Shown: one piece after another, positions 1 to 64,000 of the stretch
How positions within the stretch are numbered: the first letter of the stretch is position 1
How the letters are laid out: every line of letters begins with the position of its first letter
Source: a virus
Virus record (IMG/VR): IMGVR_UViG_3300047443_000115
Coordinates: 27,589 to 91,588 of that record
DNA length: 64,000 bases
Reading direction: 5' to 3' (one strand)
Translations under genes and position numbers: made by a program
Notes under the pieces: model-generated
Database searches by the model: none
What the model was told of the DNA's origin: nothing
What the model saw: the letters and a program-made list of their open reading frames with translations, nothing else

Positions 1-569
1 CCGTACTCACGTCCGGCGAGGACGATGCACCGACTGCACGCGGGCGGGTTGACCACCCGGATATAGCCGTTGATCGTGCGGTTCCCCGCGATCGACACCC
101 CGGTGGCCGCCCTCCCGGCGTCCGTGACCTCCGACGCCGCCATGCGCAGCAACTGCTGCAGGCCCGTCATCATCGCCTCGACCTCATCGACGCCTGCCGC
201 GATGGCCGTCTTCGACGTGATGAGCGGCAGATCCAGCAGCGTGTCCAGCGACCGACCATCAGCAGCAAGCCCAGCGAAGGCCTCTGGACGGACACGGCCC
301 GCGGGATCCGAACTCAGACCCCGTGCCGCGATGATGGACTCGACGTAGGCGTCTGCGGCTGCCGCCGTAGCCAACTGGCCGGCGGTCACCGTGCGGACCA
401 CCTCCGGGCCGATGTAGATGGCCCACGAACGGCTCAGATCGCGGCGGTCGATCTCCCGCCACAACTGCTGAACCCGGTCCGCCACCCGGCGGGCATGCGA
501 CTGCTGAGCCACATAGAAGGCGTTCGCGAGCTCCTCGGCCGACAAATCCCGCACCGACCCCGTGGCCAT
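1..569 (-). CDS. MuF/VG15-like minor head (capsid maturation) protein, partial
   Basis: Head protein that in related phages follows the portal gene and takes part in capsid assembly or maturation. 189 residues are visible; the C-terminus lies beyond the left edge. The ATG shares its A with the last base of the portal TGA, so translation is coupled. The visible part is a helical, Ala/Arg/Gln-rich N-terminus, then near the edge the segment NPPACSRCIVLAG, a Cys-x2-Cys block I recognise from actinophage proteins called VG15, MuF-like or capsid maturation protease. Position straight after the portal supports this. Whether it has protease activity cannot be judged from the part present. Confidence 0.75.
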   Translation of the reverse strand, partial: MATGSVRDLSAEELANAFYVAQQSHARRVADRVQQLWREIDRRDLSRSWAIYIGPEVVRTVTAGQLATAAAADAYVESIIAARGLSSDPAGRVRPEAFAGLAADGRSLDTLLDLPLITSKTAIAAGVDEVEAMMTGLQQLLRMAASEVTDAGRAATGVSIAGNRTINGYIRVVNPPACSRCIVLAGREY

Positions 570-2002
570 CAGGCCACCTCCGCGGGTTCGGGATCAGCCT
601 CAGGCATGACGGGATCGGGCGGAGGCTTCGGGCCCGCCTCCAGCGCCGAGAAGTCGCCCGCCATGATGCGCTGCATCGCGTCCTGCGCGGCGGCCTCGTC
701 CTCTTCCTCCATGCGCTCGATCTGCGCCTGCGTGTACCGCAGGTCTTCGCGCGTCTGCCGGAGAGGCACGATCTTCGCCTGGAACTTCTTCACCGAAGCG
801 TCCGCGACCTGCGCCACCGTCGGAGTTGAAGCGTCCCGCCAGATCGTCTCCAGTGACCGGGCCGCCGGATCCCACTCGCCATCCTTCACTCGCAGCACAA
901 GCCGCATGACGCGCTCCCACGAGCCGCCCCACGCCCGCTGCTTCCGCTCCGCGCGCTTCACCAGGCGGGTCTCGCTACTGCGGATCGCATCCGCCGAGGC
1001 CGGGTTCTGGGTGCTGTAGCCCAGGAACTGCGGAGGTAGACCGGACAGGCTGGAGACCAGCTGCGCGAGCTGATTCAGCGTGCTGTGGAAGTTGCTGAGC
1101 GACGCTTCCGGGAACTGGACGACATCCGCGCCATCCTGCTTGGAGCGCTCCGTCGCCCACATCCGGCCGATGATCCGGCTGAACGCCGACACCCGACGGC
1201 CGGACTCATCGACGAAGTCCTCCTCGCCGAAGCCGAACGCCACGCGCCGCGGCGTTGCGTGATACTCGGCGCTGACCATCATGTCCGTTGCGATCTTGCA
1301 GGCCGCGTCGGACAGTGGGATGACGTCCTGGAGCTCCGACACACCGCCCGGACACTTCAGGCGCGGCCGGTTCGGCAGCACCTCGACCAGAACCTCGCCC
1401 GTCTCGTGCTCATCCCTCGGATACTCCGGATCCTCGACCCAATGACCCGACTCCTTCACCCACCACACCGTGGCGTCCGGCAGGTACAGCGTCGCGTGAT
1501 CGACCTTCCGGCCCTCGTCGCCGTCCTCCTGCCAGCGCTTCACCGCAGCCGCCACCCGACGCGTCCGAGGATCGAACTCCGCGAACATGTCCAAGGCGCT
1601 CTCGACGGTGATCAGCGGCGTCGAGTCGTCATCCTCGTTCGCGCCCACCACGATGTACGAGCGCCGCATCGCCAGGGCATCCAGGTGCCCCATCTGCGAC
1701 TGCTCGTCCATGTCATTGGCCTGCCAGATCCGCCAGAGCTCGTCATCGGCGTCCGCCACGCCGGGGAAACGGAAGCCCTCCACGTCCAGGCGCTCCTCGA
1801 TGCTGTCGACGATCAGGCGCGGCCAGTTGATGACGACCTGGCGAACCGTCTCCTGCAACTCCACCTGAAGCTCCGGCGCCATGTACGACAGCGGCTGAGA
1901 GCCCTCGTAGTAGGAGTTCAGGCGCTTGAGCTCGTTCAACTCCTTGTCGTGGCACGAGATCAGGTGAGTCAGCCACTGCAGCTCGGAGCGCTCCACAGGC
2001 AC
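569..2002 (-). CDS. Phage portal protein (SPP1 gp6-like)
   Basis: Forms the dodecameric ring at the head vertex through which DNA is packaged and ejected. 477 residues, a usual length for the SPP1-gp6-like portal family. N-terminal residues include SYYEGSQPLSYM and the NWPRLIVDSIEERL helix seen in actinophage portals; the C-terminus is acidic and Pro-rich. The start is a GTG 4 bp after the terL stop; the stop overlaps the next ATG by one base. The order terS-terL-portal-MuF is canonical. There is no sign of frameshift or truncation. Confidence 0.92.
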   Translation of the reverse strand: MPVERSELQWLTHLISCHDKELNELKRLNSYYEGSQPLSYMAPELQVELQETVRQVVINWPRLIVDSIEERLDVEGFRFPGVADADDELWRIWQANDMDEQSQMGHLDALAMRRSYIVVGANEDDDSTPLITVESALDMFAEFDPRTRRVAAAVKRWQEDGDEGRKVDHATLYLPDATVWWVKESGHWVEDPEYPRDEHETGEVLVEVLPNRPRLKCPGGVSELQDVIPLSDAACKIATDMMVSAEYHATPRRVAFGFGEEDFVDESGRRVSAFSRIIGRMWATERSKQDGADVVQFPEASLSNFHSTLNQLAQLVSSLSGLPPQFLGYSTQNPASADAIRSSETRLVKRAERKQRAWGGSWERVMRLVLRVKDGEWDPAARSLETIWRDASTPTVAQVADASVKKFQAKIVPLRQTREDLRYTQAQIERMEEEDEAAAQDAMQRIMAGDFSALEAGPKPPPDPVMPEADPEPAEVA

Positions 2003-2006
2003 CCCC

Positions 2007-3626
2007 TCACCGCATGACGATCATCTTGGACTTCTTCTTGGGACGGGCCAGGCCGGCGGCCGTCGCATCCCCAGCGGCCTCATGGGCGAGGATGCTCGGG
2101 ATCGCAGCGTCGATCTTCTGAGACGGGCTCGCCTTGCCGAGCACATACCGGCCGCCGACACGGGCCGCCTTACGGGCGTTCCGGACGTGCGCGGCCGTGA
2201 TCACACAGCCGTCATGCCGGAACACCGACTCCGTCTTCGTGACGTCCGTTAGCAGTCGCTCCGCCGCCGCATGCATCTGCACCGTGCGGTACGTGTACCA
2301 GCGCACGACGCGCTTTTCGCCGTGTCGGTCCGCCCATCCGTCGACCTCCGACTCCCAGTACGGCGGATCGCAGTACATGCGCAGCACGTCGAAACGCGCG
2401 AACACCTCGTCGACCGCCGCGGCCACTTCAAGGCGAGGCACCTGGCCGCCGTAGTCCGCCGGATTCCAGATTGTCGGCAACTCATCCGGGCCGAATGTCG
2501 GCGTGAACTGGTAGCCGTCCAGCGTCTCCAGGCGGAGCGCTGTCCAGTCATCAACGTCCGAGCCGTCGAAGCCGGCCACGACCGTCGTGCCGTCCGGGAC
2601 CTCGCGGAACTCCGCGAGGGTGTCCCAGGCGTCGCCGTTCATCCAAGACCCGGCGCCGTACACGATGCGGTTCCCGAAGAATCGCTCCGCCTGCTCCGGA
2701 TCCTTCTCCAGTAGCTCGGCAGCCTCCGCCTCGATCGCATCCAGGTCGACGTGCGTCGAGCCCATGTAGACATGCCGGTGGATCTTCCGCCGGTCCGTCT
2801 TGTTCGTGTACTTCAGCGACGCCGGCGGCACCCGGTGGAACCGGAAGATGTCCTTGACCTTCGCCTCGGACGTGGCCTGCGCGACGCTGTTCTCCGACGG
2901 GTTCCACGCATTCGTGGTCTCCATCGTGCGGCCACCCATACCGGCGGCGCCGCGGCGCTGGGTCGTGGCAACCCGGTCCATCTTGTTCGCCGGAGTCCAC
3001 AGTTGGGTCTCATCCTGAAGGACGAACGTCACCGGGTTACCCAGGCGGGACTGCGCGCTGCTGGTGACGACGTCGATGCGGCCGTCATTCGGAAGGCGAA
3101 TGAACTGCTCCCCGACCCGCATCAGCTCACCCAACGGGCCGGTTCGGATCATCGCCTGCAGAGGCCGGTAGACGTTGTCGGTCTGCTCCTCCGAGAACGC
3201 CGTGATCTGCACCAGCGGCGTCGGCCACGGAATCGCCATCGGCTCTCCCGGTGAGTACTCGTACACCCACCCGCAGCCGCAACCATGATCGCGGCAGTCG
3301 TACACCTCGCCGCCAACCGCCCAGCCGTCAAAGACCGCTGGTCCAACGCCCTCATTCGCACAGACCGCCGCAGTCCACGGACCTTTCCCCGTCTTCTGAG
3401 GAGCAACACACTGGGACCGGCGGTAGAAGAACGCCGGCGCCAACTGGCCCACCGTCGCAGTTGGCTTCACGCGGTAGAAGTTCGCCGTGCACCACAACTG
3501 CCAGTCGTACATCTGGAACGGCTCACCCTTGCGGAAGCCATCCGGAATGCGGCAATGCTCCTCGATCCAGTCGCAAGCCACCCACAGCGTCGGAAAGTCG
3601 ACGACGAACTCGCTACTCTTCTCCAT
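2007..3626 (-). CDS. terL: Terminase large subunit
   Basis: Packaging motor ATPase and headful/cos nuclease. 539 residues. A Walker A-like APQKTGKG lies at about 75-82 and a Walker B-like VTFVLQDETQ at about 199-208. The C-terminal RNase H-like nuclease begins with an Asp in VVAGFDGSDVDD (about 349-360), with a later Asp in MYCDPPYW (about 417). The start overlaps the end of terS by 14 bp. One oddity is a Cys-rich insert between the Walker motifs (about residues 109-122, CRDHGCGCGW), which could bind zinc; related actinophage terminases with this insert exist as far as I recall, but I could not check. Confidence 0.93.
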   Translation of the reverse strand: MEKSSEFVVDFPTLWVACDWIEEHCRIPDGFRKGEPFQMYDWQLWCTANFYRVKPTATVGQLAPAFFYRRSQCVAPQKTGKGPWTAAVCANEGVGPAVFDGWAVGGEVYDCRDHGCGCGWVYEYSPGEPMAIPWPTPLVQITAFSEEQTDNVYRPLQAMIRTGPLGELMRVGEQFIRLPNDGRIDVVTSSAQSRLGNPVTFVLQDETQLWTPANKMDRVATTQRRGAAGMGGRTMETTNAWNPSENSVAQATSEAKVKDIFRFHRVPPASLKYTNKTDRRKIHRHVYMGSTHVDLDAIEAEAAELLEKDPEQAERFFGNRIVYGAGSWMNGDAWDTLAEFREVPDGTTVVAGFDGSDVDDWTALRLETLDGYQFTPTFGPDELPTIWNPADYGGQVPRLEVAAAVDEVFARFDVLRMYCDPPYWESEVDGWADRHGEKRVVRWYTYRTVQMHAAAERLLTDVTKTESVFRHDGCVITAAHVRNARKAARVGGRYVLGKASPSQKIDAAIPSILAHEAAGDATAAGLARPKKKSKMIVMR

Positions 3627-4080
3627 CGCCCGGGACGACCTTCAACCGCGACCGCGCCGACGACCGCACCGGCGCCGAACGGCCAGCAGCAGGCCGGGCC
3701 GGGGCCTCCTCCGCGGTGATGCGCCACCGGTTCGCCCGCATTCCCGGAGTCGTCAGGCCGAGAGAGTCGGCCATCTGCCGCACCAGCGTCGACAAGTTCA
3801 CCCGGGAATCCATCAGCTCAGCCTCCGAGAGCCGGCGCACGTACAGCGCCACCTCGATCTCCTGGCCGAACCGCTCCCACATCAGCGCCTGCGGCATCCG
3901 CCACAACCGCTCCCACAGCTCGTCCTCGCGGACACTCTGGTCTGTCAACGGCCATACGGGCATTGCACCCTGGCGGCCCTCCGCAGGCAGAATCGTCCAC
4001 TCGCCGGCATCCCGCTCACGCCGAAGCGCATTCGGATCAGGGGCAGGACCAGAACGTGCGCGTGCTCCACCCTTCGGCAT
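3613..4080 (-). CDS. terS: Terminase small subunit
   Basis: DNA-recognition subunit that loads terL. 155 residues. It begins MPKGGARARSGPAPDPNALRR, the basic Pro/Arg-rich opening common to actinophage TerS, followed by a helical domain and a basic tail. A start 24 bp upstream in frame is possible, but GAGGAG stands 7 bp before the chosen ATG and decides it. It overlaps terL. Sequence alone gives weak family identity; the call rests on the N-terminal motif and on position directly before terL. Confidence 0.82.
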   Translation of the reverse strand: MPKGGARARSGPAPDPNALRRERDAGEWTILPAEGRQGAMPVWPLTDQSVREDELWERLWRMPQALMWERFGQEIEVALYVRRLSEAELMDSRVNLSTLVRQMADSLGLTTPGMRANRWRITAEEAPARPAAGRSAPVRSSARSRLKVVPGDGEE

Positions 4081-4134
4081 ATCGCTCTCCTCGGATCGCG
4101 CCATTGCGGCGCAAGCGACGGCCGGGCATTGCGC

Positions 4135-4920
4135 TCAGCCGATCAGGAGCAACTGCTCCCCACCGCCCCGATTCCCCTTGGCGCTGTTGCAGCCCAAGTG
4201 AGCGAGGCGGACGTTTGAAGGATCGTGCGCTCCGCCTTTCGACAAGGGCACGACGTGATCCAGGCTCGCGCTCCGCACATGGGGCCACGCGATCTTCTTG
4301 CCGACCCGGGTTTTACAGATGTGGCAGCGCCAGTGATCCCGATCAGCTATCCAAGCCAGAATCACAGGCTCGCCAGTAGAGGCGGCCACCTTCTGTGCCC
4401 GGCGGCGGTGGTACTGGTCGCGGCGGGCATCGGTCCACGGTCCAGGCTTCTGCCGGCCATCAGCGCGGGACTCACGGTTGTACAGCAGCTTGCCGTGCTT
4501 CTCCGAGCAGCAGCGCTGGCGCTCGCTCTTCGGCTGGAACTCCAGGCCGCAGCCGGGGAGGGCGCAGGCGCGAAGCGGAAGAGGGAGCGCACGGATTGCG
4601 CCGGAGTTGATCGCCCAGCACCGCGCAGAGCAAAACTCCGACTTCCGAGGCTCGCACAGATCCACCGAGCACGTTCTACAACTGACGGGGCGCTCGGGGA
4701 GTCGATGCCGATCGCGGCATTCCACCGAGCAGAACAGCGACTTCAGCGACAGCTGATCAATCTCAACCTGGCAGTACCGGCACCATCGGAAGAGCCTGAC
4801 GAAGTCATTCGGGTGCAGCCTGGCGAAGTTCTTGCAACTCCGACTGCACCAGTCGTAGCGCCCGAAGGGGAGTGGGGCTACGCACCCACGGCAAGAAGCT
4901 TTGAGGTAGGAAAGATCCAT
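4135..4920 (-). CDS. HNH endonuclease with several zinc-finger pairs
   Basis: Probable DNA nuclease. 261 residues. The first 150 hold a run of Cys-x2/3-Cys pairs (RWCRYC, LFCSVEC, CRTC, EFCSARC, CALPGC), suggesting tandem treble-clef or zinc-ribbon knuckles for DNA binding. The C-terminal third is a classical HNH: CHIC, then SLDHVVPLSKGG, then a GCNSAKGNR end. HNH proteins next to terS/terL assist cos cleavage and packaging in several phages, which fits this place. A homing endonuclease is the alternative. A gap of 32 bp separates it from terS. Confidence 0.85.
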   Translation of the reverse strand: MDLSYLKASCRGCVAPLPFGRYDWCSRSCKNFARLHPNDFVRLFRWCRYCQVEIDQLSLKSLFCSVECRDRHRLPERPVSCRTCSVDLCEPRKSEFCSARCWAINSGAIRALPLPLRACALPGCGLEFQPKSERQRCCSEKHGKLLYNRESRADGRQKPGPWTDARRDQYHRRRAQKVAASTGEPVILAWIADRDHWRCHICKTRVGKKIAWPHVRSASLDHVVPLSKGGAHDPSNVRLAHLGCNSAKGNRGGGEQLLLIG

Positions 4921-4937
4921 CAGATCTCCAGATGAGC

Positions 4938-4974
4938 GAGGCCCCTCGGCGTCTGGAGTCGCCAGCGGGGCCTC
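4938..4974. terminator. Inverted repeat upstream of the HNH gene
   Basis: Perfect 8-bp arms GAGGCCCC / GGGGCCTC with a further CGGCG/CGCC pairing inside, 18 bp before the HNH start. No U-tract follows. It could be a terminator, an attenuator in the HNH leader, or part of the packaging (cos) site expected near terS. Confidence 0.45.
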
Positions 4975-5139
4975 TGACCCAAGGGAGCTACCCTCGGGAT
5001 GGTTACGGATGGTAGCAGTCTACCGGATCCGCAAGTTGATCATGAAGTTTAGAACCCTCCTGACCTGGCAGCCACCTCCCCGGCGGTCCTTCGGCCGCCG
5101 GCCTGCAGGGCATAGCCCCGCCCCCTCAGCCGCCCGCCG
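4975..5139. other. Gene-free stretch between the HNH gene and the small-gene block
   Basis: With the preceding hairpin this 220-bp gap is the longest in the late region. I see no open frame with coding character. It is the best place in the window to look for a cos or pac site, because packaging sites commonly lie just before the terminase genes; that is inference only. Confidence 0.35.
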
Positions 5140-5448
5140 TCACCCTTGGTGACCGTCGGCGCCGCTGTTCGTCTCGGCCGGCGGGAGCTTGAGCTCGACC
5201 ACCAGCGGCACGGTCCGCTCTTCGCTCCACGCCTGACCGTCGTGGTCGGGGTCGACGAGCCGGCTGCCATCTTCGGTGGTCTTGTACTGCTGGTATCGGA
5301 TGACGGTCTGGTCGTCGTCTCGTTCGATGCTGAGCCAGTGGTCGACGACGTGCTTGGGGTCGACGTCGTTGGCCTGGAGCCAGTCGCAGAGGGCTTCGCG
5401 GTGCTGTTCGATCTCAGCTTTGCGAATGAGCCGGAGGACGACGGTCAC
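5140..5448 (-). CDS. Conserved-type phage protein of unknown function
   Basis: 102 residues from a GTG directly after the stop of the upstream gene. A longer frame reaches 5820 but its first half is the antisense-like shadow of the next genes. An N-terminal helix (LRLIRKAEIEQHREALCDWL) precedes an acidic, charged domain with HWLSIERDDDQTVIRYQQY. It looks like a small soluble protein; no function recognised. Confidence 0.7.
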   Translation of the reverse strand: MTVVLRLIRKAEIEQHREALCDWLQANDVDPKHVVDHWLSIERDDDQTVIRYQQYKTTEDGSRLVDPDHDGQAWSEERTVPLVVELKLPPAETNSGADGHQG

Positions 5449-5450
5449 GG

Positions 5451-5681
5451 TCAGCGCCAGACGTAGAGCGCGTCGCCGTCCTGGTGCTGGTGCTCGTGGC
5501 CAGCCTCGCCGGGCTCCAGTTCCTGAGCGTCGAGCTGGCAGGTGACGTGTCCGGCGAGGACGGGCAGGAAGTGCGGTGCGCCGCAGCGCGGGCCTTCGAC
5601 GACTGTCTGCTCGTCGGCCTTCGGCTCGGGCTGGGCTGCCTGCTCGTCGACTGCGGGCTCCGGTTTGGCCTTGGCGGTCAT
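5451..5681 (-). CDS. Small acidic protein, unknown function
   Basis: 76 residues. The N-terminus is low-complexity (Ala/Pro/Glu repeats); the C-terminal half GAPHFLPVLAGHVTC is followed by a His/Asp-rich tail (HEHQHQDGDALYVWR) that could bind metal. The start overlaps the preceding stop as ATGA. Function unknown. Confidence 0.65.
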   Translation of the reverse strand: MTAKAKPEPAVDEQAAQPEPKADEQTVVEGPRCGAPHFLPVLAGHVTCQLDAQELEPGEAGHEHQHQDGDALYVWR

Positions 5682-5947
5682 GCTGCCTCCTCGGGTGGTG
5701 TCCAGCCGAGTGCGATGAGGGCCTTGGCTGCGTGGTCGTTGACGATGACGCGGGCGGGCTGGAGTTCGGTGGCGTCGAGTTCGTGGATGACCGGGTCGAT
5801 CGCGAGCGTGGGTAGTTCACCAGGCGCGATGGTGAGGGTGGCGCCTCTCAGTCCGTGCGATAGGTCCACGCCGTCCACGATGACCTTGTGCCGGGTGTCG
5901 TTGCTGTTGATCTGCACGGCGTGGGTGCGGTGGCCGTCCTTGCTCAT
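5678..5947 (-). CDS. Small phage protein, unknown function
   Basis: 89 residues from an ATG that overlaps the upstream stop (ATGA). The composition is beta-rich: HAVQINSNDTRHKVIVDGVDLS then LRGATLTIAPGELPTLAIDP. The pattern resembles short head- or tail-associated proteins that present a single beta domain, but I cannot name a family. The long in-frame extension upstream is antisense shadow. Confidence 0.65.
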   Translation of the reverse strand: MSKDGHRTHAVQINSNDTRHKVIVDGVDLSHGLRGATLTIAPGELPTLAIDPVIHELDATELQPARVIVNDHAAKALIALGWTPPEEAA

Positions 5948-6183
5948 GCGCGAAGGCCTCCGGGCCTGGGTCGATGGTCGGGTCTTCCTCGGCATGAGGC
6001 GTTGTGGCGGCCGAGGAATCGGCAGGCGATGCGGCCGGTGTACGAGTAGGCGGCGTCGCGGGGTTCGGCGAGGATGTAGCGAACGGTGTAGGCGAAGGCC
6101 GATCGGCATTCGCTGCGACTCCGGTAGCGCGGTCGAAGGCGCCGCGTCTTTGCCGCCGCTCGTCGGGGCCGCGTCACGCTCAT
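5944..6183 (-). CDS. Small very basic protein, unknown function
   Basis: 79 residues, Arg-rich throughout with an aromatic centre (AFAYTVRYILAEPRDAAYSY). Both ends are coupled by ATGA overlaps to neighbours, the main reason to accept it. It could bind nucleic acid through charge; no family recognised. Confidence 0.55.
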   Translation of the reverse strand: MSVTRPRRAAAKTRRLRPRYRSRSECRSAFAYTVRYILAEPRDAAYSYTGRIACRFLGRHNASCRGRPDHRPRPGGLRA

Positions 6184-6575
6184 CGCCGGTTCCAGCCGCC
6201 GGCTTGTTCCGGGTTGGCCGCCGTCTCCTTGGAGTGGCAGGGACCGCACAGGCCGCGTCCGTACTGCGGGTCGTGTTCGTCGAGCCCGCGCGCCCGTAGC
6301 TCCCGCTTGTCGAGCGGCCAGTGGTCGGCGTGCTTGCTGGGCTGGCCACACGGCTCCGGGTGTCCGTGGCCTTCCTCGGCGCAGACGCACGTCGGGTCCT
6401 TGGCGAGGACGCCGGGGCGGAAGCGGGTGAGGTGTTGGCCGCCGTACCCGCGCTGCTTGGCGGTGCCGCGTTTGGCTTCGGCTTCGCGCCGGTGGTCTTC
6501 GCAGCGCCCACCCTGATCGGTGAACTCGGGGCAGCCTGGGGTCGAGCAGACTCGCCAGCCTGTTCGTCGGGTCAT
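6180..6575 (-). CDS. HNH endonuclease, phage type
   Basis: 131 residues. N-terminal zinc knuckle (VCSTPGCPEF and CEDH), then the linker RGYGGQHLTRFRPGVLAKDP typical of phage HNH proteins, CVCAEEG, a His in ADHWPLDKREL for the DH motif, and GLCGPCHSKETA at the end, closing the beta-beta-alpha-metal fold. This is the second HNH gene in the late block. Likely role: packaging accessory or homing. Confidence 0.85.
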   Translation of the reverse strand: MTRRTGWRVCSTPGCPEFTDQGGRCEDHRREAEAKRGTAKQRGYGGQHLTRFRPGVLAKDPTCVCAEEGHGHPEPCGQPSKHADHWPLDKRELRARGLDEHDPQYGRGLCGPCHSKETAANPEQAGGWNRR

Positions 6576-6772
6576 CGTCGTCGCTCCCGGTGCGTGGCGA
6601 TCGCTATGGCCGTGAAGAGCGCCCCGATGAGGCTGAAGGTGATGACGCCGGTCGGGGCCGTGGGATTGCCGCGAGCCCAGTCGATGGCGGCGACGATCGC
6701 CGTGGCCCAGGAGGCGGCGGCCAACAGTGCGATGACCTTGATCTCGCGGCTGTCGTTGCGCTCTCTGGCCAT
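6572..6772 (-). CDS. Two-helix membrane protein
   Basis: 66 residues from an ATG with GGGGAAGG upstream. Two hydrophobic stretches (about 13-30 and 42-58) are joined by a short WARGNPT loop, with basic ends. Small hairpin membrane proteins of this kind can be holins, but no endolysin is in view, so this is only a possibility. Confidence 0.65.
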   Translation of the reverse strand: MARERNDSREIKVIALLAAASWATAIVAAIDWARGNPTAPTGVITFSLIGALFTAIAIATHRERRR

Positions 6773-6821
6773 CGCCTTCCCCTGTCCGTACCGTGTGCCA
6801 TTCGATGCGAGGGGGTTGGCT

Positions 6822-7046
6822 ATGCGGAGCGATGCTGCGCTGGGCGTGTTCGTGGTGGGTCTGGCTGTGCTGATGTTCGGCGTGATCACCGAGTTCACGG
6901 TCGTCTGGCTGGTGATCGGCGGCCTGTTGATGCTGGGCGCGGTGGCGGCGACGGCGCGGCAGCGGCGGACGGGGCCGGATCCGGAGGTGACGCTGCGGCC
7001 GGGCGGGAAGGATCGGCCGTGGCGGCGGGGGGGTGAGGACCGGTAG
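6822..7046 (+). CDS. Two-helix membrane protein on the opposite strand
   Basis: 74 residues with a GAGGGGG ribosome-binding site 6-8 bp before the ATG. Two hydrophobic helices (about 6-24 and 28-44) precede a basic, Gly/Arg-rich tail. It is the only rightward gene in the late block, divergent from the 66-residue membrane protein. Opposite orientation suggests expression apart from the late operon, for example in the lysogen. Confidence 0.6.
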   Translation: MRSDAALGVFVVGLAVLMFGVITEFTVVWLVIGGLLMLGAVAATARQRRTGPDPEVTLRPGGKDRPWRRGGEDR

Positions 7047-7047
7047 T

Positions 7048-7629
7048 TCAGGCTTGCTGCGCGAGCCACCGTCGGACGGTCTGGTTGTGCTTGGCGTCGG
7101 CGAGCGCGTTGTGCACGCCGTCCATCTGCTGCGGCAGATCGGCCAGGTCGACGCCGAGGCGTTCGATCTCCTGTTGCAGGTCGTGCGTCCACATAGGTAC
7201 TCCGACCGGGAGCCGCATCATCGAGCCCCAGAGTTGGCACAGGGCCACGTGGTCGTAGGCGCCGTAGTCGGCCCAGAGTTGCGGCGTGACGGCGTCCGTG
7301 GCCTGGATGAAGTCGCGTACCTCGTTCGCGATCACGAATCGGGGCTTGACCCGGCTGTCGGTGAGATCGGGGCCGAGCAGGTTGAGGGGCGGTCGAGGAT
7401 GGACGTTCGGGCTCTTCGCCAGGTACGTGTCCAGGGCCGCTCTGCCCGTGACCGGCAGGTGCGGCACGACGTTGCGCACAAGCCAGTCATTCTCCTTGAT
7501 GCGGTCCCAGGGGGCCTCGCTATTGACGGCGTAGTACTCGCGGCCGTCGTCGCACACCATGCCGATCGAGATCACCTCGATCGTGCGGCCGTCCTCCAGG
7601 AATTCCAGGTCGTAGTCGATGGCGGGCAA
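7048..7629 (-). CDS. DEDDh 3'-5' exoribonuclease (RNase AS / Rv2179c-like)
   Basis: Likely trims RNA 3' ends. 193 residues. Exo I is DYDLEF (D7, E9). The C-terminal HNALADAKHN (H173, D178) matches the H-x4-D of DEDDh nucleases, and the spacing and YYAVNSEAP segment resemble mycobacterial Rv2179c, which degrades poly(A). The start is TTG; GGAGGG stands about 8 bp before it. It stands between structural genes with its own ribosome-binding site. The function of such enzymes in phages is not settled; tRNA or polyadenylated-RNA processing are options. Confidence 0.75.
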   Translation of the reverse strand: MPAIDYDLEFLEDGRTIEVISIGMVCDDGREYYAVNSEAPWDRIKENDWLVRNVVPHLPVTGRAALDTYLAKSPNVHPRPPLNLLGPDLTDSRVKPRFVIANEVRDFIQATDAVTPQLWADYGAYDHVALCQLWGSMMRLPVGVPMWTHDLQQEIERLGVDLADLPQQMDGVHNALADAKHNQTVRRWLAQQA

Positions 7630-7687
7630 GGTGCGGGCCCTCCATTCAGATCGCGTCGAGGACGCCTTCGGTGATGAGGATGGCGCG

Positions 7688-7867
7688 CTACTCCGCAGTC
7701 GACTGATCGTCGTTGGTCCAGGTGGGGTCGTCGCCCATGGCGGGCGACGTGTGGACGAGGTGGTCGCCTTGGTGGCGGCCGTTGGGGTCGTCGCTCCAGT
7801 GGACGCAGCGGAGTTCGAGCAGCTCTTCGTCGATGGTGACGGTGGTGGTGGCGGGGCAGCGGTTCAT
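7688..7867 (-). CDS. Small phage protein, unknown function
   Basis: 59 residues. An in-frame ATG 24 bp upstream overlaps the tail-spike stop, but GGAGGAGG placed 8 bp before this ATG favours the shorter form. The sequence has MNRCPATTTVTIDEELLELR then a His/Asp-rich stretch. No known domain; found downstream of the tail spike, so possibly a tail accessory. Confidence 0.6.
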   Translation of the reverse strand: MNRCPATTTVTIDEELLELRCVHWSDDPNGRHQGDHLVHTSPAMGDDPTWTNDDQSTAE

Positions 7868-7887
7868 GGGCGGGACCTCCTCCGGTC

Positions 7888-9561
7888 TCATACGGCGACC
7901 CAGCCCCAGGCGGACCCGTCGAACATCGCTTCCAGGCGCAGTATCCCGCCGGAGGCCACATTCACGCTGGTGGCTCCGGGCAGCGCCGCCACGGTGATGG
8001 TCTGCGCCGTGCCGGTCGCGACGGCCAGCACGTTGGCGCCCATGTTGTGGAAGACGTACCGCACCGGGTTGAAGTCGGCGGCGGGCAGCGTGGCGGTGAA
8101 TCCTGCGCTGGTCGTGTCGCAGATCAGGGTTCGGTCGATCGGGGACGCAGTGAACGCCCCGGTCTTTCGCTTGATGGCCCGGGGCACCTGGCCGTTGCGC
8201 AGTTCGATCCCGCAGGGTCCGGATGTGCTCACCCCTGCCTCGGTGAACAGGCCAGTCAGGACGGCGTATCCCAGGGCGAACTTCACCGCGTTGGCGGAGT
8301 TACCGTCGATGTTCGGGGTGCTGGACTCCGTTGACAGCTGGTCCACGTGGATGGTCGGGCCCACGCCTTCCGACCCGGCACCGATGATGTACAGCTCATG
8401 GACGCATGCCTCCACCGAGGCGGAGATCACCTTCATTGCGTGTACGGAGCCGACGCTGCCGAAGTAGGTGCCCACGGCGCAGATGGCTGCCCAGCAGTAC
8501 AGCACCATGAGCCGGAGCATCACCCCGTGCTCAGTGAAGGCGATCGCGTAGGTGTAGCCGCCTCCGCACGAGATGTCCTCGGCGATGGAGTGGTCGTTGT
8601 TCCCCGGCGCCGGCATCAGTGCGCCGAAGCTCAGTCCGGTGCCGAACAGTCCTGGGGAGGTGTAGTCGGTGGACGGGGATGCCACGGTGCCCGCTGTGCC
8701 ATATCCGACGTGGGCGACGCGGGCGTTGGCGATCCCGTAGAAGTTGAACGCCCCGTAGGTGAGGCCGAAGGAGGAGTGCGTGGTGAGGATCGCCAGGTTC
8801 TCCAGCACGGCCATGGTGTTGCTGTAGGCGGCGGCCACGCCGTACCCGCTGCCCTCGTTGGGCCCGCAGATCACGCCGGGGTTCCCGGCTGCGTTGATGC
8901 TCGTAATCTGTGCGGCGGTGGACGCGTACACGCCGAAGCTGATGATGCAGGACCCGGCGAACTGGGGCACCACCTGCTGCCAGTGGCGGACGGCGGCCGC
9001 GCCGCTGCTCTGGCCCCGGAATTCCAGGATGCGCTTCACGCCCGTGGTGGCCTGGGGCCCGAAGACGATCTGCCCGTTGCCGGATTTGCTCGCGTTCAGT
9101 GCTCCGGCGACGATGAACGGCCGCGGGGGGAAGTAGACCTGCGCGTAGGTGTGGCCGGCGGCCAGGTAGGCCTCGGCGGCGTCGACCGCGGCCTGAATCG
9201 CGGCCTGGTCGTTGGTGCCCCAGATGACGACGGCATTGGACACGGCGCCGGCGGAGGCGTTCACCGCGTTGAGCGTGATCTGCGTGGAGCTCTGCCGGCT
9301 CGCGACGGTCGTGACGAGCGTGGTGACGCCGTTCGCTGCGGCGCCTTTCACCGAGATGGACTTGCCGACGATGTTCGTGGGCCAGTTGGCGGTTGCGCTG
9401 GTGAGGACCGCGACGCCGGACGACATTGCTCCGTCGCCGACGACTTGGGCGTCACCGACTGCCCCGTATGCCGGGGCGGTGACGTCGAACACCCAGGGCG
9501 TGCTCCGGCTGCCGCTGCTTCCGCCGCCGAGGAAGACCCGCTGCTGGGTCGCGGCCGTCAC
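7888..9561 (-). CDS. Tail spike / receptor-binding protein with pectate-lyase-like beta-helix
   Basis: Host-surface binding or depolymerising tail protein. 557 residues. A short N-terminal particle-binding part is followed by VTAPAYGAVGD, the usual opening of pectate-lyase-3/GH28-like right-handed beta-helix tail spikes, then NDQAAIQAAVDAAE and VYFPPRPFIVAG. The long middle has the Gly/Asn/Ser-rich rungs of a beta-helix, and the end is a small beta domain. A GTG start overlaps the upstream stop. It lies before terminase in transcription order, earlier than usual for a tail fibre gene. Enzymatic activity is not shown. Confidence 0.8.
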   Translation of the reverse strand: MTAATQQRVFLGGGSSGSRSTPWVFDVTAPAYGAVGDAQVVGDGAMSSGVAVLTSATANWPTNIVGKSISVKGAAANGVTTLVTTVASRQSSTQITLNAVNASAGAVSNAVVIWGTNDQAAIQAAVDAAEAYLAAGHTYAQVYFPPRPFIVAGALNASKSGNGQIVFGPQATTGVKRILEFRGQSSGAAAVRHWQQVVPQFAGSCIISFGVYASTAAQITSINAAGNPGVICGPNEGSGYGVAAAYSNTMAVLENLAILTTHSSFGLTYGAFNFYGIANARVAHVGYGTAGTVASPSTDYTSPGLFGTGLSFGALMPAPGNNDHSIAEDISCGGGYTYAIAFTEHGVMLRLMVLYCWAAICAVGTYFGSVGSVHAMKVISASVEACVHELYIIGAGSEGVGPTIHVDQLSTESSTPNIDGNSANAVKFALGYAVLTGLFTEAGVSTSGPCGIELRNGQVPRAIKRKTGAFTASPIDRTLICDTTSAGFTATLPAADFNPVRYVFHNMGANVLAVATGTAQTITVAALPGATSVNVASGGILRLEAMFDGSAWGWVAV

Positions 9562-9854
9562 AGCAGGCCCTTGACGGTGTAGGCGGGGGTCCCGGCGCTG
9601 ATGAGTTTGATGCTGGTGGGCGAGCCGTAGCCGCTGGCGTTGACGATGAGCGAACTCATGCCCGCGGGGAGGACGTCGCAGCCTGCGCCGCCGACGGTGG
9701 GGGTGATGCCGCTGTCGACGGTGGCGTAGATCTCTGCCGCCCCGTCACGGTTGACGATCTCGACGTAGGTGTAGTCGGCGTCGAAGGTGACCGTGTCGAC
9801 GGTGGAGGCGGTGAGGGTCTGGTGCTGGATACGGCTGCCGGTATAGGTCGCCAT
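9558..9854 (-). CDS. Small beta-rich virion-type protein
   Basis: 98 residues, Thr/Val/Gly-rich, for example TASTVDTVTFDADYTYVEIVNR and a Gly-rich end; looks like a single beta-sandwich of the sort used in decoration, tail-tip or fibre-attachment proteins. It is coupled to the tail spike by GTGA, so it probably works with it. Confidence 0.7.
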   Translation of the reverse strand: MATYTGSRIQHQTLTASTVDTVTFDADYTYVEIVNRDGAAEIYATVDSGITPTVGGAGCDVLPAGMSSLIVNASGYGSPTSIKLISAGTPAYTVKGLL

Positions 9855-9904
9855 GCCGGATCACCTCCGTGTGAGGGTTGCGGTCCGGCTGGGGCTGTGG
9901 GGCG

Positions 9905-10159
9905 TCAGCCGCTGGGCGGCCCGGAGACGATGCCGGCGGAGTCGCTCGGGTCCGGGGCGTCGCTCGTGGACGGACTGGGCGCGCTCGGCGACGGGCTTGA
10001 AGACCTGCTCGGGCTGGTGCTGCGGCTGGGGCTGACGGTCGGCCACACTGTGGTCGGCGTCCCGGAAGGTCCCGGCTCGGGGTGCTTGTCACCGCAGCCA
10101 GCGAGGCCGCCGAGGGCGAGCACGGTCACGGCTGCGGCGGTGAGGGCGCGGATGCGCAC
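9905..10159 (-). CDS. Secreted lipoprotein with Ser/Pro-rich stalk
   Basis: 84 residues. A signal peptide (MRIRALTAAAVTVLALGG) is followed by the lipobox LAGC, so Cys22 should be acylated. The mature part is a low-complexity Ser/Pro/Thr stalk. It would sit on the outer face of the host membrane. In phages such proteins can act in superinfection exclusion or lysis, but nothing here decides. Confidence 0.7.
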   Translation of the reverse strand: MRIRALTAAAVTVLALGGLAGCGDKHPEPGPSGTPTTVWPTVSPSRSTSPSRSSSPSPSAPSPSTSDAPDPSDSAGIVSGPPSG

Positions 10160-10172
10160 TGGGTCTCCAGGG

Positions 10173-10331
10173 TCAGAGGTGCTGGCCGGCGTGGACCAGG
10201 AACGGGAGCACGAATGCGGCGAGTCCGGCGTAGGCGATGCGGTCGCGGTACGGGACGGCCTGCGGTAGGAGCGTGGCGAGCAGCAGCAGGATGAACGCGA
10301 GGAGGTAGCAGACGAGTTCGAGCACGGTCAC
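10173..10331 (-). CDS. Two-helix membrane protein
   Basis: 52 residues from a GTG overlapping the upstream stop (GTGA). Two hydrophobic segments (about 4-22 and 33-48) are separated by AVPYRDR. It sits between the lipoprotein gene and a small soluble gene; the group could be an envelope-acting set, but no function is proven. Confidence 0.6.
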   Translation of the reverse strand: MTVLELVCYLLAFILLLLATLLPQAVPYRDRIAYAGLAAFVLPFLVHAGQHL

Positions 10332-10510
10332 TCCCGTTCGGCGACGGTGCGGGCGATGGCGATCCATGAGTCGGCGAGGCGTTCGAGGCGTTCCATCAGC
10401 GCGAGGTCGGTGATCATCTTGGCGTTCTGGAGGAGTCTCGCCGCATTACCGATGGCGCCGTCGACGGTGACCGGTGCTGTGGTTGCGGCGATGGGCATCT
10501 CGTCGTCCAT
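10328..10510 (-). CDS. Small helical protein, unknown function
   Basis: 60 residues with an amphipathic C-terminal half (ALMERLERLADSWIAIARTVA). It has a GGGAGG ribosome-binding site and overlaps the next gene. No family recognised. Confidence 0.55.
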   Translation of the reverse strand: MDDEMPIAATTAPVTVDGAIGNAARLLQNAKMITDLALMERLERLADSWIAIARTVAERE

Positions 10511-10534
10511 GCCACCTCCCGCCTAGCGTGGGGG

Positions 10535-10573
10535 CCCGCTGCCCGGCGGGCGTAGTGATGACCGGGCAGCGGG
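10535..10573. terminator. Strong inverted repeat (12-bp perfect arms)
   Basis: CCCGCTGCCCGG / CCGGGCAGCGGG with a 15-base loop, in the 160-bp gap between the HTH gene and the 60-residue gene. No U-tract. It probably separates transcription units or attenuates read-through. Confidence 0.6.
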
Positions 10574-10672
10574 GTTCCGGCGCGCCCTTGGGGGGATGCG
10601 AGCGCCGGGGTTGTGTCCTCGCGGCCGGGAGCGCCCCGCAAGCGCTCAACCGGACCGCGAGGAGTGCAGGGG

Positions 10673-10912
10673 TTACGCGGCCTGTAAGGCGACGCGTTCG
10701 CGGCCCTTGACGGGCGGCGCGGGGGTTGCGGTGACGACGCGCCCGTCCTCATCGCGCACGGCCGGGTCGATCTCCATGAGGTCGTATCGGGCCTGCTTGC
10801 CGTGGCCGTAGACGGTGATGCGGCCTTCGGATGCCCAGCGCCAGATGGTGCCGACGGGGCGCCCCGTCCAGTAGGCGACGTCGGAGGCTGTGGCGAGCGC
10901 GGTGGAGGGCAT
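10673..10912 (-). CDS. Helix-turn-helix protein (excisionase/MerR-like)
   Basis: 79 residues. ATASDVAYWTGRPVGTIWRWASEGR is a MerR/excisionase-type helix-turn-helix reading; the rest is a short basic tail. GGAGGTGACC precedes the ATG. It follows a terminator and begins its own unit, a good place for a regulator of the late genes to its left. Whether it activates or helps excision is unknown. Confidence 0.65.
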   Translation of the reverse strand: MPSTALATASDVAYWTGRPVGTIWRWASEGRITVYGHGKQARYDLMEIDPAVRDEDGRVVTATPAPPVKGRERVALQAA

Positions 10913-10932
10913 GGTCACCTCCGGGTACGACA

Positions 10933-10957
10933 AAGGCCACCCAGCGTGGGTGGCCTT
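10933..10957. terminator. Rho-independent-type hairpin
   Basis: AAGGCCACCC / GGGTGGCCTT, 10-bp perfect arms with a 5-base loop. In the leftward direction a short T run follows. It ends the unit that finishes with the DUF6221 gene. Confidence 0.75.
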
Positions 10958-11033
10958 AGCGCGGACGAACTGCGATCTAAGCAGATGATCGCTTCGCTCT
11001 TGGCCGTTTGTCAAGTGACTGATGTGCCGGTTG

Positions 11034-11669
11034 TCAAGACCCTGGAGCCCACTCCGCCTTGTAGCCGGGCCAGTCGGCGAACGGCGCGGCGATGAGCCGG
11101 AGCGTTGGACACGGATACTCGTCGCCGCACTGCGCGCACTCGAAGCCCGCTTGGTCTGGGCGGTCCCAGTCTGGCGCTCGGCGCCGATAGTGGCGCTTGA
11201 CGATCGCTCGCTTGGCCTCGACTTCGACGAGAACACGGGAGGGATTGTGCCGGGCGATGTGGGTGGCGGTCGCACGTAGCTGGCGGTTGCTGAGCGCGAA
11301 TGCCTCGGCCACGGTGATGTCGTCCACGGCCAGGACTTCGTCGGCTTCGGCGTTCAGGCGCCACGGGCCAGGGCTTGCCGCCAACGCGGCTTCTTCGTCT
11401 TCAAGGAGTCGGGCGTCAATGAATCGACGGAACGCCATGGTCACCTGCGGGTCGATGGGGTCAGCGAGTGGCGCCCAGTGCTGCTGGCTCGGGCCCGACT
11501 CGCCGCCGTCGAATGTCAGCACGATCTTCGGGTCGGTGGGCTCGAACACCGGGAGCCGGTTCCATTCCAGGAGTCCGGCATTGAACCCGTCCACCCACGC
11601 CTGAACATCGTCAGGCAAGGGCTTCGTGGACTGATCTGCCCACCGGGCAGACACCTTCGCGCTGGACAT
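11034..11669 (-). CDS. DUF6221 family protein with an extra N-terminal domain
   Basis: 211 residues. The C-terminal two-thirds fits the DUF6221 pattern common in Streptomyces genomes and phages: RLLEDEEAALAASPGPWR, then HIARHNPSRVLVEVEAKRAI and a Cys pair (CAQCGDEYPCP). The first 80 residues are extra and may be a separate small domain. AGGAGAG stands 6 bp before the chosen ATG; a TTG two codons earlier overlaps the upstream gene. Function unknown. Confidence 0.7.
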   Translation of the reverse strand: MSSAKVSARWADQSTKPLPDDVQAWVDGFNAGLLEWNRLPVFEPTDPKIVLTFDGGESGPSQQHWAPLADPIDPQVTMAFRRFIDARLLEDEEAALAASPGPWRLNAEADEVLAVDDITVAEAFALSNRQLRATATHIARHNPSRVLVEVEAKRAIVKRHYRRRAPDWDRPDQAGFECAQCGDEYPCPTLRLIAAPFADWPGYKAEWAPGS

Positions 11670-11671
11670 TG

Positions 11672-11965
11672 TCAACTCTCCTTGCTGGCCATGTAGTCCG
11701 GGGGTGACGCGTCTTCGGGCTGCTTGCGGTGCGGGTGGTCTTCGCCCAGCAGCAGCGCGGCGGCGAGGTCCATGACGCCTCGGTAGTCCGGGTACGTGCG
11801 CAGCATCTCAGCGCCAGCCCGCAGAATGTCCATACGCGCCTCTTCGGCGAGCTGCCGGTTGTCGGCCTTGCAGGCGGCCAGACCTGGCTCGCAGTAGACA
11901 GTGGCGCAGTGAGTGTCGGCACGGCGGATCAGTTGCTCCATTGCGGTCTCGGCCGGGCCGGTCAC
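11672..11965 (-). CDS. Small helical protein, unknown function
   Basis: 97 residues with a GTG start overlapping the upstream stop. Four Cys/His-bearing N-terminal positions (HCATVYCEPGLAAC) could form a metal site; the remainder is helical. No family recognised. Confidence 0.6.
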   Translation of the reverse strand: MTGPAETAMEQLIRRADTHCATVYCEPGLAACKADNRQLAEEARMDILRAGAEMLRTYPDYRGVMDLAAALLLGEDHPHRKQPEDASPPDYMASKES

Positions 11966-12294
11966 GCCCCACTCCTCGGGTCCGGGTCCCGCTCGGGCTG
12001 ACCATTCTCGCCTCGGTACTCAGCGAGGGCTTCCCGGACGCCGTCCTCGCTGCCGTCGTTGGAGTCCCACCACTCGACGGCCTCCCAGACGTCGGTGAGC
12101 CGCTGCATGCGGACCTGCGCCCGGGTCTGCCACTGCTGGAGCATGACCAGCAGCTCCTCGGTCTCGGCTGCTGCGTCTTGCGCGTACCCGAGTCCGGCGA
12201 GGCGGTCGGCCATCTCCCGGAGGGCGCCGCGCTTGCCGTTGATCTCTTCGAGGTCTTCCGCCCAGCACAGGTAGTTGTAGCTGCCGCCGCTCAT
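11962..12294 (-). CDS. Small coiled-coil-like phage protein
   Basis: 110 residues. It opens MSGGSYNYLCWAEDLEEI, an N-terminus I associate with short actinobacterial phage or plasmid proteins, then a long helix and an acidic tail (WWDSNDGSEDGVREAL). The ATG overlaps the preceding stop as ATGA, which rejects the longer in-frame extension. Unknown role. Confidence 0.65.
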   Translation of the reverse strand: MSGGSYNYLCWAEDLEEINGKRGALREMADRLAGLGYAQDAAAETEELLVMLQQWQTRAQVRMQRLTDVWEAVEWWDSNDGSEDGVREALAEYRGENGQPERDPDPRSGA

Positions 12295-12986
12295 GCCGCC
12301 ATCACCCCCTCGGCCGCTTCCTGCGCCCGCCGCAACTCCCGCCACGCCCCGAGGTCGGGCCATTCGGTGAGGCACTTCGGGCAGCGGACCTTGTGATTGG
12401 CGGTGGTCGCGGTGAGCTGGGCCGCGCACCGTCCGGAGTCGAACACGACGGGGCACAGGCCGATACGGACCCGCCCCGGCTTCGAGTCCGGTGACAGCGC
12501 GCCTGTGCACTCCGCGTGCAGCCGTCGCACCTCCTCAATGTCCTGCCCGACTTCTTCGTACCGCTCGCACGCCCAGCCGAGGTTGTTGGTCAGAAACTCG
12601 ATCTGCTTGGGCAGGGATTGGCCGGCGTTGCCGCGCCACGGGGTGACCGTCCAGCCGAGGGTCTGCCGCCACGCGTCCTCGATGACCTGCAGGCGGGTTG
12701 CGACTCCTCCGGCTGCGGCGAGGTTGAGGACTTCGGCGTTGGCGGGGATCGGCGGGACCCGTGACCCGGTGGGCATGCCGGTGCCGCGCCGGGAGCCGCG
12801 CACGAGGGCGGCAGTGGAGTTCACGCGGGCGAACAGGCCGGGGAGTTCGGCGAGCCGTTTCCCCGTCCGGTCCTGACAGGGCCTGCACGCCCAACGGTTC
12901 GTCTCGTCGGCCCACAGGTCTTTGCTGCAGGCCACGCAGCGCGGCCACTCGTAGCTCTGGTCTTCGGCGGTAGCAAGGTCATGCAC
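12291..12986 (-). CDS. Double zinc-ribbon protein, unknown function
   Basis: 231 residues. The N-terminus has CVACSKDLW...CRPC and the C-terminus CPVVFDSGRC...RCPKC, two four-cysteine zinc-binding sites around a helical core. GTG start with AAGGAG about 9 bp upstream; the longer frame lacks a ribosome-binding site. Probably binds nucleic acid or protein; no named family. Confidence 0.65.
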   Translation of the reverse strand: MHDLATAEDQSYEWPRCVACSKDLWADETNRWACRPCQDRTGKRLAELPGLFARVNSTAALVRGSRRGTGMPTGSRVPPIPANAEVLNLAAAGGVATRLQVIEDAWRQTLGWTVTPWRGNAGQSLPKQIEFLTNNLGWACERYEEVGQDIEEVRRLHAECTGALSPDSKPGRVRIGLCPVVFDSGRCAAQLTATTANHKVRCPKCLTEWPDLGAWRELRRAQEAAEGVMAA

Positions 12987-13017
12987 GGCGGGTCTCCTTG
13001 CGGGCGGGGCGGGCGGC

Positions 13018-13356
13018 TCAGTGGCTGATGTAGATGGTCGCCTTGGTGTGGGCGGCGCAGGCATCACGGAGGCGACGCAGATAGTCGAGGGCGCCGTCGT
13101 AGTCACCCCAGCCGTTGGCGGGGTTCATGGCCTCGCACTTGACCGGGTTGGCTTCCATATCCGCAACGGCGCGGATGAGGTCGTCGACGTAGTCGCCGGC
13201 CGTCTCGTCCTTCAACTCGGCAAGCCGGTAGCCGAGAGCTTCGGCCCACATGCCGGAGACGTTGGCGGTGTAGTTGCCGATGTCGGCAGGGCAGAACTCG
13301 TGGGGCTCGGGGCCGCCCGTATCGACTGTGACGTAGAGGGCGATGTCGTAGCTCAC
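13018..13356 (-). CDS. Small acidic protein, unknown function
   Basis: 112 residues beginning MSYDIALYVTVDTGGPEPHEF, a sequence type repeatedly seen in Streptomyces phages and plasmids as far as I recall, with GNYTANVSGMW and a conserved-looking NPANGWGDYDGALDYL. GTG start overlaps the upstream stop. Unknown role. Confidence 0.65.
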   Translation of the reverse strand: MSYDIALYVTVDTGGPEPHEFCPADIGNYTANVSGMWAEALGYRLAELKDETAGDYVDDLIRAVADMEANPVKCEAMNPANGWGDYDGALDYLRRLRDACAAHTKATIYISH

Positions 13357-13592
13357 GGGCGGGTTTTCCCTGCGATGGCGTCGTCGATCCGGTCGGCGTA
13401 GTCGACGGCGATGCCGTAGGGCGAACACCAGGTCCGCATGTCGATGGCGAGAGCCTGGACGCGTTCGACAGCGTCCTGCGCCTTCTGCGTTGCGGTCTCG
13501 TTGCTAGCGCAGATTTCGGCGATGGTCAGCTCGTCGAAGTTCTCCATGTACCAGCGGGCGCGATCGCTGAGCTCGTCGTAAGGGTTGGCCAC
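13353..13592 (-). CDS. Small acidic helical protein, unknown function
   Basis: 79 residues, GTG start, first gene of the leftward unit to its left. Helices around AEICASNETATQKAQDAVERV suggest a small regulator or partner protein, not identified. Confidence 0.6.
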   Translation of the reverse strand: MANPYDELSDRARWYMENFDELTIAEICASNETATQKAQDAVERVQALAIDMRTWCSPYGIAVDYADRIDDAIAGKTRP

Positions 13593-13739
13593 AGGCGGGT
13601 GCTCCTCGGGTGCGGGCGGTACGAGGTGCTCAGTCTCTGACTGTAATCATGCACACCCTGGGTGACATCCGGGCCAACGACTGCGCAGATTGCACAATCT
13701 CCCCACCGTGCGCCGGTTCAGCCCGCCACACTCAACTCC
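13593..13739. promoter_or_regulatory. Divergent control region with an inverted repeat
   Basis: A 147-bp gap between a leftward and a rightward gene must hold two promoters. An inverted repeat AGATTG-CA-CAATCT lies at 13687-13700. It could be an operator for either side. Clear -35/-10 pairs could not be picked with confidence. Confidence 0.4.
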
Positions 13740-13910
13740 ATGGCGGTCGCGTTGTGGGCGTTGGGTGATGACGAGGCGGAGTTGGCCGAGTGGCTGGCTG
13801 CTCACGACATGCTGCCGGTGGGGCAGCCGGTGCACGGGGTCACGGCGCGGGCCCGGCTGATGCAGCGCTGCGAGCCGCGGGGCGTCGAGGCTGAGCCCGA
13901 GCACGGCTGA
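13740..13910 (+). CDS. Small protein between phage and transfer modules
   Basis: 56 residues. A longer in-frame form starts at 13662 but overlaps the inverted repeat. Helical and acidic (WALGDDEAELAEWLAAHD). Single rightward gene closed by a strong terminator. Function unknown. Confidence 0.5.
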   Translation: MAVALWALGDDEAELAEWLAAHDMLPVGQPVHGVTARARLMQRCEPRGVEAEPEHG

Positions 13911-13935
13911 GGCCCCCGCTTTCGGCGGGGGCCTC
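13909..13935. terminator. Bidirectional terminator between convergent genes
   Basis: GAGGCCCCCGC / GCGGGGGCCTC, 11-bp perfect arms with loop TTTCG. It starts at the stop codon of the 56-residue gene and lies just past the end of the leftward transfer operon, so it can serve both. Confidence 0.8.
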
Positions 13936-13955
13936 GTGGGGCGGGGTGGCGGTCA

Positions 13956-14414
13956 TCACCCTCGGATGTTGGTCCGGTTGTCGATGCGGACGTTGACGTT
14001 GACCTTGCCGGATCCTCCCCCGCCGCCCATGCGCATCAGGTAGACGATGGCGAGGCACACGCCGGTGCCGACGATCGCGCCGGTGGCTTCGGCCATGGCG
14101 TGGAACATCAGGCCGGCGCCCCCTCCGACTCCCACCGCGCAGATACCTCCGGCGACGAGGCGCTTGGGCCACGGGTCGGGCTGGAAGGTAGCGGGGATGG
14201 CGGGTGGTGAGGCTGCGGTCTGTGCCGGCGGGTGGGCGTACAGGCCGACGGGCCCGTTCGGTGTGTCCATGAACGCGTCCGGCGCCGGGCCGGGCATGAG
14301 GCGCCCGTCGGCGGTGCGGGGCGGCGACCAGGCGGGGCGGATGAACGGGCCTTCGGCTTCGTCGATGGTGGGCCACCCGGCAGGCGGGGACGGCGTGGGC
14401 TGCTGTCGGTACAT
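13956..14414 (-). CDS. Membrane protein of the transfer module (Spd-like)
   Basis: 152 residues. A Pro-rich cytoplasmic first half (TPSPPAGWPTIDEAEGPF) precedes two hydrophobic helices (about 86-108 and 112-128), then a Gly-rich linker and KVNVNVRIDNRTNIRG. It is the last gene of the operon, directly after the translocase. Small membrane proteins next to traB in Streptomyces plasmids are spread (Spd) proteins that help intramycelial transfer; that is the likely role. Confidence 0.65.
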   Translation of the reverse strand: MYRQQPTPSPPAGWPTIDEAEGPFIRPAWSPPRTADGRLMPGPAPDAFMDTPNGPVGLYAHPPAQTAASPPAIPATFQPDPWPKRLVAGGICAVGVGGGAGLMFHAMAEATGAIVGTGVCLAIVYLMRMGGGGGSGKVNVNVRIDNRTNIRG

Positions 14415-14434
14415 GGCGGGCTCCTTGGGTGGGG

Positions 14435-16438
14435 TTAGGCGACGGCTTCTGCGGGGGTCTTGGCGGTAGCCCAGCTACCGCGCTTGATGTTCTGGACGAG
14501 GCCTTCTTCGGCAAGGCGAGCGAGCGTGGTGGACGCGGTGGACAGGGGCGCGTCGACGGCGAGAGCGATGGCACCGGTGTAGGCGTATTCGACGGTGTCG
14601 AGGTGAGCGAGGATCGCCGCCTTGTATGTGGTGCGTGCGGCCTTGGCGGCGGCGGGGGTCTGCGCCGGCATCTTCTGGGGGCTGAAGGTCCTGGCGACGA
14701 CCTGCTGCGGGGTTCGGGCGCCGTCCTTGAGGATCGCCGCCCACTTGGCGTAAGACAGTTCAGCGACCGCGCGGTCTTCGGGGCCGAGGTGCCAGGTCTC
14801 GCCCTTGGTGGCCCACCCGAACACGTCATCGATCAGCGAGGTTCGCATCACTGACGGGCGGGCCTGAGGACCGAGCGCGTAGCCGAGACCAGAGGTCGTG
14901 GTCTTGTCCGGCCACAGCCGCGGCAACTTGTTCGGCGAAACGTCGAACGACGACTGGAACGCAACCTGCCCGGACAGACCCGAGCTGGTACGCAGCACGA
15001 TGACATTGCCCGACGCGACCGAGTCCCGCAGCGGACTGGAGTTGCCGAGCTGGGACAGCAGTGGCATCTGCGTGACCAGGCGCAATTTGCAGCCGCACTT
15101 GCGGCCCATGAGTGCAATGTCCTCGGCGGCTTCGACGGCTAGCGGGTGGCAGGAGAACACGTCGTGGGCTTCGTCGATGGTCAGGGAGTACAGCGGGTCC
15201 CTGCCGTCAGCGACACGGCCGGGCTCGAAGGACCCCTTGCCCTTGCGGGTACGCCCCAGGTGATCGGTCCAGATCATTGAGGCGTACCGCTCGTTGCGGC
15301 CCAGCATCACGTCGCGCATCACCAGCAGTTCGATGACGCCCTCGGTGGCCGAGTCGGCGAAGTGGTCGACGTTGTCCTGCCAGTCGGGCAGGGACTGGCC
15401 GCGCTGCGGGTCGACGACGCGCGACACGATGAGGCCGTCGGCGTGCCGTTCGGTGGCCAGTAGTTCGTCAAGGAGCCGGGACTTGCCGGAGTCGGAGCTT
15501 CCGGAGATGAGGCTATGAACGGCGCCGGAGCCTGGCTTGTAGTGCTGGTACTCGACCGGGATGGCGTCGGCGTAGACGCCGATCATCGAGATCCCCGTCT
15601 CGGGGTTGAATGCGGACGGGCCGGGCCAGTAGTTGAGCTGCTGCAGCGGATTCCGGGGGTACACCGACAGGTGGGCGCGGCGTTCGGAGCCGGTCTCGGT
15701 GCGCTCGATCACAACCGATGAGAGCGGCACGTCGTAGGCGCCCGCGATCTTCACGGCGGCAGAAATCGCGTCGTCGACCGTGAGTAGGCCCGGGGGGAGG
15801 TCGATCAGTGCCTTCCATGCCCCAGGGACGCCCTCGATGCCCTCAGGTGCGATGAGCGCGGAGTCGGGAAGCCGGCGGCCCGGAGCGGCGATGCTCTCGC
15901 GCCAGATCCGCACCCACTCGTCTTCGGTTTCCGCCTCCGTCTCGGCGATGGGGCGGATGCGGTGGTGCCACCACCACGGGCCGCCGAGGACGGCGAGGAA
16001 CCACAGGAAAGTGAAGCCGGGAACGGGCGGCGCCCACGGGCCCACCAGCGTCATCGTCATCAGCAGCGCTAGAGCGGCACCGGTGTTGACGAGGGCGTAG
16101 AACAGCTCGCGGCGCGACAGGCCACGGCCGTTGCGGGTGCGGCGGCGAATCCACCAGGCCAGCGCGATGGCCGCGGCCACGTCGGCGGTCGCGGCGCTGC
16201 GTACACCGCCAGGCGCCAGGTGCATGGCACCCCCGGCGATGTCGACGAGAGCCGCGGCGTAGGCGGGGGCGAGACGCCGACGGTGCTTGATGCCAAACCG
16301 GGCAGCGCGGTGCAGGCCCTGAACGGTCCGCACGGTGCGCTCCAGCCGGATGCGGCGCGCCCTGAAGGGCACGACGGACACCGGGAGCGTCGGAACCTTA
16401 CGGACTCCGGTGAGCAGCTGGGGTGTGGTGTGGTCCAT
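14435..16438 (-). CDS. traB: TraB/FtsK-type conjugative DNA translocase
   Basis: Motor that in Streptomyces plasmids moves double-stranded DNA between hyphae as a membrane hexamer. 667 residues. N-terminal membrane part has hydrophobic stretches at about 63-97, 113-133 and 141-157. RecA-like domain: Walker A SGSSDSGKS (about 312-320) and Walker B LYSLTIDEAHDVF (about 416-428). The C-terminal 60 residues form a winged helix (KAAILAHLDTVEYAYTGAIAL...LARLAEEGLV), the counterpart of FtsK gamma/TraB that reads short repeats. A strong hairpin precedes the gene. Some actinophages carry FtsK-like genes too, so a phage-specific role is the alternative, but the neighbours favour transfer. Confidence 0.85.
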   Translation of the reverse strand: MDHTTPQLLTGVRKVPTLPVSVVPFRARRIRLERTVRTVQGLHRAARFGIKHRRRLAPAYAAALVDIAGGAMHLAPGGVRSAATADVAAAIALAWWIRRRTRNGRGLSRRELFYALVNTGAALALLMTMTLVGPWAPPVPGFTFLWFLAVLGGPWWWHHRIRPIAETEAETEDEWVRIWRESIAAPGRRLPDSALIAPEGIEGVPGAWKALIDLPPGLLTVDDAISAAVKIAGAYDVPLSSVVIERTETGSERRAHLSVYPRNPLQQLNYWPGPSAFNPETGISMIGVYADAIPVEYQHYKPGSGAVHSLISGSSDSGKSRLLDELLATERHADGLIVSRVVDPQRGQSLPDWQDNVDHFADSATEGVIELLVMRDVMLGRNERYASMIWTDHLGRTRKGKGSFEPGRVADGRDPLYSLTIDEAHDVFSCHPLAVEAAEDIALMGRKCGCKLRLVTQMPLLSQLGNSSPLRDSVASGNVIVLRTSSGLSGQVAFQSSFDVSPNKLPRLWPDKTTTSGLGYALGPQARPSVMRTSLIDDVFGWATKGETWHLGPEDRAVAELSYAKWAAILKDGARTPQQVVARTFSPQKMPAQTPAAAKAARTTYKAAILAHLDTVEYAYTGAIALAVDAPLSTASTTLARLAEEGLVQNIKRGSWATAKTPAEAVA

Positions 16439-16466
16439 CGGTTCGGGTCTCCTCGCGGTGATTGGC

Positions 16467-16495
16467 GGCCCGGCCGCAGATGGTGCGGCCGGGCC
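16467..16495. terminator. Hairpin in the traB leader
   Basis: GGCCCGGCCGCA / TGCGGCCGGGCC, 12-bp perfect arms with a 5-base loop, between the upstream membrane protein gene and traB. No U-tract. Probably an attenuator that keeps translocase expression below that of the genes before it. Confidence 0.55.
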
Positions 16496-16506
16496 GGGGC
16501 GGGCTG

Positions 16507-17637
16507 CTAGTCGCCGGTGTAGAAAGCCTTCTCGGCGGCCTGCGGGGTGGAGTCGTGGGCTTCCTTCATCAGGCTGTGCTTGCGGATCACCAGCTCGCGG
16601 GCGTGGCCGGCCTGGCCGCGCAGGAATTCGGCGGCCTGCAGGCGGGTCCGGGCGGCGTCGGAGCGGGACTTGAACGGCTCGATGAGGGAGTTGATGGCGC
16701 CGAGGGATTCGCCGTCCAGGCCGAGGGAGGCGAGGTTCGAGACGAGGCTCTCGATGTTGGCAACTTCGGCTTCGGAGCGCTGCACGTCGGCGGTGGCGTC
16801 GTCGATGTTCGCGGTCGCTTCGACGGCGATTGCTTCGAGTCCAGCAATGACGCCGGTGAAGTTCGCAGCGTCGGCGGTGGTGGTGGTGATAGGCACGGTC
16901 AGGGGGGTCCTTCCGTTTTTGACGGCCGGGATGGCCGTCCTTTTGTGGGATGCGATGTCGAGAACCGGGGCGAGTCCCGGCTCGGTGCTGTCGGGGCTTG
17001 GTTTGTCGTCGCGGGTGGCGGCCGGGCACAGGGGTGTGCCGTCGGCGTGAGAGAACGGGGCTTCCATCGCCGTGGAGCCGGCGCCGGGTACGACTCGGGT
17101 GGGCTTCTTCTTCACGACGGACTTGTTGCACACCGAGCAGGCGAAGTCGGGCGCCGGGTCTTCGCCGACGGTGATGACGGGGATGGCCTTCTTGACGAAG
17201 TCCGGCACGTCAAGGTCGTCTTTCAGGGGCGCTGCGGCGTTCTTGTTGTCGAGGGCGGTGATGACGACCTCGACTGTGGCTGCAGGCGCCGGGGCGTCCT
17301 CGACCTTGGGGGTCTTGGTCGCATCAACCTTGGGGTCGTCGACCGGGCGGCCGAGCTTCTTCGACGTCCAGTCCCACCCGCGGCTCCAACCGGCCTTGGT
17401 GCCGCGGCCGAAACCGCGGGTTGCCGTCCCCAGACTGCGAGCGGTAACGACACCGACGGCCGCACTGGTGGCGCCGAACCCGATCCCGGCGATCTCGCTG
17501 CCGGACCGCTCCCGCGCTTCTTCCTCCTTTCGGGTCTTCAGTTCCTGGTAGTGGGCATAGGGGGCGATGGCGGCACTCTTGGCGCCTTGGTAGGCGCCGG
17601 TGAAGAACGCCACGAGGATGATCAGTAGGAGTTCCAT
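16507..17637 (-). CDS. N-terminally anchored transfer-module protein
   Basis: 376 residues. A single hydrophobic N-terminal helix (MELLLIILVAFFTGAYQG) is followed by a charged linker, a second weakly hydrophobic GIGFGATSAAVGVV, a Cys pair (ACSVC) with C and H further on, and a C-terminal helical coiled coil (DDATADVQRSEAEVANIESLV). The longer frame is antisense shadow; this ATG lies one base after the upstream stop. The domain order suggests a membrane-tethered partner of TraB. Not a named family to me. Confidence 0.65.
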   Translation of the reverse strand: MELLLIILVAFFTGAYQGAKSAAIAPYAHYQELKTRKEEEARERSGSEIAGIGFGATSAAVGVVTARSLGTATRGFGRGTKAGWSRGWDWTSKKLGRPVDDPKVDATKTPKVEDAPAPAATVEVVITALDNKNAAAPLKDDLDVPDFVKKAIPVITVGEDPAPDFACSVCNKSVVKKKPTRVVPGAGSTAMEAPFSHADGTPLCPAATRDDKPSPDSTEPGLAPVLDIASHKRTAIPAVKNGRTPLTVPITTTTADAANFTGVIAGLEAIAVEATANIDDATADVQRSEAEVANIESLVSNLASLGLDGESLGAINSLIEPFKSRSDAARTRLQAAEFLRGQAGHARELVIRKHSLMKEAHDSTPQAAEKAFYTGD

Positions 17638-17638
17638 G

Positions 17639-18163
17639 TCAGCGCGCCCCAAACATCCACGCGAGGGGCCAGCTGATGATGCTGGCCCAGATGGCGCAGA
17701 CGCCCATGACGATGGCCCCGGCGGTGCCCGGGATCGTGGCGCCGGCGAGAGGGGTGGCGGCGGCGTAGGCCAGGGTGCGGTTAGTGACCTTGTGGCCGTG
17801 ACCGCCTCCGCCATTACCGCGTCCGGCGCCCTTTGCGCCTGCGCCCTTGGTGCCTGCGGATGCGCCGCCCTTGTGGGGCCACAGGTCGGCGATGAGTACG
17901 GCGACGACGACCAGGCCGGTGATGCCGAGCACGACGGTGCCGGTCCACTGGCCGATGAATCCGCCGAGCCACCCGTCGGCCGTTGAAATCATGGCTCGCA
18001 CGGATCGGCCGAGCGGCGTCCCGATGATCGCCGTGACTCCGGCGATCACCAGGCCCACTGTGAGTCGCGGCCACGCCTTGCGGCCGACCGTGCGGAGCAG
18101 AGCAGCGATAACGAGGGCGATCACGCCTACGCCGACGCTGATCCCTGCATGGAGCAGGTTCAT
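17639..18163 (-). CDS. Multi-pass membrane protein of the transfer module (Spd-like)
   Basis: 174 residues with AAAGGAGG 7 bp before the ATG. Hydrophobic helices at about 5-24, 30-46, 65-92 and 145-170, with a Gly/Ala/Lys-rich cytoplasmic loop (GGASAGTKGAGAKGAGRG) before the last. Resembles SpdB-type pore proteins of Streptomyces plasmids in size and layout; identity is by context. Confidence 0.65.
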   Translation of the reverse strand: MNLLHAGISVGVGVIALVIAALLRTVGRKAWPRLTVGLVIAGVTAIIGTPLGRSVRAMISTADGWLGGFIGQWTGTVVLGITGLVVVAVLIADLWPHKGGASAGTKGAGAKGAGRGNGGGGHGHKVTNRTLAYAAATPLAGATIPGTAGAIVMGVCAIWASIISWPLAWMFGAR

Positions 18164-18293
18164 GAGCGTCCTCCTTTGGATGTTGTTGCAGTTACGGACA
18201 GTTGCGGTATCCTCGCGCGCGCCCGCAGGCGCGTCGCCTGACGCGTAGGAACTGGGGACTTCACTTCCGGCAGCGAATGTGAATTGTGAAGAG
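18164..18293 (-). promoter_or_regulatory. Intergenic region upstream of the membrane-protein/traB block
   Basis: A 130-bp gap within an otherwise gapless operon. It contains GC-rich inverted sequence around 18205-18240 and the partial direct repeat CAACTG/TAACTG in the leftward sense. It may hold an internal promoter for the membrane and traB genes. No site can be assigned with certainty. Confidence 0.35.
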
Positions 18294-18902
18294 TCACGGA
18301 GAGCCACCATTCGACGGGCCCGCAACCGCCCACAAGCCGGGGCCGATCCTCGCTACGGCCCCCCTGTTCGCGAGCCGGTTCAAGACCGTGGAGACCGACG
18401 ACTTGTTCAGACGAAGGGCATCCGCCAGTGCGGTGGTCGTCTCGGGAGACGGTGCTTGAGCGAGGTGGGCCAGAACCGATGCCGTGACCGCAGGCCTGGC
18501 GGGGGGCGTCACGCAGGCGGCTGCGCTGATCACCTTCGCTTGCGTTCGCATCTTCGGCGGCGGCGTGGCCCTGACCAGGCGTTTCGGCGTCGATCGCGCC
18601 GGGAGTGGCCACTGCAGGTGACCGGCCCGAACGACTTCGCGCTCGACGATCTCCACAGCGTCTCGATCGCCGAAGTCGAACCACTCGCCGCGGGTTCGGA
18701 ATCGGCGCAGAATGCTATGGAGCTTCTGCTCCAGATCCCTTCCGCCTGCGGTTTTCCACATCACGCACAGAGGGACGGGGCAGCCGCCCTGAAGGGATAC
18801 GAGTCGGCGATCGATCTTCGTCGTTGTTCCGATCTTCACATACCGGAAGTCCGGAGACCCAATGACGTAGACCACCGAGCCCGCTTGCCCTGCCCCGGTC
18901 AC
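18294..18902 (-). CDS. GIY-YIG (T5orf172/MUG113-like) domain fused to a winged helix
   Basis: 202 residues. N-terminal nuclease-type domain: VVYVIG (10-15), YVKIGTT (21-27), an Arg at about 32-33, Glu58 in DLEQKL and RGEWF (71-75), the pattern of T5orf172/MUG113 GIY-YIG proteins. A basic linker leads to a C-terminal winged helix (VLAHLAQAPSPETTTALADAL...VLNRLANRGAVARI) very like the one ending TraB in this window. GTG start overlaps the upstream stop. It could recognise and nick or cut a transfer locus; homing is the alternative. Confidence 0.75.
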   Translation of the reverse strand: MTGAGQAGSVVYVIGSPDFRYVKIGTTTKIDRRLVSLQGGCPVPLCVMWKTAGGRDLEQKLHSILRRFRTRGEWFDFGDRDAVEIVEREVVRAGHLQWPLPARSTPKRLVRATPPPKMRTQAKVISAAACVTPPARPAVTASVLAHLAQAPSPETTTALADALRLNKSSVSTVLNRLANRGAVARIGPGLWAVAGPSNGGSP

Positions 18903-19144
18903 AGCCCGTCCTCCCTGCTCACGGCGCCCTGCAGTCCGACCAGCGTGGTTGCCAACTGCATCCACGCCTCGCCCTGCTGCTGGGGCGGGAGGTCGTTGAT
19001 GATGCGGCGCAGGTGATCCCAGGAGGCAATGGCCTTCTCTTCCGGCGTGATGGCCGCGTCGTACTTGGCCTGCCAGAACACGGTGAGGTTGTCTCGCCGG
19101 CGCTGGGCTCGGGTCTTCTTGCCCGCGCGAGTCGTCTTGATCAT
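18899..19144 (-). CDS. Small basic-to-acidic protein, unknown function
   Basis: 81 residues. An ATG two codons upstream is too close to the GGGAG sequence; this one has correct spacing (8 bp). Basic start KTTRAGKKTRAQRRRDNL, then helical. Likely DNA-associated; unknown family. Confidence 0.55.
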   Translation of the reverse strand: MIKTTRAGKKTRAQRRRDNLTVFWQAKYDAAITPEEKAIASWDHLRRIINDLPPQQQGEAWMQLATTLVGLQGAVSREDGL

Positions 19145-19158
19145 TTCCATGTCTCCCG

Positions 19159-20277
19159 TCAGCTACCGGTGATGGAGCGGACGTTGGGCGATCCGAGCGC
19201 GGCGAGCTCGGGGTGGTCGGCTTCGATGGCGTCGCGGATCCGCTGGCACGACGAGCGGGAGATCGTCTTGTCGGCGAGCTTCCCGGCGACAAGCGCGTCC
19301 CGGATCTCGGTCCACTCCGGGCGCTTGCCAAGATCGGCGTACAGGGCGCGGACGCGCTCACGGCGCCGGTCGGCGACCGACTTCACGGCGCTCTTCTTGG
19401 GCTTGCCCTGAGCGCGCTCGCGGCGCTCGGTCGCGGGCTTCGGCGGGCGCCCATCCTGGGCGCGCTCAACGCGCTCGGGTTGAGCGCTCACCGGGCGCTC
19501 GATCTGGGCGCGCTCAACCACGGCTTCGGTGAGCGCCGGGCGCTCGGGTTCGGCGCTCACGATCGGGCGCTCAACCTCGACGACTGTGGGCGCATGGACG
19601 GGCGCCTCGGCGGTCGTCGCAACACGCTCGCGCCGCCGCGCCTTCTGCTCTCGCGGCGGCGCGATCATGAGGTGCATTCGCCACAGGATGAGAGACGCGA
19701 TCGACGCCACCACCGCGATCAACCACCACTGCGGCTTACCGCCCGCCGTGAGACCGAACAGGCCCACCGCAGCCAGGTGATAGATCACGTTCGCGGCGAT
19801 GGTGAGACCGATCGCCTGCAGGATGTCGCGGTGCCGGCGGAACGCCTGGATGACGTACACGTCGATGACGAGCGGCAGCAGCCACGCCACGCCGCCGCCG
19901 AAGCCGACCATCCTCGCGAGCGAGTACTCACCCGACGCGGTGAGACCGACGGCGCCGGCGATGACGACACGGGCGGCCCATACGTCGAGCTGGGCGGCGG
20001 TCTTCTTCTTCTGATCCGTCTCGGCGGCGGCCTCGTCCCGGATCCGCTGGGCTTCGGCACGCGCCCGGTCGAGCTCCGCCTTGGCGGTGTCGCGGACCCG
20101 GTCGGCATCCTTGCCGGCCTTCTCGTGCATCTCGTTGGCCTTGGCGAGCAGGGCCGCGGCATCGGCGCGGTCTGCTTCGGCTTGCGGGTCGGGCTGGGGC
20201 GGCGTGACGGGCCATACTTCGCCGAACACGGGCATGGCAAGCGGCTTGGGGGTGCCGTTCACCTGGTTGGCGGTCAC
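19159..20277 (-). CDS. DUF2637-like membrane protein with coiled coil
   Basis: 372 residues. Layout: short Pro-rich start, a long coiled coil with heptads (KANEMHEKAGKDADRVRDTA), then four membrane helices beginning VWAARVVIAGAVGLTASGEYSLA and WLLPLVIDVYVIQAFRRHRD, the hallmark of DUF2637 proteins of Streptomyces integrative elements, then a long Glu/Arg/Pro-rich cytoplasmic tail ending in a helix-turn-helix-like RRERVRALYADLGKRPEW. AAGGAG fits the chosen GTG; an ATG five codons upstream contains the ribosome-binding site itself. Likely transfer or partition membrane factor; precise role unknown. Confidence 0.75.
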   Translation of the reverse strand: MTANQVNGTPKPLAMPVFGEVWPVTPPQPDPQAEADRADAAALLAKANEMHEKAGKDADRVRDTAKAELDRARAEAQRIRDEAAAETDQKKKTAAQLDVWAARVVIAGAVGLTASGEYSLARMVGFGGGVAWLLPLVIDVYVIQAFRRHRDILQAIGLTIAANVIYHLAAVGLFGLTAGGKPQWWLIAVVASIASLILWRMHLMIAPPREQKARRRERVATTAEAPVHAPTVVEVERPIVSAEPERPALTEAVVERAQIERPVSAQPERVERAQDGRPPKPATERRERAQGKPKKSAVKSVADRRRERVRALYADLGKRPEWTEIRDALVAGKLADKTISRSSCQRIRDAIEADHPELAALGSPNVRSITGS

Positions 20278-20312
20278 GTCGTTCTCCTTCATGGGGTGGG
20301 GGTGTGGGTGGG

Positions 20313-20543
20313 TCAGTGCTCGGCGCTCTGGTCCTCGGCGACGGTGAACTTCGCCTGCCGCCAGGCGCCCCAAAAGTAGGCGAGGCTGTTGAAGACACCG
20401 AGGAAGGCGGACCCCACCGCGAACACACCCACGGCGAACGGCAGGTGGTGGATGTACAGCTCGCGGGCGAGGAGCAGGGCGAAGACGAGAGCGATGGCGG
20501 CGAAGATCCCGTAGGCGATGGCGGGCTTGTCGGTGGCGGTCAC
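20313..20543 (-). CDS. Small membrane protein of the transfer module
   Basis: 76 residues, GTG start behind the GGAAGGAACCCC leader shared with other genes of this operon. Hydrophobic segments at about 8-25 and 35-58 make two to three helices. Resembles the small Spd-like proteins that accompany DUF2637 genes. Function by context only. Confidence 0.6.
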   Translation of the reverse strand: MTATDKPAIAYGIFAAIALVFALLLARELYIHHLPFAVGVFAVGSAFLGVFNSLAYFWGAWRQAKFTVAEDQSAEH

Positions 20544-20632
20544 GGGGTTCCTTCCGGGATTCGGGTCGGGTTCGGGGTCGCTGGCCGTTCTCCTTGGTGC
20601 TCACCCCGGGGGTTGAGCACCGCGGTCAGCAG

Positions 20633-20863
20633 TCAGCGGGTGCGGACTCGCCGCGAGTCGGTGATGGAGTCGGCAAGGAGTCGGGTGGCGTCGATACCGC
20701 GCGGCACCTCGAAGTCGTGGCGGCGGGGGCACCGGAGACGGGCCTTGCCGCCAGCGCGGCCGTAGACAGTGAGGCCCGTGCGGGCCCTGCATGACGGGCA
20801 GACGGCAGCGACGCCGCCACCGGTGATCTCTCCTGCGTATGTGGTCTCGTACTGCTCGGCCAT
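20633..20863 (-). CDS. Small zinc-ribbon protein
   Basis: 76 residues. AVCPSCRARTG and LRCPRRHDF give a Cys-x2-Cys and Cys-x3-His pair, a minimal zinc ribbon. Leader GGAAGGAACCCC before the ATG. Part of the transfer operon; probably binds nucleic acid. Confidence 0.6.
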   Translation of the reverse strand: MAEQYETTYAGEITGGGVAAVCPSCRARTGLTVYGRAGGKARLRCPRRHDFEVPRGIDATRLLADSITDSRRVRTR

Positions 20864-20887
20864 GGGGTTCCTTCCGGATGGAGTGAG

Positions 20888-21343
20888 TCAGCGGTTGTGG
20901 ATGTGCCGGGCCCCGGTTTCCCGGAGTGCGGTGTGTGCCTGCCGGGCGTGCAGTCCGGCGGTGTCGAGGTGGTCGGGGGTGGCGTCGCCGAGAGCCATGG
21001 CCGCATCGACGGCGCTCTGCGCGAGGGCGATGAGCCGGGTGTCGTCGGTGGCCATGTGGAGGGTGTCCATGGCGCTGGTGACGGCGGACCGGGCCGCGTA
21101 CCGGGCGGTGCGGGCCTCGGCGGTGTCGGGCTGCTGCTCCCGGCGGGCGACGTGCTTCAGGTACTGCTGCTCCCGATGCCGGACCAGTGCGGCCAGCAGT
21201 GCGGGGATCGCGTCGGCCACGGCCTGACGGCGCCGCTCGGCCTTCGCCGCCTCGGTGGTGCGGGTGGAGGTGAGGTGCTGCAGTCCGCCGGCCACGACGC
21301 CACCCAGCAGGGTGCCGATGACGGCAACGATCGTGGCGAGCAT
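20888..21343 (-). CDS. N-terminally anchored helical protein
   Basis: 151 residues. MLATIVAVIGTLLGGVVAGGL is a membrane anchor; the rest is a long charged helix and helical bundle (LTSTRTTEAAKAERRRQAVADA). Proteins of this layout occur in Streptomyces integrative elements, sometimes annotated KilB-like, which I cannot confirm. Preceded by a hairpin and a 140-bp gap, so perhaps a separate level of expression. Confidence 0.6.
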   Translation of the reverse strand: MLATIVAVIGTLLGGVVAGGLQHLTSTRTTEAAKAERRRQAVADAIPALLAALVRHREQQYLKHVARREQQPDTAEARTARYAARSAVTSAMDTLHMATDDTRLIALAQSAVDAAMALGDATPDHLDTAGLHARQAHTALRETGARHIHNR

Positions 21344-21384
21344 GTGGGGCTCCTTTCGGGTTCGATTGCGGGTCGGGTCGTGCA

Positions 21385-21426
21385 CCGGGGTCCTGGGCCG
21401 GGGGGAGCGTTCACCCAGGACCCCGG
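21385..21426. terminator. Hairpin inside the transfer operon
   Basis: CCGGGGTCCTGGG / CCCAGGACCCCGG, 13-bp perfect arms with a 16-base loop, between the 62-residue gene and the anchored helical protein. No U-tract; possible attenuator. Confidence 0.5.
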
Positions 21427-21483
21427 CGGTCTTTGCCGGGCTTGGCAGGTCGTCGGAGCGGTGGTCCGTGCAAGCCCGGCGGA

Positions 21484-21672
21484 TCAAGGGGTGCGGCGGG
21501 TGATGCGGAACCCGGTGCCGTCCTCGGTCGTGTTGCCTCGGACTTCGCGCACCGTGTGGCCGTCCAGGCCGTCGTAGGCGTTCTGGAAGCCGGGCAGCAC
21601 GATCGAGGTGGATCCGTCCGGGCGGGTGAGCTCGTAGGCGGTCACTTCGTGGGACTGGCGGTCGGCGGGCAT
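21484..21672 (-). CDS. Small protein, unknown function
   Basis: 62 residues, beta-rich (YELTRPDGSTSIVLPGFQNAYDGLDGH). It begins 4 bp after the upstream gene with a weak ribosome-binding site. No family recognised. Confidence 0.5.
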   Translation of the reverse strand: MPADRQSHEVTAYELTRPDGSTSIVLPGFQNAYDGLDGHTVREVRGNTTEDGTGFRITRRTP

Positions 21673-21676
21673 GGGG

Positions 21677-21841
21677 TCAGTCGCCGTAGTTCTCGGGGAG
21701 TCCGTGGCGTCGGAGCCACTCGCTCTCCATGGAGTTGGAGCCCTGTGAGTCGTAGTAGGCGCGGGCGTCGTTGACCTCGTCGTCGGTCATCTCGCCGGAG
21801 GTCTTCGGGTACCAGGACTGCTGGGTGTGGTCGGTGCTCAT
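21677..21841 (-). CDS. Very small protein, unknown function
   Basis: 54 residues starting MSTDHTQQSWYPKTSGEMTD and ending RHGLPENYGD. AGAGGAACCCC precedes the ATG, the same leader type as its neighbours; it fills an otherwise empty 205-bp slot in the operon. Confidence 0.55.
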   Translation of the reverse strand: MSTDHTQQSWYPKTSGEMTDDEVNDARAYYDSQGSNSMESEWLRRHGLPENYGD

Positions 21842-21877
21842 GGGGTTCCTCTCGGGTGTGGCGGATGGTCGGACTGG

Positions 21878-22180
21878 TCAGACGAGCTGCAGGTCTTCGT
21901 TGGCGTCGTACAGCAGCCGGTCCGCCTGGGTGAGCAGCCGCTTCCGGGTCTTGGTGTCCTTCGGCCCGAGGTGCTGCACGGCGCGGAGGACGTCGGCGGC
22001 CTGGGTAAGGCATTCGCGTTCGTAGCCGAGCGGGCTGAGCCGGTTGAGGACCGCGTCGAGGAAGCCGGTGAACCCGGCCTCGGTGCAGTCGGCGGCGTCG
22101 AGGGTGATACCGACGGCGTCGGCGATGGTTACGGCGTAGTCGGTGATCAGGGAGTCGACGGTGATGGGCTTGGTCTTCAC
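21878..22180 (-). CDS. Small helical protein, unknown function
   Basis: 100 residues from a GTG behind GAGAGGACCCCC. Helical with acidic face: SLITDYAVTIADAVGITLDA and a C-terminal KRLLTQADRLLYDANEDL. The upstream extension of the frame lacks a start signal. Unknown role in the transfer operon. Confidence 0.55.
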   Translation of the reverse strand: MKTKPITVDSLITDYAVTIADAVGITLDAADCTEAGFTGFLDAVLNRLSPLGYERECLTQAADVLRAVQHLGPKDTKTRKRLLTQADRLLYDANEDLQLV

Positions 22181-22196
22181 GGGGGTCCTCTCGGGA

Positions 22197-22421
22197 TCAG
22201 TAGGCGGGGCCGTCGACCTGGCGGACGTACAGCCGCACGCCGGGGTGTTCGGCCTGGGTGCGCAGTACGTCCTGGACGATGCTGTTGAGCGATCCCGGGC
22301 CGCCGACACCGCCGAAGCTGAGGAGCTCGCCGGTGGCGTCGTTGTAGACCCGGTAGTTCATGTCGACGTCGGAGGTGTCCTTGCGGTCCGGGAGGGGCTT
22401 GCCGTTCCAGTGGTCGCTCAT
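22197..22421 (-). CDS. Small protein, unknown function
   Basis: 74 residues. MSDHWNGKPLPDRKDTSDVD start, a VYNDATGELLSFGG beta hairpin and a SIVQDVLRTQAEH helix. ATGA overlap with the upstream gene. No family recognised. Confidence 0.55.
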   Translation of the reverse strand: MSDHWNGKPLPDRKDTSDVDMNYRVYNDATGELLSFGGVGGPGSLNSIVQDVLRTQAEHPGVRLYVRQVDGPAY

Positions 22422-22588
22422 CGTCCGGTCCCTCCCCGGCGCTCTCGGGTGGGTGCGATGAGCGGCTTGCCGGGAATGCAGGGGCGTCCGGCGAGGTCGT
22501 CACGGGCGCGTTCGGCATCCGCCTTGTCGTGGGCCGTTCCGAGTTCGATGAGACCGTCCTTCGTCCACGTGTAGACCGACCACGCCAT
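22418..22588 (-). CDS. Very small protein, unknown function
   Basis: 56 residues: MAWSVYTWTKDGLIELGTAH, a helix, then a basic end. Coupled on both sides (TGATG before, ATGA after), which is the case for its reality. Confidence 0.5.
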   Translation of the reverse strand: MAWSVYTWTKDGLIELGTAHDKADAERARDDLAGRPCIPGKPLIAPTRERRGGTGR

Positions 22589-22851
22589 CACTGGCCTCCC
22601 TGCTGGCGTCGGGCTTCGTCGATCTTGCGCTGGGCCTCGGCGATCGCGGCCTGACGCTGCCGGACCTGCTCGGCCAGCGCGCGGGCAGCGGCGCCCTGAT
22701 CGGATGCGGTGGACATGGTCACCACCGCCACTGCTGGATCGCCCGGCGACGCGCGGCGGAGCGCCTCGTCAGCCTGCGAGAGCTGGCCACCACCCGGGCG
22801 GGGCAGCGGAGGCAGGGCGGGGACGTCGTCGCGGTGGTCGGCGGCGCTCAC
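22588..22851 (-). CDS. Small coiled-coil protein
   Basis: 87 residues. GTG start overlaps the upstream stop (GTGA). Pro-rich N-terminus, then a C-terminal coiled coil (EQVRQRQAAIAEAQRKIDEA). An internal ATG at 22716 would give a 42-residue helix only. Unknown role. Confidence 0.5.
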   Translation of the reverse strand: MSAADHRDDVPALPPLPRPGGGQLSQADEALRRASPGDPAVAVVTMSTASDQGAAARALAEQVRQRQAAIAEAQRKIDEARRQQGGQ

Positions 22852-23033
22852 GACTGCCCCCTCAGCGTCTCGCGCAGGCTGACGTTCGCCCGGTGGGTCT
22901 CCGCCAGCTCGTACCGGCGGTCGAAGGGCAGGTGCGTGGTGGCCAGCAGGTGCCCCGTCTCGCGGACCGCCTCGTCGGCGGCGGCAAACGTCGTGGCCGT
23001 GGACGGCTGCGGGAGGTCGATGCGGGCGCTCAT
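22848..23033 (-). CDS. Very small protein, unknown function
   Basis: 61 residues, helical (AAADEAVRETGHLLATTHLP), ATGA overlaps with neighbours on both sides. No family recognised. Confidence 0.5.
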   Translation of the reverse strand: MSARIDLPQPSTATTFAAADEAVRETGHLLATTHLPFDRRYELAETHRANVSLRETLRGQS

Positions 23034-23251
23034 CGCACACCCCGCTTCGGCTTCCGTCGGCACCCGGCGGCGTGCTCCTCAGCGTCCCGGCGGGCGAACG
23101 GCAGACCCGCATAGGCAGCTGGGCTGTCGCTGCGGTGACCGGCACTGCACTCCCACCGGTACGGGCTGTACGCGCGCTGCTCCGCCAGCACCTGGGCCGT
23201 GGCGCCGGAGCGCGTCGGGTAGGCCATGCCGTCGATCGGGGTCGCGGTCAC
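23030..23251 (-). CDS. Small Cys/His protein, unknown function
   Basis: 73 residues. YRWECSAGHRSDSP and EEHAAGCRRK supply Cys/His pairs that could hold one zinc. GTGA overlap with the gene before it. Unknown function. Confidence 0.5.
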   Translation of the reverse strand: MTATPIDGMAYPTRSGATAQVLAEQRAYSPYRWECSAGHRSDSPAAYAGLPFARRDAEEHAAGCRRKPKRGVR

Positions 23252-23595
23252 AGGTCGGCCCCCACAAGCTCCAGCTCGGCCTCGACACGCAGGTGCTCGT
23301 CGGCCTCCCACTTGGCGAGGGCCGCTTCGGCGTCGTCCATCGCGGCGGCGAGCACCGGCGTCGGGATGCGGCGGGCGGTCAGCGCGAACGACTCGTACAC
23401 CTCGAAGTCAGCGGCCTGCCAGTCGGCGACCGGAACCTCGGCGGTCAGTACGCCGGCGTCGGCAGTGTGGAACACGATCGGCGCGAACACCTGCGCGGAC
23501 GGCTTCGGCGGGTTCGAGGCACCGGGAGTGCGCTTCGGGAGCGGCGCGGCGGACATGGCGGGGGCGGTCGGGCGGAGGGCGGTGGCGGTGGTCAT
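23248..23595 (-). CDS. Small acidic protein, unknown function
   Basis: 115 residues. Low-complexity start (Ala/Pro), then FAPIVFHTADAGVLTAEVPV and an acidic C-terminal helix (AAMDDAEAALAKWEADEHLR). Coupled to the HTH gene by ATGA. Unknown role. Confidence 0.5.
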   Translation of the reverse strand: MTTATALRPTAPAMSAAPLPKRTPGASNPPKPSAQVFAPIVFHTADAGVLTAEVPVADWQAADFEVYESFALTARRIPTPVLAAAMDDAEAALAKWEADEHLRVEAELELVGADL

Positions 23596-23834
23596 GATGC
23601 GAGCTCCTCTACGGCGGCGGGGACACCCAGGAATTCGAGGACTGCGGAGGGCGGGATCTTCGTCAGGGTCTGGCGAACCTGACCGCTGCCACGACTGGTG
23701 GAGCGCAGGCGGCCGGACTTGACGGCCCGGTAGACCGTGGCCTGGTGGACGCCGATCAACTCGGCGACCTCGGGAACGGTGAGGGAATCCCTCAGCTCGG
23801 CGAGCACTGCGTCGAGTGCGGCTCGGCCAGTCAT
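23592..23834 (-). CDS. Excisionase-like HTH protein, first gene of the transfer operon
   Basis: 80 residues. TVPEVAELIGVHQATVYRAVKSGRLRS is an excisionase/MerR helix-turn-helix with the basic wing that follows in Xis proteins. First gene behind the GntR-controlled promoter. A longer frame runs upstream through the operators and is rejected. It may act as excisionase for the element or as a regulator. Confidence 0.7.
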   Translation of the reverse strand: MTGRAALDAVLAELRDSLTVPEVAELIGVHQATVYRAVKSGRLRSTSRGSGQVRQTLTKIPPSAVLEFLGVPAAVEELAS

Positions 23835-23893
23835 GCGCAGTCCTCCAGATGGGTGCGGAAAGGTGAAGCTGCAGGTGAAGACCACCTGTGCAG

Positions 23894-23907
23894 CTTGGGT
23901 ATCCAAG
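23894..23907. promoter_or_regulatory. GntR-type operator, downstream of the transfer promoter
   Basis: CTTGGGTATCCAAG, a near-perfect palindrome (CTTGG/CCAAG) sitting about 5-18 bases after the predicted leftward start site. The same 14 bases occur at 26094. Confidence 0.75.
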
Positions 23908-23919
23908 TGCGATAGGACG

Positions 23920-23949
23920 ACCATAGAGCGCCCGCCTTGGGTATGCAAG
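23920..23949 (-). promoter_or_regulatory. Transfer-operon promoter with operator over the -35
   Basis: Reading leftward: TTGCAT, 17 bp, TATGGT, close to the sigma-70 consensus. CTTGGGTATGCAAG (23936-23949, plus-strand reading) covers the -35, so a bound repressor would block RNA polymerase. Its twin stands at 26053-26082. Confidence 0.7.
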
Positions 23950-24046
23950 TATTGCGAGTGGGTCACCTTGGAGCGACCTCAAGTCATTGGCGAGGAGGTG
24001 TGGCCTGAGGGGCAGGGAAGGACGTTCGTAGTTCGTCTAGTCGCGT

Positions 24047-24076
24047 TTGACTTGACCTGTCTACCGAACTTAGACT
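24047..24076 (+). promoter_or_regulatory. hicA promoter, probably leaderless
   Basis: TTGACT, 18 bp, TAGACT, ending 7 bases before the hicA ATG, so the message probably starts at or next to the start codon. The tandem ACTTAGACTTAGACT over the -10 is a candidate HicB operator. Confidence 0.6.
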
Positions 24077-24083
24077 TAGACTC

Positions 24084-24299
24084 ATGAAGTACCGGGATCT
24101 GATCAGCAAGATCAGGAAAGCCGCGAAGCAGCTAGACATCCCCTTCGTCAAACAGCGACAGAAGGGGAGCCATCAGGTGTGGCTTTGCGGCACGACGCCC
24201 GTCGTCATCCCGAAGCACGGCGGTGAGATCAACGAGATCACTGCGATCAGCATCTGCAAGACCCTGGAAGAACCGCTCGGAGAGGGGTGGTGGAAGTGA
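24084..24299 (+). CDS. hicA: HicA-type mRNA interferase toxin
   Basis: 71 residues, normal for HicA. YRDLISKIRKAAKQLDIPFVKQRQ opens the double-stranded RNA-binding-like fold; KGSHQVW carries the catalytic His (about 29), followed by VVIPKHGGEI. Cleaves mRNA when free. Paired with hicB directly downstream and divergent from the transfer operon, so it may stabilise this module. Confidence 0.85.
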   Translation: MKYRDLISKIRKAAKQLDIPFVKQRQKGSHQVWLCGTTPVVIPKHGGEINEITAISICKTLEEPLGEGWWK

Positions 24300-24691
24300 A
24301 GACCTACCGCGTCAAGGCCCGCCGTGTCGGCAATTGGTGGGCACTCGAAGTGCCCGACCTGCCTGGCGTCTTCAGCCAGACGAAGCGGCTTGATCGGGCC
24401 GACAAGGAAGCGCGCGAGGCCATCGCGGTCATGCTCAACGTTGAACCGGACACGATCGGCGTCGACATCGATGTAGACCTTCCAAGGGAAGCGCGGGACG
24501 TCTTGCTGATGGCCCGACGCGCCCGCCAGGCCGCAAAGGAAGCCGCCGACGCGGAGCGGAAGGCGATGCAGGAAGCCGCCGCAGTTCTCACGCGCGATCT
24601 CAGCCAGCGCGATGCGGGGCGCGTCATGGGCGTCTCGTTCCAGCGCATCTCGCAGCTGCTCAACCCGATGCATGGCAAGCACGCCGGCTAG
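24296..24691 (+). CDS. hicB: HicB-type antitoxin with C-terminal HTH
   Basis: 131 residues. KTYRVKARRVGNWWALEVPDLPGVFSQ is the partial RNase-H-like HicB fold that covers the toxin; the C-terminal LSQRDAGRVMGVSFQRISQLLN is a helix-turn-helix for autorepression. The GTG overlapping the hicA stop (GTGA) is chosen over an in-frame GTG three codons earlier. Confidence 0.85.
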   Translation: MKTYRVKARRVGNWWALEVPDLPGVFSQTKRLDRADKEAREAIAVMLNVEPDTIGVDIDVDLPREARDVLLMARRARQAAKEAADAERKAMQEAAAVLTRDLSQRDAGRVMGVSFQRISQLLNPMHGKHAG

Positions 24692-24700
24692 CCACTACAC

Positions 24701-24742
24701 GCACTGAAGGCCCCCGCTCGCTTGAGCGGGGGCCTTCAGTGC
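24701..24742. terminator. 19-bp perfect hairpin between hicAB and the GntR gene
   Basis: GCACTGAAGGCCCCCGCTC and its exact complement, loop GCTT. It ends 16 bp before the stop of the converging GntR gene and serves both directions. Among the strongest terminators in the window. Confidence 0.85.
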
Positions 24743-24757
24743 GTTCGGAGAGTGGGG

Positions 24758-25531
24758 CTATACGTCGATCACGTATCGAAAGACATGGCGGTCAGTCGGC
24801 ACGCGGGAGTCGAGCACCTCCAACGGCTTGCCGCTGGAGTCGTAGGCCGTCCGCAGGATCCGCGCGATGGGAACGCCGGCCGGGATGTCCAACTGCTCGG
24901 TCTCAAAGGGCTGGGGCATGCGGATGTCGAGGTCTTCGACGAACTGGACGATACGGCGGCCGATCGGGCCGTCGGGGTTCTCTATTACCGCATTGACGCC
25001 GCCCTTGATCGGGCGAGGCTCTGCGATCGGAGTCCCGGCCACGAGGTCGCGATCGTAGTAGCCGTCCACCAGTTGCATGGGGCTGTCGTCCACAGCGAAG
25101 AGGCGGCGGCGAACCAGGACGGGCGTGCCGGTCTCGACGCCAAGCCTGCTGGCGATCTCCTCCGGGGCCGGAACCTCGGACACTTCCGTAATGGTCTGCT
25201 TGGCCCGCTGGCCCTGCGCTGCAGCCTCGGCGTTGTAGTTCGAGACGCCGGTGGCTCTGCGCTCGCGGTAGATACTGCCGACCTGGAGCATGCTGACGTG
25301 CGGTCGTTCGCGGACGAACGCGCCCTTGCCTTGGTGCGTGGTCACGAGCCCCTCCATTCGGAGGAGGGCAATGCCCTTGCGTACCGTCGCCCGGGTCACA
25401 CCGAAGCGTTCCGCCAGTTGGTGCTCCGAAGTGAGCTTGTCCCCGGGGGCCAGATCGCCCCGAAGGATCTCCGCACGCAGCTCGTTGGCGACCCGCTTGA
25501 ACGGGTGCTCCTGGTTCGGGTTGGGTGACAT
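24758..25531 (-). CDS. GntR/HutC-family repressor (KorSA-like) of the transfer module
   Basis: 257 residues. N-terminal winged helix: FKRVANELRAEILRGDLAPG, LTSEHQLAERFGVTRATVRK, GLVTTHQGKGAFV. C-terminal UTRA effector domain (about 90-250) with VRRRLFAVDDSPMQLVDGYY and RTAYDSSGKPLEVLDS. The transfer repressor KorSA of pSAM2 is also GntR-family. Palindromes of one type occur at its own start, before the transfer operon and before the rightward operon, so it is the likely master repressor. ATG chosen: the upstream TTG lies within the operator. Confidence 0.85.
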   Translation of the reverse strand: MSPNPNQEHPFKRVANELRAEILRGDLAPGDKLTSEHQLAERFGVTRATVRKGIALLRMEGLVTTHQGKGAFVRERPHVSMLQVGSIYRERRATGVSNYNAEAAAQGQRAKQTITEVSEVPAPEEIASRLGVETGTPVLVRRRLFAVDDSPMQLVDGYYDRDLVAGTPIAEPRPIKGGVNAVIENPDGPIGRRIVQFVEDLDIRMPQPFETEQLDIPAGVPIARILRTAYDSSGKPLEVLDSRVPTDRHVFRYVIDV

Positions 25532-25545
25532 CGCGCTCCTGATGG

Positions 25546-25559
25546 CCTGGATATACAAG
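25546..25559. promoter_or_regulatory. GntR-type operator at its own gene
   Basis: CCTGGATATACAAG, 15 bp before the GntR ATG. Matches the CTTGGnTATnCAAG pattern with a less perfect left arm; suggests autoregulation. Confidence 0.55.
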
Positions 25560-25589
25560 CCAGAGTAGCCGCATCGGGAGCGAATGGGA

Positions 25590-26009
25590 CTACTCCTGTG
25601 CGGCGCACCATCCTGACCAGCGGGTTACCGTGATTTCAATGACGGGGCCGCTCGGTCGAGTCTCGCGATATTGCTCGTACTTGTATATCAAAGCGCTGAC
25701 AAGTTCAGCCGCATCCTCATTCGCCAGCACGCGTGCGTGGCCATCGGCGCGCACCCACCACAGCCGATCCCAGTCGTCCTTGTAGCGGTCCACTAGGAGA
25801 GCCACGGCAGGGTTCTCCTCAATGTTCCGGAGGCGCTTCAGATCCGTGTGGCGCTTCGGCTTGTGGTCGACAGCGATGGTGACCGTGTCGCCGTCGACAG
25901 CGAAGGTCGCGGGGACGAGGTGAGGCCGGCCAGCCGCGTCGACGGTGGCCAAGCGGAGGACTCGCGCGTCGGCAAAGCGGGCTCTGCACTGCTCCTCGGT
26001 CATCTGCAT
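25590..26009 (-). CDS. PPOX-class flavin/F420-dependent oxidoreductase
   Basis: 139 residues, the usual size of the split-barrel PPOX-type family (Rv0121-like). ARVLRLATVDAAGRPHLVPA and VTIAVDHKPKRHTDLKRLRNIEENPAVALLVDRY are characteristic; binds FMN or F420. A second match to the GntR operator, CTTGTATATCAAAG, lies inside the gene at 25680. Likely cotranscribed with the GntR gene. Role in a phage is unclear: accessory cargo, or a ligand-making enzyme for the UTRA domain. Confidence 0.8.
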   Translation of the reverse strand: MQMTEEQCRARFADARVLRLATVDAAGRPHLVPATFAVDGDTVTIAVDHKPKRHTDLKRLRNIEENPAVALLVDRYKDDWDRLWWVRADGHARVLANEDAAELVSALIYKYEQYRETRPSGPVIEITVTRWSGWCAAQE

Positions 26010-26052
26010 ACCGAGACGGTACCCAGCCGCCCGGATTGCTTCATTCGCAGTA

Positions 26053-26082
26053 CTTGCATACCCATGCTGCGCAGGCTACGGT
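26053..26082 (+). promoter_or_regulatory. Promoter of the rightward operon with operator over the -35
   Basis: TTGCAT, 17 bp, TACGGT. CTTGCATACCCATG (26053-26066) covers the -35. Same layout as the transfer-operon promoter but facing right. Confidence 0.65.
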
Positions 26083-26093
26083 CATCGAGTCAG

Positions 26094-26107
26094 CTTGGGT
26101 ATCCAAG
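26094..26107. promoter_or_regulatory. GntR-type operator, downstream of the rightward promoter
   Basis: CTTGGGTATCCAAG, identical to the site at 23894 and placed the same distance beyond its -10. Supports joint repression of both operons. Confidence 0.75.
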
Positions 26108-26227
26108 TGATTCCCGGCGCTAGGCATGCAAAAGGCCGGACGGTTGCCACCGTCCGGCCGAAGATCAAGGCGGGGTGCAACCCGCCGATCAGTTGAGGTC
26201 CAACCTGCCTGGAAGGAGCGCTCTTCT

Positions 26228-26557
26228 GTGAGCGTACAACAGAGCACGTCCGTTCGACCCACCGAAACCTCTGAGGCCTCCGTCACCCCTCCCGCCGTCA
26301 CGCTTCTGGCGAAGCTGTGGCAGTCGGCACCCCTCTCCCTGCTCCTCGAAGCGGCGAACGCCCGCGTCCTGGACTCGGAGATCGACGACGACTACTTCTT
26401 CGGCAGTGCGGTGCAGCGCAAGGACGGGCGTCTGTTCCTCGTCATGCCGACCGGCCGGCCCGAGGCGGAGCGGGACACGATCGTCCGCGACCTCATGGCG
26501 CGGATGCTCCGCGTACCGCTGCCGGGCATGACGCCGACCAGGCGAGTGGCCGCATGA
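26228..26557 (+). CDS. Small protein of the GntR-controlled rightward operon
   Basis: 109 residues, GTG start with AAGGAG 9 bp before it. Disordered Ser/Thr start, then VTLLAKLWQSAPLSLLLEAA and a beta hairpin (FFGSAVQRKDGRLFLVMPTG). No family recognised. First gene behind the GntR-type promoter. Confidence 0.6.
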   Translation: MSVQQSTSVRPTETSEASVTPPAVTLLAKLWQSAPLSLLLEAANARVLDSEIDDDYFFGSAVQRKDGRLFLVMPTGRPEAERDTIVRDLMARMLRVPLPGMTPTRRVAA

Positions 26558-26889
26558 CCGACGGCAACATCCCCGACTACTACATGGAGCGCGCGCGCTT
26601 CCTCGCCACCGTCAAGGACATTGGCGAGGGGACCGAGGTGGCCGACGCGGCGCTCGACCTGATGATCAGGCTGGAGAGTTCCATCCAGTCACCCTGGGCA
26701 GTCACAGACCCGTTCGCCGCCGAGCGCTACCTCGTGGCACGCGGAGCCGACCCGGACGTCGCATCCGAGGAGGGTGTCGTCTTTGAGATCCAGATGCGCG
26801 CCCTCGTCAGCATCGGCCTCGGACGCCCCGTCCAGTCGTTCAGCGAGATCGCCGGCTGGATCGCCGAACACGTCGACACCACCCCGTAG
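26554..26889 (+). CDS. Small acidic helical protein
   Basis: 111 residues, ATGA-coupled to the gene before it. MTDGNIPDYYMERARFLATV and several acidic helices. Function unknown; probably a partner of its neighbours. Confidence 0.6.
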   Translation: MTDGNIPDYYMERARFLATVKDIGEGTEVADAALDLMIRLESSIQSPWAVTDPFAAERYLVARGADPDVASEEGVVFEIQMRALVSIGLGRPVQSFSEIAGWIAEHVDTTP

Positions 26890-26981
26890 TTGTCCGTCCC
26901 TGCCCGTACAGTCGCATGACCGCCCCCGACTGGATTCACGTCCAATCGGGGGCGGTTCGCGGACCGGTAAGGAGTCCACGC

Positions 26982-28061
26982 ATGACAACCGCATCGCGGC
27001 GGTCAGTTCGTTCGCTTGCCTGTGAGGCTGAGTTTCGGGCCCGCGTAGAAGAACTGGGGGGCTGCGTCCTCGAACCTGAATGGCTTGGGGTGCTGAATCG
27101 CCATCGCATCCGGTGCGCCCAAGGCCATGAATATGCACCGAGACCACGGTACGTCCTTCAAGGCGGCGGCATCTGTCGCACTTGCTCCGGCCTTGACCCG
27201 CGCGCAGTTGAGGCCGCCTTCCGGGCCCGCATAGCAGGGCTCGGCGGCACCATCCTGGAACCCAAATGGCTCGGGGCTGATCGGCCTCACCGCGTCCTTT
27301 GTGTCGCTGGACACGAGAGCGCGCCTCGCCCGAGCGATGTCCGCCAGGGGGATGGGATATGCAAGACGTGCGCAGGAACGGACCCACGTGCGGCCGAAGC
27401 TGCGTTCCGAGCCCGCGTCGAGGAGCTAGGCGGCACTGTCCTTGAGCCCGTATGGCTTGGGGCGCAGAAGCCTCACCGCATCCGGTGTGCCGCTGGGCAC
27501 GAAGTAATGCAGCGGCCCAACAGCATTCAGCAAGGGAGAGGCCTTTGCCGCACTTGCGCCGGGAATGATCCGAAGGTTGCCGAGGCGGAATTCCGGGCGC
27601 GCGTGGAAGAGTTGGGAGGCGTTGTTCTCGAACCCGTGTGGCTTGGAGTCAAGACGCCTCATCGAATCAGATGCTCCGCCGGGCACGAAAGCACGCCGCG
27701 ACCGTCAGCTGTGCAGCAGGGTGGAGGTATCTGCAGGCTCTGTATGGGACAGGTCTGGGATGCGTTCTACGTCCTCCTCGACGAGGAGGAGCAGATGGTG
27801 AAGTTCGGGATCACATCTGGTAACGCTCGGCCCCGCCTTGCCGGCCATGCACGGGACGGATACTGCACCCGCGTGCGGCTCATGACGGACCTGCCACTGG
27901 GTGCCGCACGGGGGCTAGAGAAGACAGTGCTCGCCACCCTGGACCTCGCCGGCGTTGAGCCGGTCCGTGGTCGCGAGTATTTCCATGTGTCGGCACTGCC
28001 CGTCATCCTTGATATCGCCGACAACTACCCGATCCCGGCGTCTAAGCCCCGACCCGCCTGA
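26982..28061 (+). CDS. Four-fold zinc-knuckle repeat protein with GIY-YIG-like C-terminus
   Basis: 359 residues, AAGGAG 8 bp before the ATG. Residues about 15-262 are four tandem repeats of 62 residues, each with FRARVEELGG, LEP-x-WLG, PHR-x-x-C-x3-GHE and a closing GICRTCAG, i.e. one C...H...C-x2-C zinc site per repeat. The last 95 residues read FYVLLDEEEQMVKFGITSGN, an Arg in RLAGHARDG, a Glu in GLEKTVLATL and REYF, the order of GIY-YIG nucleases. Probably a sequence-specific nuclease with a modular zinc DNA-reading array. Not an architecture I recognise. Confidence 0.75.
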   Translation: MTTASRRSVRSLACEAEFRARVEELGGCVLEPEWLGVLNRHRIRCAQGHEYAPRPRYVLQGGGICRTCSGLDPRAVEAAFRARIAGLGGTILEPKWLGADRPHRVLCVAGHESAPRPSDVRQGDGICKTCAGTDPRAAEAAFRARVEELGGTVLEPVWLGAQKPHRIRCAAGHEVMQRPNSIQQGRGLCRTCAGNDPKVAEAEFRARVEELGGVVLEPVWLGVKTPHRIRCSAGHESTPRPSAVQQGGGICRLCMGQVWDAFYVLLDEEEQMVKFGITSGNARPRLAGHARDGYCTRVRLMTDLPLGAARGLEKTVLATLDLAGVEPVRGREYFHVSALPVILDIADNYPIPASKPRPA

Positions 28062-28293
28062 ACATGAGCAGCCACACGTCCCGGATCGGCGAGTCCTGCC
28101 CGGCTGGCCGTGCCCATTCCAACCGCCAGCCGTAGTGCTCGACCGCTTCGATGGTGTCGGCGAGGTCGGTCAGTTCGGGTCTCTGGGTGGCTTTTACGAG
28201 CGCCCGCCACACGAACACGGTCCCGCCGGCCTCGGCTCGGTCGCGGGCGGCGGTGGCGTAGGGCATCTTCGACTGCTTGTCGCTGATCGTCAT
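28042..28293 (-). CDS. Small protein, unknown function
   Basis: 83 residues. Mixed alpha/beta: TVFVWRALVKATQRPELTDL then VEHYGWRLEWARPAGQDSPI and RDVWLLMFRR. Converges on and overlaps the zinc-repeat gene by 20 bp. No family recognised. Confidence 0.6.
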   Translation of the reverse strand: MTISDKQSKMPYATAARDRAEAGGTVFVWRALVKATQRPELTDLADTIEAVEHYGWRLEWARPAGQDSPIRDVWLLMFRRVGA

Positions 28294-28433
28294 CGCGGCA
28301 GCCTAGTGGCCCCGCCCCGAACACCCGCGCGCGTGACCGCTATCACCCGGTCGACCTGCACCGATGCCGTCAACAGGGGTGCGGTCGCGGGCGGTTCGCG
28401 GGATACTGGAAGTACCACAAACCTGGAGAAATC

Positions 28434-29000
28434 ATGAGGAAGATTCCAACGCTCTTCAAGCGGGACCCGGACGACCGCCGTCATGTGCTGCCGGAGGTGA
28501 ACGAGGGCTGTGAGTGGGTCCTCGCTGGCGAGGGTGTCGCGACCCGCAAGTTCGATGGCACGTGCGTCATGCTCCGCGAGGACGGCTCGTGGTGGGCGCG
28601 CCGCGAGGTGAAGCCGGGGAAGACGCCGCCGCCCAACTTCGTGCCGCTGTCCACCGACGAGGTGACGGGGAAGACGGTGGGCTGGGAGCCAGTCGAGCAG
28701 TCCGGGTTCGCGAAGTGGCACGCCGAGGCGGTCGAGAACTGCGGGCCCCCCGAGGGCGCTACGGGCACGTTCGAGCTGATCGGGCCAAAGGTCAACGGGA
28801 ACCCGGAGCAGAGCCCGATGCACCTGCTCGTCGAGCACGCGCACGCCGTCAATGTCGAGGTGCCGGTGCTGACGTTCGAGGGTATCCGGAAGACCGTACT
28901 GGCCCTGGCTGAGTCCGACGACTGCGAGGGCATCGTGTGGCACCACAAGGGCGGCCGCATGGTGAAGATCAAGGCACGCGACTTCCCGAAGGGAGTCTGA
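28434..29000 (+). CDS. RNA ligase-like nucleotidyltransferase (DUF5565-type)
   Basis: 188 residues. Motif I RKFDGT (Lys39 as the AMP acceptor), motif III FELIGPK (113-119), motif IV EGIVWH (165-170) and motif V VKIK (177-180), the covalent nucleotidyltransferase set without an OB fold. Small RNA ligases of this type occur in actinophages and may repair nicked tRNA. First gene of a rightward five-gene unit. DNA ligase is less likely given the size. Confidence 0.8.
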   Translation: MRKIPTLFKRDPDDRRHVLPEVNEGCEWVLAGEGVATRKFDGTCVMLREDGSWWARREVKPGKTPPPNFVPLSTDEVTGKTVGWEPVEQSGFAKWHAEAVENCGPPEGATGTFELIGPKVNGNPEQSPMHLLVEHAHAVNVEVPVLTFEGIRKTVLALAESDDCEGIVWHHKGGRMVKIKARDFPKGV

Positions 29001-29002
29001 CC

Positions 29003-29410
29003 ATGACGCTTGAGGAGCTGATCACCGCTCTCGAAGTCGAGGACCCGGCGAAGGTTGTCCGTCACGGCTTCACCAACCCGCACTCCTACCGGGGCTACTA
29101 CGTTGAGCTCGCCTTCGAGCCGGCCAGCAACGTCACGGTTGGCGCGATGCTGGCCGATGCCCGGTCGGCCCTCGGTGCGGTCTACCAGGGCTGGAAGGGC
29201 GGAGACTTCGAGATGAACGGCCACACGGACTGCTGGCTGTCGCTGGAGGGCTGCGCGTCCGGGGAGACGATCGGCCCGACGCTGCTGCGGCTGATGCTCG
29301 CCGACGCGGTCCCGGCCGCCGAGGTGACGCCCGACCGGCAGAAGCGCCCACCCATGGACCCCGTGCACATCCTCGGCATCGGAGCCCCCGCCGCCGTGGC
29401 GACGACGTGA
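29003..29410 (+). CDS. Small alpha/beta protein, unknown function
   Basis: 135 residues. LEELITALEVEDPAKVVRHG, SYRGYYVELAFEPASNVTVG, GWKGGDFEMNGHTDCWLSLEG. It resembles short actinobacterial phage proteins of unknown function. Follows the RNA ligase by 2 bp and overlaps the next gene (GTGA). Confidence 0.65.
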   Translation: MTLEELITALEVEDPAKVVRHGFTNPHSYRGYYVELAFEPASNVTVGAMLADARSALGAVYQGWKGGDFEMNGHTDCWLSLEGCASGETIGPTLLRLMLADAVPAAEVTPDRQKRPPMDPVHILGIGAPAAVATT

Positions 29411-29802
29411 CTGCCGCCCTGCATCTCGCGCACGTCCACCAGCCCCCGCCGGGCCCGAAGCGCAAGCGGAAGCGGGGCGGCCCAGGTGACGGCGACGGCC
29501 CGTTCCTGATCGTCCCGCGCGACGCCTGCGAGGCCTGCCTGGCCCACTGGCACCACAAATGCTGGGGCGCCGACCTGCTGCTGCCTGACGACGAGCGCCC
29601 CGACTGCCCGTGCCCGTGCGGTGATCCCGCCGACCCGACGGGTGAGCGGATGAGCGCTGCGGCGTGGGCGGATCTGGCGCAGCACTGCCCCGCGGCCGTG
29701 TGGCGGGCGGTTGAGGGGCAGCGGATCCGGGACGGAGTTGGCGTCCACCTGTGCGTGGCGGGCGAGGATGACCGGCATCAGGCATTCAAGGAGCGGCGAT
29801 GA
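29407..29802 (+). CDS. Cys/His-rich small protein
   Basis: 131 residues with a GTG start overlapping the upstream stop. CEACLAHWHHKCWGAD and CPCPCGDP give several possible zinc ligands, similar to a treble clef. Possibly nucleic-acid binding. Unknown family. Confidence 0.6.
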   Translation: MTAALHLAHVHQPPPGPKRKRKRGGPGDGDGPFLIVPRDACEACLAHWHHKCWGADLLLPDDERPDCPCPCGDPADPTGERMSAAAWADLAQHCPAAVWRAVEGQRIRDGVGVHLCVAGEDDRHQAFKERR

Positions 29803-30359
29803 CCACCACCGTCCTGCCCCACGCCCCGCAGGTCCGCTCAGCCTCCCTGCTGGTGGCCGTGGACCCGGTGGAGGATGCCCGCCGTCGCACGGCCGGACTG
29901 GGCGCCGTGACGGACATGGCCGCGCTGGAGCTGCTGCTCACCCTCCCGGAGGGTTTCCCGGTCCCCGTGGCGTCCCTCCCGGACCGCGACCGCCGGGCTC
30001 TCAAGCGGCTTCCTGCGGGCGTGGTGGAGGCGTCCGGGGGTGAGGTGGTCCGGCTGGCCGTGAAGCCGCTGCGGGCGGTCCTGGCGACCGTGCGGGGTAC
30101 TTGCTCCGAGACGGCCCTCGGGAAGGCGTCGAGCTTCGCCCCGTTCTGCGCCCGCCGCGTCCTCACCCGCGTCCGGCCGGAGTTCCCGGAGACCCTCATC
30201 GAGTTCGGCTTCTACGGTGTTGGCGTCACCTACCGCGCGGCCGATGGCGCTGAGGAGACGCTCGTCGAGCCACGACCGTGGCGGCCGATGCGGCACACGC
30301 CGGCTGGCTGGCGGTTCATCGAGCAGGCATACGAGCAGTACCGCCAGGAAGCGCCGTGA
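29799..30359 (+). CDS. Protein of unknown function
   Basis: 186 residues, ATGA-coupled on entry and GTGA-coupled on exit. Helical N-terminal half with MAALELLLTLPEGFPVPVAS; C-terminal half with EFGFYGVGVTYRAADGAEE. No motif recognised. Confidence 0.6.
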   Translation: MTTTVLPHAPQVRSASLLVAVDPVEDARRRTAGLGAVTDMAALELLLTLPEGFPVPVASLPDRDRRALKRLPAGVVEASGGEVVRLAVKPLRAVLATVRGTCSETALGKASSFAPFCARRVLTRVRPEFPETLIEFGFYGVGVTYRAADGAEETLVEPRPWRPMRHTPAGWRFIEQAYEQYRQEAP

Positions 30360-30601
30360 CCCCCGACCACACCCCCACTCCCCGCCTCCTCTCGTCCCGC
30401 GTCGCCGAGGCCCTGTACCTGGCGACGGTCGGCCCGCTGACGGCCATCGCGAGCGCCCTCGCCTGCGCGGCAACGGGCGGCCACCTGGCCGCGTACTTCG
30501 GCACACTGGTGGTGCTTGCGTTCGCGGCCGGCTGGTGGCATGAGCGGCCCGTCGCCTGGATCCAGCGGTGGCTCGCGCGGAAGCCGACGCCTGGCGAGTA
30601 G
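30356..30601 (+). CDS. Small membrane protein
   Basis: 81 residues, GTG start. Hydrophobic helices at about 20-40 and 43-59, then a basic amphipathic RPVAWIQRWLARK. Last gene of the rightward RNA-ligase unit. Unknown role. Confidence 0.6.
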   Translation: MTPDHTPTPRLLSSRVAEALYLATVGPLTAIASALACAATGGHLAAYFGTLVVLAFAAGWWHERPVAWIQRWLARKPTPGE

Positions 30602-30646
30602 CCGCGCGCAGCAATCAGCCCCCGGTCCGTGGACTCGGGGGTTGTG

Positions 30647-30853
30647 TCACGTCTCGGGCAGCGTCTCCTGCGGCACCTCGAACCGCCCGACGCCCGGCCC
30701 GACCCTGATCCCGAGCTTCTGCCGGCACCGCGGCCCAAGCCTGTACAGCCGCGAGATGCGGTCGTGCAACTCCTCGTCGCACTCGTCGCACGGAACGACG
30801 ACGCGCCCCGTCGCCAGCTCGTTGGAGCGGGCGAGGAGCGCGTCAGGGGTCAT
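30647..30853 (-). CDS. Small zinc-knuckle-type protein
   Basis: 68 residues. CDECDEELHDRISRLYRLGPRC gives a Cys-x2-Cys and a further Cys; the sequence type with LGPRCRQKLG recurs in actinobacterial phages. Likely nucleic-acid binding. Starts 15 bp after the glycosyltransferase gene. Confidence 0.65.
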   Translation of the reverse strand: MTPDALLARSNELATGRVVVPCDECDEELHDRISRLYRLGPRCRQKLGIRVGPGVGRFEVPQETLPET

Positions 30854-30868
30854 GGGTCCAGTGTGCGG

Positions 30869-32218
30869 CTACGCGGCACTCTCGCGGCCGGGGAGGCGCA
30901 TCTCCAGCGTATGGCCGCCGTCGACGTCCAGGAGCTTCACCAGCGGCACCGTGACGGCCTCGTGGCGCGGGATGGGCAGGGTCGGCGCCTGCTGCGGAAT
31001 GCGCCCGGTAGTGGCCTGCCTCGTCCCCCACCCATTGCGCCGCAGTGTCGCCAGCGCGTACAGGCGGAGCGGGATGAGGAGCGTCAGGTTCATCAGCGCG
31101 TACAGCGGCGCCGCGGCGAACGTGAGGATCCGGTCGGTACGCGGCACCTGGCCGGCCGAACGCAGGTAGTGCAGCGACCGGAACCATGCGGCGGCCGAGA
31201 CGTACACGGCGTACCAGGCGAACACGGTCCAGGCGTGCGGGTTGCTGGCGAACACCGCGAGGGCGACCAGCAGGGCCGAGGTGAACGCGATCCACGTGGC
31301 GAGCTCGACGAGGTTCAGCCACCAGTAGGCGCGGCCCATGGAACGGACCCTGAGCGCCAGGAGGACGCCCTCGCGGATGAAGGACTTGGTCCAACGGGTC
31401 TGCTGGCGCAGGTAGCCAGAAAGCCGGTGCGGCACGTCGGTCCAGGCGACCGCGGTGGGCACGATCAGCGACTGGCCCTCCAGCAGGCAGTAGTAGGTGA
31501 GCCTGCGGTCGTCGCCGAACGTGCACTCCTTGCCGAGGAAGCGCTGCCCGAGGAAGTCGTCCAGGTACTTCCGGACGGTTGTGCCGCGGTAGAGGGCGAG
31601 CGATCCGCAGGCGCACAGGACGGAGCCGAGGCGGGAGTAGGCGACGCGTTCGCCCAGGAAGGCGTTCTGGTAGCGCATGTCGATCAGGCGGGTCAGCAGA
31701 TTCCGGCTACGGTTCGCAGCCAGGACGAGGCCTGTCACGGCGTGGACGCGGCGGCGGGCGAACGGCCGGGCGGCCTCCTCGACGGCGTGCGCGTCCAGCA
31801 CGGTGTCGGAGTCGACGCACAGGTAGATGGCGGCGTCCTGGCGGGCGTTGAACCCCGTGGCGAGCCCGTGGCGCTTGCCTCTGTTGACGGGGAACCGGAT
31901 GAAGTCCAGACGGATCCCCGCGGCAGCGAACGCCGGGCGCAGATGGTCGATGACTCCAGCGGCCGAGCGGTCCTTCGAGCAGTCGTCGATGACCGTCAGA
32001 CTGTCGGGCCGGCGAGTCTGATCGAGGATCGACTCCAGGCAGCGGCGGAGCGCGGCAGGGTCCTCGTTGAAGGTCGTGACAACTCCGTGGATGACGTGGC
32101 CGGTCGGCCCTGCCGGCTGCTGCGCGGTGGGTCTGCGGCGCCGCTTCAGCGACGCGAGGAGCTTGATGGCGAGCAGGCTGCCCACGGCTATGCCGTACCA
32201 GCCCAGGTGATTGTGCAC
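30869..32218 (-). CDS. Membrane glycosyltransferase 2, hyaluronan-synthase-like
   Basis: Processive beta-glycan synthase family (HasA/NodC). 449 residues from a GTG. N-terminal membrane helix (about 8-24). Catalytic set: VIDDCSKD (about 77-83), CVDSDTVLD (about 134-142), FGDDRRLT (234-241) and QQTRWTKSFIRE (272-283), the last matching the HAS-type QxxRW with its KS-x-x-RE extension. Three to four C-terminal helices would form the export pore. Size and motifs fit class I hyaluronan or chitooligosaccharide synthases. Probable lysogenic conversion: an altered host surface. Confidence 0.85.
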   Translation of the reverse strand: MHNHLGWYGIAVGSLLAIKLLASLKRRRRPTAQQPAGPTGHVIHGVVTTFNEDPAALRRCLESILDQTRRPDSLTVIDDCSKDRSAAGVIDHLRPAFAAAGIRLDFIRFPVNRGKRHGLATGFNARQDAAIYLCVDSDTVLDAHAVEEAARPFARRRVHAVTGLVLAANRSRNLLTRLIDMRYQNAFLGERVAYSRLGSVLCACGSLALYRGTTVRKYLDDFLGQRFLGKECTFGDDRRLTYYCLLEGQSLIVPTAVAWTDVPHRLSGYLRQQTRWTKSFIREGVLLALRVRSMGRAYWWLNLVELATWIAFTSALLVALAVFASNPHAWTVFAWYAVYVSAAAWFRSLHYLRSAGQVPRTDRILTFAAAPLYALMNLTLLIPLRLYALATLRRNGWGTRQATTGRIPQQAPTLPIPRHEAVTVPLVKLLDVDGGHTLEMRLPGRESAA

Positions 32219-32255
32219 AGGGGTCCCCCGTGAGTGTGGGTCGAGTGGTGGTTGG

Positions 32256-32468
32256 TCAGCCGCGGCGGGTCTTGGCGACGACAACGTCTACGCACGCCGC
32301 GGGCAGGTCCACGACGCCGTTGAGGTCCCCGAGCCCAATCCCGTGCTGGGCTGCGACGGCAAGCAGGTCCCGGAGTAGCTCCAACGCCGAGGCCCGCACC
32401 TCCGGGCTGATGGCGGGCCCGTGGCGGTGGACGGCGGCGATGGCCTCGGCCGGGGTGCGGGCGGTCAC
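32256..32468 (-). CDS. Small protein, unknown function
   Basis: 70 residues, GTG overlapping the upstream stop. Helical with LELLRDLLAVAAQHGIGLGD. No family recognised; the last small gene before the glycosyltransferase. Confidence 0.55.
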   Translation of the reverse strand: MTARTPAEAIAAVHRHGPAISPEVRASALELLRDLLAVAAQHGIGLGDLNGVVDLPAACVDVVVAKTRRG

Positions 32469-32656
32469 TGCTCAGCCTCCACGTCGAGTCGCGAAGCGGC
32501 CCACTCCACACCCTCGGCGAACCCGGGGCCGCGGTCGGGGTGGGTGTCCCGGAGCCGCTGCCCGAGGCTCCGCAGGTAGTTCGCGAGCAGCGGCTCCATG
32601 ACCTCGTCGAGGTGAGCGTCGCCGGCGAGGTTGATGATGTCGTTGCGGGTGGTCAT
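32465..32656 (-). CDS. Small helical protein, unknown function
   Basis: 63 residues, ATGA overlap with the previous gene. MTTRNDIINLAGDAHLDEVM then helical to the end. Unknown. Confidence 0.55.
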   Translation of the reverse strand: MTTRNDIINLAGDAHLDEVMEPLLANYLRSLGQRLRDTHPDRGPGFAEGVEWAASRLDVEAEQ

Positions 32657-33060
32657 CGGGTTGCTCCGTTCGGGTTCGGGTGGCAGTCGGCCCCGCCGTC
32701 GTGCCCGCAGTCGCACGGGCTGCCGGTCGGGCCGTGGACGGGGCAGGCGTCGGCGGGGGTGTCGAGGCCCTCGGTGGGGCCGAACCGGACGCGCGACCCG
32801 GTGGGCCACCCCGCGACCACGTCGGCGAAGAAGTGCCCAGCCTGCCGGGCACGGTCGTCGCCGTCGGGGAAGTTCGCGGCCTCCCGCAACCGGGCCTCGT
32901 AGCGGGCCTCTACGGCGGCCGCGAGGGCGTCGGCTCGGCGCTCGGCTCCCGCGAAGCCAGACTCGTTCGGCAGGGCGACGAGGGCGAACCCGATCAGCTC
33001 GTCTCGCGCCTCGGTGACGGCCTGCTCGGCACGGGACAGGGGGGTGGTCGGGTCGGTCAT
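32653..33060 (-). CDS. Small protein with a C-terminal Cys/His cluster
   Basis: 135 residues. Long N-terminal helix (AEQAVTEARDELIGFALVAL), then ACPVHGPTGSPCDCGHDG with four Cys and two His, a likely metal site. TGATG overlap with the upstream gene. Function unknown. Confidence 0.6.
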   Translation of the reverse strand: MTDPTTPLSRAEQAVTEARDELIGFALVALPNESGFAGAERRADALAAAVEARYEARLREAANFPDGDDRARQAGHFFADVVAGWPTGSRVRFGPTEGLDTPADACPVHGPTGSPCDCGHDGGADCHPNPNGATR

Positions 33061-33464
33061 CAGAACCGCCACCACGAGTCGTAGCCCTCAGGGGGCGCCG
33101 GGTACGCGGCGAGCATCGGCCGCAGGATGGCCAGGTGCCCGGCCTGGACGTCGAGGTCTTCGGCGCCCCAGTAGCCGGTGCCGTCCCAGCGGCCGTGGCA
33201 GGTGCCGCCGTAGCGGCCGTCCAGGTCGGCGGACAGAACCGCGTTCGGGTCGTCGAGGTCCAGACGCTCCGGCAGGTAGTGGCTGAACAGCATCAGCGTT
33301 CCGATGCAGGCCCGGGTGACGCCGTTCTGGCGGCGGTACCAGACGGCGTTGGCTCTGCCGCTGAAGGCGATCAGGTTGCCGCGCTCGTGTTGGTCGCCGG
33401 TGACGGTGGTGAGGTCGATGGCGAAGGGCTTGCGGGAGATCAGGAACCGGTCCTCGCGGATCAC
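33060..33464 (-). CDS. Protein of unknown function
   Basis: 134 residues, GTG start. Mixed alpha/beta: RFLISRKPFAIDLTTVTGDQ, GRANAVWYRRQNGVTRACIG, GGTCHGRWDGTGYWGAEDLD. No motif recognised. Coupled on both sides. Confidence 0.6.
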   Translation of the reverse strand: MIREDRFLISRKPFAIDLTTVTGDQHERGNLIAFSGRANAVWYRRQNGVTRACIGTLMLFSHYLPERLDLDDPNAVLSADLDGRYGGTCHGRWDGTGYWGAEDLDVQAGHLAILRPMLAAYPAPPEGYDSWWRF

Positions 33465-33679
33465 GCGGGGCCTCCTTCGGTGAAAGCGCCGGTTACGCGG
33501 TCGGCGCGGATCATGCGCCAGGCGGCCTGGCGGCCCTGCTCGCGCATCAGCGCCAGGTTCGCGGCGGCCAGCACCTGGACCTCGGCCAGCGCCTGGTCGT
33601 CACCGGCCAGGGCACGGTCGCACAGGTCCAGGAGTTGACGGATCTCGCGGCGCATCGCGGCGCCCTGGGCGGGAGTCAC
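33461..33679 (-). CDS. Small helical protein, unknown function
   Basis: 72 residues from a GTG that overlaps the upstream stop. REIRQLLDLCDRALAGDDQALA indicates a helix hairpin. Unknown. Confidence 0.55.
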   Translation of the reverse strand: MTPAQGAAMRREIRQLLDLCDRALAGDDQALAEVQVLAAANLALMREQGRQAAWRMIRADRVTGAFTEGGPA

Positions 33680-33861
33680 GACGGGTCCTTCCGCAGCCAT
33701 ACGGGCTCGCCGTCGACAGCCGCGCCGATCAGGTCGCCGGAGCGGAGGAAGTGGCTGACGCGGCGGAACTTGATGCCGAGGCCGGCCAGCCTCAGGCGTG
33801 CCCAGATCGGCAACTCCTCGGGCGGCTGGCCCATCGCGGTTGCGGTTGCGGTTGCGGTCAT
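33676..33861 (-). CDS. Very small basic protein
   Basis: 61 residues. Start MTATATATAMGQPPEELP is low-complexity because the DNA is a six-base repeat (GCAACC), then basic with LAGLGIKFRRVSHFLRSGDL. ATGA overlaps. Unknown. Confidence 0.5.
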   Translation of the reverse strand: MTATATATAMGQPPEELPIWARLRLAGLGIKFRRVSHFLRSGDLIGAAVDGEPVWLRKDPS

Positions 33862-34034
33862 GTCGCGCTCCGACCGGCGGGCGTGGCCCACTCCAGCAGC
33901 CGGTGCAGGGTGTCACCGGCCACGCTGATGTCGCCGCCCCAGATGCCGCCCAGATCCTTGCGGACGGCGGAGGCTTCGGCGGCGGTCATACGGACGGTGA
34001 TCGCGCCGTCCGGCTCGATACGGATGGATTCCAC
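33858..34034 (-). CDS. Very small protein, unknown function
   Basis: 58 residues from a GTG behind GAGGAGGG. VESIRIEPDGAITVRMTAAE then a helix; compact alpha/beta. The longer frame is antisense shadow. Confidence 0.5.
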   Translation of the reverse strand: MESIRIEPDGAITVRMTAAEASAVRKDLGGIWGGDISVAGDTLHRLLEWATPAGRSAT

Positions 34035-34093
34035 GTGCGGGCCCTCCTCGGGCTGTCGTCGGCGCCCGTCCTTCGCGGCCGGGCAGGGGGGCG

Positions 34094-34387
34094 CTAGTGG
34101 GCGGCGTCGCCGTGGAAGTTGAGGGCGTCCCGGGTGGCATTGGGCGCGCCGCAAGTCGGGCAGGTGAACGCCTCGGTGAGGGCTGTGCGGAGGTCGCGGA
34201 GGTCGCGCATGAGGAGGCCGGTGCGGACGCCATCGCCGTAGATGCCGTCGGTGGCCTTGACGACCAGGGTGAGGTCGGGCTGGTCCGCGAATACGGCCAG
34301 CACGTGGTCCAGTGCCTCGATCGCATTGGCCGGGGCGTCGCCGTACTGCTCGATGGTCTCGCGGCGGATGCGGTCCATGCTGCTCAT
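34094..34387 (-). CDS. Small protein with C-terminal zinc knuckle
   Basis: 97 residues. Helical N-terminus, VVKATDGIYGDGVRTGLLMR, then CPTCGAPNATRDALNFHG. First gene of the leftward unit that runs to the glycosyltransferase, behind the operator region at 34.4 kb. Function unknown. Confidence 0.6.
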   Translation of the reverse strand: MSSMDRIRRETIEQYGDAPANAIEALDHVLAVFADQPDLTLVVKATDGIYGDGVRTGLLMRDLRDLRTALTEAFTCPTCGAPNATRDALNFHGDAAH

Positions 34388-34414
34388 TGCGGGCTCCCCT
34401 GCGGTTAGTTCCGG

Positions 34415-34431
34415 TGTCTATCTCGTAGACA
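34415..34431. promoter_or_regulatory. Operator-like palindrome 1 in the 34.4-kb divergent region
   Basis: TGTCTATCTCGTAGACA, arms TGTCTA/TAGACA. Nearest to the leftward gene start. Confidence 0.6.
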
Positions 34432-34461
34432 AGTTCCACTGTGTCAGAGCTTCGCCGTCGC

Positions 34462-34476
34462 GTCTAGCCGGTAGAC
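34462..34476. promoter_or_regulatory. Operator-like palindrome 2 in the 34.4-kb divergent region
   Basis: GTCTAGCCGGTAGAC, the same arms (GTCTA/TAGAC) with a 5-base centre. Confidence 0.6.
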
Positions 34477-34485
34477 ACGATTCAT

Positions 34486-34500
34486 GGCTAGCAATTAGAC
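34486..34500. promoter_or_regulatory. Operator-like half-palindrome 3 in the 34.4-kb divergent region
   Basis: GGCTAGCAATTAGAC, a degenerate copy (GCTA/TAGAC) 10 bp beyond palindrome 2 and 24 bp before the rightward HTH gene. Confidence 0.45.
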
Positions 34501-34524
34501 GGTGATCATGGGACGATGGGCGGC

Positions 34525-34749
34525 ATGACCGACTGGGAGAAGCAACTCCGCCGCCGAGTAGCGGTCGACAAGAGGCGTGCCCGCGAGCTGAAGCAGGACA
34601 TTGCCGCCGCACGCCTGGCCGGTCACACCTTCCGCAAGATCGGTGAGTGGGCAGAGGTCAACCACGAGACCGTGCGCAACATCTGCATGGAGATCAGCGG
34701 GCACACCCGCACCCAAGCCGAACTCGACGCCGCCCCTGCTGACGCCTGA
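34525..34749 (+). CDS. Small HTH regulator
   Basis: 74 residues. A basic helix (KQLRRRVAVDKRRARELKQD) precedes LAGHTFRKIGEWAEVNHETVRNIC, a helix-turn-helix like those of WhiE/sigma-4-type small DNA-binding proteins in actinophages. It lies next to three copies of one palindrome, so it probably autoregulates and controls the leftward unit. An ATG three codons earlier is possible. Confidence 0.65.
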   Translation: MTDWEKQLRRRVAVDKRRARELKQDIAAARLAGHTFRKIGEWAEVNHETVRNICMEISGHTRTQAELDAAPADA

Positions 34750-34751
34750 CC

Positions 34752-35210
34752 TCACCGCCCGCCTCCCTGGTGGCAGGCGCAGATGCAACTCACCATGTCC
34801 TGCTTGCGAGTCCGGCGGCACGACGCGTGCATGCGCTGCGCCCACCCGTCCAGTTCACCCGCGGGGTCGCCGTCGCGGCTGATGGCGCGGTAGATCGCGT
34901 GGGCCGTCTCGCACCCGGTGGACAGGTAGACGTCGATCCAGGGTGTGATCGCGGCCAGCACGTGATCCGGCAGCTTGTCGCGGCCGGATCCGGGCGGCGG
35001 GGGCACATACCGGGACTGGATGGCGGCGAGTGCGATGTCGGCGATGGCGCCCACTTCGCCGTCGATGTGTGTGCGTCCGCCGGCCATGCCGGACCAGACA
35101 ATCGGGTGGGCTTCGTAGCAGCCGGCATCGGTCAGGCCACAGATGCCGTCGCAGCGGGTCGCGGCTGCTGTGAGGGCTTCGGCGATGGCGGTTCGCAGGT
35201 CGTCGGTCAT
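34752..35210 (-). CDS. Protein of unknown function with two Cys clusters
   Basis: 152 residues. N-terminus TRCDGICGLTDAGC, centre ADIALAAIQSRYVPPPPGSG, end VSCICACHQGGG. The end converges on the HTH gene 2 bp away. Possibly a small metal-binding protein of a type common in Streptomyces phages; not named. Confidence 0.6.
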   Translation of the reverse strand: MTDDLRTAIAEALTAAATRCDGICGLTDAGCYEAHPIVWSGMAGGRTHIDGEVGAIADIALAAIQSRYVPPPPGSGRDKLPDHVLAAITPWIDVYLSTGCETAHAIYRAISRDGDPAGELDGWAQRMHASCRRTRKQDMVSCICACHQGGGR

Positions 35211-36058
35211 CGGCCGGCCTCCTCAGGCTGGTCGGTCCACGTGTGCCACACGTCCGTGCCGGGGATCCGACCGCGGTGGGCGCCGTTGGGGCGGTGCTGG
35301 GTGCAGCGGATGAGGGTGTCGGCCAGGTGGTGGGTGGCGGGGCAGGCGGAGGGCGCTTCGGCCGGCGGGGTGGTGTCGGCCGGGCCGTCGAGGGCGCGCA
35401 CGGTGGCGCAGGGGTGGGCGGTGAGCAGCCCGAGGTAGTGGTGTCCGTTCCAGCCGGAGCAGGTGCGGCAGATGACCAGGCCGTTGTGGGTGGTGGGTTG
35501 GTGGAGGGCGCGGACGGCGGTGAGCTTGGCCTCGGCGGTCTCGGCGCGGCGAATAGCAGCAACGCGGTCGGTCTCGTTGTCGGCAAGTTCGTCATGCCAC
35601 CGGTCGCGGTCTGCTTCGGCGTCCAGGGCGCGGGCGGTGACGGTTCGGCACCAGTCTCCGAGGCGCTCCACTTCGGCGGCGAGTTGCTGCATGCGGCGGT
35701 CGCGGACGGCCATCACCGCGTCGGCGTTGTCGAGGTAGGAGCCTTGGGTCTCCGTGCAGAGGGTGTTCCAGGGGTGGCCGTCGTCAGCGGCGATGGCCGC
35801 CGCGTACTGGTCGCGTAGTCCGCTGTCCGGCTCCTTGTTGCTGGCCGCCGGGTTGTCCGGGGTTGTCCGGGCGGCACCGGTGAGCATGGCGGCCAGCACC
35901 GGGGCGTCCTCGCGGAACACCCAGACCGACCCGGTTTCGATGCCGTCCACGTCGAGCCAGGGGATGCGGATCGTGCGCCCGCCGTCGGCGCTGTCGATGG
36001 TTTGGGCCCACGGGTACGAGTACTCGTCGATGGCGCGGGGCTCGGGCTGGTCGGTCAC
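35207..36058 (-). CDS. Coiled-coil protein with DUF-type ends
   Basis: 283 residues, GTG start. Begins MTDQPEPRAIDEYSYPWAQT, has a beta-rich N-terminal domain (RTIRIPWLDVDGIETGSVWV), a central coiled coil (RRMQQLAAEVERLGDWCRTV) and Cys/His sites in VICRTCSGWNGHH and ACPATHHLADTLIRCTQH. The C-terminus repeats TDQPEEAGR. Function unknown. Confidence 0.6.
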   Translation of the reverse strand: MTDQPEPRAIDEYSYPWAQTIDSADGGRTIRIPWLDVDGIETGSVWVFREDAPVLAAMLTGAARTTPDNPAASNKEPDSGLRDQYAAAIAADDGHPWNTLCTETQGSYLDNADAVMAVRDRRMQQLAAEVERLGDWCRTVTARALDAEADRDRWHDELADNETDRVAAIRRAETAEAKLTAVRALHQPTTHNGLVICRTCSGWNGHHYLGLLTAHPCATVRALDGPADTTPPAEAPSACPATHHLADTLIRCTQHRPNGAHRGRIPGTDVWHTWTDQPEEAGR

Positions 36059-36432
36059 TGGCCGTTCCTGTCGTGGATGCCGAGGGCGAGGCGTGGCCCG
36101 TCGAAGCGGTCGTTGGCGAGGGTCGCGCACTGGATCTGGAAGTCGACCGGGAGCCCGGTGCGCTGCCGGGCGAGTTCGGAGATGGCGGCGCAGAGCAGGC
36201 CCCAGCGGCCGTCATGCCGGGACGGGTAGGTGTGGTCCGGGAACAGGGCGTCGAACTCGGGGTCGGGCAGGATGAGGCGCACGTCCACGTCCCGCCACTG
36301 CTTGCCGACTGCGGCTGAGCCGACGAGGTACGGGAGGTGTCCGAACGCGTCGTTGATCTCGCGGCCGAACGCTTCGAGGTGGAGGGCGGCGGGCATGCCG
36401 ACGCCGAACATGGGGGTGGGCTGGTCGGTCAC
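36055..36432 (-). CDS. Nucleotidyltransferase-fold protein (MNT-like)
   Basis: 125 residues. VGSAAVGKQWRDVDVRLIL has the Gly-Ser (38-39) and Asp-x-Asp (48, 50) signature of Pol-beta-type nucleotidyltransferases. It lacks an obvious third Asp. Could transfer a nucleotide to a protein or small molecule, for example in an anti-host role, or be a toxin-like MNT without its partner. GTG start coupled to the gene before it. Confidence 0.65.
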   Translation of the reverse strand: MTDQPTPMFGVGMPAALHLEAFGREINDAFGHLPYLVGSAAVGKQWRDVDVRLILPDPEFDALFPDHTYPSRHDGRWGLLCAAISELARQRTGLPVDFQIQCATLANDRFDGPRLALGIHDRNGQ

Positions 36433-36719
36433 TTGCCCCTCCGAACTTGGCGGACGCAGCCGCACCGTGGCGGGCAAGCCCACCGCACATGCCGGTTGCG
36501 GTGCTTGCCCCACCGGTGCCGCCCCCGACCGCAGGCGATCTCGTGCAGCAGCCCGTCCGGGGTGCACACCTCGCCGCGTGACCAGCAGGACGTGGAGTTG
36601 CGGGGGTCGGAGACGGAGGGGTGTGCGCGGTCGATGTGTTCGTCGAACTGGCTGCTGGGGATGTGCGGTCGGTCGGGGCACCAGATGCAGATGTCGGCGG
36701 GCTCGGGCTGGTCGGTCAC
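36429..36719 (-). CDS. Zinc-finger protein, unknown function
   Basis: 96 residues. ICIWCPDRPHIPSSQFDEHIDRAH is a C2H2-like finger; CPPRCGCVRQVRR closes a second Cys cluster after GRGRHRWGKHRNRHVRW. GTG start with the same MTDQPEP opening as a downstream gene. Probably binds nucleic acid. Confidence 0.65.
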   Translation of the reverse strand: MTDQPEPADICIWCPDRPHIPSSQFDEHIDRAHPSVSDPRNSTSCWSRGEVCTPDGLLHEIACGRGRHRWGKHRNRHVRWACPPRCGCVRQVRRGK

Positions 36720-36952
36720 TGGGTCGACTCCTCGGAGGTGGTGCCGCGCGGAGACCCGTAGCGGCCGGTGAGCTGAACGGCGATGTCGGCCTCTGTCCGG
36801 CCGCCGATGATGACGATCCGCTGCGCCGGAAGTCCCAGGTCGGCGAGGTTGAGCACGATCGGCTCGTCGGCCATGAGGCGGGTCATGTTCTCGCCGGACA
36901 GGCCAAGGATGACGATGGGCCCGGTGGCGTCACGGGCTACGGCTTTGATCAC
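36716..36952 (-). CDS. Small alpha/beta protein, unknown function
   Basis: 78 residues, GTGA-coupled. TGPIVILGLSGENMTRLMAD and AQRIVIIGGRTEADIA look like one Rossmann-type half, so a small nucleotide-binding-like fold is possible. No named family. Confidence 0.6.
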   Translation of the reverse strand: MIKAVARDATGPIVILGLSGENMTRLMADEPIVLNLADLGLPAQRIVIIGGRTEADIAVQLTGRYGSPRGTTSEESTQ

Positions 36953-37299
36953 TTCCGCTGCTCCTTCAGCGCGACGAGCGTCTGCTCCCAGGACTCGAAG
37001 CGCAGGGCCCGGTCGTCGACGTACACCGTGGCGGCGAGCTTCCGGTTCGTGATCAGCAGCACCCCGCGCTCGTTCCAGAACGTCCCGTCGTAGCCAGTCC
37101 GACAGCTGAATCGGTGGTTGATCAGCCACTCGGCGACCTGGCCGACATCGCGGGTGGTGAAGACGAACACGGCGTCCTGCTCCATGAGAGCGCGTAGGCC
37201 GTCGAGAGCGCCGGGCAGGGGCGGGTCGTAGATCGTGCCGTCCTGCCAGCCCTTGCTGTAGGCGTGAATGACGCCATCAAAGTCGATCGCGAGAGTCAT
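36949..37299 (-). CDS. HAD-superfamily phosphatase-like protein
   Basis: 116 residues. AIDFDGVIH (Asp6, Asp8), FTTRD (motif II Thr), a Lys in TNRKLAATV and VDDRAL (motif IV). Small HAD proteins of this kind occur in phages; the substrate cannot be told. Motifs are all present, so an active phosphatase is expected. Confidence 0.8.
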   Translation of the reverse strand: MTLAIDFDGVIHAYSKGWQDGTIYDPPLPGALDGLRALMEQDAVFVFTTRDVGQVAEWLINHRFSCRTGYDGTFWNERGVLLITNRKLAATVYVDDRALRFESWEQTLVALKEQRK

Positions 37300-37320
37300 G
37301 GTGGTGGCCTTTCGGTTGGG

Positions 37321-37343
37321 CCCGGCCGGTCGTCCCGGCCGGG
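37321..37343. terminator. Hairpin after the methyltransferase gene
   Basis: CCCGGCCGG / CCGGCCGGG with a 5-base loop, between the methyltransferase stop and the HAD gene. Confidence 0.6.
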
Positions 37344-37360
37344 CAACGAGGCGGGGGTGG

Positions 37361-38152
37361 TCAGGCGGCTTCGATCAGGTCGGCGATCTTCTCTGCGGCT
37401 ATGACGCGCTGGACAGCGAGCTCGGCATTGGTCCGATCGATCTCGACAAGGAAGCACCGGCGGCCTTCGAGGATCGCGGCGACGCCCGTGGACCCGGACC
37501 CGGCGCACGGGTCGACAACGAGGTCACCGCGCACCGTGGACGATTCGATGAGCTGCGCCATCACCTGCCACGGCTTTTCCGTCGGATGCCGCAGCGTGCC
37601 GTTCGGCCGTGGCCAGCGGATGACAGACCCACGCCGCAGACGCGCAGTCAGTGCCCCCCGCCCGTCCTTCCGGTCGCTGGGGCGTTTGAAGTGCACTCCG
37701 AACGTGATCGGTTCGTGGCTGGTGGCCCACGCCGAGGCCACGTCACCGGCCCCCGGGATGACCTTGTCCCAGATGAGTTCGGTGGTAGCGCTGAGCCGGA
37801 GCGGCTTTGCCAGGGCAGAGGCGTCGTATCCGAAGACCATGACGTGCCGCTTGTCGGCCATACCGACGCTGCGGGTGCCGTCGGGTCCAACCCACTCGCC
37901 GAGCACTGCCGGCCAGTCCACGGAGCCGTCGTCGCCGGTGAGCTGTTCGAACTGCTTGGACCAGTTGGAGCGGTAGCCGATGCCGTAGGGCGGGTCGGTG
38001 GCCAGCAGCCCGTACTCACGCGGAACCCGGGCGATGATCTGCGGGTCGCGGCAGTCGCCCCAGGTGACCGTGGCGCGCGGGGACTGGTGGAGGATCTGGC
38101 CGCCGGGTGGCGGGGTGAGCGGGAGGTCGAGGGTGTCGGTGGTGAGGGTCAT
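37361..38152 (-). CDS. DNA amino-methyltransferase (N6A/N4C), beta class
   Basis: 263 residues. Motif IV TDPPYGIGY near residue 52 precedes motif I DPCAGSGSTG near 215, the order of the beta class. No restriction gene is adjacent, so it most likely protects phage DNA from host restriction. ATG start with GGAAGG before it. Confidence 0.85.
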   Translation of the reverse strand: MTLTTDTLDLPLTPPPGGQILHQSPRATVTWGDCRDPQIIARVPREYGLLATDPPYGIGYRSNWSKQFEQLTGDDGSVDWPAVLGEWVGPDGTRSVGMADKRHVMVFGYDASALAKPLRLSATTELIWDKVIPGAGDVASAWATSHEPITFGVHFKRPSDRKDGRGALTARLRRGSVIRWPRPNGTLRHPTEKPWQVMAQLIESSTVRGDLVVDPCAGSGSTGVAAILEGRRCFLVEIDRTNAELAVQRVIAAEKIADLIEAA

Positions 38153-38209
38153 GGTCTTGGCCTTCCGGGTGGTGTCGGGTGTGTCGAGGAGCCGGGCACA
38201 GGCCCGGGG

Positions 38210-38292
38210 CTACGGGCGTTCCCCCCGCCGCCAGCCGGCGATGGCGCAGGCGGCGGCGAGGACGGACAGGGCGAGCTGGGGGAAGTTGACGT
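38210..38292 (-). pseudogene. 3' end of a gene cut by the TnpB element
   Basis: A frame with no start of its own enters from the edge of the insertion and ends ...FPQLALSVLAAACAIAGWRRGERP, a membrane-type helix with a basic end, then stops. It probably is the C-terminus of a small membrane protein whose 5' part was lost or displaced. Confidence 0.4.
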
Positions 38293-39600
38293 CCTCCCCG
38301 ACTAAATGCCGGGGATCCCCGCCTGCTCCCACCGCATGGGGGAGGGCTTCGGGTGGGTTGCTGCTTCGTCGCGCGGTGCCGGCACGAGTACCGGTCTTAC
38401 CTGCGCTCCACGGCCGTTTACGGTCTCCGCCCGTCCGGCGGCGACCTTTCGTCCTTCGGTTCGGATGTTGCGTGCCGCGTTGATGTCGCGGTCGTGCGTC
38501 ATGTCGCAGCCTTGGCACGTCCATGTGCGGACGTTGAGGGGCTTTGGGCCGTCCTTGAACCCGCACGCTGAGCAGAGCTGCGACGACGGGAAGAATCGGT
38601 CCACGCGGGCAAAGGTGCGCCCGTAGCGTGTGGCTTTGTACTCCAACATGGTCACGAACGCAGACCATCCGGCGTCGTTGACGGACCTGGAGAGGCGCGT
38701 GCGGGCAAGGCCGTTCACCGCGAGGTCTTCCACGTACACCGCTTGGTTCTCGCGGATGATCGTGGTCGACAGCTTGTGGTGAAAGTCCCGGCGCGCGTCC
38801 TTCACCTGGGCGTGAACCTTGGCGACCTTGATGACGGCCCTCTTGCGATTCGCGGAGCCCTTCGTCTTCCGGCTGAGAGCCCGCTGCGCCTTCTTCAGCT
38901 TGCGTTCGGCGCGGCGGAGGAACTTCGGTGATGCCACCTTGCGGCCGTCCGACAGCACCGCGAAGTGGGTGAGGCCAAGGTCGATGCCCACCTCGGGCGT
39001 GGTCTCCGGCAGCACCTCGGAGCCGTCTGTCATCACGACGAAGGAGGCGAAGTACCGGCCGGCCGCATCCTTGACCACAGTCACTGATGACGGAGTCGAG
39101 GGCAGGGCGCGGGACCACTTCACCCGCAGCTCGCCGACCTTGGCCACGTACAGGTGACCATTGGGGCGGATTGAGAAGCCGTTGCGGGTGAGGCGGATTG
39201 CCTGCCGGTTGTCCCGCCTGGACCGGAACCGGGGCGGGGCCACTTTCGGGCCCTTGCGCTTGCCCGTGGCCGAGGTGAAGAAATTTCGGTAGGCGGTGTG
39301 CAGGTCGGCGAGCGCCTGAACCAGAACGACCGAGGACACCTCTGCCAACCATGCCCGCTCGGGGGTCTGTTTCGCGGCGGTGATGACCTGCTTCTGGAGG
39401 TCGGTGTCCTTGAGGTACGGCAGCCCCGCCGCACGGGCGTCCTGTCGGGCCCTCAGGGCGTCGTTGAAGACCGCGCGGGCGCAGCCGAAGGCGCGGGCGA
39501 GTTGCTGTTCCTGGCTGGGGGTGGGGTAGAGCCGGAAGTTGTACCTGAGCTGCACCCCGCACCCCCTGATCAAGTAGTTGAACTACTCCAAGCATAGCAG
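38286..39600 (-). mobile_element. Single-gene TnpB element (IS200/IS605-type), no transposase
   Basis: Right end: just beyond the tnpB stop, reading leftward GGGGATCCCCGGCATTTAGTCGGGGAGGACGTCAA in two pieces, a subterminal stem ending as such elements do. Left end: the palindrome AGTAGTTCAACTACT at about 39574-39588. No TnpA gene is present, so it must be mobilised in trans. Exact boundaries need comparison with an empty site. Confidence 0.6.
38302..39555 (-). CDS. tnpB: TnpB RNA-guided nuclease
   Basis: 417 residues. N-terminal helical domain (YNFRLYPTPSQEQQLARAFG), RuvC motif I VGIDLGLTHFAVL, II VYVEDLAVNGLA, III DRDINAARN, and between II and III the zinc ribbon CSACGFKD...CQGC. All catalytic acids are present. 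The guide omega RNA would come from the tnpB 3' end and right end of the element. GTG start, AGGGGG 6 bp before; an upstream TTG is possible. Relative of Cas12; may serve phage competition as well as element retention. Confidence 0.9.
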   Translation of the reverse strand: MQLRYNFRLYPTPSQEQQLARAFGCARAVFNDALRARQDARAAGLPYLKDTDLQKQVITAAKQTPERAWLAEVSSVVLVQALADLHTAYRNFFTSATGKRKGPKVAPPRFRSRRDNRQAIRLTRNGFSIRPNGHLYVAKVGELRVKWSRALPSTPSSVTVVKDAAGRYFASFVVMTDGSEVLPETTPEVGIDLGLTHFAVLSDGRKVASPKFLRRAERKLKKAQRALSRKTKGSANRKRAVIKVAKVHAQVKDARRDFHHKLSTTIIRENQAVYVEDLAVNGLARTRLSRSVNDAGWSAFVTMLEYKATRYGRTFARVDRFFPSSQLCSACGFKDGPKPLNVRTWTCQGCDMTHDRDINAARNIRTEGRKVAAGRAETVNGRGAQVRPVLVPAPRDEAATHPKPSPMRWEQAGIPGI

Positions 39601-39634
39601 TAGCCGACCTATCGCATGCCGGTATCGTGAACCC

Positions 39635-39841
39635 ATGGAGATCCCCGGCTACCTGACGACCGAGCAGGCCGCGAAGCGCCTCGGCATCAACCCGCAGAGC
39701 GTCTACAACCTCGCCAACCGGGCCTCCGACTTCCCCAAGCCCGTCAAGGTCGGCCGCGCATCCCTCTGGCCCGAGGCCGGGATCGATGCCTGGCGAGCCG
39801 CACACCCTGCGCGACGGCGGCGGCAGCCCCCGACTGCCTGA
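39635..39841 (+). CDS. Excisionase/AlpA-like HTH protein
   Basis: 68 residues. YLTTEQAAKRLGINPQSVYNLANRA followed by DFPKPVKVGRASLWPEAGIDAW, the AlpA/Xis form with its wing. It lies just outside the TnpB element and points away from it. Could be an excisionase for the integrase far to the right, or a regulator. Confidence 0.7.
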   Translation: MEIPGYLTTEQAAKRLGINPQSVYNLANRASDFPKPVKVGRASLWPEAGIDAWRAAHPARRRRQPPTA

Positions 39842-39858
39842 CGGTTGAAGGTCGGCAT

Positions 39859-40377
39859 TCAGTTCGGGCATGACGGGGCCTCACGGTCGATCGGGTGGCT
39901 TGCGGCTGTCGCTGGCGCCCTGGGGCTCGAAGCTGGCCCAGGACCGTCGGAGGCTGCGAGGCCGGGAGAACCCCCGTGGAGCGCGTTCTCAGCCTCGCTA
40001 GGGGTGGAGTCGCCGGAGCGCCCGGCGCGCGGCGCCCTCCCGTCCCCGTTGAAGCCCGCCCCGTCGTCACCAGAGCGCCCCGCAGCATCCCGGCGGGGCT
40101 CGGGAGCCTCCGCGCAGCCTGAGAGCCCCTGAGGGCCGCCCCTGGGATTCCGGCGGGCAGCCTTCGCGGCAGCACGGCGGGCCGCTCGGTTCGCCCGTGG
40201 CGGCTGCGGCAGGTTCATCCCGGGCGTCGCCGTCTCCGACGCGAAGCCCTCCGCCCACCCGAACGGCGATCCGTCGTCATCCGGGACCACCACCTCGCCC
40301 AGCGACCTGAGCTCGGTCTCCCACGTGGCGCCCGGTTTCCCCGCACGCTCACCGCGAGGCGACGACGGGCCGGTCAC
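39859..40377 (-). CDS. Disordered protein, unknown function
   Basis: 172 residues, GTGA-coupled to the DUF4326 gene. An N-terminal third with LRSLGEVVVPDDDGSPFGWA, then basic helix ANRAARRAAAKAARR and a Gly/Pro/Ser-rich remainder. No domain recognised. Confidence 0.55.
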   Translation of the reverse strand: MTGPSSPRGERAGKPGATWETELRSLGEVVVPDDDGSPFGWAEGFASETATPGMNLPQPPRANRAARRAAAKAARRNPRGGPQGLSGCAEAPEPRRDAAGRSGDDGAGFNGDGRAPRAGRSGDSTPSEAENALHGGSPGLAASDGPGPASSPRAPATAASHPIDREAPSCPN

Positions 40378-40805
40378 TGGGCGTCCCGCCGTGGCTCAAC
40401 GTCCGACGGGGCGGCGAACGCTGCCTCCTTGGGCGTGGTGTCGACGAACGACTCCAGCGGCAGCGGCGAGTTTGCGACGAGCAGCAGCCAGTCGCCATGG
40501 CACGGGTCGCCGACCTTGCACCAGCACATGAGCGTCTTGCCTGCCAGCTGCTCCCGGATTCGGCGCAGGTACTCGACGTCGTGGGTGCGGGCGTTGCGGT
40601 AGCTGTCGACGGCCTGCTGCTGGGTGAGCGGCTCGTGCGGTCGGCGGTCGATCCAGCCGCCCGGCAGGACCGTGTGGCCGGTGTCGCCGACCCTCCACGA
40701 GTTCGACCAGACCGAGGGGCGGCCTACGTAGAGCGCACCTTCAGGGGCGGACCATCCGGCCGTGCGGCGGCGTTGGATGCGGGCGGGCTTGCTGGGTTCG
40801 GACAT
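40374..40805 (-). CDS. DUF4326 protein
   Basis: 143 residues. RRRTAGWSAPEGALYVGRPS, WSNSWRVGD and LMCWCKVGDPCHGDWLL are the DUF4326 hallmarks common in actinophages. Cys/His groups suggest metal binding. Its role is not known. The ATG excludes a long antisense-type extension. Confidence 0.8.
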   Translation of the reverse strand: MSEPSKPARIQRRRTAGWSAPEGALYVGRPSVWSNSWRVGDTGHTVLPGGWIDRRPHEPLTQQQAVDSYRNARTHDVEYLRRIREQLAGKTLMCWCKVGDPCHGDWLLLVANSPLPLESFVDTTPKEAAFAAPSDVEPRRDAQ

Positions 40806-40887
40806 CAGATGTCTCCGGTCTGTCCTGGTATCACCCGGTTGGCGTACCTGGCGGGATGGCGGGCGGGGATGTCTGGATGGGAGGGAG

Positions 40888-42693
40888 TCAGGCGGCGGCA
40901 CTGAAGGCGGGGGCTGCGGCGGCGTATCGGTCCAGCTCCTCGCCGGCCACGGCTTCGACGAGGGCGCAGACGATGACCTCGGCGGCGTTCGGGGTAACGG
41001 CGTTGCCATATTGTCTGACTTTTTCCCGCTTTGACCCGATCACGATGTACTGGTCGGCGAAGCTCATCGCCCGGCCGATCTCGTGGGGTTCGAGCATCCG
41101 GAACAGCACGTCCTCGATGTCGACCTCGCCCTTGACCAGGGCGTAGTGATCGCGCGTCATCATCGTGCCGACCGGCTCAGCGACCGTCCTGGCCACACCC
41201 TTGCCGTAGTACGGCACCAGCAGGTGCTCCCAGGTGACGAGCGACTGGTGGCCGGCGGTGGTCAGCGACCGGAGCGGCTCGTTGACGGGGGTGCTGAGGT
41301 ATCCGGAGTCGCCGCGCGCCGAGTTGTTGCGCATGACCATGGCGGCCGTGTCCGGCATGACGAGCCCGTGGTGGTTCCCGGACGCGGTGACCGTCGCGAG
41401 GGCGTCACCCACGGACCGGGCCACGGAACCGCCGCCGCGCAGCTCCGCGACGAACGGCAGCCAGGCGAGCCCGGTCTCGTTGCGGGCAGTCTGGGTACGC
41501 AGCGGCAGGTTGGCGCTCGACGGCTCCTTGCCGTCGCGGCCCTCGACGGGGATCAGCAGCGGCGGGATCGCTATGCCGTCGTTCTCCCGCGTCGTCCTCG
41601 TCGACATCGGCTCCGACACCGGGCTCGGGGCGTCGCGCCAGGTTCCGCCGGCCGGGACCATGAACGGCTCGTAGGCCATGGCCTTCGTCGCCGTCGTGGT
41701 CTGGGTGGTGAGCGGCGCGTCGATCGGCCAGGTGCGGACGCCCGGGCGCCGCTCGAACGTGTTGCCCGCGGCCTCCAGCGAGATTGGCCGGGCGAACTTC
41801 TTCAGCCCGGCCTGGATGCGGGCGAGCGTCTTGTCGGCGAGGGGCTTGGCCCGGTCGCCGATCCGCTGGCCCGGCAGGCTCCAGTCGATCGCCACGGCGG
41901 CCGGGAGCGTCTCGGGCTCGACGACCTGGTTGCGGCACTTCACCTGCGGGCAGCGGTACACGTACTGCTGCCGGTAGCGGCCCATGTCGCGGGCCGGGTC
42001 CTTGAACGCCTGGACCGCCTGGACCCACTCCTCGCAGCCCGTGCACCAGGCGCGCGGCCGGAGCCACTTGTTCCAGTCCGGGGTCCGGCCCAGCGACTCG
42101 TGCCAGTACGCCACGTAAAGGCGATCGCGGCTCTGAGGCGCACGGTGGACCGCACGCGGGTCGGCGTGCATCGAGTTCAGGGCGATCACGCGGGTCAGAT
42201 AGCCGAGCTTCTTGATCTCCCCGATCCAACGGTCCCACTGATCCCAGGCCCGCACGTCCACGACGTTCTCGACGACGCCGGCCTTCACCAGGCCGCCGCG
42301 CTCCTGAACGCCCCGCAGGTACAGCGGCACTTCCTCCATCAGCGCCCGGGACCGCTCGACCTCCTCCGACGGGGCCGTCTCGCCGAACAGGTCGTCCTGC
42401 AGCGAGTTGGCGAAGTCCCGCTTCTTGCCTCGGGCGTTCGACCACTGCGGGCACTCGGGGCTGGCCCAGAAGATGTCCGTGACGGGCCACTTCTCGACCG
42501 GGGCCTCACGGATGTCGCCGCGGTAGTGGTCGACCTCGGGGAAGTTCGCGGCGTGCGACTCGATCGCGCGGGCCCAGTGGTTCGCGGCGCGCTCTACCCG
42601 GACGCCGGGGATGGAGTGCATGCCCTGCGAGCTGCCTCCCGCGCCACAGAACCAGTCCATAACGGTCAGGGCGTCGTTGTCGTATCGGGTCAT
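40888..42693 (-). CDS. C5-cytosine DNA methyltransferase
   Basis: 601 residues. Motif I DWFCGAGGSS (about 13-22), motif IV WASPECPQWS with catalytic Cys81, VI ENVVDV, VIII QSRDRLYV and X VRQYGNAVTPN at the end, with a large target-recognition region holding a zinc-like CTGC...CPQVKC. Motif IV has Pro-Glu-Cys where most have Pro-Pro-Cys, a known variant in phage enzymes as far as I recall. Start ATG overlaps the upstream stop (TGATG). Protects phage DNA; recognition site unknown. Confidence 0.9.
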   Translation of the reverse strand: MTRYDNDALTVMDWFCGAGGSSQGMHSIPGVRVERAANHWARAIESHAANFPEVDHYRGDIREAPVEKWPVTDIFWASPECPQWSNARGKKRDFANSLQDDLFGETAPSEEVERSRALMEEVPLYLRGVQERGGLVKAGVVENVVDVRAWDQWDRWIGEIKKLGYLTRVIALNSMHADPRAVHRAPQSRDRLYVAYWHESLGRTPDWNKWLRPRAWCTGCEEWVQAVQAFKDPARDMGRYRQQYVYRCPQVKCRNQVVEPETLPAAVAIDWSLPGQRIGDRAKPLADKTLARIQAGLKKFARPISLEAAGNTFERRPGVRTWPIDAPLTTQTTTATKAMAYEPFMVPAGGTWRDAPSPVSEPMSTRTTRENDGIAIPPLLIPVEGRDGKEPSSANLPLRTQTARNETGLAWLPFVAELRGGGSVARSVGDALATVTASGNHHGLVMPDTAAMVMRNNSARGDSGYLSTPVNEPLRSLTTAGHQSLVTWEHLLVPYYGKGVARTVAEPVGTMMTRDHYALVKGEVDIEDVLFRMLEPHEIGRAMSFADQYIVIGSKREKVRQYGNAVTPNAAEVIVCALVEAVAGEELDRYAAAAPAFSAAA

Positions 42694-43028
42694 CAGCTGG
42701 CCTTCCTGGCGTCGCGTGCGGGCTGGCAAACGGGCTGGTCGGGGGCCCGTCGCACGGTGAGGTGCGGGGGGTGGTTGCGGTACACGGCGGCCGCGAGCAG
42801 TTCCCGGTTGGCGGTCTTCTGCTCGGCGCTGAGCGGCTCCCGGTAGCGGTTCCGTATCGGGACCGGCGCCTCTTCGGCGGTCAGCCGGTCGAGGACGCGA
42901 ACCGACGGCATGCCCAGGGCCTGCCGGGTGCGGTGGACGGTGGTGCGGTCGCAGCCCAGCTCGTGGGCGATGCGGGTGTCGGTGTGGCCCGCGCGGATGC
43001 CGTCAGCGATGTCGTCACGGATCTTCAC
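42693..43028 (-). CDS. HTH protein (homeodomain/resolvase-like)
   Basis: 111 residues, GTG. IADGIRAGHTDTRIAHELGCDRTTVHRTRQALG is a helix-turn-helix; the rest is basic. Coupled to the methyltransferase gene after it. May regulate that gene or aid replication. Confidence 0.7.
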   Translation of the reverse strand: MKIRDDIADGIRAGHTDTRIAHELGCDRTTVHRTRQALGMPSVRVLDRLTAEEAPVPIRNRYREPLSAEQKTANRELLAAAVYRNHPPHLTVRRAPDQPVCQPARDARKAS

Positions 43029-43336
43029 GCGGCGGTCTCCTCGGCCTCGGTCTGCCGCCGCGGGTGAACGTCGCCGCCGTGGAGCGGCTGGCCGGCCTCG
43101 TGGCAGTCGACGCCCGGCGCGACCTGGCAGACGGGGCACACGGCGGTGGCGCGCACCCAGGCGGAGATGCGGGCCGGGTGGGGCTGCGGCATCTGGCGGC
43201 GCTTCGAGATCGTCGTGCACGGCCGGTGCTCATGCGCCAGGCAGTGCGGGCAGGCAACCGCGCGGGCCGGGTGGGCCTTGGCGCGGAGGAAGTGGCGGAC
43301 CGAGTCGGGCATCTCGGCGGCAGGACGGCGGGTCAT
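43025..43336 (-). CDS. Zinc-finger protein with two Cys clusters
   Basis: 103 residues. VACPHCLAHEHRPC and AVCPVCQVAPGVDCHEAGQPLH, each C-x2-C...C with a following His. Similar two-cluster proteins recur in actinophage replication regions. ATGA overlap with the gene before. Confidence 0.7.
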   Translation of the reverse strand: MTRRPAAEMPDSVRHFLRAKAHPARAVACPHCLAHEHRPCTTISKRRQMPQPHPARISAWVRATAVCPVCQVAPGVDCHEAGQPLHGGDVHPRRQTEAEETAA

Positions 43337-43656
43337 CGGGTGCTCCTCGGGTCTTCGGTGGGTGGCGTGCATCCGCACTCGCAGCGGTACTGGCCGGGCG
43401 GACTGCCGGCGCGAAGCCAGGCGCGGTGCTCCTCGGTAGCCGCGGCCCACGCTTCGGGCGGCTGGGGTGGGACTGGACCAGGTGGGCTGGTGCCGGTTGG
43501 CCAGGCGCCGGGCCGGTGGCCGGGAATCGGGGGCGCGACCTTCACGGGTTTCGCGGTGCGGCGGGCGAGGCCCTCGCGGATCTGCTGGCGCATGAAGGCC
43601 GACAGGTCCTTCTGCTGGCGCATTTCGTGGATGTCGGCCTCGTCGAAGTCGGTCAT
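43333..43656 (-). CDS. Small Pro-rich protein, unknown function
   Basis: 107 residues. Acidic helical start (DFDEADIHEMRQQKDLSAFM), Pro-rich middle, Cys-containing end (YRCECGCTPP). No family recognised. Confidence 0.55.
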   Translation of the reverse strand: MTDFDEADIHEMRQQKDLSAFMRQQIREGLARRTAKPVKVAPPIPGHRPGAWPTGTSPPGPVPPQPPEAWAAATEEHRAWLRAGSPPGQYRCECGCTPPTEDPRSTR

Positions 43657-44393
43657 GACGCATCGACCCCCGCGGCGGATGCGGGCTGTTCGCCGAAGCC
43701 GTCGGCCGGCTCAGGCTTCGCATCGGACGGCAGCGCGGCCAGGTAGGCACGGGAAGCGGCCTTGCGGCGCGCGATCTCCGCACTCGCCTCCGAGTCATCC
43801 GGCGACAGTCCAGGCACCTCGCCGCCAGAAGCCAGTACGCGCGCGGGGTGCACCGGGCGCTCCTTGCCGCTCCCGAACCGGCACGGCCGGCCGATAACCG
43901 CATGGCACTTCGGGCACTCCACTCCGAGCGGGCCCGGGCGCTTGACCTTCTCGACCTCGCCGTCCTCGCCCGGCACCTCCCGGAACGCGCCCTTGAGCTC
44001 CTTCGCCACCGACGGATGCGGACCACCCGTCAGCGCCGGAGCGTCCGACGGGCCCACAGCCCGACCGCTGCCTATCGCGTCCAACTGGCCGCGAAGCCGG
44101 GCGAGGTACAGGGGGTCGCGGTCGCCGGATGGCGGCTCGTAGATGAAGTTCTCCAGCCGCTCCGAACGGATGATCTTGCGGTGGGTGCGGACATCGTGCG
44201 GCTGGATCCACAGGCGCTGACCGGCCTCCTTCGGCGGGGTGCCGTAGAACCGGGCGACGGCATCGAAGGCGTCCTGGTCGAGCGGAACGTCCCTGAGGGC
44301 GGTCGCCCACGCACGCTTGGCGATCTGGCTCGGCTGGCGGTTGTCGAAAGCGGCGCAGGCAGCGAGGAGGCGCTGAGCCTCGTCGGGGGTCAT
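43653..44393 (-). CDS. Replication-associated protein, possible helicase loader
   Basis: 246 residues. The first 80 residues (AQRLLAACAAFDNRQPSQIA, WATALRDVPLDQDAFDAVAR, WIQPHDVRTHRK) fit the small helical proteins that precede phage helicases or follow DnaD-like initiators, recalling SPP1 gp39. The C-terminal part has a zinc finger (ECPKCHAVIGRPC...H). It is coupled to the initiator gene by ATGA. The loader assignment is inference. Confidence 0.55.
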   Translation of the reverse strand: MTPDEAQRLLAACAAFDNRQPSQIAKRAWATALRDVPLDQDAFDAVARFYGTPPKEAGQRLWIQPHDVRTHRKIIRSERLENFIYEPPSGDRDPLYLARLRGQLDAIGSGRAVGPSDAPALTGGPHPSVAKELKGAFREVPGEDGEVEKVKRPGPLGVECPKCHAVIGRPCRFGSGKERPVHPARVLASGGEVPGLSPDDSEASAEIARRKAASRAYLAALPSDAKPEPADGFGEQPASAAGVDAS

Positions 44394-45586
44394 GAACTCT
44401 CCTCAGAGGGCAGGGCGAGCCAGCCGGCGACCTTCGCGTCGGTGCCGACGAGGGTCTGGCCGGTGGGCAGTTGGATGACGTTGCTGGCAGATGTGGCCTT
44501 GCGGATGTCAGCGAAGGCGAACTGGAGGGTTCCGGCGCTGACCGGCTTGCTGGTCTCGCCGAGGCGGAGGAGTGCGCGCCCCAACTCCTCGGGCTCGACG
44601 CCGTTGGCGAGGGAGTCGACGATCACCTGGCGCACCTGGCGGCGCTTGTAGGTGTTGCCCCGACTGAAGCGGTCGAGGAAGTCGTCGACCATCCGGTCAG
44701 GAAGGGCCCTGCCCGTCTGCACGATGGCGGGCGCGTGGGCGTGATCACCGGAAGGGGGTAGGGGGGTTCCCTTCCCTTCCCTGTTCCCTTCCCTTCCCTT
44801 CCCTTCCAGCAGTGAATGGTTCAGTGAGTCATTCACTGAATGGTTCACTGAGTGGTTCAGTGAATGAATCTCACCGTGCGTATATGACTCGTAGCCTTCG
44901 GATCCACTCTCGTCACGGTGCGCGGTCGCGCTCTCGTGATCCCGGTTCACAGGTCCGTTCACTGAACGATTCACTGAGTGATTCAGTGAATCGTTCAGAC
45001 CGTCGAGTTCCATGGGCGGAATGAACTCTTCGTCCGGTCCGCCCCGGGGGCTGTTGCCACACGCCTGGTGGAGCGCGCGGACGTTGGACGGGTGCTCCGT
45101 CCCACCGGCGCTCTGCGGCCGGATGTAGCCGATCGTCAGGTTGTGCGCCTCGTTCCGCACGGGGCGATCGGGGATGCCGCCGCCGCACAGCTGGCACGTC
45201 CACGCGTCCCGACGGCCGTACATCCGCCGCGTCTCGCCGTTCTGCAGAGACGGCGGAGGCAGCTTGCTCTTCTGCGGCCGGTTGATCCTCTGGTGCTTCC
45301 GGAAGTTGACCACCACGGCCATCTGCTGACGGGCCACGCCGGCGATGTACGGGAAGACGAGGCCGGCGTCGGCCAGGCAGTGCATGAGCTTGCCGACGTC
45401 GGACACGGCGAGGTCGTCGTCGTACATGAACGCCGACGCCTTCAAGTACGAGGGCGTCCAGCGCAGGAGGCCTTCGTCGTCGGCCAGGTTGAAGGTTGCG
45501 ATGAAGAGGAGGCGGGCGTCCCGCGGGAGGACGCCGAGGAGCTCATCCTCCCAAAACTCCGGTTTCACAGTTCGGATGCGAGCCAT
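44390..45586 (-). CDS. DnaD-like replication initiator with internal HNH-type knuckle and iterons
   Basis: 398 residues. N-terminal winged-helix domain: RIRTVKPEFWEDELLGVLPR, DDEGLLRWTPSYLKASAF, the usual opening of actinophage DnaD-like initiators. A CQLC...GCGNSPRGG region with HNLTIGYIRPQSAGG resembles an HNH knuckle. The middle is a four-residue peptide repeat S-[LV]-N-[HDR] encoded by 12-bp DNA repeats, then EGKGREG. The C-terminal helical domain follows (DRMVDDFLDRFSRGNTYKRR). The DNA repeats very likely are the origin. Confidence 0.75.
   Translation of the reverse strand: MARIRTVKPEFWEDELLGVLPRDARLLFIATFNLADDEGLLRWTPSYLKASAFMYDDDLAVSDVGKLMHCLADAGLVFPYIAGVARQQMAVVVNFRKHQRINRPQKSKLPPPSLQNGETRRMYGRRDAWTCQLCGGGIPDRPVRNEAHNLTIGYIRPQSAGGTEHPSNVRALHQACGNSPRGGPDEEFIPPMELDGLNDSLNHSVNRSVNGPVNRDHESATAHRDESGSEGYESYTHGEIHSLNHSVNHSVNDSLNHSLLEGKGREGNREGKGTPLPPSGDHAHAPAIVQTGRALPDRMVDDFLDRFSRGNTYKRRQVRQVIVDSLANGVEPEELGRALLRLGETSKPVSAGTLQFAFADIRKATSASNVIQLPTGQTLVGTDAKVAGWLALPSEESS
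44767..44808. repeat. Polypyrimidine direct repeats beside the iterons
   Basis: Runs of CCTTC/CCCTTCC on the plus strand (GGGAAGG on the coding strand) repeated six to seven times, coding EGKGREGNREGKG. Strand asymmetry of this sort can ease unwinding, a possible DNA-unwinding element. Confidence 0.6.
44813..44872. repeat. 12-bp iterons, cluster A (candidate origin)
   Basis: Five contiguous 12-bp units: TGAATGGTTCAG, TGAGTCATTCAC, TGAATGGTTCAC, TGAGTGGTTCAG, TGAATGAATCTC. Consensus TGARTSRTTCAS. Inside the initiator gene. Confidence 0.75.
44951..44998. repeat. 12-bp iterons, cluster B (candidate origin)
   Basis: Four contiguous units: AGGTCCGTTCAC, TGAACGATTCAC, TGAGTGATTCAG, TGAATCGTTCAG. 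Same consensus as cluster A, 79 bp away, in the same reading frame. Confidence 0.75.
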
Positions 45587-46926
45587 CAGGCTTCACCGCC
45601 CGGCAGCGGGAAGCCAGCAACCTCAAGAACGGACTGTTTGCACAGCAGATGGGGACCTAGATCACAGTCCCCGTAGGAGCCGGCGGTGATCGCGGCTGAG
45701 TCGACGTCCAGGTACCAGTGCCGATGGGTGTCGCGGATCCGGCCGAGGCATGAGCGGAAGGCCTCACGCTCATCCTCGGTAGGCCAGGATCGACCCGATG
45801 TTCCGTGCCGCCACGCCAGGGCCCACAAGTCTTCGGCTCGCTGCCAGGCCGGGATGACCTGGATGGCATTGAGCATGTCGCAATCCATCAGGCCGTAGTG
45901 CATGTGCGTGGTCATACGACTGCCGGCGATTGCTGCGGCGACGGATACCTGCACAGGGTGTGCGCCCGCTTCGTAAAGGGCTACACAGTCGTCCCAGAAC
46001 TTCTTGGTGACTTCATCTGAGGGCATCTCGCGGGCGGCGTGATACCAGGCGTGAGTGAAGACCTCATGGGCGATGTACTGCCGGTTGAATTCATTGCTTC
46101 GGTCGAGGTGCGCGAGTCCTTCCTTGGCACTGACCTCGCCGAACCAGACGGCGTACTCAGCCGCTTCGAGCACCTCATGCGGCTTGCGCCCCGCGATCAG
46201 CGCTTCGCGCGCGCTGGTCTTGAACTGTTCAACCTGCTCTGGGGTGGGGCCGGACTTGAATGTGTAGGCCCATTCCTGTCCCCAGACGAGGTGAGCGGCT
46301 CCTACCGCAAGGGCGTCAATGTCGTCGATGTCAAGTTCGGCGCCCTCTGGGGCGGTTTCTCTCAGGATCCGTCGCGCTTCCTGCTGGATGACGGTGACCT
46401 GATTCCAGGCGATGCCGCAGCAGTACTTGAACTTGCCCTCGTTCTTGACTTTCTTGTTGCCCATGGACGCGTCGACGATCTCGGCCCAGGCCCAGTCGGG
46501 AAGACCGGCGACTCGGAAGCGTTCGAGGCTGGCTTTCCAATCGCCGGGGAGTTCGATCTTTTTTCGGCTGTCGCCCTCTCCGTACCCCCAGCGATTCCAC
46601 TCGCGGACGAAAGTCTCGCGGTAGGCGAGCTTCGGTTTGTCCTGGCGGAGCAGTACGTCAGCGGCCTGCTCCATGGCGGCGGCCCAACGGAGTGCATCGT
46701 CGGCAACGTCGGCGACGGTGGCTGCATCGGCGGGCATGCTGCTCTTGCCGTTGTTGCAGTCCTCGCACGACGTGGCCAGGTTCGCCGGCTCGTCGCCACC
46801 ACCGAGCGCTACCGGCGTCACATGGTCAACGCGCAGCGGGACATCAGGTGCCTTTGCGCCGCAGTAGCGGCAGGTATGCGAGTCCCGCCGCAAGATCTCG
46901 TAGCGGAGGCGCTTGGAGACGGCCAT
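45586..46926 (-). CDS. HNH endonuclease fused to a large replication-region domain
   Basis: 446 residues. N-terminal HNH: CRYCGAK, LRVDHVTPVALGGGDEPANL, CEDCNNGKSS, complete. Residues about 90-200 contain RETFVREWNRWGYGEGDSRK, DWAWAEIVDASMGNKKVKN, FKYCCGIAWNQVTVIQQEA, a helical domain I have seen only in phage replication blocks. C-terminal 200 residues are unassigned. The stop overlaps the initiator's start. Could cut at or near the origin, or act as homing nuclease. Confidence 0.8.
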   Translation of the reverse strand: MAVSKRLRYEILRRDSHTCRYCGAKAPDVPLRVDHVTPVALGGGDEPANLATSCEDCNNGKSSMPADAATVADVADDALRWAAAMEQAADVLLRQDKPKLAYRETFVREWNRWGYGEGDSRKKIELPGDWKASLERFRVAGLPDWAWAEIVDASMGNKKVKNEGKFKYCCGIAWNQVTVIQQEARRILRETAPEGAELDIDDIDALAVGAAHLVWGQEWAYTFKSGPTPEQVEQFKTSAREALIAGRKPHEVLEAAEYAVWFGEVSAKEGLAHLDRSNEFNRQYIAHEVFTHAWYHAAREMPSDEVTKKFWDDCVALYEAGAHPVQVSVAAAIAGSRMTTHMHYGLMDCDMLNAIQVIPAWQRAEDLWALAWRHGTSGRSWPTEDEREAFRSCLGRIRDTHRHWYLDVDSAAITAGSYGDCDLGPHLLCKQSVLEVAGFPLPGGEA

Positions 46927-47026
46927 TGGTCGGTGCTTCCTTCGTTAGTGCTGGTCAGGGGCTTTCGGGCACGTGGAACCAAGCCCTTAGGGCGGCATGG
47001 CGCGATTGGCCTTGACGTGACTATCA

Positions 47027-47066
47027 TAGCTAAGAAGTGCACGTTCGTAGCTAAGAAAGCTAAGAG
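47027..47066. repeat. TAGCTAAGAA repeats in the antitoxin leader
   Basis: TAGCTAAGAA at 47027 and 47048, spacing 21 bp, and AAGCTAAGAG at 47057. Two helical turns apart, directly before the antitoxin-like gene, so a probable operator. Confidence 0.6.
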
Positions 47067-47079
47067 AGTCGAGGAAGGC

Positions 47080-47307
47080 ATGGAGTGCGTCAGTTACGCT
47101 TTGCACATGAGCGATCAGCCGAAGGAGCACAGGGCCCAGATCGCCGAGGCGCGCAACGTCCTCGGCGAAGTCATCGCGCGCGCCCGCTTCGCCGGCGAAC
47201 CGACGATCCTCATCAACCGCACCAAGGAGGCGGCGGTCATCGTCTCCATGGCCTTCTACCGGCAGGCCCTTGAAGACCGCGCCCGCCTTGAGGGCCTGGA
47301 GAAGTAG
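47080..47307 (+). CDS. Phd/YefM-type antitoxin without toxin
   Basis: 75 residues. IAEARNVLGEVIARARFAGEPTILINRTKEAAVIVSMAFYRQ is the Phd/YefM fold. GAGGAAGG precedes the ATG; an internal ATG at 47107 lacks a ribosome-binding site. No toxin gene lies on the same strand; the next is a leftward gene. It could neutralise a host toxin or regulate locally. Confidence 0.8.
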   Translation: MECVSYALHMSDQPKEHRAQIAEARNVLGEVIARARFAGEPTILINRTKEAAVIVSMAFYRQALEDRARLEGLEK

Positions 47308-47387
47308 CCCCCGCCCCCCGTTCGCCCCGCCCCCGCGGCGGGGCGTCGTCGTGTCGGGTCGGCCGGCTTCGGGTCCGCGCCGCCCGC

Positions 47388-47651
47388 TCACGCCGCACCT
47401 CCCCGCGCGATCTCGGCCCGCTCTTTGGCGTCGAGCGCTGCGATGACCCCGTCATGGGTAGCTCCGGTGATGCCGGTCTCAGCCCCGGTGATCCAGGTCC
47501 GGCAGGCGGTGAGCGCCGGGCATCGCCGGCAGACGTTCTTGGCGTCGGCGGTCCACTTCTTCCGCGGCATCCGGGCGGGCTTCTCGCCGGTGAACAGCGG
47601 CCGGTAGGCGGACACCTGGCAGAGTCCGTCACGCATCCAGTCGGCGGTCAT
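47388..47651 (-). CDS. WhiB-like iron-sulfur transcription factor
   Basis: 87 residues. Four Cys: C11 and C41-x2-C44-x5-C50 (VCRRCPALTAC), the WhiB iron-sulfur set, with GLCQ before and LFTGE in place of the usual LFF. The G[VI]WGG turn is replaced by TGITGATHDG, as in other phage WhiB proteins. Binds sigma-A and may alter host gene use. ATGA-coupled to the HTH protein gene. Confidence 0.82.
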   Translation of the reverse strand: MTADWMRDGLCQVSAYRPLFTGEKPARMPRKKWTADAKNVCRRCPALTACRTWITGAETGITGATHDGVIAALDAKERAEIARGGAA

Positions 47652-48493
47652 GCGCTCACCTGCTGCTGGCTGCGCTTGCGTTCTTGCTGGCGCCATTCGG
47701 TGAGCCGGTCTTTGACGTCGGCGGCGCGGGCGAGTCCGACGCGGCGGGCGATTTCGTCGGCGGGGATGCCGTAGCTGGCGAGGTGCCGAATCTCGTCGTT
47801 GCGGTGCTTGTCGCGCTTCTGTTCGAGCCCCGATGGGGTTTCGAGGGTGTCGGGCTGGCATGTCGGGTCGTCGAGGTCGGCCCAGGCGATGGGGGGTGCC
47901 CAGCCAAGGCGGCCGGCCCGTCGGCGGGTCATGTCGCTGGCGCCGGGTGTTGTGGCGAGGAGCCGGTAGGCGAGGCGCACGGCTGCATCGGTCGCGCCGT
48001 CGATTTTTGCGTAGCGGCCGTTGGCGAGGCTGCTGATGGTGGCGATGTGGAGGCCACTGGCTTGGGCGATGGCCTGCCGGTCGTGGCCGATGGCGCTGAG
48101 GGCTTGGAGGCGTCGGGTTGCGCCGAGGGCGGGGCGTTCGGCTGTGGCGTCGAACTGTCCGGGCTGGACGGCGAGGATGCGGAGGGCTTGTTCGCGGCGG
48201 CAGGTCTTGCTGCGCCCGGAGACGAGGTAGCTGATGGTGGCCTGGGCAACGCCGGCCTGGCGGGCGACGAGGAGGTGGCTCATGCCGCTGGCGACCAGTT
48301 GCTGGATGTGGGGCAGGACTGTTTCGCGGGGGAGGCGGGCGATGATGCCGCTGTTGCGTGCGCGGGCGCGGCGGATTCCGGCGAGGCAGTTGCCGCGGGT
48401 GCATTTGGGGCAGCGGCAGGCGGGGCGGGTTTTGCAGCCCTTGTAGCGGGCTTCGGTGCCGTGTGCGGGCAGCTTCTTCGTGGTGGCGCTCAC
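47648..48493 (-). CDS. Protein with two helix-turn-helix domains
   Basis: 281 residues. GTG start. N-terminus ARYKGCKTRPACRCPKCTRGN is a zinc-like cluster seen in Streptomyces phages; two HTH units follow, GMSHLLVARQAGVAQATISYLVSG and GHDRQAIAQASGLHIATISSLANG; a third possible one in ADEIARRVGLARAADVKDRL. Probably a transcription regulator. The long extension is rejected by the GTGA overlap. Confidence 0.75.
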   Translation of the reverse strand: MSATTKKLPAHGTEARYKGCKTRPACRCPKCTRGNCLAGIRRARARNSGIIARLPRETVLPHIQQLVASGMSHLLVARQAGVAQATISYLVSGRSKTCRREQALRILAVQPGQFDATAERPALGATRRLQALSAIGHDRQAIAQASGLHIATISSLANGRYAKIDGATDAAVRLAYRLLATTPGASDMTRRRAGRLGWAPPIAWADLDDPTCQPDTLETPSGLEQKRDKHRNDEIRHLASYGIPADEIARRVGLARAADVKDRLTEWRQQERKRSQQQVSA

Positions 48494-48879
48494 CGCGGGT
48501 CCTCCTCGCCGATGAAGTCGTAGGCGGGCATCGCCCACAGCAGTTCGCACAGGTCGAGGCGTTCGGCTGCGTCGATGTGCGCGTAGAGGGCGGCCTGTGC
48601 GTCGAGGTCGACGGGCCATCCGTCTCCGCCGCCGGCGTTGGCCTGCCAGCAGATGCCCTGCCGTTCGTCGGCGATGGCGTAGCGGCGGGCGTACAGCCGG
48701 TGCCTGGCGGCGCGTCGCACGGCCCGATTGCGGTAGTGGCGTGCGATCCGCCACGCGCCCCACCCGGCGCCCGCGACGACGCTGGTGGCCCCGGCGGCGA
48801 GGAGGGCGGCGTACAGCCACCAGGCGGCGTTGGCGATCCGCGTGTACAGGTCGAGGAGTGACGAGAGGTCGGCGGTCAT
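48490..48879 (-). CDS. Single-helix membrane protein
   Basis: 129 residues. One strong membrane helix (about 18-38, LYAALLAAGATSVVAGAGWGAW) after a short N-terminus, then a basic stretch and an acidic C-terminal domain. Coupled on both sides. Unknown function. Confidence 0.6.
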   Translation of the reverse strand: MTADLSSLLDLYTRIANAAWWLYAALLAAGATSVVAGAGWGAWRIARHYRNRAVRRAARHRLYARRYAIADERQGICWQANAGGGDGWPVDLDAQAALYAHIDAAERLDLCELLWAMPAYDFIGEEDPR

Positions 48880-50249
48880 GCCGTCACCTCGCCGAAGAGG
48901 ACGGGTGCGATGGGCTTGCTCAGGCGGGCGACACACAGGTCGGCGCCGTCTTGCTCCCGTTCGACGCCGATCGCCTGGAACCCTTCGATGGCGGCGGCCT
49001 CCAACGTGGTGCCGGTCCCGGCGCACCAGTCCAGGACCAGGCCGCCGGGCGGGGTGACGAGGCGGACCAGCCAGCGCATCAGTGCGAGGGGCTTGACCGT
49101 GGGCCAGGCCGTGCCGTCGGCGAGCCGGGGACGTTCGAACGCCGGGGCCTTCGCCTCATATCTGAAGACGGGGAAGAAGCGGGACGCGCCACCGGAATCG
49201 ACAACCCCGCGGGGTCCAGCCGGACCGGACGGGCCGTGGCCGCCGCCGTACACGGAGCCGTGGCGCTCGCCCTTGTTGGCGCGGGCGTTGCTCGGCGTGA
49301 CCCCGCTCTGCCGGTCCATCTCCGCGACAGGGCAACCTGCCTGGCAAGGCCCGTCCTCGACGCACTCCGGTCCGTGGCCGAGAAGGACGTTCGTCGGCCA
49401 GCGGCCCGAGGGGTCGCCGCCGCGACGGCCCGGCAGCGCGGCGAAGTTTGTCCCGCCCTGCTCGGTGTAACGCCGCGCCTGTGATGCTTCACCGACACGC
49501 TCCCGGCTCTCCCCGGTCGAGGCCACGCGGGATCCGTCGATGTTGAGTGCCCCTGTGCCGTGCTCCAGAACGTTGGCTGCTACGGTCCCGGCGGGCGGCT
49601 TCCTGGCCACCACGATCGGCTCATGGGCGGGCTTGAGCGCGGTGCCCCAGCCCTCCCAGCAGGCGGCGTCTGGGGTCGTTGGCGCCCACTCCTGGGCCAC
49701 GGCGCCCATGGCCGATCCAGCGCCGTGGTCGTAGTTGACCCGCCCCCTTCCGGAGGGCGAGTAGTCGGCTCCCATCTGCATGCGCCGGATGTCCTCGGGC
49801 CGCCCGCCACCAGCCTCGATGGCCTTGGCGACGTTCAGTGACTTGGGGAAACCTGATCCGCTTACCCACATGATCGAGTCGCGAATTTCAAATCCGGCGA
49901 GGCGGATGGCCATGCCCATCAGGTCGGCGGTGCGCGGCGCCGCGAAGGCGACCAGGTGGCCGCCGGGCTTCAGGACCCGCAGGCATTCGTCCCACGCGGC
50001 GGGCGGGGGAACGAACCGGTCCCAGGCGCGGCCCATGAAGCCACCCTGCCCGTCGGTCGGGACGTAGGCGCGGTCGCCAGACAGCCACGCGGCCAGCACC
50101 TCGGCAATGACCCGCGGGTGGTGGTTGGCGAGGCCGTAGGGCGGGTCACAGACCACGGCGTCGACCGACGCGTCGGGCAGCGTGGGCAGCACGTCGAGCA
50201 TTTCGCCGAGGTGCAGCGTGACCGTGTCGTCGGAGTAGTAGACGCTCAC
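48876..50249 (-). CDS. DNA amino-methyltransferase (N6A/N4C), beta class
   Basis: 457 residues, GTG start. Motif IV VVCDPPYGLANHHP near 35, motif I LDWCAGTGTT near 413, with a long target-recognition part between. Second such enzyme in the window and not closely similar to the first. No restriction partner. Likely anti-restriction. Confidence 0.85.
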   Translation of the reverse strand: MSVYYSDDTVTLHLGEMLDVLPTLPDASVDAVVCDPPYGLANHHPRVIAEVLAAWLSGDRAYVPTDGQGGFMGRAWDRFVPPPAAWDECLRVLKPGGHLVAFAAPRTADLMGMAIRLAGFEIRDSIMWVSGSGFPKSLNVAKAIEAGGGRPEDIRRMQMGADYSPSGRGRVNYDHGAGSAMGAVAQEWAPTTPDAACWEGWGTALKPAHEPIVVARKPPAGTVAANVLEHGTGALNIDGSRVASTGESRERVGEASQARRYTEQGGTNFAALPGRRGGDPSGRWPTNVLLGHGPECVEDGPCQAGCPVAEMDRQSGVTPSNARANKGERHGSVYGGGHGPSGPAGPRGVVDSGGASRFFPVFRYEAKAPAFERPRLADGTAWPTVKPLALMRWLVRLVTPPGGLVLDWCAGTGTTLEAAAIEGFQAIGVEREQDGADLCVARLSKPIAPVLFGEVTA

Positions 50250-50617
50250 GCCGCGTCCACCTCCGTCTGGTGGAACCTCTGCGCGGCCTCGCGGTGGCCC
50301 TTGCCGGTCAGCATCCAGACGGTGAGGCGGTGCCCGTGGGTGGCCGGGGAGGTGGAGGGGACGCCGTCGACGGGGACGCGCCGGATGATTCCGGCGGAGC
50401 GCAGTCCGTTGATGGCGGCACCCAGGTAGCCGACGCCCATGTCGGGCAGGAGTGTCCGGATGTCGTTGGCCGACCAGGTGTCATGGCTGGAGCCGTACAG
50501 GAGGACGACCTGTCCGACGACGTACCGGTCCCATGCGGAGCGCTGGACGATTTCGGCGAGGGTCTCGTCCCGGCGGGCGGCGGCCAGGCGCTCGGCGAAG
50601 TTCAGGCGGCGGGTCAT
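50246..50617 (-). CDS. Winged-helix-type small protein
   Basis: 123 residues, ATGA overlap. ETLAEIVQRSAWDRYVVGQV then DMGVGYLGAAINGLRSAGIIRRVP, which reads as a winged helix. Likely DNA-binding; function unknown. Confidence 0.65.
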   Translation of the reverse strand: MTRRLNFAERLAAARRDETLAEIVQRSAWDRYVVGQVVLLYGSSHDTWSANDIRTLLPDMGVGYLGAAINGLRSAGIIRRVPVDGVPSTSPATHGHRLTVWMLTGKGHREAAQRFHQTEVDAA

Positions 50618-51255
50618 CGGGCACCCCCGGCGGGGGCGAGCTGCAGCGCGCGGTCGTGCTGTGCGTTGAGTGCCATCACGGCGCTGATCGGTCGCGGGTC
50701 CTGTTCGGCGGCGGCGCGCAGGATTGGCATGCCGGAGTTGATCGAGGCGAGCACCTCGTCCCGGGTGGCGGCGCGGCCCTCGGCGAACCACAGGGTCTCG
50801 GCGGGCTCGCCGACATCGAACAGGCGATGGGCTGGCATCTGTTGCCAGGCGCGGGTGACCCAGACGAGGGCGACGCCGGGGTTGCGGCAGATCATGTCGC
50901 CATCCGGCTCGGATGCATCGTCGGGCAGGTCGCTGTCGCGGCGCCGCATGTTCGGGGTAGTGAGGAACGGGCAGGCGGTCGCGGCGTAGATGGCGCAGTC
51001 GCGGTGTGACGGGGGCTCCGAGCTGACCCGGTTGACGGCGCACATGGGGCCGATGACGAATGCGACGTTCGCGCCGAGTCGGCCGCCGCACAGCCAGCAC
51101 TGACCGAAGCGGACGGCGTCGTCCAGCTTGTTGAGGCCGACGACGCGGAAGTCGGGCTGGCCGTCGATCCAGGCCACGAACCATGGCACGGGGTATCCGA
51201 CGGCGTTCGTGGGCAGCTTGGCGATACGGGGCGGCGGGGTGGGTAGTGAGCGCAT
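50614..51255 (-). CDS. Protein with two Cys/His sites, unknown function
   Basis: 213 residues. FGQCWLCGGRLGANVAFVIGPMCAVNR is a Cys-x2-Cys-containing knuckle that recurs in Streptomyces phages; a DCAIYAATACPF segment follows. The C-terminal half is helical. Function unknown. Confidence 0.6.
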   Translation of the reverse strand: MRSLPTPPPRIAKLPTNAVGYPVPWFVAWIDGQPDFRVVGLNKLDDAVRFGQCWLCGGRLGANVAFVIGPMCAVNRVSSEPPSHRDCAIYAATACPFLTTPNMRRRDSDLPDDASEPDGDMICRNPGVALVWVTRAWQQMPAHRLFDVGEPAETLWFAEGRAATRDEVLASINSGMPILRAAAEQDPRPISAVMALNAQHDRALQLAPAGGAR

Positions 51256-51325
51256 GGGAGACTCCTGGTGGTCTGCCGTGGCCGCGCTGTTTCGGTCAGC
51301 GCGGCCACGGCGAAGCGGGGTGGGG

Positions 51326-52204
51326 TTAAGCGGCGGGCGGTGCGGCCGTCGTGTTGGCCCACGGGTCATCGGCCGGCGGCGGCGCGGACTGCTGCTTGCC
51401 CCCGTTGGCCTTGATTTCGGCGGCGGTGATGCGGGCCTGCGGGAACGCCTCGTCGACGGCGATCTCACGGCGGTCGATCGACTTGTGCGTGATGAGCAGC
51501 TGCGCGATGTCGGCGCCGGTCCACTGGGTGCGCGGCCGGCCGAGCTTCTGCTCCAGCCGGTCGGCGTTGATGCCGAGCTTCTGGAAGACCGCGACGGCGC
51601 CATCGACGCGCTGCTCAAGCGGCTTGCCGTCGCCCTTGTTGAGGGTCTCCCTGCACAGGTCTTCGGCCTCGCCGATGAAGAAGTCCGGGATGACCGCGAA
51701 GATCGCCTCGCGCAGTCGGCGGGCGCCGCTGTTGGCGTTGTTCTCGTAGATGTCGCGCAGGTCGACCAGCGGTGAGACCTTGCCGCCGGCGAACTTGGCG
51801 TGGGGGACGATGAAGGTGAGGACGTGCCGGGTGTTGGCTTCGATGTCCCAGGCGAAGGCCTGCATTTCGGACTGGCGGTAGCTGTCGTCGCGGCGCATCT
51901 CGGAGACGCCGTACTGGATGTTTCCCCAGGCCTGGGCGAGGGTCTTGGCGAGGTGGATGGTCGGGCCCTGGACCTTGCCGCCGGATCGCGGGAACTCGTA
52001 GAACGCCTTCTCTGCGAGGGCCATGGATCCGCAGGCGGACTGCATGCTGTTGCGGGCGCGGCCGATGTCGCGGGGGAACTGGCGGGCCACGTAGATCGCG
52101 GCCTGGACTTCGGCGACCGCGCGGGACTGTTCGACGGCAGTGCTCTGGCCGATGCGATCGGGTGTCGGGGCGGCTTGCATCTGCTGCTTGGCGGGGTAGT
52201 TCAC
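51326..52204 (-). CDS. RecT-like single-strand annealing protein (probable)
   Basis: 292 residues, GTG. AVAEVQAAIYVARQFPRDIG, SMALAEKAFYEFPRSGGKVQ, GPTIHLAKTLAQAWGNIQYG, LVDLRDIYENNANSGARRLR. It stands one base past the RecE-like nuclease gene with which it would act, as in RecE/RecT pairs. The sequence is far from classical RecT, so the name rests on partner and position. Confidence 0.6.
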   Translation of the reverse strand: MNYPAKQQMQAAPTPDRIGQSTAVEQSRAVAEVQAAIYVARQFPRDIGRARNSMQSACGSMALAEKAFYEFPRSGGKVQGPTIHLAKTLAQAWGNIQYGVSEMRRDDSYRQSEMQAFAWDIEANTRHVLTFIVPHAKFAGGKVSPLVDLRDIYENNANSGARRLREAIFAVIPDFFIGEAEDLCRETLNKGDGKPLEQRVDGAVAVFQKLGINADRLEQKLGRPRTQWTGADIAQLLITHKSIDRREIAVDEAFPQARITAAEIKANGGKQQSAPPPADDPWANTTAAPPAA

Positions 52205-53088
52205 AGGTAGATCTCCTTGTCGCGGGTCTCTGCCCATCCGGGCAGGGCGAGGTAGTTGGGGTCGTCGCCGTATCCGGGCCAGTTGCCGGTGGCGGTGCAG
52301 TCGGCGAAGGTTTCGATGGCGGCGCGGTTCTTGGCGCGGCCGATCTCGCGGGACATGAACTCGATGCCGACGATGTTGATCAGGTACGGGGCGGTCTTCT
52401 CCTGGACGATGAGGAGGAGTTCGACGTCGCGTTCGCCGAGGTCGAGGGCTTCGGCGCCTTCCTCGTACCAGGCGGCCTGGCAGTTGTAGCCGTACTTCTC
52501 GATGGCCTTTTCCATGGCCCGGTTGCTGGCGTCGACCGCGGTCTTGTAGTCGGGGATGATCAGGCGGCCAGAGGCGGCGGTGAAGTCGGGCAGCCAGTCG
52601 AAGCGCACCCGGCGGCGGATGCCTGTGGGGCCGTCGATCCAGAACCCGGACTGCTCGGGCTTGCCGTGGGCGGGGTCGAGGAGGGGGCCGGCGAGGGGGT
52701 GGCGGCGGATGGCGTCGGCCATCGCTTTGACCATGTCGATCTCGTGCCGCTTGAGGGGGATTCCGCCCTGCGCGCGGGCCTCGGCGACTTCCGCCTTGGC
52801 TTCCTTCGTGGTCCACGCCGGGTGGTCGACGAGGATCAGCTTCGAGCCGCGGCCGAGGACTTCCTTGTGGGCGGCGTTGCCGTAGTCGAAGGTCTTCGTC
52901 GGGGCCGGCGGGTTGTCCTGCTCGTAGCGGAACTTCGCCGGGGTCGACGGCGGGAGAAGCTTGCGGGCGCCGCTGGACGACAGGGAGGTGTGGTCGGCGT
53001 GGTAGTCCTCGTTCGACAGGTCGTGGTGCAGGCCCAGCGCGGGCGGCTCGGTGGCGGTCTCCGTAGGCGCCTCGATGGTGGTGGTCAT
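52201..53088 (-). CDS. RecE-like PD-(D/E)XK exonuclease
   Basis: 295 residues. His74 in GNAAHKEVLG, Asp164 in RFDWLP, Asp180-Tyr-Lys182 in IIPDYKTA and Gln204/Tyr208 in NCQAAWYEE, the motifs of lambda-exo/RecE/Cas4-type nucleases. Would resect double-strand ends for annealing. ATGA-coupled to the winged-helix gene before and GTGA-coupled to the RecT-like gene after. Confidence 0.82.
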   Translation of the reverse strand: MTTTIEAPTETATEPPALGLHHDLSNEDYHADHTSLSSSGARKLLPPSTPAKFRYEQDNPPAPTKTFDYGNAAHKEVLGRGSKLILVDHPAWTTKEAKAEVAEARAQGGIPLKRHEIDMVKAMADAIRRHPLAGPLLDPAHGKPEQSGFWIDGPTGIRRRVRFDWLPDFTAASGRLIIPDYKTAVDASNRAMEKAIEKYGYNCQAAWYEEGAEALDLGERDVELLLIVQEKTAPYLINIVGIEFMSREIGRAKNRAAIETFADCTATGNWPGYGDDPNYLALPGWAETRDKEIYL

Positions 53089-53552
53089 GCGGCGCTGCCT
53101 TCCTGGCGGGGCGTGTAGTAGCGGCGCGGGGTGCCGTCGCCGTGGAGGTCGAGGTGGCCGTCGCGGTGCAGGGCGGCGAGGTAGCGGCGTGCGGCCATGC
53201 GGAGGACATGCGTGCCGAGGAGCTGGTGCCACGTGCGCCTGATGCGGCCGGTGGTCCACTCGCCGCCCTCCGCTTGGATCGCCTCCAGGAGGAGCTTCCG
53301 GCTGCCGCGCCCCGGGTGGGCAGGGCTGGGGTCGCTACCGAGCCGGTAGAAGCGGACCCCGCGGTGCTCGGCGGGTACGAGGTACGCGCGCCGGGCGAGG
53401 TCCCGCAGGTCGCGGCGTGCGGTGTTCCTGCCTGTCGTGGCCCACTGGCCTGACTTGGCGTAGATGTTCAGTGCTCGCTTGGTGGTGACCGGGCCGCCGA
53501 AGTTCCTGAGGACGGCGAGCAGGTACGTGCGACGGGTCTGGGTGTCGGTCAC
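53085..53552 (-). CDS. Winged-helix protein
   Basis: 155 residues, GTG. RTYLLAVLRNFGGPVTTKRALNIYAKS is a winged-helix start; ARRDLRDLARRAYLVPAEHR the wing; a second helical part KLLLEAIQAEGGEWTTGRIR suggests a repeat of the fold. Probably a DNA-binding regulator. Begins MTDTQ like the gene before it. Confidence 0.65.
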   Translation of the reverse strand: MTDTQTRRTYLLAVLRNFGGPVTTKRALNIYAKSGQWATTGRNTARRDLRDLARRAYLVPAEHRGVRFYRLGSDPSPAHPGRGSRKLLLEAIQAEGGEWTTGRIRRTWHQLLGTHVLRMAARRYLAALHRDGHLDLHGDGTPRRYYTPRQEGSAA

Positions 53553-53875
53553 TGGCCACCGCCTGCGAGCGCGATCGTGCGTCCCTTGTGGGCGGGCTCG
53601 AAGACCCAGTGCGTACCGGTCCCGGTCAGCGGCACGTCGACGAGCTGCGGCCCGAGCTCAGTGAGGCCGAGGCGGATGGCCTCGTCGGTGGTGGTCCGAC
53701 GGAAGGTCCGCAGGTATTCGTAGGGCCCGTCGGGGCCGGTGGACAGCGACGGCACGATGAGGGCGGCGTTGGTGCTGTTGCGCTTGAGGTAGCAGGGGCG
53801 GCCGTAGGAGGCGCGGAACTTGATCAGCGTCAGGAGGTTCTGGACGGCGGGGGGAACGATCTGGGTGTCGGTCAT
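53549..53875 (-). CDS. Small protein, unknown function
   Basis: 108 residues. SYGRPCYLKRNSTNAALIVP and GPYEYLRTFRRTTTDEAIRL. Fits no family I know. ATGA overlap with the exonuclease gene and GTGA with the next. Confidence 0.55.
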   Translation of the reverse strand: MTDTQIVPPAVQNLLTLIKFRASYGRPCYLKRNSTNAALIVPSLSTGPDGPYEYLRTFRRTTTDEAIRLGLTELGPQLVDVPLTGTGTHWVFEPAHKGRTIALAGGGQ

Positions 53876-54597
53876 GCGACACCGCCGTGGAGGTCGCGCA
53901 GCGCCTCGCCAGCCATGCTGGCGAGTTGGGTGTCGCTCATGGTGTAGAAGCCGTCGGGGATGGTGATGGCGTCGTACAGGTCGCGGGCCCAGCGGGCGTC
54001 ACCAAGGGCGGTGTGCGCGGCCTCGCCGTCGGGCCGGGGTACGCCGACGGTCTCGGAGGCCTGGTAGGACTTCCATGGCCAGCCGATCCGCTCGGCGACC
54101 TTGCTGTACCAGTGGGCGTCGCAGTCCCGCTGCGTCATCCGCTCGGCCTGCCCGTAAAGGTATCCGGCGGCGAGGGTGGCGACGCAGGTCGGGCGGTAGT
54201 ACCAGGGGGCGCCGTCGAGGAGGTCGCGCAGGAACCGGTCGTCGAAGCCGGGGTTGCTGCCGACCAGGACGGCGCCCTTGAGGACGCGGCCGATGGCAAC
54301 AGCTACGTCATCGCGGGTACTGCCGAGGATGTGCGGCGCGTTTCCGGTGAACGCTGCCGTGAAGCCGTTCGGGACGACGAACCGCTCCTCGAATCGGCCG
54401 ATGCGCAGCGCTTCCGGGTCGGCGCGCTCGGGTACGGCGGGGCGGATCTGCCACACGTACTCGGTGTCGACGCCGTCCTCGTCGCGGAGGATCACGGCGA
54501 CCTCCCAGATCTCGCCCTGGGTGGCGTCGAGGTGCGTCGTCTCGGTGTCGATGAACGCGAGTGGCGGCGGTGTCTTCGTCGGGCTGTCGGTGCTCAT
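53872..54597 (-). CDS. DnaQ-like DEDD 3'-5' exonuclease
   Basis: 241 residues. Exo I FIDTETT (Asp17, Glu19), Exo II LVGSNPGFDDRFL, Exo III HTALGDARWA (His-x5-Asp-type spacing). Probably a proofreading-type or single-strand DNA trimming enzyme; no phage DNA polymerase is present, so it may serve host polymerase or recombination. ATG within an otherwise longer frame. Confidence 0.85.
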   Translation of the reverse strand: MSTDSPTKTPPPLAFIDTETTHLDATQGEIWEVAVILRDEDGVDTEYVWQIRPAVPERADPEALRIGRFEERFVVPNGFTAAFTGNAPHILGSTRDDVAVAIGRVLKGAVLVGSNPGFDDRFLRDLLDGAPWYYRPTCVATLAAGYLYGQAERMTQRDCDAHWYSKVAERIGWPWKSYQASETVGVPRPDGEAAHTALGDARWARDLYDAITIPDGFYTMSDTQLASMAGEALRDLHGGVA

Positions 54598-54627
54598 GAG
54601 GTGCTCCAAATGGCGTCGGCGATTGGG

Positions 54628-54664
54628 GCGGCCCACGCCCGTCAGGGGGTTGGGCGTGGGCCGC
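54628..54664. terminator. Hairpin before the DnaQ-like gene
   Basis: GCGGCCCACGCC / GGCGTGGGCCGC, 12-bp perfect arms. It divides the exonuclease/recombination/replication unit from the early genes to its right. Confidence 0.65.
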
Positions 54665-54752
54665 CTGTGGCCCGGAACCGTTGGGGGGAGGTCGGTCCGG
54701 GCCTGTGGCGCCGTCTACTGGCGGGGGAGCCAGGAGGCGCCGGTCGGGGTGG

Positions 54753-55151
54753 TCAGAGGTGGGCGGCGAGCGCGTCGCTGAGCCCGGTGACGAGCGCGGT
54801 GCGCATGTCGTCGGCCATGTCCGGGTCGAACGCGAAGTGGACGCGGGCGATGACCTTGTCTCCGGCGTTGACCTCGAACTGCCGCTCGTCGGGCTCCAGG
54901 CCGTCGGCGCCGAGGTTGACGGCCCATGCGGAGGTGTCGGCGGCGTCGCGGACGTACTGGTCGATGGCTTCGTGGGCGGTGAGGAAACCGGGGCCGTCGA
55001 GGCTGGCGCCCCACTGCTTGCCGCTGCTGGGGATGGCGGCGGTTTCCATTGATTCGCCGACGCCCATGAAGTCGTGGTCGCGGGTGAGGTCGTTGTGCTG
55101 GCGTGCGGCTTCGTGGCGGAGGTCGGCGTCGGTGTACGGGAGGTCGGGCAC
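54753..55151 (-). CDS. Protein of unknown function
   Basis: 132 residues, GTG. AGDKVIARVHFAFDPDMADD and GASLDGPGFLTAHEAIDQYV. Stands alone between two terminators. No family recognised. Confidence 0.6.
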   Translation of the reverse strand: MPDLPYTDADLRHEAARQHNDLTRDHDFMGVGESMETAAIPSSGKQWGASLDGPGFLTAHEAIDQYVRDAADTSAWAVNLGADGLEPDERQFEVNAGDKVIARVHFAFDPDMADDMRTALVTGLSDALAAHL

Positions 55152-55184
55152 GGGGTTCCCTCTCTGGGATGCTGGTGGTGGGTG

Positions 55185-55211
55185 CCCCCGCTCGCTTCGA
55201 TCGAGCGGGGG
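55185..55211. terminator. Rho-independent-type hairpin
   Basis: CCCCCGCTCG / CGAGCGGGGG with a 7-base loop, 11 bp past the coiled-coil gene. Ends the early leftward unit. Confidence 0.75.
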
Positions 55212-55221
55212 TGCTGCACGT

Positions 55222-55794
55222 TCAGGCGGTGGCGGGTCGGGGTCCGCCGGAGACGGTGACCTTGCTGGCGCCGGCCGCGAACTGGAGCTTCATCGGCGGC
55301 GGACCCTCGGCCGGCTCGGATGCGGCGGCTGCGAACGGCGCGTCCCACAGGGCGCGGACGGCCATCGGGTCGCCGTACTCGGGCACGGGGATCGGGGTGA
55401 CGAGGGTGTCCTCGCCGGTGGTGTCGCGCTCCATGGGCGGGGCGGTGACGGCGGTGACATTGGCCTTGAACTGGCGGAGGGCGATGAGCTCTTCGTGCTC
55501 CGCGTCCCGCAGGCGCTCGGCTTCGGCGGCGCGCGCCTCGAACTCCATGCCCTCGGCGACGGCCGTGCCGAGTTCGCTGGCGGTCTGCCGCAGTTCGGCT
55601 TCCCGCCCTTCGATGTGCGCGTCGGTGTCCCGAAGCTGGCCATTCAGCGACTCGATGAGGTGTCCGGCTCCGGCGTGGCGGTGTGCGAGGTCGCGGAGTT
55701 CGGTGCGGAGGCGGGCGTTCTCGGCGGCGAGCCGCGGGTTGGGTTCGGCTTGCCGACGGCCAGTGCCGGGCTTCCTGATGGCGAGCATGGTCAC
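55222..55794 (-). CDS. Coiled-coil protein
   Basis: 190 residues, GTG start. Basic start, then continuous heptads (ENARLRTELRDLAHRHAGAG through RLRDAEHEELIALRQF), then a Pro-rich tail. Likely a dimeric scaffold or regulator. Last gene of its unit. Confidence 0.6.
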   Translation of the reverse strand: MTMLAIRKPGTGRRQAEPNPRLAAENARLRTELRDLAHRHAGAGHLIESLNGQLRDTDAHIEGREAELRQTASELGTAVAEGMEFEARAAEAERLRDAEHEELIALRQFKANVTAVTAPPMERDTTGEDTLVTPIPVPEYGDPMAVRALWDAPFAAAASEPAEGPPPMKLQFAAGASKVTVSGGPRPATA

Positions 55795-55976
55795 TGCTCC
55801 TCCTGGATGAAGTAGCCGTTGGGGTCGATGTGCTGGAGGGGCAGGCCTCGGGCGGCGGCGAGTGCGATGCGGCAGTCGGCGAGGCTGGTCTCCTGGTCGG
55901 CGAGGTCCACGGGGTCGGCGCCGAGCGGGGTCGCGGTGAACGCGAGGCGGAGGCGGGCCGTCTGGAGGAGGGTCAC
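55791..55976 (-). CDS. Small protein, unknown function
   Basis: 61 residues, GTG overlapping the previous stop. LLQTARLRLAFTATPLGADP and DLADQETSLADCRIALAAAR. Unknown. Confidence 0.5.
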   Translation of the reverse strand: MTLLQTARLRLAFTATPLGADPVDLADQETSLADCRIALAAARGLPLQHIDPNGYFIQEEQ

Positions 55977-56308
55977 GGCTGTTCCTTGCGGATCTGGCTG
56001 GGGATGCCGAGCGAGCGGCGGAGGTCGTAGTCGGCGAGCCCCTCGACGTAGCCCGCCGCCTGGCTGGCCCTGAAGTCGCGGTCGGCCTGCTGCGGGTCGA
56101 GAGCGGCGATACGGGCGCCCGGGGCCTTCGGGTCGTCGAGCCACGGGAGGGCGGTGCGCGCAGTGTCGGGCGCCATCCCGGCGGGGCCGGTGGGCTTGGC
56201 GCCGGTGATGACGTCCGGGCCGGGGGTCTGGCCGGCCCAGAGGGCGAAGAACATGCAGGCGGCGGCGAACAGGAGGATGGCCAGCGATGCGGCGGCCAGG
56301 GTGCTCAC
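55973..56308 (-). CDS. N-terminally anchored protein
   Basis: 111 residues. STLAAASLAILLFAAACMFFALW is a membrane helix or signal; the rest is a short acidic domain on one side of the membrane. Unknown. Confidence 0.6.
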   Translation of the reverse strand: MSTLAAASLAILLFAAACMFFALWAGQTPGPDVITGAKPTGPAGMAPDTARTALPWLDDPKAPGARIAALDPQQADRDFRASQAAGYVEGLADYDLRRSLGIPSQIRKEQP

Positions 56309-56670
56309 GCGGCACCGCCTGCGGTTTCGCAGCCGTTGCACTCGGCGCGCATCAGGTCGTCGGTCAGAGCCAGCACCGGGCCACCGTGAACGGTGGCGGG
56401 CAGGTACTCGCGGAACCGGGCGATGACGGCGGGGGCCTGGCTGTCCGCGCTGGTGGCGGCGTCGTGCAGCAGCTCGGCCACGGCCTTGCGGAGCGCGGCC
56501 AACTCGGCGGCGGGCTCCTCCGGGGCGCTGATGGCCAGGGTCGCGAAGACCTGCGCCTCGGCGATCCTGCGGTCCGCCATCGGGTTGTGACCCTCGAAGG
56601 TGGTCTCCGGACTAGCGTCGGCATCGACGAGCCGCTGCTCGGCCTTGAGGCGGTATTCGGCGGCGTTCAT
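56305..56670 (-). CDS. Small helical protein, unknown function
   Basis: 121 residues. AAEYRLKAEQRLVDADASPE and MADRRIAEAQVFATLAISAP resemble actinobacterial plasmid proteins carrying a similar start; end has CNGCETAGG. Unknown role. Confidence 0.6.
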   Translation of the reverse strand: MNAAEYRLKAEQRLVDADASPETTFEGHNPMADRRIAEAQVFATLAISAPEEPAAELAALRKAVAELLHDAATSADSQAPAVIARFREYLPATVHGGPVLALTDDLMRAECNGCETAGGAA

Positions 56671-56867
56671 CAGCCCTCCTCGGGCGGGTTGGGGATGAGG
56701 CCGAGTGCGGCCATGAGTTCGAGGTCCGCCAGTGACAGCGGCTCAAGCTGCCGTCCGGCTAGGCCGAGCGCGTGGAGCAGCTCCGCGCCCACCGCGTTCC
56801 GCACCCTGGGCGGTGCGTCCGGGAGTTCCAGCAGGGTTTCCGCCAGAGCGGCGGTCGCGGAGGTCAT
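56670..56867 (-). CDS. Very small helical protein
   Basis: 65 residues. Helical throughout (ATAALAETLLELPDAPPRVR, GAELLHALGLAG). TGATG and ATGA overlaps to neighbours. Unknown. Confidence 0.5.
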   Translation of the reverse strand: MTSATAALAETLLELPDAPPRVRNAVGAELLHALGLAGRQLEPLSLADLELMAALGLIPNPPEEG

Positions 56868-57205
56868 GCCGCACCACTCAGGACCAGCGCCTCGCGGTGC
56901 TCCGCCAGCGCCACCCGGACCGCCGTGACACCCAGCGCGTAACCCAGGGCCTCCAGTTCGTCCCGCCGCCACACCTCCGCCTCGTACTGGTCGCGGGGCT
57001 CGACGTCGTGGTCGGCGAACTCGCGGAGTTCCTCCGCGCGCTCGTCGAGGGTCTCCATGTCCCGGCCCCACGCCGCATCCATGACGGCCTGCTGGTGGGC
57101 GTTCCGCAGCGCCGGGAAGCCGTCGGGGTCGAACTCGGCCACGCGGTGCAGGGCGTCGAACGCCGGGTCCGTGGTGGGGAGGGTCATCAGCCAGAAGGTG
57201 CTCAC
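56864..57205 (-). CDS. Small acidic protein, unknown function
   Basis: 113 residues, GTG start. STFWLMTLPTTDPAFDALHR and a long acidic helix (ETLDERAEELREFADHDVEP). No family recognised. Confidence 0.55.
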   Translation of the reverse strand: MSTFWLMTLPTTDPAFDALHRVAEFDPDGFPALRNAHQQAVMDAAWGRDMETLDERAEELREFADHDVEPRDQYEAEVWRRDELEALGYALGVTAVRVALAEHREALVLSGAA

Positions 57206-58011
57206 GCCGCACCGCCCTCGACCGCGTCGGCGAGGACAGCGCCCGCCAGCTGGGCGTCGGCGAGTTCCAGCACCGGCTGAGGCGTGGCGAGTTTCCGCAG
57301 GCCGTAGCGGGTGACCTTGTCGTAGCGGCGGATGCCCCAGAGGATCGCGTGGCAGGCCCACAGGAATGACCGCTCGTAGTCGCGGAAGCCGAACTCCCAC
57401 GTCTCGCCGAAATCGAAGCCCTTGAAGTCGAAGGACTCCAGCAGGTCGCGGGCCTCGCGCTCGTCCGGCAGTTCCCTGTTGAGGATCTCCGCGCGGACCG
57501 CCTTGCCCAGCCCCCGGGGGGCGTCGCCACACTGGACTGCACTCACGAACAATTCGGTGACGATCTGCTTGAACAAGTCCTCGGAGTACTCCTTCGCGGA
57601 GTCCCGGTGGCCGTCGAGCTTCTGCACCCAGTAGTACGGGTTGATCCCCCACTGACGGTCGGCCCGGAAGAACGGGAGCATGTCCCGCTCGCGGGTGAAG
57701 GTGTAGGCGTCGCCGTAGTCCCCACGGATGGTGAGGCAGCCGGGCCAGGTGATCAGGTCGAACCAGTACTCGCCGTAGCCGCGCGGGTTGCTGGTGAACC
57801 GCAGATGCCGGTACAGATCGTCGTCGTGCAGGACCGTCATCGCATGCTTGGCGGTGTCGTCGGCGAACCGCTTGGCGATGCGCTGCTCACGGTCCTCGGC
57901 CGTGATGAACGACGCGGGCTTGGCGGGCGACGTGGCGGGGGCGAAGCTCCGCGGGCGGCCGATCAGCGCCGCGCCCTCGGCCGCTGTCAGCAGCGTGGTG
58001 TTCTCGGTCAT
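57202..58011 (-). CDS. Early protein of unknown function, tandem paralog A
   Basis: 269 residues. Shares with the following gene: H-D-[DE]-x-LYRHL, FDLITWP, a Gly-Asp-x-Tyr/Phe beta motif, GINPxYW, EYSEDLFK, GFRDYERSF...ACHAI-x-WG-[IV]. These look like a conserved fold rather than short repeats. Paralog A has an extra 40-residue N-terminus and C-terminal tail. No function known; the pair is probably an early anti-host or DNA-metabolism protein. Confidence 0.65.
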   Translation of the reverse strand: MTENTTLLTAAEGAALIGRPRSFAPATSPAKPASFITAEDREQRIAKRFADDTAKHAMTVLHDDDLYRHLRFTSNPRGYGEYWFDLITWPGCLTIRGDYGDAYTFTRERDMLPFFRADRQWGINPYYWVQKLDGHRDSAKEYSEDLFKQIVTELFVSAVQCGDAPRGLGKAVRAEILNRELPDEREARDLLESFDFKGFDFGETWEFGFRDYERSFLWACHAILWGIRRYDKVTRYGLRKLATPQPVLELADAQLAGAVLADAVEGGAA

Positions 58012-58652
58012 GAGGCCACCGCCTCAGCCGACGCAGACGCGGCCTTCACGGCGTTGTACTGGTCGACGCCCCACGCGATGGCGTGGCAGGCGAAGAGGAA
58101 CTCCCACGAGTAGTCGATCAGCCGCCACTCGTCCGTGTAGCGGAAGGACCACGCCTCACCGAACTGCCCCTCGGGCAGGTACTCGAAGTCAGCCAGCGCT
58201 TCGCGGGCGGTCTCCTCGTACTCGGTGTTGTACTTGGCGTAGAAGCCTTCGACACTTTCCTGCCAGGCAGCGGTGACGCCGGGAAAGAACTCCTCGGCCG
58301 CCTTGAGCTCCTTGGCGACCCGCTCCTTGAACAACTCCTCGGAGTAGCCCTTGATGTCACCCCGACCGGCAGTGACCTTCTCCTGCCAGTAGCCGGGGTT
58401 GATGCCTTCACTGCCGGTCTCGCGGAACAGATCGAACATGTCCCGCGTCGGGTGGATGGCGAACGCGAAGCTGAAGCCGTCGCCGCGCAGCATCAGGTTG
58501 TGCGGCCACGTGATCAGGTCGAAGCGGTAGAAGCTGCCATTCGGGTCCGTGCACGCGAGGTGCCGGTACAGGCCTTCGTCGTGGAGGATCACCATCTCGT
58601 GGCCGGGTGTCTCGCGCTTGAACCTGGCGGCGGATTCCGGGTACTCGGTCAT
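58008..58652 (-). CDS. Early protein of unknown function, tandem paralog B
   Basis: 214 residues. HDEGLYRHLACTD, FDLITWPHNLMLRGDGFSFA, GINPGYWQEKV, GYSEELFKERV and LFACHAIAWGVDQYN align with paralog A over most of their length. Overlaps it as ATGA. Tandem duplication followed by divergence. Confidence 0.65.
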   Translation of the reverse strand: MTEYPESAARFKRETPGHEMVILHDEGLYRHLACTDPNGSFYRFDLITWPHNLMLRGDGFSFAFAIHPTRDMFDLFRETGSEGINPGYWQEKVTAGRGDIKGYSEELFKERVAKELKAAEEFFPGVTAAWQESVEGFYAKYNTEYEETAREALADFEYLPEGQFGEAWSFRYTDEWRLIDYSWEFLFACHAIAWGVDQYNAVKAASASAEAVAS

Positions 58653-58867
58653 GCGGTCACCTCTTCGGTCTTGGGGTGGGCGACGCCCGGCAGCGGGAAG
58701 GCGGTGTCCGCGTCCGCGTCGAGGAAGGCGTGGGCGGTCTCCGGGTGGTGGTTGGCCAGGAGGGCCACCCGGAGCGCCTCCAGCTCGGCGGCCAGGCGCG
58801 TCGGGCGGGTCCGAATCGGGTGCAGCACCGGGTATGCGCGGCGGCGCAGAGACTCAATGACGGTCAC
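58649..58867 (-). CDS. Very small protein, unknown function
   Basis: 72 residues. RRRAYPVLHPIRTRPTRLAA basic start, then helical (ELEALRVALLANHHPETAHA). GTG start overlapping the upstream stop. Unknown. Confidence 0.5.
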   Translation of the reverse strand: MTVIESLRRRAYPVLHPIRTRPTRLAAELEALRVALLANHHPETAHAFLDADADTAFPLPGVAHPKTEEVTA

Positions 58868-59271
58868 GACGCACCACCCATCGCGTGCCGCAGGTTGGCG
58901 ATCATCAGGCGGGCGACGTTCGGGGTATTCGGGTCGTCCTTCGCGGCGTCCTCGAACTCCTCGACCTCCTCGGTCACGCGGCGCTCGAACTCGCGCAGGC
59001 GGTCGACCTCGGCCAGCAGCTCCGGGACGGCCTCATGCGCGTCGGCCAGGAACACCGCCACCGGGTCCGCCCAGTCGGGGAACGTCGCGATGACCGTTTC
59101 CTCGGCGGTCGCGTCCGGCAGGAACACCTCGGACCGATCCCGGCTGTCATCCGTCGATGTGACGTTCCGGACTCGCCAGCCACCGGCCAGCCAGTCACCC
59201 AGCAACGTGCTGCGGATCTCCGCCAGACGCTCCGGCGACAGGGGGACGGGGGTGAGGTCGGGGGCGGTCAT
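58864..59271 (-). CDS. Small acidic protein, unknown function
   Basis: 135 residues. TPVPLSPERLAEIRSTLLGD, then beta and an acidic helix (LREFERRVTEEVEEFEDAAK). Resembles short helical proteins of actinophage early regions. Unknown. Confidence 0.55.
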   Translation of the reverse strand: MTAPDLTPVPLSPERLAEIRSTLLGDWLAGGWRVRNVTSTDDSRDRSEVFLPDATAEETVIATFPDWADPVAVFLADAHEAVPELLAEVDRLREFERRVTEEVEEFEDAAKDDPNTPNVARLMIANLRHAMGGAS

Positions 59272-60173
59272 GCGAGGTCACCCCCGGCGGTACCGGTGGG
59301 GAACTGCACGATGTGCGCGCCAGGGATCGCCGGCCGGTTCCGCGACGGCAGACCGTCACGCTCCAGAGCGGCCACCAGGTCCAACTCGGCCTCGCCCGGG
59401 ATGACCAGCGTCTGCTGACGGCGCACCCCGCCCTTGTCGAGCTTCGGCGCGAGGTAGAAGTAACGCTTCCCCTTCGCCGTGGGGTGCGCGTGCTCCGAGC
59501 CGTCCTTCCACTCCTGCTTCCGCTCGTCCCAGCGGGTGTTGCGCTGGTCGATCAGATAGTCCTTGCGGTACAGGTGCTCGAAGAACCCGCGCTCGCTGAC
59601 CTGCGGGAAGTGCTGCTTGTGGAACACCGTGGGCGTGATCCCCGGGTTCGCCCCGTACTGGTCGGCGACGCGGGCCTTCGGCGACAGCTTCTGGTTCGTC
59701 GCCACGAGCTCGGTGTTCTCGGCCCGCACGTCCTCCAACTCCCGGGCCTGACGGGCCGCGAGCTCCAGAGCGCCGGCGAAGGTTGACGGGACCATGAACT
59801 GCTGGGACTGCATGACCTCGGCCTCACGGGTGCGCACCGCGAAGTAGGTGAGGGCGGCGGCGATCTCGGGCTTGTGAGAGTCTCCGCGCATCGCCACGAG
59901 GTAGGCCCCGTATCGGGACAGCTCGTAGTCGTTGCCCGTGCGCCCCTTCTGACCTGCGTTTTTCCTGGTAGCAGGAAAATTGGCGTCGATGTTGATGCCA
60001 GCAAAGCGGGCGGCGGTCATGGCCTGGTCGATGACGCGGGCGAAGTTCTCCCACTTGCTGTAGCCCAGGAAGGGCTGCAACTCGCGGGCGATCCAGTACT
60101 CGGAGCCGTCCTCGCGGAGTCGGCGGATGGTGTCGAACGGGGACTGCCCGTCCGGTGCGATCATGGGGAGCAC
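59268..60173 (-). CDS. Phage antirepressor (Bro-N / DinD-like)
   Basis: 301 residues. N-terminal Bro-N domain: FDTIRRLREDGSEYWIARELQPFLGY, WENFARVIDQAMTAARFAGI and YELSRYGAYLVAMRGDSHKP are very characteristic, close to DinD/P22 antirepressor type. Central coiled coil (ALELAARQARELEDVRAENT) and a C-terminal domain as in KilA-C-type proteins. GTG with GGAGGGGG 4-7 bp before it. Would inactivate the repressor during induction. Confidence 0.85.
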   Translation of the reverse strand: MLPMIAPDGQSPFDTIRRLREDGSEYWIARELQPFLGYSKWENFARVIDQAMTAARFAGINIDANFPATRKNAGQKGRTGNDYELSRYGAYLVAMRGDSHKPEIAAALTYFAVRTREAEVMQSQQFMVPSTFAGALELAARQARELEDVRAENTELVATNQKLSPKARVADQYGANPGITPTVFHKQHFPQVSERGFFEHLYRKDYLIDQRNTRWDERKQEWKDGSEHAHPTAKGKRYFYLAPKLDKGGVRRQQTLVIPGEAELDLVAALERDGLPSRNRPAIPGAHIVQFPTGTAGGDLA

Positions 60174-60267
60174 GTAGCCCCCTCCTTTCGCTTCACGGTG
60201 GTTCGGGAGGTGTTGCGTAGGCCCCTGCTGCCGGAGGTGAGATTCCGGCGGTGGGGGCCGAAGCCGT

Positions 60268-60567
60268 CTAGCGGCCGGCGGAAACGGGCTGGCGGCGGGC
60301 GCGGCGCTGCTGGGTGGGGACCAGTGGCTCGGGCTCGGGCTCGACGGGCTTCGGCGCCGTGGCGGCTGCGTAGCGCTCGTCGAGGTAGGCGTCGATGTCG
60401 GCGATGCGGTAGGCCAGCTTTCGGCCGAACTCGACGCCTATCGGGCCGACGCCCCTCTGGCGCCACTTGTAGAGGGTGGTCTTGCCCTGGCCGAGGCGGT
60501 TGGCGGCCTCCTCAAGCCACACGTAGCCGGCCGGGGGCGGCGGCTGGACCTTGGGCGTGCGGGGCAT
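60268..60567 (-). CDS. Excisionase-like HTH protein
   Basis: 99 residues. YVWLEEAANRLGQGKTTLYKWRQRGVGP, then EFGRKLAYRIADIDAYLDER, typical Xis/MerR-type helix-turn-helix with wing. Next to the immunity switch, 1.7 kb from the integrase; the likeliest directionality factor of three Xis-like proteins here. Confidence 0.75.
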   Translation of the reverse strand: MPRTPKVQPPPPAGYVWLEEAANRLGQGKTTLYKWRQRGVGPIGVEFGRKLAYRIADIDAYLDERYAAATAPKPVEPEPEPLVPTQQRRARRQPVSAGR

Positions 60568-60572
60568 TTTGG

Positions 60573-60905
60573 TTACTCCTTGTCGGTGGGGGGTTGTCGT
60601 GTGGACGGATCGTCCCGTTCTGGAGACGACGGGGGCGCGAAAAGAGGGTTGATAGTGACCCCGAGCGTCTCCACGATGGCGATTACTTCGTCCACGTCAG
60701 CGGTTTTCTGTCGTCCACTGAGGAGTCCGCCGATGAGGCCGGGCTTGCAGCCGCTCGCTTCAGCCAGGGTTCGGACGGAGTAGGGGGCTCCCCTTCCGGG
60801 GTGGTCCATGACCCACCTGAGGATCTTTCGATCACGTAGGGCGTAGCGGCGGCTCAATTGATCTCCAGTGATACAGAGTGCCTTTGACTGAGACCAGTTA
60901 AGCAT
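60573..60905 (-). CDS. Cro-like XRE regulator
   Basis: 110 residues. VRTLAEASGCKPGLIGGLLSGRQKTADVDEVIAIVETLGV is an XRE helix-turn-helix. Divergent from the repressor; first gene of the leftward lytic unit. A palindrome ends 4 bp before its ATG and another copy lies within its 3' end. Confidence 0.75.
   Translation of the reverse strand: MLNWSQSKALCITGDQLSRRYALRDRKILRWVMDHPGRGAPYSVRTLAEASGCKPGLIGGLLSGRQKTADVDEVIAIVETLGVTINPLFAPPSSPERDDPSTRQPPTDKE
60601..60617. promoter_or_regulatory. Immunity operator copy 3 (in the cro-like gene)
   Basis: GTGGACGGATCGTCCCG, two mismatches from the palindrome pattern GTNGACGNNNCGTCNAC. Confidence 0.5.
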
Positions 60906-60908
60906 GTC

Positions 60909-60925
60909 GTGGACGAATCGTCCAC
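60909..60925. promoter_or_regulatory. Immunity operator copy 1
   Basis: GTGGACGAATCGTCCAC, perfect 8-bp arms around one base. Covers the ribosome-binding region of the cro-like gene, whose own Shine-Dalgarno sequence is poor. Confidence 0.75.
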
Positions 60926-60984
60926 AGAACAGGACGGCCGAATCCTGAGTTTCGGCACGCTTCTCGGGTGGATAGCATGGATCT

Positions 60985-61001
60985 GTAGACGATCCGTCTA
61001 C
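60985..61001. promoter_or_regulatory. Immunity operator copy 2
   Basis: GTAGACGATCCGTCTAC, near-perfect palindrome related to copy 1, 76 bp from it and 99 bp before the repressor gene. Confidence 0.75.
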
Positions 61002-61099
61002 GATCCAGGATGGTTGTACGGCCTGACGTGGGACTTTCCAGGATCTTGCGGGCATCGATAGAGACAGTCGGTATTGATGTGAACCGAGAGGAAGAGGAC

Positions 61100-61525
61100 A
61101 TGACGGCTCCGGCCCCCACCCCGGACCTCGCCGCGACCGAACCCTCCCCCGTGGGCGCACTGTCCGCGCTCATCCAAGCGGCGAACGACGCCGGGCTCTC
61201 CTATCAGCGCATGGCCGACCAGGCGATCGACCCGGAGACCCGCACGCAGGTGTCCAAGCAGTACCTGCAGAAGCTCGTCAAGACTCCCCCCTTCAATCCC
61301 CCGACCGCCCCGCAACTCAATGCGATCGCCGCCGCACTCCGCACGTCGGAGCGCCGAGTGAAGGCGGCTGCCGCCGCCCAGTGGCTGGAGTACGAGGCCA
61401 CGGAACTCGCGGGCTACGGAGAAGAAGTGCGCATCATCGTCGCCCATCTCGCCGGGAAGCCGCCGGCCGAGGTGCGCCGCTGGCGGAGGATGATCGAGGC
61501 GTCCGAACAGGACGACGACGAGTAG
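61100..61525 (+). CDS. Immunity repressor (XRE-like)
   Basis: 141 residues. ALSALIQAANDAGLSYQRMA, then DPETRTQVSKQYLQKLVKTP and APQLNAIAAALRTSERRVKA, a helix-turn-helix of the type found in Streptomyces phage repressors and host XRE regulators. Acidic C-terminal helix. GAGAGGAAGAGG before the ATG. Divergent from the cro-like gene across the operators, so the presumed lysogeny repressor. No peptidase motif is seen. Confidence 0.75.
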   Translation: MTAPAPTPDLAATEPSPVGALSALIQAANDAGLSYQRMADQAIDPETRTQVSKQYLQKLVKTPPFNPPTAPQLNAIAAALRTSERRVKAAAAAQWLEYEATELAGYGEEVRIIVAHLAGKPPAEVRRWRRMIEASEQDDDE

Positions 61526-61708
61526 ACCGCTCCTGACATCAAGTGCACCTCGCGTGACGTGTTCTGACGCACTATCATCAGATTCCCCCAAATGGCCGGT
61601 TGTGACCCGGATGGGTGAGGAGTAAATTCCGCCATCACGCGCCGCGCACAAAACGTTCACCTGAGTGATCGTTCCTGCGGTGACTGGTTCATGCACAGGG
61701 GGCAACAC

Positions 61709-62287
61709 ATGCTTGAAGGTCTCTTCCAGTTGGCCGACCTCGACAGCGAGGAGCCCGTGCGTATGAGTGAGCGCCGAGGCAACATCACTGTCGATCTCGC
61801 CCGGACGCTCTACACCGCAAAGGGCAGGGACGGGCTGAACGGCGCCGTCAAGGAAATGCTGGAGAGCGGCAAGTGGTACCAGCTCTGGCGCGGCGAGATC
61901 GTCTCGATGCAGTCGTCCACGACGCCACGGCCTGCCAGCGCCCCCGAACTAGTTGCCGCGCAGGAGGGTCCCCGCGAGTTGCCCAAGGGCGAACCAAAGA
62001 TCATAGTGCGGTACGTCCTCGACGAACTCCTCGACGACGGAGAGGTCCGACTCGGGCAGGACCGCGGCCTCGTCGTCTTCTCACTGTCTCCGACCTGCTT
62101 CACGCCCGAGGGCCTGGCATGTGACGCTGTCGGTGCCCTCACGGCAGCCGCGCAGGGAATAGTGGAAGGCGGGCAGTGGATCCAGGTCTGGGACGGCGAA
62201 ATCATCACCATGTACGACGGCGAAGATGGGGGCGGCACGGATGGCCGGATACATCGAGGACCGCTGGTACCGGAAGGGTCCGCCTGA
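61709..62287 (+). CDS. Internally duplicated protein upstream of the integrase
   Basis: 192 residues, AGGGGG 6 bp before the ATG (an earlier in-frame ATG at 61691 is weaker). Two copies of one ~70-residue unit: first ends ESGKWYQLWRGEIVSMQ, second EGGQWIQVWDGEIITMY. Each begins with a DLA/SLS strand and FT-x-(E/K)-G helix. Ends 46 bp inside the integrase gene, so translation is coupled. Function unknown. Confidence 0.6.
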   Translation: MLEGLFQLADLDSEEPVRMSERRGNITVDLARTLYTAKGRDGLNGAVKEMLESGKWYQLWRGEIVSMQSSTTPRPASAPELVAAQEGPRELPKGEPKIIVRYVLDELLDDGEVRLGQDRGLVVFSLSPTCFTPEGLACDAVGALTAAAQGIVEGGQWIQVWDGEIITMYDGEDGGGTDGRIHRGPLVPEGSA

Positions 62288-63536
62288 CCCCGAAACCGGT
62301 AAGCCCACCCGCGAAGAGACCGACCTGCACGGCGTAGGAATGCGGTACAAGGTCGCAGGCATCCCGGGCGTCCGTGCGCGGTCCTTCCCCGAGAAGCGGC
62401 TCAAGGACGCTCGGGCATGGCTTGCTGACGCACAGAGCAAGAGCCGCGCGGGAGAGTTCATCGATCCGCGCCGCGGGCAGATCCTGCTGGTCGACTACAT
62501 CGAGCAGCACTGGTGGCCGACGATGACCGGCGACCCGGCAACGCTGGAGACCATCGCGAACCGGGTTTGGGGTCACATCGTTCCGCGCCTGGGCCAGTTG
62601 TCGCTGAATGCCATCAAGGTGGAGCAGCTACGGCGGTGGCTCAAGGATGTTGAGGCGGACATCGGCCCGAGCACCATCAACGCCGTGTGGGGCTACCTGT
62701 CGGTGATCCTCACCGCCGCAGTTGAGGGCGAGCGCATTCCGCGCAACTACTGCAAGTCCTCCAGCGTGAAGCCACCTGCGGTGCCTGAGCGCAAGGCCCG
62801 CGCCTGGACCAGGGAGCGTGTGTTCGCGGTACGGGAGGCCATCGACCCGCGGTACCGCCTCATGGTCGACCTCGGAGTCGGCGCCGGCCTGCGCCAGGGG
62901 GAGATGCTCGGCCTGTCCGTCGATGACATCGACACCCACGCGGGTGTGATCCGTATCCGGCGCCAGGTCCGCAAGGTGGACAACAAGCTGGTCTTCGCTC
63001 CACCCAAGCGCGGCAAGAGCCGTGTTGTGCCCTTGTCGCAGCACCTTCACGCCCTTATCAGCGCGCACATGGAGGCGCGTCCGCCCAAGAAAGTGGAGTT
63101 GCCCTGGATCAACTCGGCGGACCCTGAGACGGACAAGCAGATCAAGGACTGGGCGCCGCAGACGCACGAGCTGATCCTCACCAGCCCGTGGGGGAAGGCG
63201 ATCCGGCGGGACAGCTGGAACCGGCTGGTGTGGAAGGAGGCATTGGTCGGGGCCGGCGTCATACCGCCGCCCATGACGCGCAAACAGCCCGTCAGGGGCA
63301 CGAACAAGTTCCGGACGGTGAAGAGTTATGCGGAGAGCCGCCAGGACGGTCTGCATGCCACCCGGCACACGTTCGTGAGCCAGCTGCTGGGCGCCGGGAC
63401 GTCGATCGTGGCAGTATCGAACTACGTGGGCCACAAGGATCCGTCGATCACGCTCCGGATCTACGCGCACATGATGCCCGAGTCGGATGAGCGCGGGCGG
63501 GCCGCGATTGATGCCTGGTTCGAAGGCGAATCCTAA
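62241..63536 (+). CDS. int: Tyrosine integrase
   Basis: 431 residues. An N-terminal arm-binding domain with YRKGPPDPETGKPTR, a core-binding SAM-like domain (TLETIANRVWGHIVPRLGQL), and catalytic R218 (GLRQGEM), K in PPKRGKSR, H372-x2-R375 (HATRH), H398 (GHKDPSITLRIY) and Y408. All residues present. Carries out integration into the host chromosome; excision would need one of the Xis-like proteins. MAGYIEDRW is the preferred start. Confidence 0.93.
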   Translation: MAGYIEDRWYRKGPPDPETGKPTREETDLHGVGMRYKVAGIPGVRARSFPEKRLKDARAWLADAQSKSRAGEFIDPRRGQILLVDYIEQHWWPTMTGDPATLETIANRVWGHIVPRLGQLSLNAIKVEQLRRWLKDVEADIGPSTINAVWGYLSVILTAAVEGERIPRNYCKSSSVKPPAVPERKARAWTRERVFAVREAIDPRYRLMVDLGVGAGLRQGEMLGLSVDDIDTHAGVIRIRRQVRKVDNKLVFAPPKRGKSRVVPLSQHLHALISAHMEARPPKKVELPWINSADPETDKQIKDWAPQTHELILTSPWGKAIRRDSWNRLVWKEALVGAGVIPPPMTRKQPVRGTNKFRTVKSYAESRQDGLHATRHTFVSQLLGAGTSIVAVSNYVGHKDPSITLRIYAHMMPESDERGRAAIDAWFEGES

Positions 63537-63580
63537 AAGATCTCCCCATCCGCTCCCTGGCTGTAATGGATCAAGCAAAT

Positions 63581-63613
63581 CGGGCCCCTTCCCGGCACTC
63601 CGGGAGGGGCCCG
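63581..63613. terminator. Terminator of the integrase unit
   Basis: CGGGCCCCTTCCCGG / CCGGGAGGGGCCCG, about 14 bp with a 4-base loop and one unpaired T in the left arm, 45 bp past the int stop. No U-tract but very stable. Confidence 0.75.
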
Positions 63614-64000
63614 CATCATGTTCAGCGAATGCCCAGCGAGGCCAGTACGCGGCTCTGACCTGGGCTTGGATGGGTCGGCCAGTACAGGTAGCAGACCCCG
63701 CCGGTGCCGCTGCGGATCTGGCCGGCGGCGTTGTAGCGCCTGGTCCTGAGCCAGATGGTCTCGAACTGGATTCATTGGATCCCGCATCAGGGGTGATATT
63801 CCGTCGCAGCCGCCTCAACCGTCTGACCTGCTAAGACTGACTGAGACTGAGTGAGATTGAATCGGCGCGAGTGAGCTATTTCCTGCCCCCCATCCGCTCC
63901 CCGGCGATGCGCCACTCCCCCACCACTCCCTGGAAACCGGCCACTAACTGGCTTCTGAGCAGCCATCGAGCAGTGCCGGGGCGCCGCCCCCCGGAATCCA
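63614..64000. other. End of window: no intact gene
   Basis: Contains the gene remnant at 63622-63771, short ACTGA/AGTGA-type repeats around 63835-63860 and GC-rich DNA after 63880. No tRNA was found, though a partial one at the edge cannot be excluded. The attachment site should lie here or in the DNA beyond. Confidence 0.5.
63622..63771 (-). pseudogene. Gene remnant (C-terminal fragment)
   Basis: A 49-codon frame without start reads FETIWLRTRRYNAAGQIRSG, then CYLYWPTHPSPGQSRVLASL before its stop. It has coding character and is cut at its 5' end by an in-frame stop. Perhaps the tail of an old integrase-region or host gene. Confidence 0.35.

Follow-up and report, generated by a model that had tools for sequence, protein, structure and literature searches.

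A TraB-type transfer module upstream of the terminase gene in a probable temperate Streptomyces phage

Phages and conjugative elements are usually treated as two separate kinds of mobile DNA; in Streptomyces this boundary is known to be crossed by plasmid-phages such as ZL12, which replicate as plasmids. Conjugal transfer of ZL12 has been reported, and requires a tra gene together with two of its neighbours (PMC3583192). Dual spread, by virions and by conjugation, has already been reported for Streptomyces plasmid-phages in PMC4170104, which cites Chen et al. PhiNon1 of Nonomuraea integrates at a tRNA-Val gene and has a reported multicopy circular form (PMC5431353), and the available portion of that paper makes no mention of conjugation.

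We analysed a window of 64 kb at the end of an IMG/VR phage record, a single contig of 91.6 kb (Table 1). Genes between about 10.2 and 23.8 kb of the window run nearly all leftward, and because a hairpin directly follows the 3' end of the 152-aa protein's gene, the tra operon is taken as about 13.9-23.8 kb. It sits upstream of the terminase and, as the preliminary description had it, is flanked by head genes on one side and by phage early genes on the other. The head genes are those for TerL, portal and, further left, capsid; on the other side lie an antirepressor and an integrase. TerL lies 10.8 kb downstream of traB on the same strand and is 70% identical to that of G009 and 61% identical to that of a Streptomyces sp. 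H27-H1 prophage. A chimeric assembly was considered and rejected, as the independent records G009 and Streptomyces sp. H27-H1 both have TraB upstream of a related TerL. The virion and lysis genes of the record further include those for tape measure, endolysin and tail proteins. That there is no second integrase gene holds within the window but not for the full record (G000), which beyond the window has a second tyrosine recombinase (4897-5943) and a resolvase N-terminal domain (1022-1450); with n = 2 tyrosine recombinases, the record contains the integrase gene expected of an actinomycete integrative conjugative element (AICE). The stated lack of plasmid replication genes stands insofar as neither ParA nor an AICE-type DUF3987 replicase matched anywhere in the record, and ZL12 ParA/ParB used as queries gave no convincing match in it; a phage-type replication initiator is present at 44390-45568. 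No convincing att repeats were found between the record ends.

Table 1. Features of the window discussed in the text (E values and identities as obtained in the searches named).
Feature	Position	Strand	Evidence
Portal protein	569..1996	-	Pfam SPP1_portal E 6e-59; 77-78% to G009
Terminase large subunit (TerL)	2007..3626	-	phrog_19179 E 2e-163
Protein, 152 aa, two predicted TM helices, last gene of tra operon	13956..14414	-	hydropathy; hairpin 13909-13935 after
TraB-like FtsK-family dsDNA translocase, 667 aa	14435..16438	-	profiles, Foldseek, tree
Protein, 376 aa, one N-terminal TM helix, Spd-like by position	16507..17637	-	hydropathy, blast
Protein, 174 aa, four predicted TM helices, Spd-like by position	17639..18163	-	hydropathy, homologues
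GIY-YIG-type (MUG113/T5orf172) + winged-helix protein	18294..18890	-	Pfam E 2e-11
Protein, 81 aa	18899..19144	-	blast: same-place homologues in AICE-type loci (L044, G026, G003 elements)
DUF2637-like membrane protein, 377 aa	19159..20292	-	Pfam DUF2637 E 0.011
Protein, 76 aa, two predicted TM helices	20313..20543	-	hydropathy
HTH_17 DNA-binding protein, operon start	23592..23807	-	Pfam HTH_17 E 1e-9 on 23592-23966
Palindrome CTTGGGTATCCAAG, predicted operator	23894..23907	.	upstream of tra operon
Second palindrome copy CTTGGGTATGCAAG	23936..23949	.	upstream of tra operon
GntR/UTRA regulator	24758..25531	-	Pfam UTRA E 3e-23, GntR E 9e-19
Degenerate palindrome copy CCTGGATATACAAG	25546..25559	.	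just upstream of GntR gene
Degenerate palindrome copy, CATGGGTATGCAAG on minus strand	26053..26066	.	upstream of divergent genes
Perfect palindrome copy CTTGGGTATCCAAG	26094..26107	.	upstream of divergent genes
Antirepressor	59268-60173
Phage tyrosine integrase	62340..63536	+	phrog_1 E 2e-48; Pfam Phage_integrase

The translocase contains Walker A (GSSDSGKS) and Walker B (LYSLTIDEAH) motifs, and a profile search against the PDB matched FtsK/SpoIIIE (4nh0, E 2.7e-9) and FtsK (2iuu, E 1.2e-8). NCBIfam plasmid_TraB matched at E 1e-14, below that model's cut-off, and hhalign aligned both the motor and the C-terminal winged helix with pIJ101 Tra (P 96%, E 3e-9). Pfam FtsK_SpoIIIE (PF01580) did not match the translocase, and PHROG functional labels gave no useful match for it. 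In the AF2 model, whose overall confidence is low (mean pLDDT just 57), residues 57-160 are helical, the core is of alpha/beta type and residues 605-658 form a C-terminal winged helix (pLDDT about 82-90); several helices are predicted at the N-terminus, one of them above the hydropathy threshold, in a part where model confidence is low. The top Foldseek match is the TcpA conjugation coupling protein (E 1.5e-10), with FtsK next. These comparisons support assignment of the protein to the TraB family of conjugative elements and agree with its first description as a TraB/FtsK-type translocase with Walker motifs and a winged helix, which is predicted to be a site-recognition domain as in TraB/Tra.

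IMG/VR scans for TraB relatives returned 2 with a single-protein query and 23 with an alignment query, and TraB is full length (637-709 aa) in 30/30 loci compared and in the window. In a tree, the window TraB groups with AICE-type TraB (support 80/91) and is joined to that of S. monomycini (100/99), while its placement in an 18-member TraB clade of Streptomyces phage records is rejected (AU p = 3.5e-5), so that the refuting outcome set down beforehand, a place within a phage-only FtsK clade, did not occur. Its nearest relative is about 52% identical, and the TraB proteins of AICE-type elements L045, L046 and L048 are 47-49% identical. A translocase is in itself no proof of conjugation, because FtsK-like proteins are also encoded by phages that have been isolated from Streptomyces and measure about 130 kb, Elmer among them, and Riptide (cluster BE1), of a size similar to Elmer, is described as lytic in PMC12509530. 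The protein might serve lytic growth apart from conjugation, for example in DNA clearing or positioning, genome resolution before packaging or host takeover, a role in keeping with the FtsK-like genes of Elmer, Wofford, Hiyaa and Galactica, with the PHROGs classification of the ZL12-type protein as host takeover and with the many records that have TraB a short way upstream of the terminase. We nevertheless regard such a role as improbable: the window TraB stands closer to its AICE counterparts than to the FtsK of any phage, it has no match among INPHARED phages at E<=1e-3, and the match of the Elmer protein to the TraB profile is limited to model positions 85-444 of 655, lacks the winged helix and, unlike the window TraB, comes with no DUF2637 gene annotated nearby. 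The proteins of Elmer, Wofford and Hiyaa are remote members of the FtsK family.

In 13 of the 17 records with a TerL, TraB is encoded on the same strand and upstream of it, at a distance of 3.0-7.8 kb, and the TerLs of these TraB-bearing records span several deep lineages. Pairwise dN/dS is 0.19-0.32 within the phage clade and 0.12-0.20 among AICE TraB proteins, indicating that purifying selection acts on the phage TraB clade; the estimates cover these two sets of pairs, the window TraB being too distant from its nearest relative. IMG/VR locus L013 was rejected as a phage TraB, as it has a replicase-sized gene and an integrase in the layout of L046, which suggests an AICE beside a prophage. 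The kin of the window phage, with terminases 61-70% identical to its own, have a TraB of the other clade at the same place, from which we infer that the TraB-Spd block was swapped into the window phage.

By hydropathy, small membrane proteins are present in the leftward operon, as first described (the 76-, 152-, 174- and 376-aa products). Homologues of the 174-aa protein lie just upstream of traB in every case and are 44% identical in AICE-type loci (L044/L045/L046/L048), compared with 25-31% in phage-clade loci; the C-terminal 132 aa of the 376-aa protein are 53% identical to an S. monomycini gene beside traB (L044) and 36% identical in an AICE. Over about 235 aa, the DUF2637-like protein shares 56-58% identity with the product of the gene at this position in the related phage records L015, L019 and L033, and the gene that an AICE has there matches Pfam DUF2637 at E 9e-39, so the DUF2637 gene noted beside the translocase is a real though divergent member of the family. 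DUF2637 is all but missing from isolated phages: it matched once among 50,697 isolated-phage records, in the Micromonospora element pMLP1, where TraB is absent by profile. The order DUF2637, small gene, ~170 aa, ~300-450 aa, TraB is common to the window and Streptomyces plasmids, with a similar order in PhiNon1 and in AICEs with a DnaB/DUF3987 replicase and integrase, and plasmid NZ_CP109267 has a GIY-YIG gene at the matching position; the module is thus syntenic with plasmid and AICE transfer modules, and the likeness originally drawn to Streptomyces AICEs stands. Because the DUF2637-like proteins have no profile homology to pIJ101 SpdB, the label Spd rests on position and membrane topology, and the earlier naming of Spd proteins holds in that sense but not by homology.

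The AICE-like TraB, 376-aa and 174-aa genes adjoin a phage-like DUF2637 gene, which points to a recombination joint and is evidence, at the level of sequence, that the transfer block has been exchanged between phages and AICEs. A chance crossover with an AICE or plasmid that brought in the block as an unused passenger would leave such a joint too. This seems very improbable to us, since the block stands where a different TraB would otherwise be, the protein is full length throughout the loci compared, and the phage TraB clade is under purifying selection.

The 8-bp TraB-recognition repeats (clt) that had been suggested did not emerge: a search for exact 8-mer clusters, a class that excludes degenerate repeats, found none near traB and some solely inside the replication-initiator gene, and a repeat finder gave nothing striking near traB. 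No clt has been described for pSAM2 either (PMC9513070). The outcome accords with a module that works inside one mycelium only, moving phage DNA through septal cross-walls and colonising the hypha without lysis or inter-mycelial transfer. In plasmids, TraB is linked with Spd proteins and with spreading inside the mycelium (PMC4170104, PMC9513070), and a hyphal host with cross-walls would presumably reward such a function. We think this restricted role unlikely, as plasmid TraB is itself the inter-mycelial transfer protein (PMC4170104) and the nearest relatives of the window protein reside in elements of AICE type, with a gene set that points to cell-to-cell transfer.

Regulation of the operon can be proposed from its upstream region. 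The GntR/UTRA protein is 30.6% identical to ZL12 gp080, the product of a GntR gene beside the ZL12 FtsK region, and is likely a KorA-like repressor of the tra operon; homologues of the HTH_17 protein occur near GntR in L013, L046, L048 and L053. Operator-like palindromes lie at the promoters of tra and GntR (Table 1), and the pattern CTTGNNTANNCAAG, derived from these very sites, occurs 3 times in the window against 0 in 100 shuffles. Since the same test found no such palindrome around the GntR genes of relatives, support for the predicted operator is confined to the window.

Our preferred reading, which we hold to be rather probable, is that this is a temperate Streptomyces phage with a TraB-type transfer module of AICE and plasmid descent, placed just upstream of the late operon, and that it uses hyphal transfer as well as virions. 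It builds on what sequence comparison shows: the protein belongs to the TraB family and has the motor and the winged helix, the module is syntenic with those of conjugative plasmids and AICEs, related phage records repeat its position relative to the terminase, and the phage TraB clade is under purifying selection. In the lysogen, the GntR repressor would hold the tra operon off through the palindrome CTTGGGTATCCAAG. Once the phage DNA has excised, hexamers of TraB at points where hyphae touch would bind a putative site through the winged helix and pump circular, double-stranded phage DNA into the adjoining hypha, the small membrane proteins would aid its passage across septa, and the phage integrase would then fix it in the recipient, with virions as the second exit. 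As an idea, the two exits envisaged at the outset have the plasmid-phage precedent cited above. More tentatively, an exchangeable TraB-Spd cassette, fixed in its place upstream of the terminase, may be common to integrative phages of Streptomyces that belong to several unrelated head lineages; it would be swapped among phages, plasmids and AICEs and used for spread by hyphal contact besides virions.

Here phage and transfer module come together, at a repeated genomic position, in elements that have an integrase but no ParA match, and cell contact may be a route of spread for these Streptomyces phages alongside virus particles. If so, what is scored as 'phage' and what is scored as 'conjugation' are overlapping parts of gene flow in these antibiotic producers, and a prophage could spread even without forming plaques; the proposed transfer role also offers a testable reason why isolated phages in INPHARED lack a match to the window TraB.

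Among known systems, the window record shares its layout with ZL12 (pZL12, NC_013420), also a phage of about 90 kb, in which a leftward FtsK-type gene (gp071) lies upstream of TerL (gp067) at a distance of about 2.6 kb, with a membrane-protein gene and a GntR gene nearby. By hhalign the relationship between the two FtsK-type proteins is only remote (P 78%, E 2e-5), and ZL12 has ParA/ParB and a circular genome, whereas the window record has no ParA match and a phage integrase at its end. PhiNon1 (NZ_LT559120) has DUF2637, small genes, a 397-aa gene and a TraB-like gene in the same order, as well as a terminase, but its TraB is about 27% identical to that of the window and its TerL does not adjoin traB. 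The pSAM2-type AICEs of S. albidus, Streptomyces sp. WMMB 322 and S. abyssalis (L045, L046 and L048) have the nearest TraB relatives in integrated conjugative-type elements and share with the window the adjoining membrane genes, DUF2637, a GntR-like gene and a tyrosine integrase; the element of WMMB 322 differs by a DnaB/DUF3987 replicase, DUF3987 having no match in the window record, and none of the three genomes has a TerL match, in contrast to the head, tail and lysis genes found here. pIJ101 likewise has a GntR gene beside tra, but is an 8.8-kb plasmid. The AICE definition excludes virion genes and so does not cover the window record, which has the phage morphogenesis genes expected of a phage-plasmid.

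In the 91,588-base IMG/VR virus record, capsid, tape measure, endolysin and tail genes lie to the left of the window (bases 27589-91588), and integrase, early genes, tra operon, terminase and portal lie within it; the record may be incomplete. As the terminase shares 62% identity with its counterpart in Streptomyces phage Kromp and related elements are found in Streptomyces isolates, the host is most likely Streptomyces. The tra operon is read leftward, starting at about 23.8 kb and ending at a hairpin (13909-13935).

Features of the tra operon and of the GntR/UTRA gene upstream
Feature	Position	Location
Two-helix protein	13956-14414	leftward operon
Translocase (TraB-like)	14435-16438	leftward operon
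376-aa protein	16507-17637	leftward operon
Four-helix membrane protein	17639-18163	leftward operon
GIY-YIG protein	18294-18890	leftward operon
DUF2637-like membrane protein	19159-20292	leftward operon
81-aa protein		leftward tra operon
HTH protein		in tra operon
Many small proteins		in tra operon
GntR/UTRA gene	24758-25531	upstream of tra operon

The translocase matches FtsK/SpoIIIE structures in a profile search and the NCBIfam plasmid TraB model at E 1e-14, far under its curated cut-off, and profile comparison aligns it to the plasmid transfer protein pIJ101 Tra from motor through winged helix. Its AF2 model has low overall confidence (pLDDT 57), with the pCW3 conjugation coupling protein TcpA as best PDB match (E 1.5e-10; FtsK, E 6.5e-9). 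It is matched by 102 actinomycete plasmids and by none of the isolated phages at E<=1e-3. The sole match among isolated phages to the window DUF2637 protein (L087:4185-4499) is in pMLP1, a Micromonospora element catalogued as a phage, where TraB was not found by profile.

Alignment scans identified TraB relatives at 23 IMG/VR loci and, with a second alignment, at 10 genome loci. Among the 23 IMG/VR records and seven plasmids, a phrog_9 terminase is present in 16 (15 IMG/VR records and the Nonomuraea plasmid-phage PhiNon1) and was not found in the other six plasmids. Adding the Streptomyces sp. H27-H1 prophage gives 17 TerL-bearing records, which are non-independent samples; in 13 of them TraB and TerL share a strand, with TraB 3.0-7.8 kb upstream (for G015, provided that the contig is a circle), the exceptions being G004, G010 (TraB at contig edge), G020 and PhiNon1. 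The window gap is 10.8 kb. In G015 (L025), TraB and TerL stand at opposite contig ends, 4.5 kb apart if joined, hinting at a genome that is circular or permuted. Because the TerLs of TraB-carrying records fall into several deep lineages and a single shallow clade (100/100) takes in 18 of the TraBs, we read TraB as a cassette that would pass among phage lineages with its position kept.

The window phage appears to have exchanged its copy. In the TerL tree its sister is the related record G009 (70% identical), followed by the H27-H1 prophage (61%; both nodes 100/100), and both carry phage-clade TraBs (L019, L053). The window TraB pairs with that of Streptomyces monomycini (100/99), and a tree that forces it among the phage-clade TraBs is rejected by the AU test (p 3.5e-5); next to this pair stand four AICE-type TraBs and one further chromosomal copy, at a support (80/91) that is not decisive. 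Since the 376-aa and four-helix proteins go with TraB (best hits L044-L046) and the DUF2637 protein sides with phages (56-58% to L015, L019 and L033), the recombination joint should lie at about 18.2-19.2 kb.

The AICE label of these relatives was assigned from gene content. In WMMB 322, TraB is surrounded by genes that Pfam identifies as DUF2637, DnaB/DUF3987 replicase and integrase; G003 (L013) has the same gene order and an integrase 66% identical, and L045 and L048 carry an integrase at the same distance. Apart from these, the S. monomycini element carries a ParA-like gene close by. Neither ParA nor DUF3987 was found in the window phage's record, a search that leaves room for other plasmid replication genes. 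dN/dS is 0.19-0.32 in eight phage-clade TraB pairs, 0.12-0.20 in two AICE pairs and 0.14 in a plasmid pair, all excluding the window TraB, whose relatives are too distant.

Copies of a palindrome surround the starts of the tra operon and the regulator region. CTTGGGTATCCAAG itself occurs twice (23894 and 26094); the copy at 23936 has one mismatch, and those at 25546 and 26053 are degenerate. The pattern has zero matches in 100 shuffles, a significance that is overstated because it was chosen after the sites were seen; a second, independent test asked whether palindromes recur within this 2.7-kb region, and the shuffle frequency was 0.025. The palindrome was not found in the relatives searched. 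A HicA-like/HicB-like toxin-antitoxin pair (24084-24691 (+); Pfam E 4.5e-6 and 6.9e-6, both borderline to cut-off) separates the GntR gene from the operon and is read in the opposite direction to the latter.

Elsewhere, a phage replication-initiator/HNH-type gene (44390-45568 (-)) holds an iteron-like array of 24-bp units (TRF; TTCACTGA, four copies at 44832-44977), a likely phage origin. The early region includes a TnpB-type RNA-guided nuclease gene (38302-39555 (-); NCBIfam guided_TnpB E 9e-103, over cut-off), and further genes encode three DNA methyltransferases (40888-42693, 37361-38152 and 48876-50249 (-); one C5, two N6/N4), an RNA-ligase-like protein (28434-29000 (+); Pfam RLIG1 E 6e-13) and a NodC-like glycosyltransferase (30869-32218 (-); NCBIfam E 7e-63, under cut-off); glycosyltransferase genes also adjoin GntR in Kitasatospora plasmid NZ_CP108210. 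The MuF/VG15-like head protein (L003:9178-11157, running on into window 1-569, which holds just the N-terminal part of the gene) contains an insert that resembles an intein (Pfam Intein_splicing, residues 222-513, E 0.0035, below cut-off). Near the record's left end, outside the window, are a second tyrosine recombinase (full record G000 4897-5943, L002) and a serine-resolvase N-terminal domain (G000 1022-1450, L002).

Transfer, excision, a recognition site and a Spd role for the membrane proteins are proposed. In the literature searched, mostly without subscription papers, no description was found of integrative Streptomyces phages that keep a TraB cassette in one fixed place, and the word Streptomyces is absent from the text of the phage-plasmid papers searched, which discuss P1-like elements and mobilisation genes. 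Streptomyces plasmid-phages able both to conjugate and to form virions are already known (PMC4170104, PMC3583192). The plasmid-phage ZL12 has the same layout as the TraB-terminase records, but its FtsK protein is only remotely related.

Follow-up and report, generated by a model that had tools for sequence, protein, structure and literature searches.

The 64,000-nucleotide stretch of viral DNA analysed here (the window; bases 27589-91588 of the 91,588-base IMG/VR record IMGVR_UViG_3300047443_000115, G000) encodes a family 2 glycosyltransferase (GT2) of the hyaluronan synthase (HAS) type. The reading that we favor, with a probability of roughly 0.55, is that this gene specifies a membrane-embedded, processive HAS-type enzyme that is kept by a temperate actinobacterial phage and converts the surface of its host. 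During lysogeny or infection, the synthase would polymerise the UDP-GlcNAc and UDP-GlcA of the host, yielding hyaluronan or a closely similar acidic polymer, and would feed the product through the membrane, altering the host surface in a form of lysogenic conversion whose likely benefit would be the exclusion of competing phages. Its core is of the actinobacterial chromosomal type and its tail of the kind found on synthases of mobile elements. We infer the substrates, product, export, expression timing, surface effect and benefit, and phage exclusion by the synthase is a reasonable expectation.

The synthase gene is an uninterrupted open reading frame of 449 codons on the minus strand (30869..32218), with a GTG start at 32218 and a stop codon that ends at 30869. 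A single N-terminal membrane helix (residues 5-23; 32150..32206) is predicted by both hydrophobicity and the structural model. The motif set that the initial annotation had described as intact is indeed complete, since DDCS (residues 78-81), DSD, the DxD motif (136-138; 31805..31813), GDD (235-237, within GDDR at 235-238; 31505..31516) and QQTRWTKSF (272-280, with QQTRW at 272-276; 31391..31405) are all present; they are followed by the WGTR gating-loop motif (397-400; 31019..31030) and a C-terminal tail (401-449; 30872..31018) with a PLVKLLD motif at 425-431. The protein matches the Pfam GT2 family PF13641 (8.5e-22) and, among PDB entries, chlorovirus HAS (1.6e-32) and Xenopus HAS (9.2e-30). 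Membership of the PgaC/IcaA family (TIGR03937) was rejected, at 56 bits against an equivalog cut-off of 422.3. A scan of positions 30300-33000 for sigma-70 promoters and terminators found none, which is weakly informative at about 70% G+C.

The predicted fold of the synthase is nearest to those of solved hyaluronan synthases, above chitin and cellulose synthases. In the AlphaFold2 model (34 sequences, pLDDT 82.8, pTM 0.82), the single N-terminal helix is accompanied by a GT-A-type domain and by more helices towards the C-terminus, and hyaluronan synthases fill all of the first 13 rows of a Foldseek comparison with the PDB. In VIA-align, the best score was obtained with Chlorella virus HAS (CvHAS) with inserted UDP-GlcA (Z 34.2, 2.8 A over 380 residues), followed by XlHAS1 with nascent hyaluronan (33.0), PcManGT (30.9), chitin synthase (27.1) and cellulose synthase (25.3). 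The accessible portions of PMC11750622 and PMC12987647 name the residues of solved HAS enzymes that contact the polymer or UDP-GlcA, and those of PMC11750622 also supply the list of class I HAS motifs (DxD, GDDR, QxxRW and the WGT gating loop), all of which are kept in the window protein. In a residue table of 74 rows, R182, Y183, F187, R191 and C202, within a predicted hyaluronan-contact stretch (residues 182-202; 31613..31675), align to R287, Y288, F292, R296 and C307 of XlHAS1, and K115, C232, GDDR, QQxRW, S279, R282 and WGTR are also HAS letters. The CvHAS UDP-GlcA/hyaluronan positions K177, R341, W342 and R348 are likewise kept, and the sole mismatch among the compared contact residues is CvHAS His174, which is Asn112 in the window protein. 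By contact residues, tree position, NodC score and fold, the enzyme is thus of the HAS type, as had been claimed for it.

The N-terminal helix and the helices nearer the C-terminus are modelled, but TMH5 and TMH6, which follow the gating loop in solved class I-NR enzymes, are absent: the window protein ends 49 residues past WGTR, in a disordered end without a hydrophobic segment. No solved class I-R structure was found among the PDB matches to the window protein, and in those bacterial relatives whose tails were inspected by eye, no obvious extra helix was seen at the end either. Because the protein ends without the two post-gating-loop helices, export through the known HAS channel can only be presumed.

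The nearest non-phage relatives are chromosomal actinobacterial genes with 60-66% identity, and they point to the product of the enzyme in more than one way. An adjoining gene of the UDP-glucose/GDP-mannose dehydrogenase family was found in four of the 17 class-1 host loci (class 1 being the HAS-type group to which the window gene belongs), namely L117, L122, L123 and L124, the only loci scanned for this family and chosen for their shared neighbour; a LytR-CpsA-Psr protein, whose family attaches glycans to the peptidoglycan of other bacteria, also lies near the synthase of L124. Streptomyces echinoruber, the species of L124, carries besides this chromosomal-type copy another HAS-type gene, whose surroundings are prophage-like (L126:4001-5308). 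The dehydrogenase family is present in both of the host genomes tried and absent from all six class-1 viral records scanned, those of the window, L002, L003, L004, L010 and L011, which would leave the phage reliant on the UDP-GlcA of its host. On the other hand, CBM3 proteins adjoin the synthases of L115 and L118 and a GH26-like protein adjoins that of L127, so a glucan or mannan product would also fit, and in a mangrove-soil phage a distant GT2 gene precedes others annotated as endoglucanase and mannanase. It is therefore conceivable, although unlikely, that the window enzyme makes another extracellular polymer, such as a beta-glucan, a mannan or a novel heteropolymer, in which case it would still be a surface-modifying phage synthase; the fold, the contact residues and the dehydrogenase beside four relatives favor a hyaluronan-type product instead.

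It is also improbable that the enzyme is a chitin-type, NodC-like synthase acting on UDP-GlcNAc alone, with HAS-like contact residues that would be ancestral. NodC is its best NCBIfam match (8.5e-63), belongs to the same superfamily, is 32-35% identical and is also a short bacterial GT2 that ends after the gating-loop position. Nevertheless, membership of the NodC family (TIGR04242) was rejected, as the score of 212.6 bits lies far below the equivalog cut-off of 550, and the two NodC sequences compared carry E and C at the positions of XlHAS1 R287 and F292, GED in place of GDD and WLSR in place of WGTR, all positions at which the window protein has the HAS letters. NodC and the solved HAS fragments fall elsewhere in the tree, on long branches whose placement is unsure.

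The carrier is an actinobacterial phage whose gene content marks it as tailed and temperate. The window contains an SPP1-type portal gene (569-1996, minus strand; Pfam) and the gene of the terminase large subunit (2007-3626, minus strand), which form a virion module (569..3626), as well as a tyrosine integrase gene (62241..63536, plus strand; Pfam) that indicates a temperate lifestyle. Matches across the whole record comprise terminase, portal, major head, tape measure, distal tail, endolysin, exonuclease and excisionase, and two integrases in all, the second at bases 5050-5931, at the far end of G000. Virion, endolysin, excisionase and integrase genes in the same record bear out the initial assignment of the synthase to a phage. 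Megablast of window positions 1-24000 and 26000-50000 found no DNA neighbours among named phages.

Class-1 synthases occur in eight viral records, those of the window (G000), of L002, L003 and L004, of L010 and L011, and of L230 and L231. Seven of them (G000, G002, G045, G046, G003, G452 and G453) have a terminase or portal match, and the eighth (G001) showed only an integrase. The expectation that phage-borne synthases of this kind are rare was not borne out, given these eight records and the abundance of the Kromp-like class 2 in Streptomyces-type phages and prophages; rarity holds only among sequenced isolates, where five of 50,697 phage records match, one of them across 80% or more of the query. 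The synthases of L002, L003 and L004 are 93-95% identical to that of the window, and the DNA similarity, unbroken over about 1.8 kb, covers the synthase gene, a short stretch beyond it and an upstream 70-codon open reading frame (32256..32468, minus strand) that accompanies the synthase in all four close phage copies. Other neighbours in these three loci are mostly different or missing relative to the window. The virion modules differ as well, since the terminase match in the L003 contig shares 31% identity with the terminase of the window and no match to the latter was found in the L002 and L004 contigs. A 90-base patch near QQxRW (window ~31320-31408) appears as an intragenic mosaic, with about 70% identity to the three close copies against about 90% elsewhere.

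In a 74-row tree, one clade (100/100) unites the four close phage copies and sits within Streptomycetaceae-type genes (14 rows, 99/97). L010 is joined by two Actinomadura genes and L011 by two Streptomyces genes; the 14 phage rows of class 2 are separate. Ten rows that are fragments, frameshifted or very distant (L025, L026, L027, L136, L156, L157, L159, L164, L165 and L168) were left out of both the tree and the residue table. By our reading, the phage copies would derive from at least three acquisitions; the label table gives two changes, since host rows outside any group do not enter its count. Among 392 genomes of Streptomyces species, 52 have a match at E <= 1e-20, and only three matches reach at least 54% identity. 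It had been proposed at the outset that grouping with host genes and absence from related phages would mark the synthase as a recent capture. The first part was found, since the gene does group with actinobacterial chromosomal genes; the second was not, as the gene persists in three further viral contigs, and even the nearest host gene has diverged by more than 30%. For the four closely related phage genes, pairwise dN/dS is 0.10-0.22 (simple Nei-Gojobori), and such purifying selection, together with retention amid turned-over flanks, argues for a maintained phage gene rather than a recent capture. That the synthase is phage-owned is thus well supported, and a passenger gene acquired from a host by chance and of no benefit to the phage is very unlikely, for although the closest non-phage relatives are chromosomal and none of 41 terminase-related loci carries the synthase (mostly fragments, checked without a positive control, among the 80 kept of 421 terminase relatives found), the 100/100 clade of four copies, the low dN/dS and the phage-type tail speak against it.

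That tail links the maintained, HAS-type gene of the window to a wider group of mobile synthases. The motif (I/V)P(L/V)xKLLDPxTExTL, in short PLVKLLDPxTExTL for the tail of mobile-element synthases, lies near the C-terminus, after WGTR, in 13 of 82 rows. Twelve were found by pattern (the window, L002, L004, L007, L013, L014, L015, L018, L019, L119, L132 and L135), and L003, which lacks one residue, was added by eye. All 13 fall within the 28 rows classed as mobile, that is, 23 viral rows and L119, L126, L132, L135 and L137, which were so classed because their neighbours are common to phage loci. The remaining 54 rows, among them plasmids and fragments, lack the motif, although the ends of L124 and L151 are weakly similar. 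Class-1 mobile and chromosomal class-1 proteins are about 66% identical in their cores and 15% in their tails, whereas the window clade and class-2 mobile rows are 38% identical in the core and 35% in the tail. Only four of 3,200 shuffled tails score as high as the weakest of the 16 observed; shuffled scores peak at 36, and 14 of the 16 observed are at least 45. A tail profile search recovered ten viral loci, all with the tail on GT2 enzymes, nine of class 2. The tenth, L178, has a core nearest PcManGT and cellulose synthase and shares DNA with the phages compared with L119 below only from the tail on. Among named phages, the tail was found on no other protein, only on that of Kromp itself.

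One trace of exchange is L119 (Streptomyces blattellae), which combines a class-1 core with a class-2 tail and has class-2 phage neighbours on both sides. Its DNA identity to L013, L014, L015, L132 and L135 (78-80%) begins at L119:5076-5163, just ahead of the WGTR codons, and spans the tail. One slot in Streptomyces phages thus holds three unlike cores with the same tail, with DNA homology starting at the tail. What is new here is this exchange of synthase cores onto a common tail. The window gene lies outside the core-swap slot and has only the tail in common with it, at the protein level. A search of Streptomyces genomes returned the tail in six of 392 (L219 to L224), where L219 is the L119 gene, L220 and L222 are class-2 genes, L223 is, by eye, another GT2-like protein, and L221 is a 118-residue non-glycosyltransferase protein with the tail in a similar setting; L224 was excluded from the count of tail carriers, as the motif is absent from it in the scan. 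The pN/pS of the 20-codon tail in the slot group (0.49) and the carrier L221 led us to reject a purely protein-driven tail, which may partly be a mark of recombination rather than a functional module. We tentatively suggest, as a possibility with the odds somewhat against it, that temperate phages of Streptomyces and its relatives possess a modular surface-glycan switch, in which a constant tail and slot receive hyaluronan-type, Kromp-type or cellulose-synthase-like cores by recombination near the border between gating loop and tail, so that lysogen capsules would vary with the prophage. The occurrence of the window protein's kind of tail on quite different synthases in related viruses suggests that such viruses alter the sugar coats of their bacterial hosts.

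Another recurrent companion of these synthases, absent upstream of the window gene, is a miniprotein that combines LAxTG or LPxTG with a hydrophobic stretch and a basic end and is encoded directly upstream of 28 of the 82 synthase genes. Its carriers are mostly of class 2, together with the class-1 loci L011, L128 and L129; matches at L136 and L167 were judged spurious. These proteins (L007:19555-19725, L013:5672-5839, L011:5789-5941 and 25 further loci) consist of little beyond these three elements, the first being an LAxTG sortase signal, and precede phage, plasmid and chromosomal GT2 synthases alike. The accessible text of PMC5148588 gives LAXTG as the class E sortase signal of Streptomyces, and a class E sortase gene adjoins one plasmid copy.

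Among known enzymes, the window synthase most resembles the class I-NR CvHAS of PBCV-1, a virus-borne GT2 with DxD, GDDR, QxxRW, WGTR and the hyaluronan-contact residues, and its best fold match. It differs in its carrier, a tailed actinobacterial phage, in its 449 residues with one N-terminal helix and no post-gating-loop helices, and in sequence (about 25% identity). The chromosomal HAS-type GT2s of Actinospica (L115), Actinacidiphila (L117) and Streptomyces (L118) share the core at 60-66% identity and the same residues except the Cys before GDDR; in contrast to the window protein, chromosomal HAS-type GT2s have unrelated C-terminal tails. The class-2 enzyme gp79 of Streptomyces phage Kromp, which was isolated on S. 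lividans, is also phage-borne, 37% identical and in possession of the tail motif, but, like class 2 in general at most compared contact positions, it is unlike HAS, lacking the hyaluronan-contact residues and the GDDR/QxxRW letters, and it has an LAxTG membrane miniprotein upstream. The gtr serotype-converting clusters of temperate phages consist of a flippase, a lipid-carrier transferase and an exchangeable type-specific transferase. In the role proposed for the window gene, both would be temperate-phage means of changing a surface glycan with an exchangeable type-specific enzyme, the difference being that here one synthase acts and, in the relatives, cores are swapped onto a constant tail. 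In gtr clusters, gtrA/gtrB-like partners lie beside the type-specific enzyme; a general Pfam scan gave no match for most of the synthase neighbours covered.

The accessible text of PMC10939387 describes HAS from vertebrates, streptococci and a Chlorella virus. No bacteriophage HAS was found in titles and abstract openings of the open-licence literature, which is weak evidence that none has been published; the papers listed on phage glycosyltransferases and superinfection likewise yielded no HAS case, and in PMC3474794 HAS appears only among the references. If the favored reading is correct, such phages would replace the surface polymer of their host by means of a single gene, receptor masking in mycelial Gram-positives becomes testable, and harmless bacteria and their phages offer a source of short HAS-type enzymes. 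The switch, if real, would be a Gram-positive, single-enzyme counterpart to serotype conversion, and some tailed phages would produce an animal-type glycosaminoglycan.

The synthase and three of its neighbours match none of the anti-phage defence families of PADLOC 2.0.0. Elsewhere in the phage, the early region encodes a protein of the IS605 OrfB/TnpB type that contains a Cas12f1-like TNB domain (window 38302-39555, minus strand), and three DNA-methyltransferase-like genes lie at 37361-38152, 40888-42693 and 48876-50249, all on the minus strand. In the separate locus L006, a 502-residue open reading frame that adjoins the portal gene (L006:12678-14186, minus strand; bases ~26178-27686 of its record) has a middle part that reads, by eye, as intein-like within a phage head protein. 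A protein matching the RNA ligase RLIG1 is encoded at window positions 28434-29000 on the plus strand, and a copy 52% identical to it lies in a Streptomyces prophage-like locus (L135:7031-7600).
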